Both the position numbers and the translations under genes were made by a program. DNA of 41,508 bases. Source: Microbacteriaceae bacterium PS02332. Lineage in GTDB: Bacteria > Actinomycetota > Actinomycetes > Actinomycetales > Microbacteriaceae. Shown here piece after piece: positions 1 to 41,508 of this stretch; positions within the stretch are counted from its first letter, which is position 1, and each line of letters opens with the position of its first letter. The stretch covers positions 1 to 41,508 of the forward strand of contig JASCOJ010000008.1 in assembly GCA_029959645.1 (NCBI GenBank), written 5' to 3'. The notes under the pieces are model-generated. The model had not been told where the DNA came from. It was given only the letters and a program-made list of their open reading frames with translations, and made no database searches.

Positions 1-84
1 GGGGGGGGGGGGGGGGGCTTTATTTATAAACACCCCCACCCCCGCGGCCGGGGGGGGGGGGGGGCCCCCCCCCCCCCCCCCCCC
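1..84. other. Low-complexity contig-end artefact
   Basis: The first 84 bases are runs of G and C with a short AT island (cttt atttataaa). Recognisable rnpA coding sequence begins only after the last C run. This pattern is typical of low-quality read ends at a contig edge and is probably not genomic. No feature should be called from it. Confidence 0.85.
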
Positions 85-351
85 CACGCCGTCGTGTCGG
101 TGGTCCGTCGTCCCGACGACAGCGGACCCACTCGGTTCGGGTTCATCGTGGCAAAGACGGTCGGGAACGCGGTGACGCGGAACACGATCCGCCGTCGCCT
201 CAAGGCGATCGCCCACGACCTCCTGCCCGACGCTCCCGTCGGGTACGACGTCGTGGTCCGCGCACTGCCAGCCGCTGCGCAGGCCGGATGGCCTACCCTG
301 CTCGAAGACGTTTCGCGATCCTTCGCGCGGAGTGTCGAGAAGGCAGCATGA
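85..351 (+). CDS. rnpA: Ribonuclease P protein component, 5'-truncated
   Basis: RnpA is the protein cofactor that helps the RNase P ribozyme remove 5' leaders from pre-tRNA. The visible part holds the family signature RNTIRRRLK, preceded by GFIVAKTVGNAV, which forms the basic RNA-binding surface. About 30-40 N-terminal residues are missing because the contig starts inside the gene. The GTG at 94 is therefore only an internal valine; coding sequence (His-Ala-Val-Val) runs upstream of it into the artefact. The stop overlaps the yidD start (ATGA), so the two are translationally coupled. The dnaA-rpmH-rnpA-yidD-yidC order is widely conserved near oriC. Confidence 0.93.
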   Translation, partial: HAVVSVVRRPDDSGPTRFGFIVAKTVGNAVTRNTIRRRLKAIAHDLLPDAPVGYDVVVRALPAAAQAGWPTLLEDVSRSFARSVEKAA

Positions 352-713
352 ACCGGATCACCTGGATCATCGCGTTGCTCCCACGCAACGCGTGCGTCGT
401 GGTGCTCCGGGCCTACCGTGCGGTCATCTCGCCGCTCTACGGCAACGTCTGCCGGTACCACCCCTCGTGCTCCCGGTACGCGCTCGAGGCGATCCAGCAG
501 TACGGGGTCGTCGCCGGGTCCGCGATGGGCGCATGGCGGATCGCACGCTGCAACCCCTGGGCAGCCGGGGGCATCGACGACGTCCGCGGACGCCGTCGTC
601 CCTACCCCGTCAGCCGGTTCGGGTTCGTGCTCCCGCCGATCCCGGAACACCCGCAGTCCTCGGCCGGCACGGTCCGACCGGTGCTGCTCCCCCAGCGCAC
701 TCGAAAGGCGTGA
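348..713 (+). CDS. yidD: Membrane protein insertion efficiency factor YidD
   Basis: This 121-residue protein has the YidD core: an amphipathic N-terminal segment (ITWIIALLP), the YRAVISPLYG motif, and the cysteine-containing signature CRYHPSCSRYA at residues 35-45, followed by a GAWRIARCNPW motif. YidD acts at the inner face of the membrane and helps YidC/Sec insertion; its exact mechanism is not settled. The ATG at 348 was chosen because it overlaps the rnpA stop and gives the usual length. A longer reading from 288 would overlap rnpA heavily. The C-terminal 50 residues, rich in Pro and Arg, are poorly conserved in the family. It precedes yidC by 7 bp. Confidence 0.92.
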   Translation: MNRITWIIALLPRNACVVVLRAYRAVISPLYGNVCRYHPSCSRYALEAIQQYGVVAGSAMGAWRIARCNPWAAGGIDDVRGRRRPYPVSRFGFVLPPIPEHPQSSAGTVRPVLLPQRTRKA

Positions 714-720
714 CCGTCCC

Positions 721-1707
721 ATGCAGTTCATCGGAACGATCCTCTGGCCGCTCAAATGGGTGGTCTCCGCGATCCTCGTCGGCTTCCACTGGGTCTTCGA
801 GAGCCTCGGGATGGACCCCTCCGCGGGCATCACCTGGGTCCTGTCGATCATCTTCCTCACCTTCGTGGTGCGTGCCGCGCTGATCCCGATCTTCGTCCGA
901 CAGATCAAGTCGCAGCGCCGCATGCTCGAGGTCGCGCCGCAGCTGAAGAAGATCCAGGACAAGTACAAGGGCAAGAAGGACCAGTTCTCGCGAGAGGCCA
1001 TGTCCCGCGAGACGATGGCGCTGTACAAGGAGACCGGGACCAACCCGCTGAGCTCCTGCCTGCCGCTGCTCATCCAGATGCCGATCTTCTTCTCGCTGTA
1101 CTCGGTCCTGCACGAGGCGCAGATCAACAAGACCGGCCTGGGCCTCCTCACCAACGACCTCGCCCGGTCCTTCGGCAACGCGTCGCTCTTCGGGGCACCG
1201 CTGCACGAGACCTTCTCGAACGCGAGCGGCTGGGAAGTCCGGGTCATCGCGGGCGCCATGATCGTCGTGATGACGGTGTCGCAGTTCATCACCCAGCTGC
1301 AGCTCGTCGCGAAGAACATGTCCCCGGAGACCAAGGAGTCTCCGATGTACCGCCAGCAGCGGATGATGCTCTACGTGCTCCCCCTGGTCTTCGTGATCTC
1401 GGGTCTGTCCTTCCCGCTCGGCGTCATGTTCTACTGGTTGGCCTCGAACGTCTGGACGATGGCGCAGCAGTACTTCGTCATCCGCAGCATGCCGACGCCG
1501 GGGTCCGAGGCGGCCCTCGCCCGTGAGGCTCGCCTCGCCAAGAAGGCACAGCGACAGGGCGCTCGGACGGGCGTCCTGGCTGGTGCGGGCACGGGTACCG
1601 GTGGATCGGTGGCCGAGGTCGAGGTGCCCCGCGTGGTGACCACCCAGCGTGCACAGCCGGTCGGCAAGAACCGTGCGAAGAAGAACGGGAACGGGAAGAC
1701 CAAGTGA
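721..1707 (+). CDS. yidC: Membrane insertase YidC (Oxa1 family)
   Basis: A 328-residue Oxa1/YidC-type insertase that places proteins into the cytoplasmic membrane alone or with SecYEG. Five hydrophobic segments are visible. The first conserved one (about residues 37-60) carries the groove arginine, R51, in FLTFVVRAALIP. A basic cytoplasmic hairpin follows (IKSQRRMLEVAPQLKKIQ...YKGKKDQ), then the NPLSSCLPLLIQMPIFFSLY motif. There is no large periplasmic P1 domain, as expected for Gram-positives. The C-tail is basic (ending NRAKKNGNGKTK) and may touch ribosomes. The ATG at 721 is preferred; frame sequence upstream of it lies inside yidD. The stop overlaps the next gene's GTG. Confidence 0.96.
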   Translation: MQFIGTILWPLKWVVSAILVGFHWVFESLGMDPSAGITWVLSIIFLTFVVRAALIPIFVRQIKSQRRMLEVAPQLKKIQDKYKGKKDQFSREAMSRETMALYKETGTNPLSSCLPLLIQMPIFFSLYSVLHEAQINKTGLGLLTNDLARSFGNASLFGAPLHETFSNASGWEVRVIAGAMIVVMTVSQFITQLQLVAKNMSPETKESPMYRQQRMMLYVLPLVFVISGLSFPLGVMFYWLASNVWTMAQQYFVIRSMPTPGSEAALAREARLAKKAQRQGARTGVLAGAGTGTGGSVAEVEVPRVVTTQRAQPVGKNRAKKNGNGKTK

Positions 1708-2219
1708 CCGAGCAAGACATCGCCGCAGCCGTCGAGCCCACGGAGGTCGTGGAGGCCGAGCAGGAAGTCGACGACCCCCGTGACGAGGCCGACATCGCCG
1801 CGGATTACATCGAGGAGCTCCTCGATATCTGTGACCTCGATGGCGACATCGAGATCGAGGAGCGTGCGGGGCGCGTGTACCTCACCGTGACGGACGAGGG
1901 CGGTGCCCTCCGCGTACTGGCGAAGCCGGACACCGTCTCGGCCCTCCAGGAGCTCACCCGCATCGCGGTGCAGGCCGAGACCGGCGAGTTCAGCCGGCTC
2001 ATCCTCGACCTCGGCGGCTCACGCGACGCCCGGGCGACGGAGCTGCAGCGCCTGGTCGACACCGCCGTCGAGCGCATCGAGGCCGGTTCGACGACCGCAG
2101 CGCTCCCGCCGATGTCGTCCTACGAGCGCAAGCTCGTCCACGACCTGGTCGCCGAGAAGGGCTTCCACTCGGAGTCCGAGGGCGAAGGCCGGGACCGGCA
2201 CACCGTCGTCACGCGATGA
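1704..2219 (+). CDS. jag: Jag/KhpB-type RNA-binding protein (KH and R3H domains)
   Basis: 171 residues. The N-terminal 30 residues are acidic and probably disordered. A KH-like region follows (about 33-105: AADYIEELLDICDLDGDIEIEE...). The C-terminal R3H domain spans about 110-171 and ends SSYERKLVHDLVAEKGFHSE...GRDRHTVV, with the R and H residues of the R3H motif. Relatives (Jag/KhpB/EloR) bind RNA and affect cell elongation in firmicutes; its role in actinobacteria is inferred. It overlaps yidC by 4 bp at a GTGA and rsmG by 4 bp at an ATGA, so it sits inside a coupled operon. Confidence 0.92.
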   Translation: MTEQDIAAAVEPTEVVEAEQEVDDPRDEADIAADYIEELLDICDLDGDIEIEERAGRVYLTVTDEGGALRVLAKPDTVSALQELTRIAVQAETGEFSRLILDLGGSRDARATELQRLVDTAVERIEAGSTTAALPPMSSYERKLVHDLVAEKGFHSESEGEGRDRHTVVTR

Positions 2220-2869
2220 CCGACGAGACCGTCGCCGCCGCACCGGTCCTCGAGGCAGAGCCGGCGGTCGCCGTGACGCTGTTCGGCGATCGAATCGACG
2301 TGGCGCGGTCGTTCGCGAACGAGCTGGCTCGACGTGGCGAGGAGCTGGGCCTGATCGGCCCCTTAGAGCTGCCCCGTCTGTGGACGCGACACATCCTCAA
2401 TTCTGCGCTCTTGGCTCCCCTCCTGGAGGCTGGAGCATCCGTCGGTGACGTCGGTTCCGGCGCAGGCCTCCCCGGTCTCGTCCTCGCGATCGCGCGGCCT
2501 GACATCTCGATGACGCTCATCGAGCCGATGGAGCGCCGGTGCGAGTGGCTGCGGAACGAGGCCGACCGCCTCGGCCTGGAGAACGTCACTGTCGTGCGTG
2601 CCCGCGCTGAGGACGTCGCCGATGAGCTCGTTCTCGATCAGGTCACCGCACGCGCCGTGAGTGCGCTGTCGAAGCTCATCCCGCTGACGGTGCCACTCGT
2701 GCGGTCGGGCGGTCAGCTCATCCTCATGAAGGGTGCTCGGGTGGATGACGAGGTCGCAGCGGCCCGCAAGGTCATCATCCGGAAGCGCCTCGGGGACGTC
2801 GAGGTGCTCGAGCTCGGGGTCGGTGTGGTCGAGGAGACCACGCGCGTGTTCCGGGCTACAGTTGACTGA
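2216..2869 (+). CDS. rsmG: 16S rRNA (guanine-N7) methyltransferase RsmG
   Basis: A 217-residue class I SAM-dependent methyltransferase (GidB/RsmG), which methylates N7 of a guanine in the 530 loop of 16S rRNA. The SAM-binding loop is VGDVGSGAGLPG at residues 76-87, followed by the acidic strand LIEPMERRCEWL. Upstream, LPRLWTRHILNSALLAPLL matches the conserved RsmG helix around RHxxxS. Loss of this enzyme gives low-level streptomycin resistance in other bacteria. Start overlaps the jag stop (ATGA). It is the last gene before parA; a short hairpin (GCCCGAT/ATCGGGC, 2878-2894) follows the stop. Confidence 0.95.
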   Translation: MTDETVAAAPVLEAEPAVAVTLFGDRIDVARSFANELARRGEELGLIGPLELPRLWTRHILNSALLAPLLEAGASVGDVGSGAGLPGLVLAIARPDISMTLIEPMERRCEWLRNEADRLGLENVTVVRARAEDVADELVLDQVTARAVSALSKLIPLTVPLVRSGGQLILMKGARVDDEVAAARKVIIRKRLGDVEVLELGVGVVEETTRVFRATVD

Positions 2870-2948
2870 CGCCGTCGGCCCGATCTGATCGGGCTCCGCC
2901 GGTCCTGACGGAGTGCGGCTCGGGGCAATTGCCCGAGAGCTGCCCCGC

Positions 2949-2962
2949 GTTCCACGTGAAAC
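2949..2962. promoter_or_regulatory. parS: parS-like site upstream of parA
   Basis: GTTCCACGTGAAAC matches the ParB-binding palindrome GTTCCACGTGGAAC at 13 of 14 positions and the classic GTTTCACGTGAAAC at 13 of 14. It lies between rsmG and the preferred parA start, where it could serve both segregation and autoregulation of parAB. Confidence 0.75.
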
Positions 2963-2985
2963 ACAGCCCGGGGAAGAGGCACTCG

Positions 2986-3879
2986 TTGAGTTCATCGACC
3001 GACTACGACGCGTCGACACCCCTTGCGCGGGAGATCGCCGATCTGACCCGGCGCCGGCGTGCCATCGCCACCCAGCAGTTCCCGCTACCGGAGAAGACCC
3101 GTGTCTTCACGGTGTCGAACCAGAAGGGCGGCGTCGGCAAGACGACCACCACGGTGAACCTCGCAGCTGCCCTGGCACATGGCGGTGCCCGCGTCCTGGT
3201 GATCGACCTCGATCCGCAGGGCAATGCCTCGACCGCGCTGGGCATCGACCACCAGGCAGAAGTGGCCAGCATCTACGACGTGATCGTCGACGAAGCGCCG
3301 ATGGCCGACACGGTTCAACGCTCCCCTGAGTCGGACACGTTGTGGTGCGTGCCGGCGACGATTCACCTCGCCGGTGCCGAGATCGAGCTCGTCTCGCTCG
3401 TGGCTCGAGAGCAGCGCCTCCGGACCGCTCTGGACGAGTACCTGGCCTCCGTCGAGGAGCCCTTCCACTATGTCTTCATCGACTGCCCGCCGTCGCTCGG
3501 CCTCCTCACCATCAACGCCTTCGTCGCAGCGAAGGAGGTGCTCATCCCGATCCAGTGCGAGTACTACGCGCTTGAGGGCCTGAGCCAGCTCCTCCGTAAC
3601 ATCGAACTCATCGAGCGGCACCTCAACCCGAACCTCGCGGTCTCCACGATCCTGCTGACGATGTACGACGGCCGGACAAACCTCGCGAACCAGGTTGCCG
3701 GCGAAGTCCGGACGCACTTCGGGGACCAGGTCCTCACCGCGATGATCCCCCGGTCCGTCCGGGTCAGCGAAGCGCCCAGCTACGGGCAGAGCGTGGTGTC
3801 CTACGACGTCAACTCCACCGGGTCGCTCTCCTACCTGGAGGCCGCGGCCGAGATCGCAGAACGAGGAGCGAAGGCCTGA
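2986..3879 (+). CDS. parA: Chromosome partitioning ATPase ParA (Soj)
   Basis: A 297-residue ParA/MinD-type ATPase that binds DNA nonspecifically as an ATP dimer and moves ParB-parS complexes. The deviant Walker A is KGGVGKTTTT at residues 47-56, with the signature first lysine. Walker B is HYVFIDCPPSLG, and a switch segment DLDPQGNAST is present. The TTG at 2986 is preferred over the more upstream TTG at 2929. It has a purine-rich Shine-Dalgarno (GGGGAAGAGG, 2970-2979) about 6 bp away, and the longer reading would translate straight through the parS-like site at 2949-2962. The stop overlaps parB by one base (TGATG). Confidence 0.95.
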   Translation: MSSSTDYDASTPLAREIADLTRRRRAIATQQFPLPEKTRVFTVSNQKGGVGKTTTTVNLAAALAHGGARVLVIDLDPQGNASTALGIDHQAEVASIYDVIVDEAPMADTVQRSPESDTLWCVPATIHLAGAEIELVSLVAREQRLRTALDEYLASVEEPFHYVFIDCPPSLGLLTINAFVAAKEVLIPIQCEYYALEGLSQLLRNIELIERHLNPNLAVSTILLTMYDGRTNLANQVAGEVRTHFGDQVLTAMIPRSVRVSEAPSYGQSVVSYDVNSTGSLSYLEAAAEIAERGAKA

Positions 3880-4877
3880 TGGCACCCAAGCGGACCGGAC
3901 TCGGGCGCGGCATCGGCGCGCTCATCCCGACGACCAGCGAGCAGCAGGACCGCCCGGTCGACGTGTTCTTCCCGTCCGCGGGCAACTCCGGTGCACCAGT
4001 GTCGCCGTCGTCGCTCGTGGACGGTCAAGGCACCGCTGAGGACCTCGTCGCGGTCCCCGGTGCTCGTCTGGCGAACCTCAACCCGCTGGACATCGTCCCG
4101 AACGGCCAGCAGCCGCGGAAGGAGTTCCGCGAGGAGGAGCTCCAGGAGCTCGTCCACTCCATCCGTGAGATCGGCCTGTTGCAGCCCATCGTCGTCCGAC
4201 CCATTGCGGGCGCCACCGGTACGGAGCCGCAGTACGAACTGATCATGGGCGAGCGCCGCCTCCGCGCCACGAAGGAGCTCGGCCTCGCGACCATCCCGGC
4301 GATCGTCAAGGAGACGCCGGACGACGCGATGCTTCGCGATGCCCTGCTCGAGAACCTCCACCGTGCACAGCTGAACCCGCTGGAAGAGGCATCCGCCTAC
4401 CAGCAACTCCTCGCTGACTTCGGCATCACGCAGGAGGAGCTCGGGCAGCGCATCGGTCGGTCGCGTCCGCAGATCACGAACACGATCCGCCTGCTGCGCC
4501 TGCCCTCCCCCGTGCAGCGCCGGGTCGCCGCCGGCGTCCTGTCGGCTGGGCACGCGCGTGCCATCCTCGCGGCACCAGACGCCGAGGCGATGGAGTACCT
4601 CGCCGAGAAGATCGTGAACGAGGACCTCTCCGTCCGGGCAGCCGAAGCCATCGCGCAGCAGCTGGCGGGCAAGGGTCCGGCGAAGGCCGCACCCAGCCAG
4701 CCGTCGAAGCGGCAGGTGCACTTCGACGACATGGCGGAGCGTCTCGGTGACCGCTTGAACACCCGTGTGAAGATCGCTGTCGGGGCTCGGAAGGGCTCGC
4801 TGACGATCAACTTCGCGACCGCTGCAGATCTCGACCGCATCCTCGGCGAGCTCGGCATCGAGGACGTCGCAGGCTGA
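3879..4877 (+). CDS. parB: Chromosome partitioning protein ParB (Spo0J)
   Basis: A 332-residue ParB, the parS-binding CTPase clamp. The N-terminus KRTGLGRGIGALIP is the usual ParA-interacting segment. The CTP-binding motif GERRLRA is at 124-130 and the following ENLHRAQLNPLEEA matches the ENxxRxxLxPxEEA box. The helix-turn-helix lies around TQEELGQRIGRSRPQITNTIRLLRLP. The C-terminal dimer domain ends GSLTINFATAADLDRILGELG. It is translationally coupled to parA. Its targets are probably the parS-type palindromes at 2949, 5398, 5481, 5524, 5650 and 7311. Confidence 0.96.
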   Translation: MAPKRTGLGRGIGALIPTTSEQQDRPVDVFFPSAGNSGAPVSPSSLVDGQGTAEDLVAVPGARLANLNPLDIVPNGQQPRKEFREEELQELVHSIREIGLLQPIVVRPIAGATGTEPQYELIMGERRLRATKELGLATIPAIVKETPDDAMLRDALLENLHRAQLNPLEEASAYQQLLADFGITQEELGQRIGRSRPQITNTIRLLRLPSPVQRRVAAGVLSAGHARAILAAPDAEAMEYLAEKIVNEDLSVRAAEAIAQQLAGKGPAKAAPSQPSKRQVHFDDMAERLGDRLNTRVKIAVGARKGSLTINFATAADLDRILGELGIEDVAG

Positions 4878-5397
4878 GTTCCCTCGCCAGGCGGAGCGAT
4901 CGCAACTACGGAGCCGGCAGGTCCCGGTCCGCGACCCCGCGGGCTGCGAGCACCGCATTGAACGGCGTCGTGGCGGCGCTGGAGAGCGCTGCGGCTCCGT
5001 CTGGTGGTCCTGGCTGCATCCCGGCGGGAACGACCGGTAGGACGGCACTGAGGGATCAACCACCGCCTAGGCGTCCGCATCACTCGTAGGACTGGCAAGG
5101 TCAGGGGCGGTCGGTGAAGTCGTCGATCGTGGCGTCAGACAAGATCTTCGACGTGGAGCCCACTGTGCGTGGCCCGTCTGGTCGCACGCCGTGCTGGACC
5201 ATTTGCTTGCTGCAACGCGGTTGAGGAGTGCGCTCTCCGCCGCGTCGCGTTGGCGTCTGCGCCGGTGCCAGTCCGGAGTCAGTCTCGGTGTCAGTATCTG
5301 TCGACGCAGGTGCCGGTGCCGACGGCAGCTACCGTAGCGGCGTCGATTCATGGACTCTGTTGTACGCGAGCATGGGCGGTCAGCGGCGCTAGAGGGA

Positions 5398-5411
5398 GTT
5401 TCATGTGGAAC
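5398..5411. promoter_or_regulatory. parS: Degenerate parS site
   Basis: GTTTCATGTGGAAC differs from GTTCCACGTGGAAC at two of 14 positions. It lies 70 bp left of two perfect sites, so it may be a weaker ParB-binding site of the same cluster. Confidence 0.5.
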
Positions 5412-5480
5412 CAGGGCGCTCGAACTGCGATGGCGGCCGACACACAGGACACATTCGTTCAGGGGGCGTTGGTGGTCGAT

Positions 5481-5494
5481 GTTCCACGTGGAAC
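5481..5494. promoter_or_regulatory. parS: parS site
   Basis: GTTCCACGTGGAAC is a perfect 14-bp palindrome. It differs from the classic GTTTCACGTGAAAC core by one symmetric T-to-C/A-to-G change, a variant compatible with ParB recognition. Confidence 0.85.
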
Positions 5495-5522
5495 CTGCTG
5501 CAATCGTCCGTGAAAGACTCGC

Positions 5523-5538
5523 TGTTCCACGTGGAACA
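5523..5538. promoter_or_regulatory. parS: parS site, 16-bp palindrome
   Basis: TGTTCCACGTGGAACA is a perfect 16-bp palindrome including the outer T/A of the classic parS consensus. Its centre lies 43 bp right of the centre of the preceding site, about four helical turns. Confidence 0.88.
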
Positions 5539-5649
5539 TCCGCGCACCGGCTGCAGCGGGGCGGATGCCCATGAGTGCCAGCGCACCGTGCCGGCCGTGG
5601 TCCGTCGATTCGCTTGGGCATCCCCGACTGGGGCATTCCGCTCCGGGAA

Positions 5650-5663
5650 GTTCCACGTGGAAC
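5650..5663. promoter_or_regulatory. parS: parS site
   Basis: GTTCCACGTGGAAC, the third perfect copy in a stretch of less than 200 bp downstream of parB. Confidence 0.85.
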
Positions 5664-7310
5664 ATCGGTGGTCTCGCCGCGCTAAGCCGGGGCCTCAGCA
5701 CACCCCATGTGTGAACCGGTTCGGCGGCGGCCGCAACCCTCACCAAGACGATCGAATCGGGCTACACGGCTGGAGGACGCAGGCCCACGAGGGGTAGATG
5801 CCTGGAGAGTTCCTAGTCGACCGCCGTTCACCGGGCGTCATCGGGGCCGACCCTGTCGTGTCGCCGACACCCCAATCCCCCATCGTCGTGCTCCGCACCG
5901 CGCCTGCCGGGTCGTCACTGTGCGGGTCCTTCAGGCAGGGCTTGTCGGTCGCGCCGTGCCGGTGCCGCTACTCCTCTCTCTCGATCACCGCCGGGATCCG
6001 GTCACCACCGCGCCGAGCTGCTGCGGGGGCGATGGTGCAATCGCGGCGCGTGAAGGTGCGCTCCAGTCCCCGGCGCCGACGGTGGATCCGGACTCTGGAG
6101 TGACCCGGGCGAACGAGTGCCGAGTGTTTCCGTTCGATACGACAGCTACAGTGGCGCGTTCGCGATCGGGTTGCCGTCTGTCATCTAAGCGATCGTCTGA
6201 AATCGACGGTGGCGGGTCCCGTGATGATGGGGTCAGGTCGCGAAGGCCCGGCCATGGCCACGGAACAGCTGCCGTAGGCATGAACCAGACCGACGGACGC
6301 CGCCAGGTCGCGGCCGTTCTCCTCGGGGCGAGCAGGGATGCGGCTGCCCACGTTCGTGATCGAAGATGGCCTTCCCGGCCGCCGAACGCACACGTTCATC
6401 GACAGCACACTGCCGAATGTTGTGCGACCCGACGGCTTCCCCAGGACGGCAGCGAGACCAAGAGCTCGTCGTTACTTCTCCCATGCCCGGCACAGGCTTG
6501 CTCTGGAGCGTGATCGCCGTCAGCGCTGTCGTCGGCATCGGACGGTCAAGCGGCGTCTTCTGCCCCCAGGGTCACCGCGTCAGTAGTGGGGACCTCGCCA
6601 CGGGTGTCGGCCATGTCTGCTCGAGCGACGACAGGGACGGCGTCCTGCCCGGACGACTTCTGATCCTGAACCTCGACCGAGGCTCGACGGAAGACTGCGA
6701 GGCGAACGGGCCGGTGGACAGCGGGCGCCTCGGAGTCGCTGGCCGAGGACCTGACGGCGCGGCTCGCGAGGTCCTGGCTTCGGAGGACAGCGGAGTCGCA
6801 ACGACGGCCGCTCATTCGCTTGCACGTGAGGCCAGCTGTGTTCCGTCCCGAGCTGTGACCACGTCCCCAGCTGCGAGCATGTCCGCTTGGACCGATCCCT
6901 CCGTTGTCAGTAGGCCTTGGGAGTCTGTCGCGGTCACTCGTCGGGGTTCGGAGGTCTGCCTCCTGACCGATGACGGAGAGCCGCATGCCGACGGCGGGGT
7001 CAGGCGAGTGCTGAGAAACCGGTCGTCAGGGCGCGGAAGAGGAGGGACGCCGTCCACGGAGCTCGACGACCACCCGGTGCAGCGGCCCGCCACAGAGGAG
7101 CCGCGGGACGGTACTGGCGCCGCCATCAAGGAGCGGAGCCGTAACGAGGCATCCGGGTCAGAACGGATGCGCGGGGAGACGCTGACCACTCGAAGAACCC
7201 GCAGGATCATCGCCCCCGCGATGGACGAACAGCTTCAAGCGGGGGGCCCGCGATGCGGTATGGCCGTTCCGTCGGTGCTGGTCAGGGGACGATGCGGGGC
7301 AACGGCCGAT

Positions 7311-7324
7311 GTTCCACGTGGAAC
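7311..7324. promoter_or_regulatory. parS: parS site near the ddl stop
   Basis: GTTCCACGTGGAAC, a perfect copy 28 bp from the ddl stop and about 1.65 kb from the main cluster. It marks the right edge of the gene-free region. Confidence 0.83.
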
Positions 7325-7351
7325 GTCACGTCGGTCACGGCGGATGGAGCG

Positions 7352-8314
7352 TCAGACCGCGTGGTCTCGGATCGCCTGCTCCGCGAGCTCCGCGTACGTC
7401 CATCCGAGGTCGAACCCCGATGCAGAGAGGGCCTGCGGGACGAGGGACGTCTCGGTGAGCCCCGGGAGGACGTTGGCCTCGAGGAACCAGGGGGTCCCTG
7501 CTCCGTCGACGATGATGTCCACGCGCGAGAGGTGACGGAGCCCGAGTGCCCGGTGCGCGGTCACGGCGGCAGCTGACGCGGTGCGGGTGGCTTCCTCGGA
7601 CAGCCGGGCGGGGGTGTAGAAGGTCGTCTCCCCCGCGTTGTACCGCGCCTCGTACCCGTAGACGCCGCCGCGCGGGACGATCTCGACCGGCGCGAGCGGC
7701 ACGGGGCCGTCGCCCGTGTCGATGATGCCCACGGCGATCTCGGTCCCGCGGATGAGCTGCTCCACCACCGCGTCGTCGCAGTACGTGTAGGCCGACACCA
7801 TGGCACGCGGGAGGTCATCGGCGTCTTCGACGAGCGTGACCCCCTGGGCGCTGCCACCCCGAGCTGGCTTCACGGCGAGCGGCACGGGATGCTCGCCACT
7901 GATCGCCTCAAGCACGCCGACGGCACCGAGTTCGCGGAAGACGTCGTGCGACAGGGTCACCGACCGCGGGGTGCGCACGCCGGCACGGCCGACGAGGGCG
8001 GAGGCTGTCGGCTTGTCCCACGCCAGGCGGGCCGAGGTGGACCGTGAGCCGACGTACGGGATGTCCAGGGCCTCCAGGATGCCCCGGAGGGCCCCGTCCT
8101 CCCCAGAGGCGCCGTGAAGGGCCGGCCACACGACGTCCGGGCGGTCGGCGGCCAACGCGGGCAGGAGACCGGCGTCGGCGTCGCGGAGGTCGACGGTCCA
8201 TCCGTAGCCGGTCAGCGAGTCAGCGACGCGACGACCCGAGCGCAGGGAGATGTCCCGCTCGTGCGAGATGCCGCCGGCGACGACGACGACGTGACGGGGA
8301 GCGAACTCGGCCAT
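7352..8314 (-). CDS. ddl: D-alanine--D-alanine ligase (ATP-grasp)
   Basis: This 320-residue ATP-grasp ligase joins two D-alanines for peptidoglycan precursors. It shows the N-terminal GGISHERDISLRSG motif (14-27), the central VKPARGGSAQGVTLVEDADDL nucleotide-binding part and the C-terminal metal/substrate loop FLEANVLPGLTETSL (about 277-291), where canonical Ddl has EVNTLPGFT. It is shorter than the 350-370 residues common for actinobacterial DdlA, so it may be a second ligase or one for a related dipeptide. The ATG at 8314 fits the family N-terminus; the frame continues upstream only into the aminotransferase gene. It is probably cotranscribed with that gene, 44 bp upstream. Confidence 0.87.
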   Translation of the reverse strand: MAEFAPRHVVVVAGGISHERDISLRSGRRVADSLTGYGWTVDLRDADAGLLPALAADRPDVVWPALHGASGEDGALRGILEALDIPYVGSRSTSARLAWDKPTASALVGRAGVRTPRSVTLSHDVFRELGAVGVLEAISGEHPVPLAVKPARGGSAQGVTLVEDADDLPRAMVSAYTYCDDAVVEQLIRGTEIAVGIIDTGDGPVPLAPVEIVPRGGVYGYEARYNAGETTFYTPARLSEEATRTASAAAVTAHRALGLRHLSRVDIIVDGAGTPWFLEANVLPGLTETSLVPQALSASGFDLGWTYAELAEQAIRDHAV

Positions 8315-8358
8315 GGGTGGTTCCAGTCGACGAGGGCGTGTACGGAGGAAAGGCCCGG

Positions 8359-9663
8359 TCAGGACATGTTCGGCGGCGGGGCGCTGACCGAGGATCGGCT
8401 CGGCACTGTCCGGAGCGGGCGGGTCGCCGGGCCGAAGGTCTCGAGCAGTTCGAGCTCGTCGTTGACCACGGTGGCGAGGCGCTTGATGCCGACGCGGATC
8501 TGCTCCGGCGTCGGGTAGCAGAACGAGAGGCGGATGTTGCCGGCGCCCCGGCCGTTGGCGAAGAACGCGGTCCCCGGCGTGTAGGCGACGAGCTCCTTGA
8601 CCGCTCGCGGCAGCATGCCCTTCGAGTCGAGGGACTCCGGCAGGGTGACCCAGACGAAGAACCCGCCGTTCGGGACGGTCCACTGCAGGTCGGGGAGGAA
8701 CTCCCCCAGGGCAGACAGCATCGCGTCGCGGCGCTCGGCGTACAGACCCCGGAAGGTGTCGATCTGGCCGCGCCAGTCGGCAGCGTCGAGGTAGGCGTTG
8801 ACGACGTACTGGCCGAACGAGTTCGGCGCGAGGACGGCGGACTCGTTCGCGAGCACGAGCTTCTCGCGGATTGCGTGCGGGGCGAGGGCCCAGCCGACCC
8901 GGAAGCCCGGCGCGAGGGTCTTCGAGAACGACCCGAGGTACACGACGCCCTCGTCGTCGATCGAGCGGATCGCCTGCGGGGCCGGCTCGTCGAACCAGAG
9001 CAGCCCGTACGGGTTGTCCTCGAGCACGAGGATGCCGTTCGAGCGGCAGATGTCGAGCACCTCGATGCGGCGCTCGCGGCTCATCGTGACACCGGCGGGG
9101 TTGTGGAAGTTCGGGATCGTGTAGAGGAACTTCATCCGCTTGCCCGCGGCACGGAGGTTCGCGATGGTCTCGCGGAGGGCCTCCGGGACGAGACCGTGCT
9201 CGTCGGTCGTCACGTGCACGGTCTCCGCCTGGTAGGAGCGGAACACGCCGATGGCGCCCACGTACGAGGGCGACTCCGCCAGGACGACGTCGCCCGGGTC
9301 GATGAACAGGCGCGTGACGAGGTCGAGGGCGTGCTGAGACCCCGTGGTGACCACGACGTCCTCCGCGCTCGCCCTGATGCCCTCCAGGCTCATCACGTCG
9401 ACGATGTGCTCGCGGAGGGACCGCAGGCCCTGTCCGCTGCCGTACTGCAACGCCATGGCGGCGTCCTCGCGCATGACGCGGTCGAGCGAGCCGGTGACGA
9501 GCTCACGCGGCAGTGCGGAGACGTACGGCATGCCGCCGGCGAGCGAGACCACCTCGGGCCGCGACGCGACGGCGAACAGGGCTCGAACCTCGGAGGCGCT
9601 CAGCCCGGCGGTGCGCTGGGCGTAGGAGTCGTACCAGGGGTCGAGGCTGTTGCCGTTCGTCAT
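8359..9663 (-). CDS. PLP-dependent aminotransferase, class I/II fold
   Basis: A 434-residue fold-type I aminotransferase resembling the aminotransferase domain of MocR proteins and 2-aminoadipate/aromatic aminotransferases. The PLP-binding lysine is K248 in GSFSKTLAPGFRVGW; the partners N188 (PNFHNPAG) and D216 (LVLEDNPYG) are present. The N-terminal GGMP motif at 43-46 is typical of the subgroup. There is no fused GntR domain. Start ATG at 9663 has a strong Shine-Dalgarno (GGAGGA). The substrate cannot be read from sequence; location before ddl suggests amino-acid supply for the wall, which is inference only. The C-terminal 25 residues (Pro/Ser/Arg) look disordered. Confidence 0.88.
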   Translation of the reverse strand: MTNGNSLDPWYDSYAQRTAGLSASEVRALFAVASRPEVVSLAGGMPYVSALPRELVTGSLDRVMREDAAMALQYGSGQGLRSLREHIVDVMSLEGIRASAEDVVVTTGSQHALDLVTRLFIDPGDVVLAESPSYVGAIGVFRSYQAETVHVTTDEHGLVPEALRETIANLRAAGKRMKFLYTIPNFHNPAGVTMSRERRIEVLDICRSNGILVLEDNPYGLLWFDEPAPQAIRSIDDEGVVYLGSFSKTLAPGFRVGWALAPHAIREKLVLANESAVLAPNSFGQYVVNAYLDAADWRGQIDTFRGLYAERRDAMLSALGEFLPDLQWTVPNGGFFVWVTLPESLDSKGMLPRAVKELVAYTPGTAFFANGRGAGNIRLSFCYPTPEQIRVGIKRLATVVNDELELLETFGPATRPLRTVPSRSSVSAPPPNMS

Positions 9664-9691
9664 CGAGTTCCTCCACTCGGTCGTTCTCGCC

Positions 9692-9697
9692 ACAGTA
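9692..9697 (-). promoter_or_regulatory. Putative -10 element for the aminotransferase-ddl unit
   Basis: Reading leftward, TACTGT fits the actinobacterial -10 pattern TAnnnT and lies about 30 bp before the ATG at 9663. No convincing -35 is visible at the right spacing. Confidence 0.35.
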
Positions 9698-9826
9698 CGA
9701 CATGCACCCCGACGAACGTTGCCCATCGCCGGAGTCCGATCGCGGATGCGTGGCCCGCTTCCAGCATGGAGGCCCGGATCTGAGCGGACACGTCGCCAGC
9801 GCGGGCAGACGGGCCGGTAGACGGAC

Positions 9827-9866
9827 GGACGCCCCGCCCTCCGATGGAACGGAGGACGGGGCGTCC
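9827..9866 (-). terminator. Hairpin terminator after trxA
   Basis: Arms of 17 bp (9827-9843 and 9850-9866) pair at 16 of 17 positions around a 6-base loop (ATGGAA on the plus strand). It begins 20 bp past the trxA stop in the direction of transcription. There is no clear U tract, as is common in high-GC actinobacteria. Confidence 0.75.
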
Positions 9867-9885
9867 GGGTCGGTGCTGCGGATCC

Positions 9886-10212
9886 CTACGCGAGGAAGTC
9901 CGCGAGGTCGGCCTCGAGGGCCGGCTTCGGCTTGGCGCCGATGACGGTCTTGACGACCTCGCCGCCCTTGAACACCTTCATCGCCGGGATCGACGTGATC
10001 TGGTAGTTCATGGCCGACTGCGGGTTGTCGTCGACGTTGAGCTTGACGATCTCGATCTTGTCGGCGTGCTCCGCGGCGATCTGGTCGAGGATCGGCGACA
10101 CGGCGCGGCACGGGCCACACCACTCGGCCCAGAAGTCGACGAGGATCGTCTTGTCGGACTTGAGGACTTCGGCCTCGAACGTGGCGTCGGTGACGGCCTT
10201 GGCGTTGGACAT
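9886..10212 (-). CDS. trxA: Thioredoxin
   Basis: A 108-residue thioredoxin with the catalytic WCGPC at residues 31-35 and the cis-proline loop (TSIPAMKVF). It reduces disulfides in cytoplasmic proteins and is itself reduced by TrxB, encoded just upstream on the same strand. The ATG at 10212 (MSNAKAV) has the Shine-Dalgarno AAGGAG about 6 bp upstream and gives the standard thioredoxin length. An in-frame ATG further upstream would add 20 residues lacking family similarity. It is followed by a strong hairpin terminator, so trxB-trxA forms a two-gene unit. Confidence 0.96.
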   Translation of the reverse strand: MSNAKAVTDATFEAEVLKSDKTILVDFWAEWCGPCRAVSPILDQIAAEHADKIEIVKLNVDDNPQSAMNYQITSIPAMKVFKGGEVVKTVIGAKPKPALEADLADFLA

Positions 10213-10295
10213 GTCTGCTCCTTCGACGGGAAGTCGGTCTGCTGAGGTGAACGGGGACGCCGTGGTCGGCATTCCCCGGGCGTGCTGGGCCGGGG

Positions 10296-11291
10296 TCAGG
10301 CCCGGGCGGTGACGTCGATCGTGGCCTCGGTCGGCGTGACACCCTCGGCCTGGTCGGTGATGCTGTGGTCGAGGTCGGCGAGGAACTTCTCCGCGTCGAG
10401 GGCCGCGACCGCACCGGAGCCGGCAGCGGTGATCGCCTGACGGTACGTCGGGTCGAGCACGTCACCGGCGATGAAGACCCCGGGGACGCCGAGGGCCTTG
10501 GAGGTGCGACCCTCGACGGCGAGCGTGCCCTCGGGTGCGATCTCCAGCTGACCGTGCACGAGGTGGGTGCGCGGGTCGTTGCCGATCGCGATGAACAGGC
10601 CGTCGAGCGCGAGCGAGGACTCCTCGCCCGTGACGGTGTCCTTCAGCGTGACGCCCTCGACGGCGGTGTCGCCGGTGATCCCGGTGACCTCCTTGTTCCA
10701 GGCGACCTCGATCTTCGGGTCGTTCATCGCACGGTCCTGCATGATCTTCGACGCGCGCAGGGAGTCCTTGCGGTGGATGATCGTCACCTTGTCGGCGAAG
10801 CGGGTGAGGAAGGTCGCCTCCTCCATCGCGGAGTCGCCACCGCCGACGACGGCGATGTTCTTCTGGCGGAAGAAGAAGCCGTCGCACGTGGCGCACCACG
10901 AGACGCCGTGGCCGGACAGGCGCTCCTCGTCGGGGAGGCCCAGGTGGCGGTACGCCGAGCCGGTCGCGTAGATGACCGCGAGGGCCTCGTACGTCTGCCC
11001 GGAGCCGACGGTGACCTTCTTGACCTCGCCGGTCAGGTCGACCGAGACGGCGTCGTCGTACAGGACCTCGGCACCGAACTTCTCGGCCTGCTCCTGCATC
11101 TTGATCATGAGGTCGGGACCCTGGACGCCCTCGGGGAAGCCCGGGAAGTTCTCGACCTCGGTGGTCTTGGTGAGCTCGCCGCCGGTCTCGACACTCGACG
11201 CGACGATGAGCGGCTTCAACTCAGCGCGCGCGGCGTAGATGCCGGCCGTGAACCCGGCAGGACCGGAACCGATGATGATGACCTCGCGCAT
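10296..11291 (-). CDS. trxB: Thioredoxin-disulfide reductase
   Basis: This 331-residue flavoprotein uses NADPH to reduce thioredoxin. The FAD-binding GSGPAG is at residues 8-13, the redox-active pair C133-A-T-C136 is followed by DGFFF, and the NADPH-binding VVGGGDSAMEEA is near 148-159. The C-terminal FAD motif GVFIAGDVLD is present. Length is slightly above the typical 310-320 because of a short acidic tail. It lies 83 bp upstream of trxA in the same direction, and reduction of that thioredoxin is its expected job. Confidence 0.97.
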   Translation of the reverse strand: MREVIIIGSGPAGFTAGIYAARAELKPLIVASSVETGGELTKTTEVENFPGFPEGVQGPDLMIKMQEQAEKFGAEVLYDDAVSVDLTGEVKKVTVGSGQTYEALAVIYATGSAYRHLGLPDEERLSGHGVSWCATCDGFFFRQKNIAVVGGGDSAMEEATFLTRFADKVTIIHRKDSLRASKIMQDRAMNDPKIEVAWNKEVTGITGDTAVEGVTLKDTVTGEESSLALDGLFIAIGNDPRTHLVHGQLEIAPEGTLAVEGRTSKALGVPGVFIAGDVLDPTYRQAITAAGSGAVAALDAEKFLADLDHSITDQAEGVTPTEATIDVTARA

Positions 11292-11330
11292 GCGTGATTG
11301 CCCTTCCGTTGCGTGCTACCGGGTGAACCC

Positions 11331-11336
11331 ATGGTA
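11331..11336 (-). promoter_or_regulatory. Putative -10 element for trxB-trxA
   Basis: Reading leftward, TACCAT fits TAnnnT and lies about 40 bp before the trxB ATG, in the 79-bp gap between the murJ stop and trxB. A recognisable -35 is not evident. Confidence 0.35.
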
Positions 11337-11370
11337 GCGACGGGGCATTCCCGTCAGCCCGGAGCACCGG

Positions 11371-14300
11371 TCAGCGGCCGAGGCGTGCCTTGACCATGTC
11401 GACGGCGCTGCGGATCTCCCCGTTCTTCAGGAGCACGAGGGCCCCGAAGTACACGGCGACCATCACGCCTCCGGCGAGGACCACGGCGATGAACGCGCCC
11501 GTGAAGTCCGACATCGCGAAGCCGGTGCGGGAGTACCCACCGAAGAACGTCGTGACGAGGAACCCGACGACGCCGGCGACGACCGCGGCGACGACGAACT
11601 GCAGGTGCGACCGGGTCACGATGCGCCCCTCGATGCCGTCGAGTCGCCGACGGACGACGACGAGAGCCACGATGGTCTGGGCCGAGCCCGCGATCGTCGT
11701 GCACGCCGCCAGCGCGAGGCCGATGATGTTCCCGGGCAGCAGGGTGACCGCGAGGGCGCCGATCACGAACAGGACCGACTGCACGAGCTGCATGAGGAAC
11801 GGCGTCCGGTGGTCGTGCATCGCCCAGAAGACCCGCTGGATGATGAAGAGCATGCTGAACAGCACCAGGCCCGGCATGTAGGCGAGCAGCACGGCGCCGA
11901 TCGAGAACGCGCCGTCGAAGTCGGCGGCGAACATCCGGCCGAACGGTGCCGCGACCACCATCAGCGCGACGGACGAGAACACGGTGAACAGGCCGACGAT
12001 GCGCAGTGAGAGCGAGAGGTTGCGGCGGACGGCGGCGAGGTCGCCGCGTTCGGCGTCGTGGCTCATCCGCGTGAAGTAGGCGGTGGCGATCGACACGGCG
12101 ATGATCGAGTGCGGCAGCATGAACAGCAGCCAGGCGTTCTGCAGCACCGCGTTGCCGGCGTTGCCCGATCCGAGCGACGCGACGCGCGACTGCACGACCC
12201 CGGCGAGCTGCGTGACGAGGATCATCGCGAACAGCCACCCGGCGGCCGTCCCGGTCGCCTTGAGGCCGACGCCACGCCACCGGAAGTCCGGGCGGAACGT
12301 CAGGCCGGCGCGCTTCCAGAAGAACGGCAGGAACGCGGCCTGCGCCAACACGCCGAGCGACGCGCTGCCGGCGAGGACGGCGATCTTCATCGGCGTCCAG
12401 TCGGCGGTGTCGGCGTTCACGGCGCGGTCGCCGAACAGGGCGATGAACACGACCAGCCCGGCGATCGCGATGACGTTGTTGAGCAGCGGCGCCCACGTGA
12501 ACGGCCCGAACACCTGCTTGGCGTTGAGGACCTCCCCGAGCAGCGAGTACACCGCGTAGAAGAGGATCTGCGGCAGGCACCAGAACGCGAACGCGACCGC
12601 GAGGTCGGTGGTCTCCGGCGAGAAGCCCTTGCCGTCCGCCGCCCGCGCCGAGTAGAGGTGGACCAACAGCGGCGCCAGCAGGGTGGCGACGATCGTGATG
12701 ACGACGAAGACGGTGCCGCCGAGGGTGACGATCTTGTTGACGTAGGCCCGGCCGCCGTCGCTGTTCTGCGCCATCGAGCGGACGATCTGCGGGATGAGCA
12801 CGGCGGAGAGCAGGCCGCCGGCGATGAGCGCGTAGATGTTGTTCGGCAGCTGGTTCGAGACCGCGAACGCGTCCGCGGACCGCGAGTTCGCCTGCCCGAT
12901 CGCGTAGGCCAGGACGAACGTCTTGGCGAAGCCGAGCAGACGGGAGATCATCGTCCCCGCCGCGAGCATCGCGCTCGCCCGGCCGAGGCTGCGGGTGTCG
13001 CCCTGCTCCTCGACGGCGGCGGCGGCGGGGGGCTGGGTGGCGCTGATGGTCGGGTCCTCGTGCTGCTGGGGGTCGATGGTGTCGGACGAGAGCACGGCGG
13101 GCGCCGCGACGGCCTCTGCTGCCGCTGCCGGGCCTCCGGACCGCTCGTGGTCCGCCGGGGCGGAGGCGACGGTCGTCGGTTCCGGGCGCTCGTCGAGCAG
13201 TCGGTTCGGGTCCTCGTCGTCCGCGGGGTCGAGCTCACCGCGGCGTCGGCGGATGCGCCGCCGGACGTTGCGGAGGATGCCGATGCCGAAGACGAGCACG
13301 ACGGCCATGCCGGCGAGGGCCGTGATCACCGTCTCCCACTGCGCCTGCACGTTGATCTCGACGGTGGTCGGGTCCGCGATCCGGACGCCCTTCGGCGACG
13401 TCAGGGACAGGGCGAGCTCGACCTTGCCGTTCGCGACGGACTGCACGGGCACCGTCGTGCGGGTGGAGGACTGCGGCTGGATCGTCACCTGGACGGGCGT
13501 CTTCTCGATCCGGAGGAACGAGTTCGACGGCGTCACGGTGAGCAGCACCGTCACCGGGTAGTCGGACCGGTTGCGCACCGACACCGGCAGCGAGGACCGG
13601 TCGCCGAGCAGGGTGATGTTGCTCGAGTCGACGACGCCGACACTCGAGACCGTCTTCGTGGCCTTCGTGACCACCGAGCGGACGGCCTCGGTGAAGCCGG
13701 TCCGGTCGGCCCGCCAGGCGTTCGACGCGGCGGCGAGGACCTCGAGCCGGACCGGAGCGGTCACCGCGGTCGGGTCCTCCACGGCCGTGCTGAAGTCGTC
13801 GACGTCGTGGTCGGCGGCGACGAGGCGGCGGAGTTGGTCGCGGCGTTCGTCGCCGACGCTGCCGGCCTGCAGGGTCAGGGACCCGGGGGTCGCGTCGACG
13901 ACGGTCGAGAGGTCGGTCGGGGACACCCAGGGGGTGACCTCGAGGGCGTCGAGCACCTGGTCGAGGCGGGTCGAGTCCGTCGGCCAGGAGCGGTCGAGGG
14001 TGAGGAGGACCGGTCCGGTCGCCGTCCCCTGCACGGAGGCCGTCGCGAGCGTGGCGGTGAGGCGGGACAGCGCGCGGGCGCGGGCGGTGGCGTCACCCGT
14101 GGTCGCCGCGGTGTCGAGCAGCTCGGACATCGACTGGTCGGCGACGAGCGCCTGGTCGGCGCCGATGCGCTCGGACGCCGCGACCGTGGTGTCCGCACCG
14201 GCGGACGTGTTGCCGCTCGCGAGGATCGTGGACCGCGTACCGCCGGCGCGGAGCGCGGGCAGGTCGTCCGCGGCGACGGTGCCGCTCGTCGGCCAGGCGA

Positions 14301-15441
14301 TCGTCGTGCTCGTGTACGGGAAGTCGAGCAGGCTCTGCGTCGTCGGCAGGGTCGTCGTCGTCGCGGCGTCGGTCGGGGCGGCGTCGTCGGTCGGGACGCC
14401 GTCTGCCTCGCCGGGTTCCGCCGTCGGGGTCCCGGCGTCCGTCGGGGTGGCGTCCGGGACCGCGGCGTCCGTCGGCTCCGGGCGGTCGGTCGGCGTCGGC
14501 GTCGGGGTCCGCGGCGGGGTGGTCGCGTCCGGGAAGCGTTCGGGTTCGACGGCCTGGTCGAGGGACACCGGGGCGAGCACCTGGTCGGCGCCGGCCTGGT
14601 GCAGGCCGACGACGTCCGCGTCCGCCCACGCGAGCGGGAACTTCTCGTTCCGCAGGCCCTCGAGGCGCCCGAGCCAGGACACCGCCGAGGAGGGGGCGTC
14701 GTCGCCGAGGACCCGGATGGAGGCGATGATCCGCGGGTCGATCCCGAGGGCGACGTTGTGGCCCTCGGCGGCGTCGAGCTGGTTCGTCAGGGTGCCGTCG
14801 ACCGCGGTCGCCGCGGCGAGGGCGGACGCCGTCAGGAGCCCACTGTCGGACGCCGGCACCGTGATCGGCATCGCGACGGCGACGTCCACCGGAGCGCGGT
14901 CGTTCGTCGGGGCCCAGGTGAAGGCGGAGCGGCCGACGGCGAAGGTCTTCCCGGCCGAGTACGCGGCGGCGATGCGCCGGGCGCCGAACGGGTTGAGTGT
15001 CCCGAGGTGCAGGGCGTCGGCGTCGACGGACACCGCGCTGACCGTGACCGACCGGTGCGCGGGGACCTCGGGGACCGCCACGGTGTCGATCACGGTGCCG
15101 CGGTAACCGTCTGCGGTGGTGTCCTTGATCCAGTCGTCGAGGATCGCCCGCGTCCCGACGAGCGGGCGGATCAGGTCGATCGCGGCGGTGCCCGCGGGCA
15201 GTGCGGTGTCGGTGTCGTTCGTCACCGTGATGCTCAGCGCGAGGTCGTCACCGAGCCCGACGACACCCTGCCCCGCCGGGGTCACCGTGACCGAGGTCGT
15301 GCCCGCGGCGGCCGTGGTCGGCGCGGCGGGCGCCGAGGTGGTGGCGGCGCGGGCGGCGTCGGTCTGGACGGGCGCGACGAGGAGCCCGACGGCGACCAGT
15401 GCGGACGCGGCGGCGGCGAGCGTGGAACGGAAGATCGGCAT
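11371..15441 (-). CDS. murJ: DUF6049-type secreted domain fused to lipid II flippase MurJ
   Basis: One uninterrupted frame encodes 1356 residues. Residues 1-33 are a signal peptide (MPIFRSTLAAAASALVAVG...). Residues 34-700 are a predicted extracytoplasmic region like the DUF6049 proteins that precede mviN/murJ in actinobacteria, with a Pro/Thr-rich insert near 306-365. A membrane segment (about 704-727, ALAGMAVVLVFGIGIL) is followed by a very basic stop-transfer stretch. Residues 728-816 are a cytoplasmic linker rich in Ala, Pro and acids. Residues 817-1356 are MurJ, starting SLGRASAMLAAGTMISRLLGF, with ADAFAVSNQLPNN and GGLLSAVLIP. Usually these are two genes. An internal GTG at 13095 could start a separate MurJ but has no nearby Shine-Dalgarno. 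The topology (outside domain, one crossing, MurJ N-terminus inside) suits a real fusion. Confidence 0.85.
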   Translation of the reverse strand: MPIFRSTLAAAASALVAVGLLVAPVQTDAARAATTSAPAAPTTAAAGTTSVTVTPAGQGVVGLGDDLALSITVTNDTDTALPAGTAAIDLIRPLVGTRAILDDWIKDTTADGYRGTVIDTVAVPEVPAHRSVTVSAVSVDADALHLGTLNPFGARRIAAAYSAGKTFAVGRSAFTWAPTNDRAPVDVAVAMPITVPASDSGLLTASALAAATAVDGTLTNQLDAAEGHNVALGIDPRIIASIRVLGDDAPSSAVSWLGRLEGLRNEKFPLAWADADVVGLHQAGADQVLAPVSLDQAVEPERFPDATTPPRTPTPTPTDRPEPTDAAVPDATPTDAGTPTAEPGEADGVPTDDAAPTDAATTTTLPTTQSLLDFPYTSTTIAWPTSGTVAADDLPALRAGGTRSTILASGNTSAGADTTVAASERIGADQALVADQSMSELLDTAATTGDATARARALSRLTATLATASVQGTATGPVLLTLDRSWPTDSTRLDQVLDALEVTPWVSPTDLSTVVDATPGSLTLQAGSVGDERRDQLRRLVAADHDVDDFSTAVEDPTAVTAPVRLEVLAAASNAWRADRTGFTEAVRSVVTKATKTVSSVGVVDSSNITLLGDRSSLPVSVRNRSDYPVTVLLTVTPSNSFLRIEKTPVQVTIQPQSSTRTTVPVQSVANGKVELALSLTSPKGVRIADPTTVEINVQAQWETVITALAGMAVVLVFGIGILRNVRRRIRRRRGELDPADDEDPNRLLDERPEPTTVASAPADHERSGGPAAAAEAVAAPAVLSSDTIDPQQHEDPTISATQPPAAAAVEEQGDTRSLGRASAMLAAGTMISRLLGFAKTFVLAYAIGQANSRSADAFAVSNQLPNNIYALIAGGLLSAVLIPQIVRSMAQNSDGGRAYVNKIVTLGGTVFVVITIVATLLAPLLVHLYSARAADGKGFSPETTDLAVAFAFWCLPQILFYAVYSLLGEVLNAKQVFGPFTWAPLLNNVIAIAGLVVFIALFGDRAVNADTADWTPMKIAVLAGSASLGVLAQAAFLPFFWKRAGLTFRPDFRWRGVGLKATGTAAGWLFAMILVTQLAGVVQSRVASLGSGNAGNAVLQNAWLLFMLPHSIIAVSIATAYFTRMSHDAERGDLAAVRRNLSLSLRIVGLFTVFSSVALMVVAAPFGRMFAADFDGAFSIGAVLLAYMPGLVLFSMLFIIQRVFWAMHDHRTPFLMQLVQSVLFVIGALAVTLLPGNIIGLALAACTTIAGSAQTIVALVVVRRRLDGIEGRIVTRSHLQFVVAAVVAGVVGFLVTTFFGGYSRTGFAMSDFTGAFIAVVLAGGVMVAVYFGALVLLKNGEIRSAVDMVKARLGR

Positions 15442-15553
15442 GTGACAGGACCCCGGTCGGGACGGGCCCTGGACGAGTGTATGAGGCACGACCATGGGAG
15501 TCGGGGGTGCCGGGCGGTCTTCCCCACCACGATCTGGGATGATCGAGTCCGTC
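15442..15553. promoter_or_regulatory. Divergent promoter region, DUF6049-murJ / cca
   Basis: These 112 bp separate two divergent genes and must hold promoters for both. TGGGAT at 15535-15540 fits TAnnnT loosely and would give a nearly leaderless cca message starting at 15554. No palindrome of note is seen. Confidence 0.4.
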
Positions 15554-16987
15554 ATGCAGTCCGTTGCCCAGGCCGTCGAGCGACTCGACGCACTCGCCGC
15601 CACCGAGACCGTCGACGTCCTCGCGCGGGCGTTCGCCGATGCCGGTCACGAGCTCGCCCTCGTCGGCGGGCCCGTCCGCGACGCCTTCCTCGGTCGCCCG
15701 GTCACCGACCTCGACTTCACCACCGACGCCCACCCGGACGCGATCCTGGCGGTGGTGGAGCCGCTCGCGACCACCACGTGGGACGTCGGCCGGCAGTTCG
15801 GCACCATCGCCGCCCTGGTGCGCGGTGAGCAGGTCGAGATCACCACCTACCGCAGCGACGTCTACGACGGCGAGACCCGCAAGCCCGAGGTGACGTTCGG
15901 CGACACCATCGAGGGCGATCTGCTCCGCCGCGACTTCACGGTGAACGCCATGGCGCTCCGACTCCCCCAGCGCGAGCTCGTCGACGTGCACGGCGGCGTC
16001 GAGGACCTGCTCGCCCGGCGTCTGGCGACCCCGCAGGCGGCCCGGTTGTCCTTCCGGGACGACCCGCTGCGGATGATGCGCGGTGCCCGGTTCACGGCCC
16101 AGCTCGGCTTCACCGTGTCCGACGACGTGCGCGACGCGATGGTCGACCTCGCCGACTCCATCGACATCGTCTCCGCCGAGCGGGTGCGGGACGAGCTCGT
16201 CAAGCTCCTGAGCACCGCGGACCCGGTCGAGGGGCTCCGGCTCCTCGTCGACACCGGCATCGCCGAGCGGATCCTCCCCGAGCTCCCGGCGATGCGTCTC
16301 GAGGTCGACGAGCACCACCACCACAAGGACGTGTACGAGCACTCGCTCACGGTGCTGACCCAGGCCATCGGCTACGAGGCCGAGCGCCACCCGGGCGACG
16401 CCCCCGACGTGGTCCTCCGCCTCGCCGCACTGCTGCACGACATCGGCAAGCCGGCGACGCGGAAGCTCGAGCCGGGCGGGGCGGTGAGCTTCCACCACCA
16501 CGACCTCGTCGGTTCGAAGCTCGCGAAGAAGCGGCTCCGCGCCCTGCGCTTCGACAACGACACGATCGCCGCGGTGTCGCGGCTCATCGAACTGCACCTC
16601 CGGTTCTTCGGGTACACCGACGGCGCCTGGACCGACGCGGCCGTCCGGCGCTACGTCCGGGACGGCGGCGACCAGCTCGAGCGCCTGCACGAGCTCACCC
16701 GCTCCGACGTCACCACCAGGAACCGGCGCAAGGCGGACCGGCTCGGGTTCGCGTACGACGACCTGGAGGCCCGGATCGCCGTCCTCGCGGAGCAGGAGGA
16801 GCTCGACTCCATGCGTCCGGACCTGACGGGTGACGACATCATGCGGATCCTCGGGATCCCGCCGGGGCGGGCCGTCGGTGACGCGTACCGCTTCCTCCTC
16901 GAGACCCGGATGGACGAGGGCCCGCTCGGTCCCGAGGACGCCGAGGCGCGCCTCCGCACCTGGTGGGCGTCCCGCGACGCGACCTGA
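15554..16987 (+). CDS. cca: CCA tRNA nucleotidyltransferase
   Basis: A 477-residue class II (bacterial poly(A) polymerase/CCA family) enzyme that adds or repairs the 3' CCA end of tRNAs. The nucleotidyltransferase head has [10 protein letters not shown] (38-47) and the metal-binding D52-L-D54. The conserved [18 protein letters not shown] follows. An HD domain with LLHDIGK (H295, D296) and [12 protein letters not shown] sits in the middle, giving the CCA-HD architecture usual in actinobacteria, where the HD part can have phosphohydrolase activity. The start is ambiguous between ATG 15554 and ATG 15539; neither has a strong Shine-Dalgarno. It is divergent from murJ, and the rpsF operon follows. 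Confidence 0.94.
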
Positions 16988-17022
16988 CTCGTCGGCCGGT
17001 GGCGCGCCTCCAGGCCGTCCGC

Positions 17023-17028
17023 TACGAT
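17023..17028 (+). promoter_or_regulatory. Putative -10 element of the rpsF operon
   Basis: TACGAT fits the TAnnnT -10 consensus and lies about 100 bp before the rpsF start, leaving a leader long enough for translational control. No clear -35 was found. Confidence 0.4.
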
Positions 17029-17083
17029 GGGCAGGTTGTCTCGCGCGCATTCTGCGTGCCGGGACACATGCATCAACCCTCCT

Positions 17084-17104
17084 GCCCCGGGAACTGCCCG
17101 GGGC
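17084..17104 (+). promoter_or_regulatory. Leader hairpin before rpsF
   Basis: GCCCCGGG and CCCGGGGC form a perfect 8-bp stem around an AACTG loop, ending about 10 bp before the GAGGAGG Shine-Dalgarno. Many bacteria have an S6:S18-binding leader before rpsF. This hairpin is in the right place, but I cannot confirm the known motif. Confidence 0.4.
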
Positions 17105-17132
17105 CGCTGAGACCAGAGGAGGTGGGTTCCGC

Positions 17133-17522
17133 ATGCACCAGTACGAACTGATGGCGATCCTCGACCCCGAGATCGATGAGCGCACCGTCGCTCCCAGCCT
17201 GGACAAGTTCCTCGCGGTCATCCGCAACGACGGTGGCACCGTCGACAACGTGGACGTCTGGGGCCGTCGCCGGCTCGCCTACGAGATCGCGAAGAAGAGC
17301 GAGGGCATCTACGCCGTCGTGAACTTCACGTCGTCGGCCGACTCCGCGAAGGAGCTGGACCGCCAGCTCGGTCTCTCCGAGGCCGTCCTGCGCACCAAGG
17401 TCCTCCGCGCCGAAGAGGGCATGGCCCAGGTCGCCGCTCAGAAGGAGCGCGACGAGGCCCGTGCCGCCCGCAAGGCCGCCAACGCGTCGGCCTCGGCCGC
17501 CACGACCGCGAGCGCCGAGTAG
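17133..17522 (+). CDS. rpsF: 30S ribosomal protein S6
   Basis: A 129-residue S6 protein, which pairs with S18 on the 30S platform. It starts [16 protein letters not shown], the usual S6 N-terminus, contains [23 protein letters not shown], and ends in an Ala-rich tail. The ATG at 17133 has a very strong Shine-Dalgarno (GAGGAGGTG, 17116-17124). It is the first gene of rpsF-ssb-rpsR-rplI. The ssb GTG lies 3 bases past the stop. Confidence 0.97.
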
Positions 17523-17525
17523 CCC

Positions 17526-18107
17526 GTGGCCGGCGAAACCGTCATCACGGTGGTGGGCAACCTCACCGCGGACCCGGAGCTGCGGTACACGCAGAACGGG
17601 CTCGCCGTGGCGAACTTCACCATCGCGTCGACCCCTCGCACGTTCGACCGTCAGGCGAACGAGTGGAAGGACGGCGACGCGCTGTTCCTCCGTGCGAGTG
17701 TGTGGCGCGAGTTCGCCGAGCACGTGGCGGGGTCGCTGACGAAGGGCTCGCGCGTCATCGCGCAGGGTCGTCTCCGTCAGCGTTCCTACCAGGACCGTGA
17801 GGGTCAGCAGCGGACGAGCATCGAGCTCGAGGTCGACGAGATCGGCCCCTCGCTGCGGTACGCGACCGCCCAGATCACCCGCGCGCCGGGTGGCAGTGGT
17901 GGTGGCGCCGGTGGTGGCCGAGGCCAGGTCGGCGGGGGCAACTCCGGCGGCAACAGCGGCTTCGGTGGCTCCGCCGGCGGCAACGGCGGCGGTCAGTCCG
18001 ACGCCCCGTGGTCCCCGCAGGGCGGCCAGCAGGGTGGCGGCAACGCCTCCTCGAACGACGTGTGGTCCACCCCCGGTGGCACCTACGACGACGAGACCCC
18101 GTTCTGA
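17526..18107 (+). CDS. ssb: Single-stranded DNA-binding protein
   Basis: A 193-residue SSB. The OB-fold occupies about residues 1-115 ([31 protein letters not shown]... [24 protein letters not shown]). A long Gly/Ser/Asn/Gln-rich linker follows (about 123-180). The acidic tip DDETPF is the conserved contact for partner proteins. GTG start is coupled to the rpsF stop. The gene sits between the ribosomal protein genes as in most bacteria. It protects single-stranded DNA in replication and repair. Confidence 0.97.
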
Positions 18108-18154
18108 TCCTCAGCGTTCCGACGACACAACTTCTTCTTCTCTAAGGACACACA

Positions 18155-18415
18155 ATGGCTGGAAAGAGCACCGGCGACCGCCGGAAGCCTCGCGGGGGCA
18201 AGGGCGGCAAGAACGCCGCTCCCGCGAAGGCGATCAAGGTCGGCGTCATCGACTACAAGGACGTCGCGACCCTTCGCAAGTTCATCTCGGAGCGTGGGAA
18301 GATCCGCGCCCGTCGCATCACCGGCGTCTCCGTCCAGGAGCAGCGCCTCATCGCCCGTGCCGTGAAGAACGCCCGTGAGATGGCGCTCCTCCCCTACGCC
18401 GGCTCCGGCCGCTGA
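18155..18415 (+). CDS. rpsR: 30S ribosomal protein S18
   Basis: An 86-residue S18 with a basic Gly/Lys-rich N-terminus and the conserved core [50 protein letters not shown]. No zinc-binding cysteines are present (C- type). Shine-Dalgarno AAGGA precedes the ATG. It binds S6 on the small subunit and is cotranscribed with rpsF. Confidence 0.97.
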
Positions 18416-18429
18416 TCGGAGGTCGACAC

Positions 18430-18882
18430 ATGTCGAAGCTCATCCTCACCCACGAGGTCTCCGGCCTCGGTTCCGCCGGTGACGTCGTCGACGTCAAGAA
18501 CGGCTACGCCCGCAACTACCTGATCCCGCAGGGCTTCGCCGTGTCGTGGTCGAAGGGCGGCGAGAAGCAGATCGAGTCGATCCGTGCAGCTCGCGCCGCG
18601 CGGGAGCTCGCCACCATCGAAGAGGCGCAGGACCTCAAGATGAAGCTCGAGAACGCCACCATCCAGCTGTCGGTCAAGGCCGGCAAGGACGGTCGTCTCT
18701 TCGGCTCCGTGCGTCCGACGGACGTCGCGGACGCCGTCCAGGCGCAGGGCGTCGGCTCGCTCGACAAGCGCAAGGTCGAGGTCCCCGCGACCATCAAGAC
18801 CGTCGGTGACCACGAGGCCACCGTGCGTCTGCGCGAGGACATCGTCGCGACCATCTCGCTGAAGGTCGTCGCCGCGAAGTAG
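18430..18882 (+). CDS. rplI: 50S ribosomal protein L9
   Basis: A 150-residue L9 with the N-terminal RNA-binding domain ([33 protein letters not shown]), a central helix (about 41-75) and the C-terminal domain ([20 protein letters not shown]...). Shine-Dalgarno GGAGG is 9 bp before the ATG. It is the last gene of the ribosomal/ssb operon; a strong terminator follows 17 bp after the stop. In many actinobacteria dnaB comes next, but here a 12-kb secretion locus lies between. Confidence 0.97.
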
Positions 18883-18898
18883 CAGCACCAGTACCGCC

Positions 18899-18936
18899 GG
18901 AAGGGCGGGTCTCCCACTCGGGAGGCCCGCCCTTCC
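18899..18936 (+). terminator. Strong terminator after rplI
   Basis: An unbroken 17-bp stem (18899-18915 with 18920-18936, one G-T pair) closes on the 4-base loop ACTC. The outer arm is GGAAGGGCGGG/CCCGCCCTTCC. Only a weak T-rich stretch follows. It separates the ribosomal operon from the T7SS locus. Confidence 0.88.
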
Positions 18937-19121
18937 GTCGTTCCCGGGCGGGACGTCCGGACGGTGTCGGCAGGAAGGCGGACAGGGGTCCGTACCCGCC
19001 GGTACCGAGCGGCGAACTCCGGGTGAACAGCACTCGAACACCCCCGTTCGGGGGTCGGGTGCTCGATAGCGTTCTCGAGGCCTCGACGAACGGGGCCGCC
19101 CTCGATCAGAAGGAGTACGCC
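18937..19121 (+). promoter_or_regulatory. Promoter region of T7SS module 1
   Basis: The 185-bp leader holds a perfect inverted repeat ACCCCCG-TT-CGGGGGT at 19040-19055. A possible -10, TAGCGT (19067-19072), lies 11 bp after it and about 50 bp before the first WXG100-like gene. The repeat would overlap the -35 zone, so it could be an operator. The identity with module 2 starts only at 19111 (Shine-Dalgarno AGGAG), so the two promoters differ. Confidence 0.4.
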
Positions 19122-19415
19122 ATGCCGAACATGAACGTCACTTACGGTGAGATGCAGGATGCCGGCTCGCGCCTGGTGAACGGTGAGCAGGAGATCACGT
19201 CGAAGCTGCGGGAGTTGAAGGCGTTGGTCGACTCGCTGATCTCGGGTGGGTACGTGACGGATGCGTCGTCGAAGGCGTTCGGCAACGCGTACCAGGAGTT
19301 CAACGACGGTGCGACGAAGACGATCCACGCGTTGGACGACATGTCGACGTACCTGAACCGTGCGGCCGAGGCGCTGCAGCAGACGGACCAGGAGCTGGCG
19401 CGCGCGATCAGCTAG
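19122..19415 (+). CDS. WXG100-like T7SS protein, copy 1
   Basis: A 97-residue, cysteine-free, all-helical protein of the ESAT-6/WXG100 type. Two amphipathic helices flank a turn near the centre. The turn reads GGYVTDASSKAFGNAY, in which Tyr replaces the Trp of W-x-G, and the SKAFxxAY part fits the family. The Shine-Dalgarno AAGGAG is 7 bp upstream. WXG100 proteins are small partners or substrates exported by the EccC/EssC ATPase. The gene is identical to that at 21558. Leu is coded by TTG in three of nine cases, unlike the flanking CTC/CTG-rich genes. Confidence 0.82.
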   Translation: MPNMNVTYGEMQDAGSRLVNGEQEITSKLRELKALVDSLISGGYVTDASSKAFGNAYQEFNDGATKTIHALDDMSTYLNRAAEALQQTDQELARAIS

Positions 19416-19500
19416 TCGGACGGTGCTCGGGGGCTCGGCGGTGTCGGGTCCCCGGGTGCTGGTTCGTGGGTGTCCGTGTTCGTCTCTGATCGGGAGCGTC

Positions 19501-19815
19501 ATGTCTGACTTGATCATCACGAAGGCCGTCCTCGAGGACTCGGCGGCGAAGTTGCAGCACATCTCGGATGAGTTGGAGCACCAGAAGTCCGATGACCGTG
19601 CGTTGTCGGAGGTCTACGGGCAGCGGGATGTGCAGAAGGCGATGCATGACTTCTCGGGGGACTGGAAGATCCACCGCAACAAGATGAAGGGTGCGGTGAA
19701 GGACCTGGGCGAGAAGATGCGGAAGGCGTCGGAGAACTGGTCGGCGTTGGAGCAGGACCTGGCGGAGAAGTTGTCGACGGAGCACCATGATGCTGCTGCG
19801 GGGGGTGCTGCCTGA
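19501..19815 (+). CDS. Small helical T7SS partner protein, copy 1
   Basis: 104 residues, highly charged and predicted helical with one turn. A tryptophan-centred segment (FSGDWKIHRNKMKGAVKDLGEKM) matches the second-helix pattern of ESX partner proteins, and the late WSALEQDL resembles a degenerate YxxxD/E export motif. It is likely the heterodimer partner of the preceding WXG100-like protein or a chaperone for the large substrate; this is inference. ATG 19501 follows GGGAG. The stop overlaps the next ATG by one base (TGATG). Six of nine Leu codons are TTG. It is identical to the copy at 21937. Confidence 0.75.
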   Translation: MSDLIITKAVLEDSAAKLQHISDELEHQKSDDRALSEVYGQRDVQKAMHDFSGDWKIHRNKMKGAVKDLGEKMRKASENWSALEQDLAEKLSTEHHDAAAGGAA

Positions 19816-21230
19816 TGCCGGCGCGTGGTGGGGACTGGTCGTTGCTGGGTGAGGCCTCGGACCCGATCGTCGCGGACGTCCCGGTGGTCCACGACCTCGT
19901 GCACTACTACACGACCATCGCACAGGAGATCACCGCCGAAGCCGACGTCCTCCGCCGCATCGGTGACGGTGACGAGTCGCAGTTCAAGGGCGAGACCGCC
20001 GACGCGGTGCGGAAGAAGAGTGCACAGGTCGCCGCCTCCCTGCAGAAGATGTCGGGGCGCTACGACGCCATCCGGGACGCCCTCACCGGGTACCTGCCCG
20101 AGCTCGACCACGGTCTGGCGGAGTCGGACGCGGCACTCCGGGACGCCGAGGAGGCCAGCGCTGCCGGTGCGCGTGCCACGGCGATGCCGGACCCCGGGCA
20201 GGGCCGGGCGCAGGACGCGCCGCCCCTGACCGACGACGAACAGGGAGCGATCGCGGCGAAGCACCGTGCCGCCGACGACGCGCGCGCCGGTTCGGACGCG
20301 GCCGTCGCTCGGCTGCGGCGGGCGGTCGACGGGCTGGACGTCGCCGGCCGGGCCGCTGCAGCGACCATCCGGGCTGCGCGGGACGACGGGCTGCACGACA
20401 CCCTCGGCGACAAGATCAAGGCCTTCTTCTCGAAGCTGCTCAAGATCATCGTCAAGATCTTCACGTACATCGGCATCGCCCTCGCCGCCCTGGCGATCCT
20501 CATCCCGGGCGTCGGCGTGCTGACCTTCATGGCGGCCGTCGCCGCGTCGGTGACGCTCGTCGCCAACATCGCGCTCGCGGGCATGGGCGAGGGGTCGTGG
20601 CTCGATGTCATCACGTCGGCGGTCGGCCTCGTGCTCGTCGGTGCCGGGGCCGCGCTCACGAAGGCCGTGTCGGCGGTGAAGAGCACGGCGTTGAGCAAGA
20701 GCCTGCCCGGCTTCCAGAAGACGACCCGCGCGAAGCTCGACGAGCTGCAGGCCGCCCGGACCGAGAAGCTGTCGCAGTGGTCGTCGAAGGGCGCCGCCAG
20801 CGAGGTCGGGGAGGTCAACGCGAAGATCGCGAAGGTCCTCGACGCGCGTCTCGACGCGAAGTTCCGGAACACCATCGACGGCTTCAAGGAGAAGCCGAAC
20901 TGGTGGCACCCGAACAAGGCGCTGTGGGCCGAGGACAAGGCCAAGATCGCCGACGTGGTGAAGAAGGGCGACTGGCGGTGGGAACGCCTGCTCAGTGTCG
21001 ACCGGCACTCGGAGATGGCGAAGATGCAGAAGGAGATGTGGACGAAGTACGGCGTCGACATCACCACGACGCCCGGGTGGCACAAGGTCGCCTCGGGCGG
21101 TCGCGTCATCGCGAGTTGGGGCAACACGATCGTCTACGGCCAGGGGCTCAAGCCGACCGGGTTCGGGACCGACCAGGACCGCCTGCCGGGTTACAACGAC
21201 GCGGCGAAGACCCTGACGCACGGGTTCTGA
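19815..21230 (+). CDS. Putative T7SS substrate A (WXG-like leader, hydrophobic core, variable C-terminus)
   Basis: 471 residues. The N-terminus (about 1-110) is a helical T7SS leader beginning GGDWSLLGEASDP, with FKGETADAV in the place of W-x-G. Residues 110-190 are an Ala/Asp-rich coiled region. A conserved segment (192-258, GLHDTLGDKIKAFFSKLLK then a Gly/Ala/Ile-rich stretch) could enter a membrane. The C-terminus (about 335-471) is Trp-rich, opens NWWHPNKALW and ends near GFGTDQDRLPGYND. I recognise no nuclease, ADP-ribosyl or other toxin motif. No immunity-type gene follows; the next 316 bp are noncoding. The first 61 residues are identical to substrate B. Confidence 0.72.
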   Translation: MPARGGDWSLLGEASDPIVADVPVVHDLVHYYTTIAQEITAEADVLRRIGDGDESQFKGETADAVRKKSAQVAASLQKMSGRYDAIRDALTGYLPELDHGLAESDAALRDAEEASAAGARATAMPDPGQGRAQDAPPLTDDEQGAIAAKHRAADDARAGSDAAVARLRRAVDGLDVAGRAAAATIRAARDDGLHDTLGDKIKAFFSKLLKIIVKIFTYIGIALAALAILIPGVGVLTFMAAVAASVTLVANIALAGMGEGSWLDVITSAVGLVLVGAGAALTKAVSAVKSTALSKSLPGFQKTTRAKLDELQAARTEKLSQWSSKGAASEVGEVNAKIAKVLDARLDAKFRNTIDGFKEKPNWWHPNKALWAEDKAKIADVVKKGDWRWERLLSVDRHSEMAKMQKEMWTKYGVDITTTPGWHKVASGGRVIASWGNTIVYGQGLKPTGFGTDQDRLPGYNDAAKTLTHGF

Positions 21231-21546
21231 CGTCCGTCATCCGGTGGACACGGCGCCCGTACCGGGGGACAGATCGTCCGCTCGCAGCCCGGGCGACACG
21301 CCGTACCGCGGGTCTTTCTGTGCCGGGGTGCGCTGAAATACCGTCCGGTGGGCGGGTTCCGAGGAGCCGGACCCCGCGCGCCGTTCGGACCGGAATACTG
21401 GAATCTGCACAGGCATGTGCAGGGCATGACCGGCCTGACCGGGGAAAACGTACCCCGCGAGATCGTTCCGACCCGGAATAACCTCTCGTTTGTCCCTCAA
21501 ATGGGGGCGGGTCCGACATGACCGGTCGGTACCCCGGACGAACGAC
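21231..21546. promoter_or_regulatory. Intergenic region before T7SS module 2
   Basis: The 316 bp hold no gene. A hairpin at 21352-21377 (GCGGGTTCCG/CGGACCCCGC, 9 of 10 pairs) could terminate module 1. A perfect inverted repeat CTGCACA-GGCA-TGTGCAG (21405-21422) could be an operator. The last 150 bp are richer in A/T than the surroundings, as expected for a promoter. It shows no obvious similarity to the leader of module 1. Confidence 0.5.
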
Positions 21547-21557
21547 AGGAGTACGCC

Positions 21558-21851
21558 ATGCCGAACATGAACGTCACTTACGGTGAGATGCAGGATGCCG
21601 GCTCGCGCCTGGTGAACGGTGAGCAGGAGATCACGTCGAAGCTGCGGGAGTTGAAGGCGTTGGTCGACTCGCTGATCTCGGGTGGGTACGTGACGGATGC
21701 GTCGTCGAAGGCGTTCGGCAACGCGTACCAGGAGTTCAACGACGGTGCGACGAAGACGATCCACGCGTTGGACGACATGTCGACGTACCTGAACCGTGCG
21801 GCCGAGGCGCTGCAGCAGACGGACCAGGAGCTGGCGCGCGCGATCAGCTAG
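21558..21851 (+). CDS. WXG100-like T7SS protein, copy 2
   Basis: Protein and DNA are identical to the gene at 19122: 97 residues, GGYVTDASSKAF turn, same Shine-Dalgarno. It is the first gene of module 2. Two identical copies would raise the dose of this partner or pair each substrate with its own locally made copy. Confidence 0.82.
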   Translation: MPNMNVTYGEMQDAGSRLVNGEQEITSKLRELKALVDSLISGGYVTDASSKAFGNAYQEFNDGATKTIHALDDMSTYLNRAAEALQQTDQELARAIS

Positions 21852-21936
21852 TCGGACGGTGCTCGGGGGCTCGGCGGTGTCGGGTCCCCGGGTGCTGGTT
21901 CGTGGGTGTCCGTGTTCGTCTCTGATCGGGAGCGTC

Positions 21937-22251
21937 ATGTCTGACTTGATCATCACGAAGGCCGTCCTCGAGGACTCGGCGGCGAAGTTGCAGCACATCT
22001 CGGATGAGTTGGAGCACCAGAAGTCCGATGACCGTGCGTTGTCGGAGGTCTACGGGCAGCGGGATGTGCAGAAGGCGATGCATGACTTCTCGGGGGACTG
22101 GAAGATCCACCGCAACAAGATGAAGGGTGCGGTGAAGGACCTGGGCGAGAAGATGCGGAAGGCGTCGGAGAACTGGTCGGCGTTGGAGCAGGACCTGGCG
22201 GAGAAGTTGTCGACGGAGCACCATGATGCTGCTGCGGGGGGTGCTGCCTGA
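21937..22251 (+). CDS. Small helical T7SS partner protein, copy 2
   Basis: Identical to the 104-residue protein at 19501, with the same spacing to its neighbours and the same one-base TGATG overlap with the next gene. That overlap, kept in both modules, implies coupled translation with the large substrate. Confidence 0.75.
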   Translation: MSDLIITKAVLEDSAAKLQHISDELEHQKSDDRALSEVYGQRDVQKAMHDFSGDWKIHRNKMKGAVKDLGEKMRKASENWSALEQDLAEKLSTEHHDAAAGGAA

Positions 22252-23900
22252 TGCCGGCGCGTGGTGGGGACTGGTCGTTGCTGGGTGAGGCCTCGGACCC
22301 GATCGTCGCGGACGTCCCGGTGGTCCACGACCTCGTGCACTACTACACGACCATCGCACAGGAGATCACCGCCGAAGCCGACGTCCTCCGCCGCATCGGT
22401 GACGGTGACGAGTCGCAGTTCAAGGGCGAGACCGCGAACGCCGTCCGCAAGAAGAGCAAGGAGGTCGCGGCCTCCCTGCAGAAGATGTCCGGCCGGTACA
22501 ACGCGATCCGCGATGCCCTCACGGGCTACCTGCCCGACCTCGAGGGCGCGCTCGAGGAGTCGGCTGCCGCGCTGCGCGACGCCGAGGACGCCGCTGCCGC
22601 AGGGTCCCGGGCGGACGCGATGAGCGACCCGACGCAGGGACGCGCGCCCGACGCACCACCCGTCACCGCCGACGAGGAGAGCGCCGCAGCGGCGAAGCAC
22701 CGGGCCACCGACGACGCGAAGAGCGCGGCGGGAGCGGCCACGGCACGTCTCCGCCGTGCGGTCGACGCCCTGAACGCCGCGGGCAAGCGCACCGCGGGGG
22801 TGATCCGCGCGGGCTGGAAGGACGGGCTGCACGACACCCTCGGCGACAAGATCAAGGCCTTCTTCTCGAAGCTGCTCAAGATCCTCGTCAAGATCTTCAC
22901 GTTCATCGGCATCGCCCTCGCCGCGCTGGCGTTCATCATCCCCGGCGTCGGCGTGCTGGCGATCATGGGCGCGGTGGCCGCGGGCGTCGGCCTGGTCGCG
23001 CAGATCGGTCTGGTCGCGATGGGCGAGGGCAACATCCTCGACCTCGTGATGGCCGTCGTCGGTGTCGCGACGCTCGGCATCGGCTCGGGCATCGGCAAGG
23101 CGACGTCGCTCGCGGTGAAGTCCGGGATCACGGCCTCCAAGGCGTCGATGACCGCGAAGCTCGCCGAACGCCTCGCGCCGCTGCAGCGCCTGCAGACGCA
23201 GTCGATGACGAAGATCAACGCGTTCCGCGCGGAGATCACCGGGTCCACCCGCACCATCGCGCAGGTGGACGACGACATGTCCGCACTGACCCGTACCGCG
23301 ATCGCCCAGGTGGGTGAGCGCGGGATCGGCAGCGCGCAGAGCATCTCGGCGCGCCTCCGTCAGGAGCTCACGCCGCTCGTCGAGCACAAGGGCATCGCCC
23401 AGGGCGGCCGTGACGCCGCGGCTACCGGGATCACCCGCGAGGAGGGGATCGGCCGGTACGCCGACCACCTCATCACGTCGGAGATGAAGTCCGTCGACCG
23501 GTCGCTCGCCGCCTTCGCCGAGAAGTTCAAGGACAACCCGAACTGGTGGAACCTCCGGGCGTTCCCGACGGTGGCGAAGAACGACTGGAGCACCATCTCG
23601 AAACAGTTCGGTTCCGAGCTGTTCACCAAGAAGGGGTTCGATGGCTGGCTGGAACGCTTCGCGGGCATCGACGGGCAGCTGAACCGGGCGAACATGGACA
23701 AGTGGCTCGCGGACGGCGGGTTCGGTGCGATCGGTTCGGCCGCGCCGCGGTCGCACACCATCGTGAACGGCGGCCTGAGCGCCTGGGGCAAGTCCTGGTC
23801 GGTGGCCGGCCTGGTGATCAACCCGGTCGGCGTCGGCGCGGACCAGTCGCGGCCGTGGACCGAGCAGTGGAACCAGGACAAGGGACCCATCACCGTCTGA
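22251..23900 (+). CDS. Putative T7SS substrate B (WXG-like leader, hydrophobic core, variable C-terminus)
   Basis: 549 residues, paralogue of substrate A. Residues 1-61 are identical in DNA and protein. Residues 62-260 are clearly related (GLHDTLGDKIKAFFSKLLKI and the hydrophobic IGIALAALAFIIPGVGVL occur at the same positions). The rest differs: an extra helical region (about 290-400, LAERLAPLQRLQTQSMTKINAF...), then NPNWWNLRAF and a C-terminus ending VGVGADQSRPWTEQWNQD. The NWW start and the G-x-DQ-x-R end recur in both paralogues, so the C-termini probably share a distant fold. No known toxin motif is seen. Accessory genes follow 28 bp later. Confidence 0.72.
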   Translation: MPARGGDWSLLGEASDPIVADVPVVHDLVHYYTTIAQEITAEADVLRRIGDGDESQFKGETANAVRKKSKEVAASLQKMSGRYNAIRDALTGYLPDLEGALEESAAALRDAEDAAAAGSRADAMSDPTQGRAPDAPPVTADEESAAAAKHRATDDAKSAAGAATARLRRAVDALNAAGKRTAGVIRAGWKDGLHDTLGDKIKAFFSKLLKILVKIFTFIGIALAALAFIIPGVGVLAIMGAVAAGVGLVAQIGLVAMGEGNILDLVMAVVGVATLGIGSGIGKATSLAVKSGITASKASMTAKLAERLAPLQRLQTQSMTKINAFRAEITGSTRTIAQVDDDMSALTRTAIAQVGERGIGSAQSISARLRQELTPLVEHKGIAQGGRDAAATGITREEGIGRYADHLITSEMKSVDRSLAAFAEKFKDNPNWWNLRAFPTVAKNDWSTISKQFGSELFTKKGFDGWLERFAGIDGQLNRANMDKWLADGGFGAIGSAAPRSHTIVNGGLSAWGKSWSVAGLVINPVGVGADQSRPWTEQWNQDKGPITV

Positions 23901-23928
23901 CCCGTGGGCCAGCACACGAGAGGACAGC

Positions 23929-24585
23929 ATGACCGGCATCCCCACGCTGGCGTCCCGCATCGACGTGGACGTCCCGGCCTGGATCGTCGTCCCCGGACCG
24001 GAGGAGGTGACGGCGGCGTGGCGCGCCGAGGTCCTCGCCCTCTTCGCGGCGGTGGACGAAGTCGACCGCTCCGCCGAGGACGCGGACCGGCTGTTCGCCG
24101 GCGGACCGCCGGTGGACCCGGAGGCGGCGCTCGAGACGCTCCTGGCGTTCCGCGCCGGACTCGAGCCGGAGGAACGACTCGTGGCGAGCCTCCTCGTGCC
24201 GAACCGCTGGCCGCTGCCGGTCGTCGTCACCGTCGGGCCGGTGGGCCCGGACGCCGCGGACCTGCTGCAGCTCGCCGGCGCCGACGGGGGCCTCCCGGTC
24301 GACCGCCCTGCCGTCGAGGAGCTGCCGGAGGACGTGCGCGGCGAGGGGCCCGTCGTCACCCGCTACGACCTCGACGACGAGGGGAGCCTCTGGGCGACCG
24401 TCTGCGCCGTCCGTCGTGAACGGGTCGGCGGCACCGAGGTGGACACCCGGGTACTCTGGCGGACCCGTGACCTCGACCTCGTGCCGGTCTTCGGCCCCGA
24501 GGTCGTCGACCTCGTCGGACGCGTCCACAACGAGGTCGAGTCGCCCGGGACCGTCGACATGACCGAGAACGAGGTCCTCGCATGA
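23929..24585 (+). CDS. T7SS-locus accessory protein 1, unknown function
   Basis: 218 residues, acidic, no signal peptide or membrane segment. It starts MTGIPTLASRIDVDVPAWIVVPGPEEV and contains a beta-rich middle (PLPVVVTVGPVGPDAADLLQLAGAD). I recognise no family. It follows substrate B by 28 bp with a GAGAGGA Shine-Dalgarno and overlaps the next gene at ATGA, so it belongs to the operon. A cytoplasmic chaperone-like role for the substrates is possible but not shown by sequence. Confidence 0.7.
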   Translation: MTGIPTLASRIDVDVPAWIVVPGPEEVTAAWRAEVLALFAAVDEVDRSAEDADRLFAGGPPVDPEAALETLLAFRAGLEPEERLVASLLVPNRWPLPVVVTVGPVGPDAADLLQLAGADGGLPVDRPAVEELPEDVRGEGPVVTRYDLDDEGSLWATVCAVRRERVGGTEVDTRVLWRTRDLDLVPVFGPEVVDLVGRVHNEVESPGTVDMTENEVLA

Positions 24586-25337
24586 CCGCACCCGTCGCCT
24601 CCTTCACTGTCGTCGTCCCCCCGGGCTGGGCACGGCTGCCCGCCCGTGAGGACGACCGTCGGGAACTCACCGCCGCGGTGCGTGCCGTGATCGCCCGGGC
24701 GCTCCCCGACGACCTGCCCCGCGACCGGGCGGAGCCCCTGCGCCAGGAGATGCGCAAGCGGCTCGTCGCGACGGTCGCGGAGGCCGGTGACAACGGCGCG
24801 ACGGCCGTCTACCTGCCCGTGCAGCCCGTCGACGGGTTCACGCCGCCGGTGTCGGTCATCGAGTCCGAGGTCGAGGACGAGTCGGAGGAGTCCCCCGCCG
24901 ACGTCATCGCCCAGCTCCTCGCCGACGCCGTCACCGACCGGCACGACACCGGGGAGTCCGACGCCGACGAGGACGCCACGGGCGAGGAGCACGAGCTCCC
25001 GCCGGGCGTCCGGGAGGTCGACGGGGGCATCGCGGCCCGCACCGAGACCGTCGTCCGCCGTGCCGACCCCGCGGCCGCGCTCCCGGGCATCGGCGACGAC
25101 CTGCCGGTGGTGGACGACCGTCAGGTCACCTACACGATCCCGGTGCCGCACCGCCCGGGCCGGTGGGTCGTCATGTCGTTCTCGGCGATCAGCGCGCCGG
25201 ACGCCGACCCCCGGCTCACCGAGGCCCTGGTCGGGTTGTTCGACGCGGTGATGACGACCTTCCGCTGGACGGACGTCCCCGGCGCCGAGCCGACCACGCT
25301 CGAGCGTCGGCTCGCGGAACTGCACGGCACCGCCTGA
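24582..25337 (+). CDS. T7SS-locus accessory protein 2, unknown function
   Basis: 251 residues. The N-terminus FTVVVPPGWARLPAREDD and the later TAVYLPVQPVDGF resemble small conserved proteins I recall next to ESX-type ATPase genes in other actinobacteria; I cannot name a family. A very acidic loop lies near 88-125 (ESEVEDESEESPAD...DEDATGEEHE). The C-terminal half is beta-rich (VTYTIPVPHRPGRWVVMSFSAI) and ends with a helix about where a surface-level protein might dimerise. No signal peptide. It is coupled to the previous gene by ATGA. Confidence 0.7.
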   Translation: MTAPVASFTVVVPPGWARLPAREDDRRELTAAVRAVIARALPDDLPRDRAEPLRQEMRKRLVATVAEAGDNGATAVYLPVQPVDGFTPPVSVIESEVEDESEESPADVIAQLLADAVTDRHDTGESDADEDATGEEHELPPGVREVDGGIAARTETVVRRADPAAALPGIGDDLPVVDDRQVTYTIPVPHRPGRWVVMSFSAISAPDADPRLTEALVGLFDAVMTTFRWTDVPGAEPTTLERRLAELHGTA

Positions 25338-25382
25338 CCCTCCCGGTCGCCCCTCCGACGTCCCCGAACCGGAAGCCCCACC

Positions 25383-26309
25383 ATGTCCTGGTCCTTCGTC
25401 CACCCCGTCTCGCACCTCGTCCTGTCGGCCGCCGCGCTGCTCTTCCTCGCCACCCTCGCGTTCGTGGTGCCGACGATCGTCACCCTGCGCCGCCGCACCA
25501 CGACCGAGGCGATCGCGTGGGCCGACGTCCCGCAGCGCGAGGCCGGGGCGGCCTGGGCCACCGACCGGGTGCTCCGCAGCGTCGAGGCGTCCTGCCACGA
25601 CGCCGGGGTCGGCTTCCCCGGCTTCGTCCGCGCCGTCGTCGGCACGACCGTCCGGCTCGACCTCGCCTCGCCGACGGTCGCGCCGCCGGCCCCGTGGACG
25701 ACCACGCCGGACGGCCGATCGTGGTCGGCGCCGATGTGGGCGCTCCAGGCGGTCCCGTTGACGACGGCCGCGAGCACCGACTTCGCGACGGTCGTCGGCC
25801 TGGGCGGCGACGCGGACGGTGCCGTCCTCGTCGACCTGCGCCGGGTCGGCGGGTTCGTCGCGCTCGGCGGCGACACGACGGCGCGCGGCGCAGTGGCGCG
25901 TCGGGTCGTCGACCAGGTGCGCACCGACCCCTGGTCGGTCGGGACGACCGTCCTCACGGTCGGCGTCGGCGACGTCGTCTCCGGGGGACCGACGACGTCC
26001 GTCTCCGTCGCCGAGGCGCTGGCGGCGGTCTCGGCGGACGCGACCCCGGGCCTCCTGGTCGTCCGCGACGTGCCGGGCGGTGCCGACGGGCGTGAGCTGG
26101 CCCGGTTGCTCGAACGACCCGGTGGACGCTGGGCCGCGGTCGCGCTGCGGCCGTCGGCGCTGGCGCGGTGGACCCTCGACTGCCGACGTGACGGCACGCT
26201 CGTCTCCGACGAGCTCGGCACCGTCCGCTGGATGGACCTCGCCCTGTCCACGCCCTCCGCGGTGCCGACGGACGCCGTCGAGCCCGCCGTCGAGCGGGCG
26301 GACGCCTGA
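25383..26309 (+). CDS. T7SS-locus membrane-anchored protein, unknown function
   Basis: 308 residues. One N-terminal membrane segment (about 8-32, VSHLVLSAAALLFLATLAFVVPTIV) is followed by RRRTT, so the remaining 270 residues are probably cytoplasmic. This part has alternating beta strands (VLVDLRRVGGFVALGGDTTARGAVARRVV, TVLTVGVGD, PGLLVVRDVPGG), an alpha/beta layout that resembles a P-loop fold without an intact Walker A. It could dock on the adjacent ATPase; that is inference. The stop overlaps the ATPase ATG by one base, implying coupled synthesis. Confidence 0.7.
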   Translation: MSWSFVHPVSHLVLSAAALLFLATLAFVVPTIVTLRRRTTTEAIAWADVPQREAGAAWATDRVLRSVEASCHDAGVGFPGFVRAVVGTTVRLDLASPTVAPPAPWTTTPDGRSWSAPMWALQAVPLTTAASTDFATVVGLGGDADGAVLVDLRRVGGFVALGGDTTARGAVARRVVDQVRTDPWSVGTTVLTVGVGDVVSGGPTTSVSVAEALAAVSADATPGLLVVRDVPGGADGRELARLLERPGGRWAAVALRPSALARWTLDCRRDGTLVSDELGTVRWMDLALSTPSAVPTDAVEPAVERADA

Positions 26310-29300
26310 TGCGCGTCGTCGTCACCGTCGTCGACGACGTCACGGGGGACCGGACGGACGTCCTCATCGACGCCGCGGCCGCGACCCCGATGCGGACCGT
26401 CGTCGACGCGCTCACCCGGCGTACCGGGGGATCGGCCCTGCCCGCGGACGCCGCCGACGGCGACGTCCCGTTCGCGCGCAGCGGCCTCGTCGACGGGGCC
26501 GTCCTCCACATCGGCGCACAGCCCGACGCCGGCGCGACGACCGGGCTCGTCGACCTGCTCGTGGCCAGCGGGGTCGGCAGCGGCCGGTCCGTCCGCCTCG
26601 GCGCCGGGCACCTCCGGATCGCGGTCGGTCCGGACGGCGACACCCGGACCGGAGCCGAGGCGGGCGACACCGCCGGCCTGGAGGCCCGGATCGCCCTGGA
26701 CGGGCAGGTCGAGGTCCGTCTCGCCCCCGTCGGGGAGCCGGACGCGGACGCCGCGCCGGGCTCCGGCAGTGACGGACCGGTGACCGCGACGCTCGACGAC
26801 ACCACGCTGACCGAGCCGTGGGTCCCGTGGTCGCCGGGCGGTGCCCTCCGCGTCGCGGAGGTCGTCCTCACGGTGCAGCCGGTCGCGGTCGTGGACCGCA
26901 TGCTGCTCCGTCCGCCGGACTCCGGGCAGCTCGACTTCAACCGGCCGCCACGGCTGCTGCCGCCCCTGCTCACCACGGCGTTCCGGATCCCCAAGCAGCC
27001 GGTGCCGCCGCAGCGGTCGGCGCTGCCGTGGATCATGGTGTTCGTGCCGGCCATGTTCGGCGTCGTGATGGCCACGGTCTTCCGGTCGCCGTTCTACCTC
27101 CTCTTCGCCGCGATGACGCCGATCATGGTGATCGGCCAGTCGGTCACGGCCCGCCGGACCGGCAAGAAGAGCCACCGCCGTGCGCTCGCGGAGCACGCCG
27201 AGCGGGTCGCCGCCATCGAGGAGGCCGTGGACGGGGCGGTCCTGGCGGAACGCGACCAGCGGCGGGACGACGGCCTGGACGCGGCCGCACTCCGGATCGC
27301 GGCGACGACGCCGACGCGGCGGCTCTGGGAACGGCGGCCGACCGACGCCGACCACCTGCAGCTCCGGGTGGGCGTCGGCGACCTGCCGTCCACGGTGACC
27401 GTCGCCGACGACCGTGACCTCGACGGACTGCACCAGGAACCGCGGTGGACCCGCGGAGTGCCGGTGACGGTGCCGCTCGGCGAGGTCGGGGTGCTCGGCG
27501 TCGCCGGACCCGGTGCCTGGCCGCGGACCATCGGCCGGTGGCTGCTCGGGCAGCTGGCGGTCACGCAGAGCCCCCGCGAGGTGCAGTTCGTCGTCCTCAC
27601 CTCCCAACCGGCGATGTCGGCGTGGGCCTGGACGACGTGGCTCCCCCACGTGCGGCCGGCCAGCGGACAGGACGCGCTCGCCCTCATCGGTGCGGACGCG
27701 GAGACAATCGGTCGGCGCCTGGCGGAGCTGACGCAGATCTTGGCCGAACGGCGGGCCGAACGCGAGAAGAACGCGATGGCACGGCGGCGCTTCTCGCCGG
27801 ACATCGTGGTCGTGCTCGACGGTGCCCGACGGCTCCGGGCCATGCCGGGCGTGGTCGGGCTCCTCCGCGACGGCCCCGCCTGCGGCATCCGTCTCATCTG
27901 CATCGACGAGGAGGAGTGGCAGCTGCCCGAGGAGTGCGCGGCCACCGTGCTGCACCGCTCCCCCACGCAGCTCGTCGTCCGACGGCAGCTCGAGGCGCCG
28001 GTGGACGCGGTGCTCGCCGACCTGGTGGACGACGACTGGTTCGACGTCGTCGCGCGTGCGCTCTCCCCGCTGCGGGACACCTCGGGTTCCGACGGGCAGG
28101 GACTCGTCCCGGACAGCGCGCGGCTCCTCGACGTCCTCGACCTGCCGCAGCCGACCGGTGCGGGCATCGCAGCGCGCTGGAGCACGGGAGCGGCGACGAC
28201 GTCGGCCGTGGTCGGCATCGGCATCGACGGGGCGTTCGCCCTCGACCTCGTCCGGGACGGGCCGCACGGGCTCGTCGCGGGCACCACCGGCTCCGGCAAG
28301 TCGGAGTTCCTGCAGACGCTCGTGGCGTCCCTCGCGGTCGCCAACCGGCCCGACCAGATGACGTTCGTGCTCGTCGACTACAAGGGCGGCGCCGCGTTCA
28401 GCGTCGCGTCGGACCTGCCGCACACCGTCGGGCTCGTCACCGACCTCGACCAGCACCTCGTCGAGCGGGCACTGCGGTCCCTGCGCGCCGAGCTCACCCG
28501 TCGCGAGCACATCCTCGCCGCCTCCGGGGCGAAGGACATCGAGGACCACGAGGCGCACCTGGCCCGCGGCGGCGCGGGTGAGGCGATGCCCCGACTGGTC
28601 CTCGTCATCGACGAGTTCGCCGCGATGGTGACCGAGCTGCCCGACTTCGTCGCCGGGCTGATCGGCATCGCCCAGCGCGGTCGCTCCCTGGGCGTGCACC
28701 TCATCCTCGCCACGCAGCGCCCCGGTGGCGTCGTCGGGCCGGACATCCGGGCGAACACGAACCTCCGCGTCGCGCTGCGCATGACCGACCCGAGCGAGAG
28801 CTCGGACGTCATCGACGTCGGCGACGCGGCGCGCATCCCGAAGAGCGTGCCCGGTCGCGGGTACGCACGGCTCGGACACTCGTCGGTCGTGCCGTTCCAG
28901 TCGGCCCGGGTCGGTGGCCGGTGGGCGGGCGAGGAGGACCCCGCGGCGCTCCTGCCGTTCGTCCGAACGCTCGAGTGGCGGGACTTCGCGATGTCGCCGC
29001 CGGAGCGCCCGACGACCGCCGGGACCGGCTCGGCCGCCACCGACCTGTCGGTGCTCGTCGGGGCGCTCGGTGAGGCCCGGGACCGGCTCGGCATCGGTGC
29101 CCTGCACTCGCCGTGGCTGCCGCCCCTGCCGGAGCTCCTGCCGCTCACCGAGGTGGCGTCGGCGTCGATCGGCACGAGCGGTGCGGCGGCGGCCTCGTCC
29201 GCGGGCGCCCTCGCGTTCCCGTGGGCGGTCGAGGACCTCCCCGACACGCAGGCGCAGCGCGCGGCGAGCATCGACCTCGACCGCTTCGGCCACATGTACA

Positions 29301-30796
29301 TCGTCGGCGCGCCCGGATCGGGCCGCTCGCAGGCACTCCGGACCATCGCGGCCTCCGCGGCCGGTGCGCTGCACTCGACCGACGTGCACCTGTACGCGCT
29401 CGACTGCGGCAACGGCGCCCTGGCGTCGTTGCAGGCGCTCCCCCACTGCGGGGCCGTCGCCCAGCGCACCCAGGTGGAACGGGCCTCCAGGCTGGTCGAG
29501 CGGTTGACCCGCGAGATGGCGCGTCGCCACGACGTCATCGCCGCCGCCGGGGCCGCGAACATCACGGAGCAGCGGCTCGCCGCTGCCTCGCAGGACCGCC
29601 TGCCGCACGTGCTGTTCCTCATCGACCGGTGGGAGAACTTCGTGTCGTCCCTGGGCGAGGTCGACGGCGGGTCCCTCACCGACTCGGTGCAGTCGCTCCT
29701 CCGCGACGGGACCGCTGCGGGCATCCACGTCGTCATCTCCGGTGACCGCACGCTCCTGACGAGCCGCATGTCGACGATGACGGACGACAAGCTGATCATG
29801 CGCCTGACCGACCGGCTCGACTACTCGCTCGGCGGGATCAACCACCGCCAGCTGCCGGCGTCCATCCCGCCGGGCCGCGCGTTCCGTGCCGACGCCGGGA
29901 CCGAACTGCAGGTCGCGGTCCTCGGCACGGACGTGTCCGGCCAGGGGCAGACCGCGGCCGTGCAGGCACTCGCCCGGTCCGTCCGGGCCGACGAGGAACT
30001 CCTCGAGCTGCCGCGCATCCGGCCGTTCCGGGTGGACGCGCTGCCGAAGGACATCGACCTGGACGCCGTCCTCGAACTCGAGGGGGCGCCCGAGTTGCGG
30101 CCGATGCTCGCGGTGACCGGCATCGGCGGCGACGAGATGACGCTGCAGACCGTCGACCTGGCCACCGGCGGTGGCACGTTCGTCGTCGCCGGGCCCAGTC
30201 GCTCCGGTCGGTCCACCATGGTGGCCTCGATGGCGCGGTCGCTGCTCGCCGGCGGCACCGAGCTCGTGGTCCTCGCGCCGCGACAGGGGCCGGTGCGGGA
30301 CCTCGAGGGTCTCCCCGGTGTGCGGGGCATGCTGACCGGGGACGACGTGACCGAGGACGACGTGCGACCGCTGTTCGAACAGAGCGACTCCCCCGTGGTG
30401 CTCGTCGTGGACGACGGCGAGCTGCTCATCGACTGCTCGGCCAAGTCGTACCTGCGGGACGTCGTGCGCGGGTTGACGGACGACGGCCGCGGCATGGTGC
30501 TCGGCGGCAACACCACCGGGCTGGCCTCGGGCTTCGGCGGCTGGCAGGTGGACGCGAAGAAGAACCGTCGCGGTGCCCTCCTGTCGCCGCAGGACACCCT
30601 GGCCGGTGACCTCGTGGGCGCACGGATCGCCCGGAGTGCGATCTCGTCGCGGATCACGCCGGGGACGGCGCTCGTGCACCTCGGGACGGGGCTCACGGCG
30701 ACGCTCCAGGTGCCGATGGTCACCGCGGCGACCCGGACCGGGTCGGTCGTGACCCGCGCCGGGTCCGACGCGGCCCGGGCGTCCGTCGGGGTCTGA
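26309..30796 (+). CDS. EssC/EccC-type T7SS ATPase (FtsK/SpoIIIE family)
   Basis: 1495 residues. The N-terminus (1-75) is ubiquitin-like/FHA-associated (MRVVVTVVDD...GLVDGAVLHIG), followed by an FHA-like region to about 150. Two membrane segments lie at about 238-280. Three FtsK/SpoIIIE ATPase domains follow. The first has an intact Walker A GTTGSGKS (K664) and Walker B LVLVIDEFA (D768, E769). The second has GAPGSGRS, with R1006 in the lysine position, and LIDRWE for Walker B. The third has SRSGRS, with R1301. Only the first is likely a strong ATPase, as in EccC/EssC. This motor engages WXG100 substrates at the membrane. The architecture is nearer to EssC (single chain, FHA-like front) than to split EccCa/EccCb. 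Confidence 0.93.
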   Translation: MRVVVTVVDDVTGDRTDVLIDAAAATPMRTVVDALTRRTGGSALPADAADGDVPFARSGLVDGAVLHIGAQPDAGATTGLVDLLVASGVGSGRSVRLGAGHLRIAVGPDGDTRTGAEAGDTAGLEARIALDGQVEVRLAPVGEPDADAAPGSGSDGPVTATLDDTTLTEPWVPWSPGGALRVAEVVLTVQPVAVVDRMLLRPPDSGQLDFNRPPRLLPPLLTTAFRIPKQPVPPQRSALPWIMVFVPAMFGVVMATVFRSPFYLLFAAMTPIMVIGQSVTARRTGKKSHRRALAEHAERVAAIEEAVDGAVLAERDQRRDDGLDAAALRIAATTPTRRLWERRPTDADHLQLRVGVGDLPSTVTVADDRDLDGLHQEPRWTRGVPVTVPLGEVGVLGVAGPGAWPRTIGRWLLGQLAVTQSPREVQFVVLTSQPAMSAWAWTTWLPHVRPASGQDALALIGADAETIGRRLAELTQILAERRAEREKNAMARRRFSPDIVVVLDGARRLRAMPGVVGLLRDGPACGIRLICIDEEEWQLPEECAATVLHRSPTQLVVRRQLEAPVDAVLADLVDDDWFDVVARALSPLRDTSGSDGQGLVPDSARLLDVLDLPQPTGAGIAARWSTGAATTSAVVGIGIDGAFALDLVRDGPHGLVAGTTGSGKSEFLQTLVASLAVANRPDQMTFVLVDYKGGAAFSVASDLPHTVGLVTDLDQHLVERALRSLRAELTRREHILAASGAKDIEDHEAHLARGGAGEAMPRLVLVIDEFAAMVTELPDFVAGLIGIAQRGRSLGVHLILATQRPGGVVGPDIRANTNLRVALRMTDPSESSDVIDVGDAARIPKSVPGRGYARLGHSSVVPFQSARVGGRWAGEEDPAALLPFVRTLEWRDFAMSPPERPTTAGTGSAATDLSVLVGALGEARDRLGIGALHSPWLPPLPELLPLTEVASASIGTSGAAAASSAGALAFPWAVEDLPDTQAQRAASIDLDRFGHMYIVGAPGSGRSQALRTIAASAAGALHSTDVHLYALDCGNGALASLQALPHCGAVAQRTQVERASRLVERLTREMARRHDVIAAAGAANITEQRLAAASQDRLPHVLFLIDRWENFVSSLGEVDGGSLTDSVQSLLRDGTAAGIHVVISGDRTLLTSRMSTMTDDKLIMRLTDRLDYSLGGINHRQLPASIPPGRAFRADAGTELQVAVLGTDVSGQGQTAAVQALARSVRADEELLELPRIRPFRVDALPKDIDLDAVLELEGAPELRPMLAVTGIGGDEMTLQTVDLATGGGTFVVAGPSRSGRSTMVASMARSLLAGGTELVVLAPRQGPVRDLEGLPGVRGMLTGDDVTEDDVRPLFEQSDSPVVLVVDDGELLIDCSAKSYLRDVVRGLTDDGRGMVLGGNTTGLASGFGGWQVDAKKNRRGALLSPQDTLAGDLVGARIARSAISSRITPGTALVHLGTGLTATLQVPMVTAATRTGSVVTRAGSDAARASVGV

Positions 30797-30816
30797 CGGG
30801 ACTCGGGCGGTTACCG

Positions 30817-30863
30817 TCCGGGTGCGCTCGCGGTACCTGGGCGGGAGCCGTGAGCGCACCGGA
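30817..30863 (+). terminator. Hairpin after the T7SS ATPase gene
   Basis: TCCGGGTGCGCTC (30817-30829) and GAGCGCACCGGA (30852-30863) pair along 12 bp with one bulged G, around a 22-base loop. It lies 20 bp after the stop; a short T-rich stretch (gtttgtc) follows 12 bp later. A likely end for the T7SS transcript. Confidence 0.55.
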
Positions 30864-30940
30864 CCGGAGGCCCGTTTGTCAAGTCGGCGTGCACCGGTCC
30901 GGAGTCAAATCGGAACCTTCAACTGCTCGTTGAAGCCGAG

Positions 30941-31103
30941 TTGTGCACACACAGTGTGGAAACGAAAATCCCCGGTCAAGCGGTCGAACATGTGTTCTCC
31001 ACACCGGTTGTCCACACCACTCTCCACAACTGTCCACACGGACTTCCGGCGTGTTCCGCAATCTCTCCACAGAGTTGTCCACACCCCCGTTTGTTGTGGA
31101 TAA
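30941..31103. promoter_or_regulatory. DnaA-box cluster upstream of dnaB
   Basis: Within 163 bp there are two perfect TTGTCCACA boxes (31008-31016, 31075-31083) and a perfect TTATCCACA on the minus strand (31095-31103). Near matches are TTGTGCACA (30941), TTCTCCACA (30995), CTGTCCACA (31030), CTCTCCACA (31020 and 31063) and a minus-strand GTTTCCACA (30955-30963). Most point the same way. A 7-bp inverted repeat, CTTCAAC/GTTGAAG, lies just left at 30917-30935. The cluster is 107 bp before the dnaB GTG and is locally A/T-richer. Confidence 0.8.
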
Positions 31104-31210
31104 CCCTGTACCCGTAGCTTGGCCCAGCGACCAGGGGATGTCGGTCGCCCGGGGTAGAACTGGCGGAGCGGCGGTCCTGGCGTCGCACCGTCCGAGACTG
31201 AGGAGCACGT

Positions 31211-32575
31211 GTGTCGATCGCGCATCTGGAACCGGCCCCGCGGGAGTACGCGGAGCGGAACACCGATCGCACGCCGCCGCACGACATGCTGGCGGAGCAG
31301 TCCACCATCGGCGGCATGATGCTCTCGAAGGACGCCGTCGCCGACGTCATCGAGACCGCCCGCGGCGTGGACTTCTACATCCCCAAGCACGAGGTCATCT
31401 TCGACGCGATCCTGTCGCTGTACTCCCACGGTGAGCCGACCGACGTCATCGCGGTCACCGACGAGCTGACGAAGACGGGCCTCCTGTCCCGCGGTGGCGG
31501 CGCCGAGTACCTGCACAGCCTCACGAGCATGGTGCCCACCGCGGCGAACGCCGGGTACTACGCGGCCATCGTCGCCGAGAAGGCCGTGCTCCGCCGCCTG
31601 GTCGAGGCCGGCACCCGCATCGTCCAGATGGGCTACGCCAGCGAGGGTGAGGTCACCGACCTCGTCAACAGCGCCCAGGCCGAGGTCTACAACGTCGCCG
31701 GCGGCGTGCAGACCGAGGACTACGTGCCCCTGACCGAGGCGATCGGCACCGCCATCGACGAGATCGAGGCCGCCAAGGGCCGCGACGGGCAGATGACCGG
31801 CGTGCCGACGGGCTTCGCGCAGCTCGACGGCCTGACCAACGGGTTCCACCCCGGGCAGCTCATCATCGTCGCCGCGCGACCCGCCCTCGGCAAGTCGACC
31901 CTCGCGCTCGACCTGTGCCGGGCCGCCGCGCTCAAGCACAACCAGACCGCCGCGTTCTTCTCGCTCGAGATGGGGCGCGCCGAGATCGCCATGCGTCTGC
32001 TGTCCGCCGAGTCGAGCGTGCCGCTGCAGAACATGCGCAAGGGCACCGTCGACGCCCGCGACTGGACGACGATCGCGCAGACCCGGGGGCGCATCAACGA
32101 CGCCCCGTTCTTCATCGACGACTCCCCCAACATGACCCTCGTCGAGATCCGTGCCAAGTGCCGCCGACTCAAGCAGCAGCACAACCTCAAGCTCGTCGTC
32201 ATCGACTACCTGCAGCTCATGACCTCGGGCAAGCGGGTCGAGAGCCGCCAGCAGGAGGTCTCGGAGTTCTCGCGTGCGCTCAAGCTCATGGCCAAGGAGC
32301 TCCAGGTGCCGGTCATCGCGCTGTCGCAGCTGAACCGTGGGCCGGAGCAGCGTGCCGACAAGAAGCCGATGATCTCGGACCTGCGTGAGTCGGGGTCGAT
32401 CGAGCAGGACGCCGACATGGTGATCCTGCTGCACCGTGAGTCGGCGTACGAGAAGGACAACCCGCGGCAGGGGGAGGCGGACCTCATCGTGGCGAAGCAC
32501 CGTAACGGGCCGACGGACACCATCACCGTGGCGTTCCACGGGATGTTCTCTCGGTTCGTGGACATGCCGCAGTAG
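31211..32575 (+). CDS. dnaB: Replicative DNA helicase DnaB
   Basis: A 454-residue hexameric helicase that unwinds DNA at the replication fork. The N-terminal helical domain (PPHDMLAEQSTIGGMMLSKDAV...) contacts primase. The RecA-like C-terminal domain has Walker A ARPALGKST (K228) and Walker B LKLVVIDYLQLM, with LSQLNRGPEQR and DLRESGSIEQDAD downstream. There is no intein, unlike in many actinobacteria. GTG at 31211 is chosen for its GAGGAG Shine-Dalgarno (31200-31205). The DnaA-box cluster in front suggests control by DnaA. Confidence 0.97.
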   Translation: MSIAHLEPAPREYAERNTDRTPPHDMLAEQSTIGGMMLSKDAVADVIETARGVDFYIPKHEVIFDAILSLYSHGEPTDVIAVTDELTKTGLLSRGGGAEYLHSLTSMVPTAANAGYYAAIVAEKAVLRRLVEAGTRIVQMGYASEGEVTDLVNSAQAEVYNVAGGVQTEDYVPLTEAIGTAIDEIEAAKGRDGQMTGVPTGFAQLDGLTNGFHPGQLIIVAARPALGKSTLALDLCRAAALKHNQTAAFFSLEMGRAEIAMRLLSAESSVPLQNMRKGTVDARDWTTIAQTRGRINDAPFFIDDSPNMTLVEIRAKCRRLKQQHNLKLVVIDYLQLMTSGKRVESRQQEVSEFSRALKLMAKELQVPVIALSQLNRGPEQRADKKPMISDLRESGSIEQDADMVILLHRESAYEKDNPRQGEADLIVAKHRNGPTDTITVAFHGMFSRFVDMPQ

Positions 32576-32755
32576 GGGAGTTGTCGTCCGCCAGCTAACT
32601 TGTCCTACTGCCACGTAACGTGTCCTGAATTACGGAGTTGGACAGGTTGTTTGGCAGCGCGGACAGCCACGTCGACTAGTGCCAGGCCCAGCCCTCAGCC
32701 GCCGAGAGGCGTCCGTATAGCGTGCGTGAACTGAGGTAGCCCGCGTACCACCTAT
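32576..32755. other. Junction region with AAC-TGTCC repeats
   Basis: 180 bp without a gene. AACTTGTCC (32597-32605) and AACGTGTCC (32617-32625) are direct repeats exactly 20 bp apart, each preceded by GCCA. An inverted copy, GGACAGGTT, lies at 32640-32648. The pattern resembles the ends of an insertion sequence or a recombinase-binding site at the border between core and accessory DNA. No transposase gene is present in the window. Confidence 0.45.
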
Positions 32756-34045
32756 GTGAGACAGGGTTCACTCCGGAGCGGGGCCGTAGGAGTCCGAAGC
32801 CTCGCAGGCATCTCGTGGCTCACTGACTTCCACCCCGGTCAGATTCGCACGTTCCTTCCTGACGTTGAATTCGACAGTCCCAGCGACGCCATTCGCCACC
32901 GATGGTTGGCACTGCCCACTCTGACCCGTTCGTTGCAGCGAGGCCGGGTTGCAGAGCCGCTGCAACGTCGCCATGGAGAAGATGCTCGCCGCCGCTTCGT
33001 CGAGGCCCAGCTGCCTGCGGACGTGCAGCGCATGATCGAGCTGTTGCGACGCAGCGAGACCGGCATCGAGCGCGCGGCTCGGGTGCAGGCACTCGTTGCC
33101 AAGGCTCGAGCAGTCACCCCGCCCCCGGCGCAGCAGCCAGTTGCGACCGAATCGGCGAGTGATACAGCTCAGAGTGCTCCCGAGGCTCCCGCAGCCTCGT
33201 CGCCATGGCATGAACGCATCACGGCAATGCTTCGCCGTTGGCTCGGACGCGATCCCGCGCTGCCGAAGGAGCTAGACGACCTCGATACGTTCATTGAAGC
33301 CAAAGTCGCAGAAGTGCAGGTCGCAACCGACCAGTTAGCGGAAGCAGCGGGCTCCGTTGAGAACTTGCAAGCGGAAGTGGTGCGGCTCCGCCGCGAACGC
33401 GAGGACATGGAACTCGAGTGGGCCGTCGCGCTCGAGGCGCGCCAAAACGCCGATCGAGATAACACGGTGTTGCGCCGCCGTCTCGCTGCAAGCCGGCAAC
33501 CTGGCGATGCCTACGTCGAGCCGGACACCGAAGACTGGGCCGCGCCAAGCACCGTCGAGGAACTGGTTCGACGGCTCACTGCGGGCGACGATGAACACCA
33601 CGTGACGGCTCGGGTTGTCTTTACCGGCGATGACGACGGGGCGATCGAGATCGACCGCCGCTACCCATCCGGGGTTTACGCCACCGCTTTCTGGTTGCAC
33701 GTCCGCGTCCTTCATGACTACGCCGAAGCCCGGCTTAACGGCTTCAACGGGGGTCTGCACATGTATCTCGGTGCAGATGCCGTCGCTGGCACCAAGTGCC
33801 CGCCCGGACAGCACGCCGCAAAGGAGAGCCAGACCGTGCTCAATAACACGAAGTGGTCGGCGGAGCGGGTGTTCTCCGTGCCCACAACCGTTCGTGAGGG
33901 CGGCACGGTCCTCATGGAAGCGCATTTCAAGCCGACTTGGCGCGACACCTTCGCACCGCGCTTGTACTACTACGATGACGTTGCAGGGACCGGGAAGATC
34001 TATATCGGCTACATCGGCCGGCACCTAACGAACACTCAGACCTGA
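32756..34045 (+). CDS. Hypothetical coiled-coil protein with conserved C-terminal domain; 5' end uncertain
   Basis: Up to 429 residues. Residues 1-130 are of uncertain reality (no Shine-Dalgarno at the GTG, no internal start before residue 92). A coiled coil lies at about 165-250 (DDLDTFIEAKVAEVQVATDQLAEAAG...RLRREREDMELEW). The C-terminal 150 residues form a compact domain: HHVTARVVFTGDDDGAIEID..., WSAERVFSVPTTVREGGTVLMEAHFKP, PRLYYYDDVAGTGKIYIGYIGRHLTNTQT. The end looks like one I recall in uncharacterised proteins of actinobacteria; I cannot name a function. Base composition is lower in GC than the core genes. It lies next to possible IS ends, so the N-terminus may be truncated by rearrangement. 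Confidence 0.6.
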   Translation: MRQGSLRSGAVGVRSLAGISWLTDFHPGQIRTFLPDVEFDSPSDAIRHRWLALPTLTRSLQRGRVAEPLQRRHGEDARRRFVEAQLPADVQRMIELLRRSETGIERAARVQALVAKARAVTPPPAQQPVATESASDTAQSAPEAPAASSPWHERITAMLRRWLGRDPALPKELDDLDTFIEAKVAEVQVATDQLAEAAGSVENLQAEVVRLRREREDMELEWAVALEARQNADRDNTVLRRRLAASRQPGDAYVEPDTEDWAAPSTVEELVRRLTAGDDEHHVTARVVFTGDDDGAIEIDRRYPSGVYATAFWLHVRVLHDYAEARLNGFNGGLHMYLGADAVAGTKCPPGQHAAKESQTVLNNTKWSAERVFSVPTTVREGGTVLMEAHFKPTWRDTFAPRLYYYDDVAGTGKIYIGYIGRHLTNTQT

Positions 34046-34173
34046 GCTCCTCGACCTCACATTCGGCGCGCCGCTTCGACGCGAGTGCGAGCCCAGCGTG
34101 GTTCGACCTAGCAGGACGTACGCACGACCGACGTGCTGCTGCCCGATAACGGATGGTGAACCGGGCGGCGCTA

Positions 34174-34458
34174 CTAGCGGCGTCTTGCAGCGCGGGCACT
34201 CGCCATCACGCATCCCGCGATGACGGCGAGACAGATGACTGAGACGCCGACGTATCCGAGAGCGAAGTTCACCCCTCCACCCTCCGGAGCCGCTACGACG
34301 ATCCAGATGCAGTAGAAGGCGCCAGCCAGCGCACCCACCGAGATAACGATGGCCAGGACGGCAAGACCGACCGCTCGTCCGTTCCACTCGGCCTGAGCGG
34401 GTGAAGCGCCCTCTGCCGGGCTGCGGTCCCCGTAAGGAGGGTGGTCTGCGTCATCCAC
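34174..34458 (-). CDS. Small two-TM membrane protein
   Basis: 94 residues. A polar N-terminus (DDADHPPYGDRSPAEGASPAQAEW) is followed by two membrane segments at about 31-54 (GLAVLAIVISVGALAGAFYCIWIV) and 67-86 (ALGYVGVSVICLAVIAGCVM), ending ARAARRR. This layout resembles the small DUF4190-like membrane proteins of actinobacteria, but I cannot assign a family firmly. The GTG at 34458 lacks a clear Shine-Dalgarno. Confidence 0.6.
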   Translation of the reverse strand: MDDADHPPYGDRSPAEGASPAQAEWNGRAVGLAVLAIVISVGALAGAFYCIWIVVAAPEGGGVNFALGYVGVSVICLAVIAGCVMASARAARRR

Positions 34459-34682
34459 GAAAGCGATCGTCGCACGACCACGAGGGTCTGCGCCGTTACG
34501 TCCTCGCGCGCGAGGCCGGCAACTAATAATGGCCGTCTCGGTAGCCGATCCTCTATCGGGCAGGCCACGCGGGCGGGCGCGTTCGTTGAGGTACCGGCTG
34601 TCGAGACGCGGCCCTGGTGGGGAAACCGCACCTTCTGGGACATCACTGCTCTGCCGTCGATTCTTCGCTTACGCTCGCAGCT

Positions 34683-34898
34683 ATGACCGACCTCGAAGAG
34701 TCCGACCGTTCCGTTCCCAGGACCTGGACTGTGAAGTACCGACTCCCGCTGGCCGCTCTTTCGGGGCTTTTGGCGGGCCTTTGCGTTTGGCTCCTGTTCA
34801 GCGATAGCGCTGTGCAGATGTGGATAGGCGGGGTCGGCCTCGCGGTCTTGATCGCGTGGGCGGTTCTCTTCACGGTGCTGTATCGCCGCGGTTACTGA
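34683..34898 (+). CDS. Small two-TM membrane protein
   Basis: 71 residues: a polar N-terminus (MTDLEESDRSVPRTW), then two membrane segments (about 20-40, LPLAALSGLLAGLCVWLLFS, and 46-66, MWIGGVGLAVLIAWAVLFTV), ending YRRGY. No family recognised. The ATG at 34683 is preferred because it gives a coherent protein; upstream sequence in frame (from 34617) is atypical. It lies about 225 bp from the divergent 94-residue membrane protein. Confidence 0.55.
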   Translation: MTDLEESDRSVPRTWTVKYRLPLAALSGLLAGLCVWLLFSDSAVQMWIGGVGLAVLIAWAVLFTVLYRRGY

Positions 34899-34965
34899 CC
34901 TCGCCTCCTGGCTGTAGCTCTGTTTACGTTGTTCCGGTAGCCGATCGGCTGGCGAGACAGTGGCC

Positions 34966-35280
34966 TCAGGGGTTGGTGTCTTCGTGGTCGAAGCGCTGTC
35001 GGTGCGAGTCAATCTCGTCCTGGTGCTGACGAACCCAGTGGGCCATGCCGAGTACGACGCTCAGGAGTGACCTTCCGAGGTCGGTGAGTTCGTAGAGGAC
35101 CCGTGGGGGTACCTCCGGGTAAACCGTGCGGCTGAGGAGACCGTCACGCTCGAGTGCGCGCAGGGTGACGGTCAGCGCTGGTTCGTCGCCGCACGACAGA
35201 TCACCGACATGGTGATTGGCGGTCCGACCGATCCAGATCGTCGCCGCCGTTACCGAGCACACCTCGTGGAGGTGGCCGGA
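34966..35280 (-). pseudogene. Decayed HxlR-family regulator
   Basis: The C-terminal half is a good HxlR winged-helix end (LTVTLRALERDGLLSRTVYPEVPPRVLYELTDLGRSLLSVVLGMAHWVRQH). Before it, HEVCSVTAATIWIG fits the family N-terminus, where the signature cysteine lies. Between them the expected helix (about 15-20 residues, normally RFxELxxxLxGIS) is missing and GRTANHHVGDLSCGDEP is scrambled. No convincing start codon precedes it. The likely cause is a deletion plus frameshift. Intact HxlR proteins regulate redox or detoxification genes; the hydrolase 150 bp away could be a former target. Confidence 0.6.
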
Positions 35281-35436
35281 CGGATGGTCGCCCCGCGTTA
35301 GGCCCTGCTGTGCGCCCGTGCACAGCAGCCATCTCGATGGCCGGTCCGGCACCGGGCACGTTATGAACGTTCGTTCGTGCCGGCGTGGGACCAGGGAGGT
35401 CCGCCGCACCTCAGCAGCGCGGCGGACCGTGATCGG

Positions 35437-36321
35437 TCAGTCCTGCTTGGCGAGGAACGCTGTGATGGCTGCGGCGAGATGGTCGGGTGCTTCCATGGCG
35501 ACGTAGTGCCCCACACCTTCAACGAGGACGCTTTCGATCGGACCCTCGACGATCTGGGTCACGGTTCCCTCGGTGAAGGGGCCGCCGAACCCGCCGACCG
35601 CGAGTGCGGGCAGGGTGAGCTTCTGCTGGGCGCGCGCCTGGAAGTCGGCGCCCTCGGAGAGCATCGACTGGTATAGCCCAACGGCACCATTCCAGCCGTT
35701 GTGACGGCTGTAGGTTCGGGCAAACTCGTCGACGTCGTCCGAGGTGATGGAGTTCGGGTCGGCGGACATGGACGGGAACGCCCACGTGCCGAGGAGTTCC
35801 TTCTCGCGACCAGTGAAGAGCATGTCGGCCATGCCCGGGGCGGCGAGGACGCCGATGTGCCACGAACCCCCGTGGGTGATGTCCCCGAAGCCTTCGAGGC
35901 CGAAGCCGGCGAGACCCATCTCCGTGGCGATCAGACTGTGAATGTCCTCGGGGTGATCGGAGGCGAGGCGGTAAACGGTACCGCCAGAGATGTCCTGCGC
36001 CGCGAGGTGTACTGGCCCGACGCCGAGCTCGGCGATGAGGGCATGCAGGTCCTCCGCAGCGTCGGCGCTGGTGAAGCCGTCCTCCGCGGTGGCGGAGTCG
36101 CCGAAGCCGCGGAGGTCGACGGCGAACACACGGTGCTCGGCGGCGAGGAGCGGGATCAGTCGGTGGAACGCCCACCAGGTCTCGGGGAACCCGTGCACGA
36201 GCAGGATCGGTGACCCACTGGTACCCGCGGAGACGTAGTGCAGCGTGGTCCCGTTGACCGTAGCGGTGTGGTGCTGGGCCCCGGGGACAGTGGCTCCGGG
36301 TGCGGTGACGTCGGTGACCAT
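35437..36321 (-). CDS. Alpha/beta hydrolase (epoxide hydrolase/dehalogenase-like)
   Basis: 294 residues. The oxyanion motif HGFPETWWAFHR is near residue 43. The nucleophile elbow reads AAQDISGGTVYRLA, giving an aspartate nucleophile as in epoxide hydrolases and haloalkane dehalogenases rather than serine. The catalytic histidine is in GVGHYVAMEAPDHLA close to the end. The substrate is unknown. ATG 36321 has AGGGAG upstream; a more distant ATG would run into the operator. It is divergent from a MarR-type gene, and the intergenic operator suggests repression relieved by a small molecule. Confidence 0.87.
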   Translation of the reverse strand: MVTDVTAPGATVPGAQHHTATVNGTTLHYVSAGTSGSPILLVHGFPETWWAFHRLIPLLAAEHRVFAVDLRGFGDSATAEDGFTSADAAEDLHALIAELGVGPVHLAAQDISGGTVYRLASDHPEDIHSLIATEMGLAGFGLEGFGDITHGGSWHIGVLAAPGMADMLFTGREKELLGTWAFPSMSADPNSITSDDVDEFARTYSRHNGWNGAVGLYQSMLSEGADFQARAQQKLTLPALAVGGFGGPFTEGTVTQIVEGPIESVLVEGVGHYVAMEAPDHLAAAITAFLAKQD

Positions 36322-36335
36322 GGTTTCTCCCTTTA

Positions 36336-36382
36336 TTGACAACGTGGTTGCCAATGGAAGCACCCGGCAACCAGGTTGTCAA
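36336..36382. promoter_or_regulatory. Paired MarR operator between hydrolase and marR
   Basis: TTGACAACGTGGTTGCC (36336-36352) and GGCAACCAGGTTGTCAA (36366-36382) are inverted copies at 16 of 17 positions, separated by 13 bp. Each arm also contains its own near-palindrome CAAC-n3-GTTG, so two regulator dimers could bind. A leftward TTGACA (36382-36377) with TTCCAT 17 bp on may be the hydrolase promoter, which the operator would cover. Confidence 0.75.
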
Positions 36383-36410
36383 TCCCAGTCGAGCTCGGTA
36401 GGCTCGGTGG

Positions 36411-36842
36411 ATGGCAGTCAACAGCGGCACCGAGTTCGCACGACTCCTGATGGCGGCGTTCGAGGTGATGGTCGCGGAGGTCCGCGACGATCTCGAGAAC
36501 GCCGGGCACCCCGGGTTGACGGTCGCGAACGAGTTGGCGATGCAAGCGATCGACCACGGGGCCGCCAGCGCCGCGTCCCTCGCGCGCGCGACAGGCGTGA
36601 CCCGTCAGGCGGCAGCCAAGACGATCAGCACGCTCGAGTCGCTGGGGTACGTCACTCGCGACGCCGACCCCGCAGACGCTCGGAAGAAGCACCTACACGT
36701 CACAGCGGAGGGGCGCGCCGCCGTGCGCGTCGGAGCAGCGGCCTTCGACCGGATCTTCGCCCGCTGGCAAGACCGGGACCGAGCCACCTCACATGTGGTG
36801 ATCACGGCCCTCGAGGACCTGATCACCCCGTCGGGCCCGTAG
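36411..36842 (+). CDS. MarR-family transcriptional regulator
   Basis: 143 residues with a winged helix-turn-helix: SAASLARATGVTRQAAAKTISTLESLGYVTRDADPADARKKHLHVTAEGRAAV, where the DxRxK wing motif is DARKK. It is divergent from the alpha/beta hydrolase, 89 bp apart, with a paired inverted repeat between. It probably represses both itself and the hydrolase. The ligand is unknown. ATG 36411 has only a weak Shine-Dalgarno. Confidence 0.88.
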   Translation: MAVNSGTEFARLLMAAFEVMVAEVRDDLENAGHPGLTVANELAMQAIDHGAASAASLARATGVTRQAAAKTISTLESLGYVTRDADPADARKKHLHVTAEGRAAVRVGAAAFDRIFARWQDRDRATSHVVITALEDLITPSGP

Positions 36843-36892
36843 CGCGGCGCGGAAGGACATCCGGCAGGCGATCGGCAGACACGCGCCGAGGA

Positions 36893-37351
36893 TCAGGTGG
36901 TGCCCGCACCGCGTTGCAGTGCCTGGGTCATCCGTCGGAGCGCCCGGAATGCGACCTCTCGCTCGGGGTTCGTGAGGTCGGCGAGCATCCGCAGCTCGAC
37001 AGCTCGGACTTCAGTGGTTGCTTGCTCGAGCTGCGACTGACCTTTCTCAGTCAGCTGCGTGGGGAGGACTCGGCCCACGGGAGCGGCGGCGGGTCGGGTC
37101 ACCACTCCGTCCCGTTCGAGCGTCTGCAGCAGGACGTTCATGGACTGTCGGGTGACAAAGGTCCCCCGCGCAAGGTCCGAGTTCGACAGACCCGGCCGCT
37201 GCGACAGCAGCTCCAGGCATGCGTAGTGGGTCACCGTCATCCCGAGCGGACGCAGCACCTCCTCCATGGCAAGCCGGAGCGCGGTCGCGGCCTCCTTCAG
37301 CAGGTACCCCATCGAGGTCTCCAGATCCACACCGGCTCCGTCTTGACTCAT
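36893..37351 (-). CDS. MarR-family transcriptional regulator
   Basis: 152 residues. A dimer helix (SMGYLLKEAATALRLAMEEVLRPLGMTVTHYACLELLSQRPG) is followed by the winged helix SNSDLARGTFVTRQSMNVLLQTLERDGVVTRPAAAPVGRVLPTQLTEKG. The usual DxR of the wing is replaced by AAPVGR. Its start codon overlaps an operator palindrome (37351-37366), so it likely autoregulates. It is divergent from the VOC/NmrA/EVE operon. The few related proteins I can recall respond to phenolic or oxidising compounds; the signal here is unknown. Confidence 0.86.
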   Translation of the reverse strand: MSQDGAGVDLETSMGYLLKEAATALRLAMEEVLRPLGMTVTHYACLELLSQRPGLSNSDLARGTFVTRQSMNVLLQTLERDGVVTRPAAAPVGRVLPTQLTEKGQSQLEQATTEVRAVELRMLADLTNPEREVAFRALRRMTQALQRGAGTT

Positions 37352-37394
37352 GTCAGAAGTCTGACATAGATTGGTCCATGTCAGAAGACTTACA
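37351..37394. promoter_or_regulatory. Two MarR operators, TGTCAGA type
   Basis: TGTCAGAAGTCTGACA (37351-37366) is a palindrome with 7-bp arms around AG. TGTCAGAAGACTTACA (37379-37394) is a second, imperfect copy 28 bp on. They fill most of the 58 bp between the divergent marR and VOC genes, so binding would block both promoters. Confidence 0.75.
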
Positions 37395-37409
37395 TTGAAA
37401 GAGGACACC

Positions 37410-37778
37410 ATGGCCGTTACCGGGCCCGACTTCATCTCCCTCCAGGTCCGCGACCTCGACGCGTCGCAGGCGTTCTACGAGCACTACCTCGGCCTCGTCC
37501 GTTCGCAGGCCGGTCCGCCGCACGCGGTGGTCTTCGAGACGGCGCCGATCGCGTTCGCGCTCCGCGACGTCGTCCCGGGGCTCGACCTCGACGCCGTGCC
37601 GCAGCCCGGCATCGGGGCAGCGATCTGGCTGCACGCCACCGACGTGCAGGCGATCCGCGACGCGCTCGTCGCCGACGGGCACACGATCGTGTCCGCGCCG
37701 ATCGACGGACCGTTCGGACGCACCTTCACCCTCACCGACCTCGACGGCTACCAGATCACCCTCCACGACCGTGCCTGA
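37410..37778 (+). CDS. VOC-family (glyoxalase/bleomycin-resistance fold) protein
   Basis: 122 residues with paired beta-alpha-beta-beta-beta units: FISLQVRDLDASQAFYEHYLGLVRS at the start and FGRTFTLTDLDGYQITLH at the end, the latter with the D-x-DGY signature. Members bind metals and act as lyases, dioxygenases or drug-sequestering proteins. The ATG at 37410 follows AGAGGA and fits the fold start. The stop overlaps the next gene by 8 bp. It is the first gene of a MarR-controlled operon. Confidence 0.87.
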   Translation: MAVTGPDFISLQVRDLDASQAFYEHYLGLVRSQAGPPHAVVFETAPIAFALRDVVPGLDLDAVPQPGIGAAIWLHATDVQAIRDALVADGHTIVSAPIDGPFGRTFTLTDLDGYQITLHDRA

Positions 37779-38628
37779 ACGCTCGATCCTGGTCTTTGGC
37801 GCGACCGGAGCCCTCGGCGGGAACCTCCTCCCGGCCCTCACTGCCCGTGACGTCCCGAGTGCGTCGATCACCGCCGCCGGCCGGAACACCGCGCGTCTCA
37901 GTGAACTCGCTGCTGCCGGCTTCAGCACCGCCGAGGTCGACCTGTCGGACGCCGAGCGTGTCGCCGAGCTCGTTGGCCAGCACACCGACGTCGTCCTGAT
38001 CTCCGGCGGCGACCCCGACCGGCTCACGCAGCACCGGTCCGTCATCGACGCAGCACGGGCGGCAGGCGTCCGACACTTCTTCTATACGAGTGCTGTCCGA
38101 GCTGAAGACGACCGCTTTCCCATCAACGCCGACCACTGGGCGACCGAGCAGGCCCTCGTCGCGTCGGGGGTGCCGTACACGATCCTCCGGAACACCTGGT
38201 ACATCGAGAACTACGCGCAGGCCCTCGCGGGTCCGCGGCACACCGGTGTCCTCGCCGCCGCGGTCGGCGACGCGGTCGTGGCCGCGGCGAGCAGGGCGGA
38301 CCTCGCCGAAGCGATCGCGGTCGTCGTCACCACTCATGGCCACGACGGGATGACGTACAGCCTGTCTGGCGACACCGACTTCACCTACGACGACATCGCC
38401 GCGGCGATGACGGTCGTCTTGGACCGGGATGTCACGTACGAGCCGACGAGCCCCGATTCAATCCGCGCGATGCTCCAGGGCGCCGGCATGAACGAGGGGC
38501 TCGCCGGGTTCCTCGTCGGTCTCGACGAGACGATCGGAGCGGGCGTGTACGCGCGCGTCGGCGACGACCTGCAGCGCCTCCTCGGCCGGGCAACGACCGG
38601 GCTGGTCGAGGGGCTCCGCGCCGCATGA
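37771..38628 (+). CDS. NmrA-like NAD(P)-binding oxidoreductase
   Basis: 285 residues with a Rossmann fold. The dinucleotide loop is GATGALGG (10-17). HFFYTSAVRAEDDRFP and YTILRNTWYIENYAQAL match the atypical SDR/NmrA group (quinone reductase 2-like), which lacks the classic YxxxK. Relatives sense NADP(H) or reduce quinones. GTG at 37771 overlaps the VOC gene's end by 8 bp; this coupling implies a shared pathway, probably detoxification of reactive small molecules. Confidence 0.87.
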   Translation: MPERSILVFGATGALGGNLLPALTARDVPSASITAAGRNTARLSELAAAGFSTAEVDLSDAERVAELVGQHTDVVLISGGDPDRLTQHRSVIDAARAAGVRHFFYTSAVRAEDDRFPINADHWATEQALVASGVPYTILRNTWYIENYAQALAGPRHTGVLAAAVGDAVVAAASRADLAEAIAVVVTTHGHDGMTYSLSGDTDFTYDDIAAAMTVVLDRDVTYEPTSPDSIRAMLQGAGMNEGLAGFLVGLDETIGAGVYARVGDDLQRLLGRATTGLVEGLRAA

Positions 38629-39074
38629 GCGCGCCGGGTGGCGTCACTCCGCCTGCGCAACGGTTTTGGATCAACACCGTGACCCTCGATCACGTCGAAG
38701 CAGCCGCAGCGGGCGGGTTCACCCAGGCGAACCACGGAGCCGGTGCCCGGTTGCGCCAGCCGAACCGCGGCGACGAGATGATCTTCTACTCGCCGCGGAG
38801 GACGCTCTGGGGCAAGGACCCCGTCCGCCAGTTCACGGCCTGGGCCACGATCAGGGGCGACGACCCGTATCAGGCGTTCGTCTCCGAGGACTTCCAACCC
38901 TGGCGGCTCGCGGCCGAGTTCCACCCAACCACGCCCGTGGACGCGAAACCGCTCGTCGCCGAGCTGTCGTTCATCCCCGATCCGCAGCGCTGGGGACTCC
39001 CGTTCCGTCGCGGCCTGTTCCCCATTCCGCACCACGACTTCACGGCCATCCTCACCCGCATGACCCGCAGCTGA
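38625..39074 (+). CDS. EVE-domain (PUA-like) protein
   Basis: 149 residues. The core RFWINTVTLDHVEAAAAGGFTQANHGAGARLRQPNRGDEMIFYSP and the C-terminal LPFRRGLFPIPHHDFTAILTRM match the EVE fold, a YTH/PUA relative proposed to bind modified bases. It overlaps the NmrA gene by ATGA. EVE proteins also appear in restriction and stress-response contexts; in this operon a function in reporting damage is only a guess. Confidence 0.85.
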   Translation: MSAPGGVTPPAQRFWINTVTLDHVEAAAAGGFTQANHGAGARLRQPNRGDEMIFYSPRRTLWGKDPVRQFTAWATIRGDDPYQAFVSEDFQPWRLAAEFHPTTPVDAKPLVAELSFIPDPQRWGLPFRRGLFPIPHHDFTAILTRMTRS

Positions 39075-39115
39075 CGACCAACGCCCAGCTCATGAGCGGA
39101 GCCGGCTGGCCGCAC

Positions 39116-39769
39116 TCATCGATCGAGGATGCGTTTCGCTCGCGCCAGATTGCCGGCGAGTTGCTCCTTGGTCTGATGCGGGTGGGCATGCCATGCGGGG
39201 GTGCCGGGGCCGCTGCGCCACGATTCGCTCAACGGGCTGTTGTCGACAGTGTCGAACCCGAATTCGTCGTACAGCTTCGTTACCAGCGCAACCGCGTCCG
39301 GATAGTCGCTGGACACGGACAACGCGTGCCGTCCCGGCGTGCCGGTGGGACGCGCGGAATCAAACAGGCGCAGCGCCTGGATATGGGTGAACGCTTTGGC
39401 CACCCGTGACAGCGGAAGCTGCTCCTGACGGAGCTCGTGCTCGGTTTTCTCGCCGCGGTCGACCATCGAGAAGCGGCCATCCCGCCAGGGCATGTAGTTG
39501 TTCGTGTCCAGCACGATCTTGCCCGCCAGGGCATCCGTCGGCATGTCGTTCGCGAGCTTCAGCGGCACGGCGATGATGACGAAATCGCCCGCCTTGGCTG
39601 CGTGCCAGGCGGTGGCGGCCTGCGCGGTTGGTCCTAACACGTCGATCAGGGGGGTGAGTGTCTCCGGGGCGCGCGAATTCGCGATGACGACGGAATATCC
39701 GCTGCGGACAGCCGCGAGGGCGAGGTGCCGGCCGACTTCGCCGGCGCCGATAATGCCGATGGTGGTCAT
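39116..39769 (-). CDS. F420-dependent NADP reductase-like protein
   Basis: 217 residues with an N-terminal Rossmann loop IGIIGAGEVGRHLALAAVRSGYSVVIANSR, where G8-x-G10-x-x-G13 and the NSR suggest NADP(H). DFVIIAVPL and VLDTNNYMPWRDGRF fit the F420H2:NADP oxidoreductase/NADP-binding family. The C-terminal part (SESWRSGPGTPAWH) resembles the same group. The true cofactor cannot be settled by sight. It lies downstream of an NTF2-like gene on the same strand, past a hairpin. Confidence 0.83.
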   Translation of the reverse strand: MTTIGIIGAGEVGRHLALAAVRSGYSVVIANSRAPETLTPLIDVLGPTAQAATAWHAAKAGDFVIIAVPLKLANDMPTDALAGKIVLDTNNYMPWRDGRFSMVDRGEKTEHELRQEQLPLSRVAKAFTHIQALRLFDSARPTGTPGRHALSVSSDYPDAVALVTKLYDEFGFDTVDNSPLSESWRSGPGTPAWHAHPHQTKEQLAGNLARAKRILDR

Positions 39770-39792
39770 GAGATTGCTCCGGGGATTCCGAG

Positions 39793-39823
39793 CAGAGCCG
39801 CCCTCATTCCGAGGGCGGCTCTG
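39793..39823 (-). terminator. Hairpin between NTF2-like and reductase-like genes
   Basis: CAGAGCCGCCCTC and GAGGGCGGCTCTG form a perfect 13-bp stem around ATTCC. It lies 17 bp after the stop of the NTF2-like gene in the leftward direction and 24 bp before the next ATG. It may reduce readthrough into the reductase-like gene. Confidence 0.75.
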
Positions 39824-39839
39824 TCTGCTCTGCTGGGGG

Positions 39840-40232
39840 TCAGGCGGTGAGCTGGCGGAGCACGTCGTCGGAGTCGTGGAGGTTGGTCATCTCCACGAAA
39901 CGGCCATCGCGCACACGGTAGATCGCGTACTCGATGATCTTGAACGACTTCCCCGTCGGGGCAACGCCTAGCCACTCCTTCTCCGGGGTCCCGGTGTTCA
40001 CGGCGCGCACCGCAATACGGTCGCGATCAACCAAGAGTTCATCGACCTCCCAGTGCATGTTCGGGACGGCGTCGAGGATCGAGCGCATGTCGGCCACGAC
40101 GTCATCACGGCGTCCGGGTGTGCCGTTGAGGACGACGTCGTCAGCGACGAACTGGTCCATCTTGTCCAGCTCGCGCCCATCCAGTGCCGCCACGTACTGC
40201 AGGTACCAGTCATTCAAGTTGCTCTCGGACAT
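39840..40232 (-). CDS. NTF2-like/SnoaL-type protein
   Basis: 130 residues with a cone-shaped alpha+beta layout: WYLQYVAALDGRELDKMDQFVADDVVLNG, HWEVDELLVDRDRIAVRAVNTGTPEKEWLG, and FKIIEYAIYRVRDGRFVEMTNLHDSDDVLRQL. SnoaL-like ester cyclase and ketosteroid isomerase relatives use this fold. The ATG at 40232 has a strong Shine-Dalgarno, GAAGGAG. An MmyB-type regulator is transcribed away from it 171 bp upstream and may control it. Confidence 0.83.
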   Translation of the reverse strand: MSESNLNDWYLQYVAALDGRELDKMDQFVADDVVLNGTPGRRDDVVADMRSILDAVPNMHWEVDELLVDRDRIAVRAVNTGTPEKEWLGVAPTGKSFKIIEYAIYRVRDGRFVEMTNLHDSDDVLRQLTA

Positions 40233-40403
40233 GCTCACTCCTTCTCCCCGACGGCGTTGTGTCCGGCGGGATTGTGTCTGCACGGCCGTGCTGTACGACC
40301 GCGGAACTCACTGTTCGGCAACGAAAGGGCGGCCACCAGGCACAGGCTTGCGTAGGGGCGCCAGTACCACCCGCAACTCCCCGCCTCCGCGGATCATTGA
40401 GGC
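40233..40403. promoter_or_regulatory. Divergent promoter region, NTF2-like / MmyB-type regulator
   Basis: 171 bp between divergent genes; both promoters should be here. GGGCGCCAGTACC (40357-40369) contains the self-complementary GGCGCC. I see no strong long palindrome and no clear -35/-10 pair. Confidence 0.4.
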
Positions 40404-41252
40404 ATGGACGAACTAGCGGACGTGATCCGCGCATGGCGGGGCCGGGTGCAGCCGGAAGACGTCGGTCTCCCAGCAGGTCAGAACCGGCATACGCCCGGTC
40501 TTCGCCGAGAGGAACTCGCACTGCTCGCGGGGATGAGCGTCGACTACCTCGTCCGCCTCGAGCAAGGGCGCGCCAGCAACCCCTCCCCACAACTGCTGCT
40601 CTCCCTCGTCCGCGCGCTCCGACTGAGCGACGAAGAACGTCGCCACCTGTTCGAAGCGGCGGGGGTCGCGCTCCCTCCCGCCGGCCATGTCCCCCGACAC
40701 GTCACCCCAACATCACAACGCATGGTCGACCGTCTGCGCGACGCACCCGTCGCCATCGCCGTGCACACAGCCGCGCTTGAAGTCGTGCTGTGGAATCCGC
40801 TCTGGGCGGCCCTGTTCGGCGACCCGTCGAGCCAAACCATCGACCAACGCAACATCGCCTGGCGGTACTTCACCGAAACGGCGCACCCCATCACTCACAC
40901 ACCCGAGGACGAAGAAACGTACGCCCGCGACCTCGTCAGCCGCCTCCGTAGCGCAACCGCCCGCTTCCCCGACGACAGCAGCCTCCACAACCTCATCAAG
41001 CGACTGACACACGCCTCGGAGGACTTCGCACGCCGCTGGACAGCGGGCGAAATGGGCGAGCTGCGCTCAAGCAGAAAAACAATCCACACACAGCTCGCCG
41101 GCGATATTGAAGTCGACTGTGACACCCTCACCGGCGGAGCAGCAGGGCAGACACTGGTCATTATGACCGCGCCGCCCGGGTCAGAGGACGAGCAAAAACT
41201 CGAGCTTCTCCGAGTCATCGGCCTACAGAAAATGGACCTCACCTCCCCTTAG
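40404..41252 (+). CDS. XRE-type regulator with MmyB-like ligand domain
   Basis: 282 residues. The N-terminal helix-turn-helix (about 1-75) reads RHTPGLRREELALLAGMSVDYLVRLEQGRASNPSPQLLLSLVRALRLSDEERRHLFEAAG, the hallmark of actinobacterial MmyB-type regulators. The C-terminal PAS-like domain (about 105-275) carries LEVVLWNPLWAALFGDPS and RNIAWRYF. Such regulators commonly control a divergent oxidoreductase gene; here the NTF2-like and reductase-like genes are the candidates. Start ATG 40404 has GAGG only 2 bp upstream. Confidence 0.88.
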   Translation: MDELADVIRAWRGRVQPEDVGLPAGQNRHTPGLRREELALLAGMSVDYLVRLEQGRASNPSPQLLLSLVRALRLSDEERRHLFEAAGVALPPAGHVPRHVTPTSQRMVDRLRDAPVAIAVHTAALEVVLWNPLWAALFGDPSSQTIDQRNIAWRYFTETAHPITHTPEDEETYARDLVSRLRSATARFPDDSSLHNLIKRLTHASEDFARRWTAGEMGELRSSRKTIHTQLAGDIEVDCDTLTGGAAGQTLVIMTAPPGSEDEQKLELLRVIGLQKMDLTSP

Positions 41253-41508
41253 GCGGCCCAGATGCACGGCCCTGCGTCGGAGCTCCTTCCGGACTGTCAC
41301 ACGAATCCGAAAGCGCCCGTCATGGCAACCGCTGGATACAGACCGAGGCTGGCCCGACCCGAAAAAGACCGACCGGGCCGTCTCGATAGGCAACCGGTGA
41401 CCGGACTAGCGCGAGTCGCGAGTGCATCCCGCACGCGTCACAGGACCCGGCCCGGGGGGGGCGGGCCGGGCCCCGGGCCCCGCCCGCCGGCCCGCGGGGG
41501 GGGGAGGC
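41253..41508. other. Contig end without genes; last 60 bp artefactual
   Basis: About 195 bp after the last stop show no gene or clear structure. From about 41448 the sequence becomes runs of G and C in GC palindromes, matching the artefact at the left end. Confidence 0.75.

Follow-up and report, generated by a model that had tools for sequence, protein, structure and literature searches.

WXG100 genes kept alike between two tandem T7SS modules with positionally distinct substrates in Curtobacterium

In the two-module T7SS loci of Curtobacterium, the WXG100 genes of one genome are closer to each other than to their positional orthologues in other genomes, silent sites included (exceptions: G033, G006 and G045), and this appears to be concerted evolution by gene conversion; the substrates, judged by their sequences, form two old lines that track position, and only the leader is young. 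The window, i.e., the whole stretch of DNA analysed, comprises 41,508 nucleotides of contig JASCOJ010000008.1 of a Curtobacterium genome (GCA_029959645.1; G000), which stands out in that its homogenised tract is longer than the mainly-WXG100 version of its relatives.

All features are on the forward strand. The T7SS island of G000 is flanked on the left by rplI (ribosomal protein bL9, 18430–18882; named from sequence and gene order without family scan; 89–99% identity in those T7SS-positive relatives whose fetched stretch included it) and on the right by the replicative helicase gene dnaB (31211–32575; NCBIfam DnaB, 523.7 bits, cut-off 385.25 exceeded). It contains two modules in tandem, each composed of a WXG100 gene, a gene of an EspC-like small helical partner and a substrate gene. 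Module 1: WXG100 gene, 19122–19415 (protein the same as that of 21558–21848; Pfam WXG100, 1.4e-18); EspC-like gene, 19501–19815 (weak Pfam EspC match, scanned via the identical copy 2); substrate gene SUB1, 19815–21230 (471 aa; orthologue at position 1 in relatives). Module 2: WXG100 gene, 21558–21851 (Pfam profile); EspC-like gene, 21937–22251 (weak Pfam match; scanned from one codon upstream of the ATG); substrate gene SUB2, 22251–23900 (549 aa; orthology by position; N-terminus modelled). The island-conserved orfA (23929–24585), orfB (24582–25337) and orfC (25383–26309) were compared with relatives and gave no Pfam match and, for orfC, no NCBIfam match either. One FtsK/SpoIIIE ATPase of EccC/EssC type (26309–30796, 1495 aa; Pfam FtsK_SpoIIIE, 1e-64) is probably common to both modules. 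This ATPase and the WXG100 protein together place the island among T7SS, with subtype scores (NCBIfam EssC 552 bits, EccCa 390, EccCb 327) all below the curated cut-offs; membrane components specific for T7SSa, T7SSb or T7SSd were not recognised among the scanned genes (orfA and orfB by Pfam only).

The sequence-only reading had described an exact repeat that starts at a Shine-Dalgarno sequence, ends within the substrate gene and is followed by abrupt divergence, and direct comparison bore this out: 19111–19999 and 21547–22435 are identical at 889/889 positions, and extension beyond either end is 0 bases. The identical stretch begins at the Shine-Dalgarno AGGAG, 11 bases 5' of the WXG100 ATG. 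From there it runs through the WXG100 gene, the spacer, the EspC-like gene and the first 61 codons of the substrate as far as the second base of codon 62 (GCC vs GCG), shortly after the turn that follows the substrate's first long helix. Upstream of it the modules are 34% identical over about 150 bp; in the substrate alignment columns SUB1 and SUB2 share 73% identity in codons 62–200 and 33% beyond codon 300. Chance is ruled out for the tract because of the density of differences just outside it. A second, shorter exact match between the substrates (63 bp, 20385–20447 in SUB1 and 22821–22883 in SUB2) is located in a hydrophobic stretch. The DNA search of G000 gave two full matches and three weak ones (36–160 bp), and no third copy of the tract was found. 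An automated repeat listing showed only a 300-nt member of the tract repeat, apparently owing to a reference-copy limit.

In composition, most of the tract departs from the remainder of the locus, a point absent from the sequence-only reading. A two-changepoint scan delimited an atypical segment with G/T-rich silent sites in both copies. Copy 1 spans 19148–19853 (LLR 23.1; 60 shuffles reached at most 12.1), and a scan on C content moves its left edge upstream to 18946; copy 2 spans 21584–22289 (LLR 29.6; at most 10.0 in as many shuffles), its left edge by C content being 21243. The G/T content of WXG100 gene, spacer and partner gene is 0.57 in G000 vs 0.42–0.46 in all 30 other copies compared. 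At four-fold consensus sites of the G000 leader C was changed at 26/35 and G at 1/24 (SUB1 codons 62–200 for comparison: C 8/22, G 8/18; Fisher P = 0.0006). It looks as though both modules of G000 had received a foreign leader. Composition alone does not prove import, because a G/T content matching that of the leader is found in 72/3355 other 700-bp windows of the loci and the third-position skew of WXG100 in G068 (+0.23) and G213 (+0.21) is similar to that in G000 (+0.28). A donor of the leader was not found among 67 genomes of the genus (best other DNA match 79%), among 299 genomes of the family, in a scan of GTDB contigs (best full-length match 84%) or among plasmids (best 83%, Curtobacterium sp. 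TC1). The missing donor favours a competing account of the import step only, in which strand-biased mutation in the lineage produced the composition and gene conversion spread it. The four-fold changes, which on one strand are almost exclusively C-to-G or C-to-T, and the same bias in the non-coding spacer also fit that account, which we regard as a serious, though not the leading, possibility; the same-strand flanks of the leader, however, are free of the bias, and the WXG100 protein of G000 differs from the others by 17% of amino acids on average vs 2.6% among those of the other species. A further reading is put forward tentatively and with some doubt: the leader (WXG100, EspC-like partner and first helix of the substrate) might act as an address unit that can be transmitted; a foreign version would have displaced the native one and then spread to all modules of the locus, so that the export address of both cargoes was reset at once and the cargoes were left unchanged.

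The main residual risk for the tract identity is that the assembly of G000 is a draft of 339 contigs, in which a short-read assembler may have put one repeat sequence in both places where the true leaders differ. Other drafts do break at the WXG100 repeat (G024, G065 and G066; G338 outside the genus), and G024 has 99-bp exact duplications with N at the repeat, read as an assembler artefact. Nevertheless, we hold such an effect to be improbable: no displaced third WXG100 copy is present in G000; two modules are likewise present in the single-contig assemblies G012, G045, G051, G032 and G063, where the WXG100 genes differ at 1–16/294 bases; and a collapse should not merge copies as unlike as the spacers of the relatives. 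Breaks of several drafts at these genes are to be expected if WXG100 is kept alike by recombination.

Within-genome statistics were calculated for 15 two-module Curtobacterium genomes. G024, G065 and G066 (contigs ending in the repeat) were excluded from all module statistics and the single-module G001, G021 and G048 from the within-genome ones; G063, whose module-1 gene is mostly deleted, was left out of the EspC-like and spacer comparisons. WXG100 matches of ≤50% identity at other loci of the genus were disregarded, and the longest-exact-match rows of G052, G006, G060, G033 and G054 were unused (artefact of overlapping test windows).

In trees of substrate codons 62–200, 201–260 and 301–end, the own two substrates were paired in 0/15 genomes. 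All module-1 substrates, together with those of the single-module G001 and G021, formed a split in codons 201–260 (support 0.995) and 301–end (0.82); no clean module-1 split was obtained with codons 1–61 and 62–200. Permutation gave no within-genome excess for codons 62–110 (P = 0.88) and 261–end (P = 0.52), and these two tests, like the trees of codons 201–260 and 301–end, show separate histories of the flanks. The boundary is not clean; segments downstream of WXG100 in the relatives display weak or zero homogenisation: codons 111–200, weak excess, P = 0.003 without G000; codons 201–260, all nucleotides, P = 0.002 without G000, four-fold sites 0.17; second half of the EspC-like gene, P = 0.011 without G000. 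Codons 21–61 of the tract are similar to both lines, differing on average by 0.212 from that of module 1 and by 0.282 from that of module 2, the closest single copies being G032 m2 and m1. A recent module duplication with later exchange of the cargo would agree with a shared leader and a differing cargo; it is very improbable and was rejected by the positional orthologues of both substrates in other two-module genomes, and the upstream regions of the modules differ too (31–44% identity in 14/15 genomes, 19% in G063). Likewise, the cassette-type polymorphic system suggested from the sequence alone found no support in Curtobacterium, where the C-termini of the substrates follow position. A constant leader with diverging cargo, proposed at the same time, holds for the tract of G000; in the relatives constancy is mainly confined to WXG100.

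The four-fold difference of WXG100 is 0.118 within genomes vs about 0.31 between them (permuted pairing 0.306, P = 0.0002, the floor of 5000 shuffles; without G000, 0.127 within vs 0.284 permuted, P = 0.0002). The same-genome partner was the nearest relative for 21/30 WXG100 copies, 2/28 EspC-like copies (both of G000) and 0/30 substrates. The expected homogenisation within rather than between genomes is thus found for WXG100, and the grouping of copies with their orthologues, named beforehand as evidence against it, is found for the substrates and, outside G000, the EspC-like genes, and fails for most WXG100 copies. Among nearby genome pairs, the WXG100 difference within was no larger than that between in both members of 6/9 (one tie); against this, 3/9 did not have the pattern in both members. 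The pair G050/G051 gave for WXG100 1/49 and 1/48 within and 4/47 and 4/47 between; the substrates were reversed (40/84 and 34/81 within; 63/237 and 59/228 between). The exceptions are not freshly homogenised (G033 18/50, G006 15/48, G045 14/49), and an own-genome cherry was seen in the WXG100 tree in only 6/15 genomes. Outside Curtobacterium, five near-identical tandem WXG100 pairs occur in four other genus groups: G068 0/51 and G213 0/50 within, 15/50 between these two genomes of one genus; G108 2/58, G141 5/54 and G367 2/56 within. The four-fold and permutation data and the other genera support the proposed gene conversion or repeated recombination between modules. Purifying selection or codon constraint without recombination, to which the high conservation of the WXG100 protein among other species would be congenial, is hardly tenable and was rejected as sole cause by the four-fold contrast between and within genomes. 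The non-coding spacers of G000 also match exactly, compared with only 33–54% identity between modules in 13 other comparable genomes.

Taken as a mechanism, it is quite probable that two ancient tandem substrate modules are served by the single ATPase and that inter-module gene conversion, presumably by a RecA pathway, repeatedly copies WXG100 from one module to the other, in whichever direction; both modules would then usually supply the same or nearly the same WXG100 protein, with partner and substrate remaining positional. The last event in G000 would have been unusually long, spanning the full 889 bp. The deviating composition of most of the tract suggests that the atypical leader entered one module and was then copied to the other. 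A likely selective reason is that WXG100 serves as a common dimeric export factor, both copies being kept alike because they must fit the single ATPase; the partner would not be kept alike because it must fit its own substrate. According to PMC13355648, EsxA of S. intermedius is a homodimer that is required to export all LXG toxins without binding them and must fit EssC. If WXG100 is the common and the partner the private export factor, evolution separates the two, and this would offer a way to distinguish shared from dedicated export factors by sequence only.

The esx (WXG100) paralogues of M. tuberculosis exchange tracts within one genome by gene conversion, presented as a driver of antigen diversity in the preprint PMC13061034, which cites Uplekar et al. 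2011; in Curtobacterium, by contrast, the outcome is sameness, WXG100 being alike in most of the 15 genomes and the linked substrates distinct. Tandem T7SS paralogues also recombine in Firmicutes, where the genes concerned are the immunity genes esaG and tipC, which recombine through shared blocks and change in copy number (PMC9484751); in Curtobacterium the recombining gene encodes the putative export factor, and in G000 the exchange extends to the partner and the substrate's first helix. Small helical genes next to a long substrate whose N-terminus is helical are likewise present in the LXG effector system with the targeting factors Lap1 and Lap2 (T7SSb; PMC9600955); unlike there, one upstream gene is WXG100 by profile, no LXG family match was obtained in the scanned proteins (Pfam, NCBIfam) and the C-termini are positionally orthologous. 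The PE/PPE pairs of mycobacteria are also counted among the closest known systems. T7SSd of Actinomycetota (Olsenella, Bifidobacterium) similarly has few components and an EssC-like ATPase (PMC11217815); in contrast to it, the ATPase of G000 showed no FHA domain, no kinase was among the scanned proteins and orfA to orfC matched no Pfam family. Among the titles and abstract beginnings listed by literature searches, from which most subscription papers were absent, none described WXG100 homogenisation in Microbacteriaceae.

The WXG100 protein (97 aa) matched Pfam WXG100 (PF06013) with 67.4 bits (cut-off 27.3); it has zero Trp, the likely turn being ISGG, and the family name is therefore based on the profile match and not on a literal W-x-G motif. 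The EspC-like protein gave 18.8 bits with Pfam EspC, under the cut-off of 23.5, and SUB1 residues 26–91 a weak, sub-cut-off WXG100 match (Pfam). Toxin families were not matched in Pfam, NCBIfam and solved-structure searches; SUB1 alone gave zero matches to solved structures at E 1, and profile searches of solved structures returned designed helical proteins and weak rows. The first about 190 residues of SUB2 were predicted as long helices (block means 64–96); 325/549 residues score under 50, and with confidence limited to roughly residues 1–190 no fold is claimed for the C-terminus. The structure-comparison list was topped by BAR domains, which probably reflect generic long helices. The only different cargo observed on a homologous N-terminal domain, an Rhs C-terminus, came from a distant genome, that of a Streptantibioticus.

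The T7SS locus occupies positions 18882-31211 of the window and interrupts an otherwise short rplI-dnaB interval in the order rplI, module 1 (WXG100, EspC-like, SUB1), module 2 (WXG100, EspC-like, SUB2), orfA, orfB, orfC, EccC/EssC-type ATPase, dnaB. The two copies of the 889-bp tract (19111-19999 and 21547-22435) were compared directly; identity was 100%, with immediate divergence at both ends, which confirmed the base-for-base identity and abrupt divergence claimed in the sequence-only reading. A DNA search of the genome (G000) gave these two full copies and no others. The tract starts at the Shine-Dalgarno of the WXG100 gene, 11 bases ahead of the ATG, runs through this gene, a non-coding spacer and the small helical EspC-like gene into the 5' part of the substrate gene, where its last base is position 2 of codon 62. 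The spacer, 100% identical between the G000 modules, is 33-54% identical in 13 other comparable two-module genomes.

Composition of the G000 leader: third-position excess of G over C was +0.28 (WXG100) and +0.37 (EspC-like) vs -0.27 to +0.10 in other Curtobacterium copies; values near that of G000 were obtained in another genus, for WXG100 of genomes G068 (+0.23) and G213 (+0.21). TTG made up 9 of 18 Leu codons in the tract vs 4% across the remaining window genes counted. G/T content from WXG100 through spacer to partner gene was 0.57 vs 0.42-0.46 in 30/30 other copies compared, the non-coding spacer sharing the bias; caution is due, since 72 of the 3355 other 700-bp windows taken from the loci were as high. 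Four-fold sites changed relative to consensus were C 26/35, G 1/24 (WXG100, EspC-like, substrate codons 1-20) and C 8/22, G 8/18 (SUB1 codons 62-200); Fisher P=0.0006 for the contrast. A G/T changepoint scan placed the atypical segment at 19148-19853 and 21584-22289, and the identity thus extends 146 bp further right; a C-content scan gave the same right edge and left edges that precede the tract (18946, 21243); the left boundary thus depends on the scan. The G000 WXG100 protein differs from the others by 17% of amino acids on average vs 2.6% among the others. Silent-site ratios of G000 were 1.5-1.75 across WXG100, EspC-like and substrate codons 1-61, and 0.96-1.16 for later substrate codons and orfA to orfC, where G000 is not unusually far; for its EccC the amino-acid distance is moderately raised (0.22 vs 0.153), with the differences spread along the protein. 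These features are read as an atypical leader, probably imported and then copied between modules. The main alternative is lineage-specific biased mutation; no donor of the leader was found.

Homogenisation of WXG100 was observed across Curtobacterium (pairs below are differing/compared four-fold sites). Mean four-fold difference was 0.118 within genomes; between genomes it was 0.315 for module 1 and 0.306 for module 2. When module 2 was reassigned among genomes (5000 shuffles), the difference rose to 0.306, P=0.0002, the floor of the test, and without G000 the values were 0.127 observed, 0.284 shuffled, P=0.0002 again. Weaker within-genome effects were found at four-fold sites for substrate codons 111-200 (P=0.002; 0.003 without G000) and the second half of EspC-like (P=0.0006; 0.011), and over all nucleotides for substrate codons 1-61 (P=0.0008; 0.02) and 201-260 (P=0.001; 0.002); the same permutation gave no within-genome excess likeness for codons 62-110 (P=0.88) and 261-end (P=0.52). 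The nearest relative was the same-genome partner for 21/30 WXG100, 2/28 EspC-like (both G000) and 0/30 substrate copies. In six of nine pairs of nearby genomes, WXG100 differed no more within than between genomes for both members (one tie); e.g., G050 and G051: 1/49 and 1/48 within, 4/47 and 4/47 between, their substrates giving 40/84 and 34/81 within, 63/237 and 59/228 between. The remaining three pairs involve G033, G006 and G045, in which the two WXG100 copies show no recent homogenisation (18/50, 15/48, 14/49). Substrates were farther apart within than between genomes for both members in 8/9 pairs (exception: G052 in G011/G052). The gene conversion or repeated recombination between modules proposed from the sequence is therefore well supported by the within- vs between-genome differences of WXG100.

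Other genera: two overlapping family searches (299 and 398 genomes) were screened for two WXG100 matches at most 5 kb apart on one contig. Five genomes of four genus groups carried tandem pairs, all near-identical: G068 0/51, G213 0/50, G108 2/58, G141 5/54, G367 2/56. Between G068 and G213, members of one genus and the only one of the four with a between-genome comparison, WXG100 differs at 15/50, a textbook concerted pattern. In the other three groups recent duplication may be the source of the likeness; the G141 and G367 copies start no more than 475 and 406 bp apart. An assembly artefact as the source of the two identical leaders would suit a 339-contig draft such as G000, and in G024 99-bp exact duplications and an N in the WXG100 region at contig ends (L053, L088) do look like one, but G000 has no displaced third WXG100 copy, and single-contig genomes carry two modules, between which 1-16 of the 294 WXG100 bases differ; small differences are possibly hidden inside the 889 bp of this draft. 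Among the papers listed by the literature searches, no description was found of recurrent WXG100 homogenisation in tandem modules of Microbacteriaceae, nor of a compositionally distinct leader present in both modules; recombination among T7SS paralogues is, as a general kind, already known (PMC13061034, PMC9484751).

Substrate trees: all module-1 substrates grouped with the lone copies of single-module G001 and G021, a split with support 0.995 for codons 201-260 and 0.82 for 301-end; this clean split is absent for codons 1-61 and 62-200. Own-genome pairing was found in 0/15 genomes for codons 62-200, 201-260 and 301-end, and for codons 1-61 in G000 alone. Since substrates split by module and do not pair by genome, the duplication, as read from these trees, predates the sampled species carrying both modules. 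C-termini of Curtobacterium substrates are not swapped, and the suggested cassette-type system is not supported.

A WXG100 gene of the window type (best match at least 79% identical) was present in 21/67 genus genomes: 15, G000 included, with two intact-looking modules, three (G001, G021, G048) with one, and three (G024, G065, G066) with contigs ending inside the repeat. In module 1 of G063 (L049) no EspC-like match was found; between WXG100 and substrate lies a short remnant of the kind an internal deletion would leave. The window has 12.3 kb between rplI and dnaB, and G001 has 10 kb; the distance is ~530-1000 bp in seven genomes without WXG100 match (G008, G018, G026, G028, G038, G039, G041) and in the G048 chromosome, and the locus is therefore an island at this site. 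Curtobacterium sp. TC1 (G048) carries a one-module island on the 164-kb plasmid pTCL (NZ_CP081962.1, 14001-22832), with a recombinase gene adjoining the ATPase gene. The TC1 genome paper reported a WXG100 gene on pTCL and identified no T7SS genes (PMC8830320); the plasmid does carry an annotated FtsK/SpoIIIE ATPase, homologous over its whole length to that of the window. A plasmid-borne island is a conceivable route of leader import; pTCL was typed as non-mobilizable.

In ten genomes with readable matches, exact identity began between 12 bases before and 21 bases after the WXG100 start, because upstream regions are barely alike, and mostly ended close to the WXG100 stop, where spacers diverge. 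These edges follow sequence likeness, so recombination would act where identity permits; selection may add to it in keeping WXG100 copies alike. In Streptococcus intermedius, EsxA is a homodimer on which every LXG toxin depends for export; it binds none of these toxins and has to be compatible with EssC (PMC13355648). LXG toxins are in turn paired with cognate Lap proteins (PMC9600955). By analogy, WXG100 in the EsxA role would be kept alike and EspC-like in the Lap role would follow its own substrate, as observed outside G000. A further G000 unit (L104, C282:6000-20000, reverse strand, reverse-complement positions 5988-9303) matches EspC-like (41%), the substrate N-terminus (42%) and orfB (33%); no WXG100 or ATPase match was found within the 14 kb examined, consistent with a factor that can act in trans.

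The SUB2 model is confident for a helical N-terminus only (helices 22-51, 60-122, 140-193), the remainder being unreliable; the tract ends just past the predicted turn between the first two. In structure comparison of this N-terminus, PPE chains were among the lowest-rmsd rows and BAR domains scored equal or higher. A Streptantibioticus protein of 1517 aa (L103, 113-4666) carries DUF6531 and RHS repeats behind a homologous N-terminal domain, and this domain may for this reason deliver other cargoes too. SUB1 and SUB2 also share a 63-bp exact match (20385-20447 and 22821-22883) in their hydrophobic stretch; as this stretch is conserved by position across the genus, the match more probably reflects constraint than recent conversion, although the stretch shows a small within-genome excess in the all-nucleotide test.
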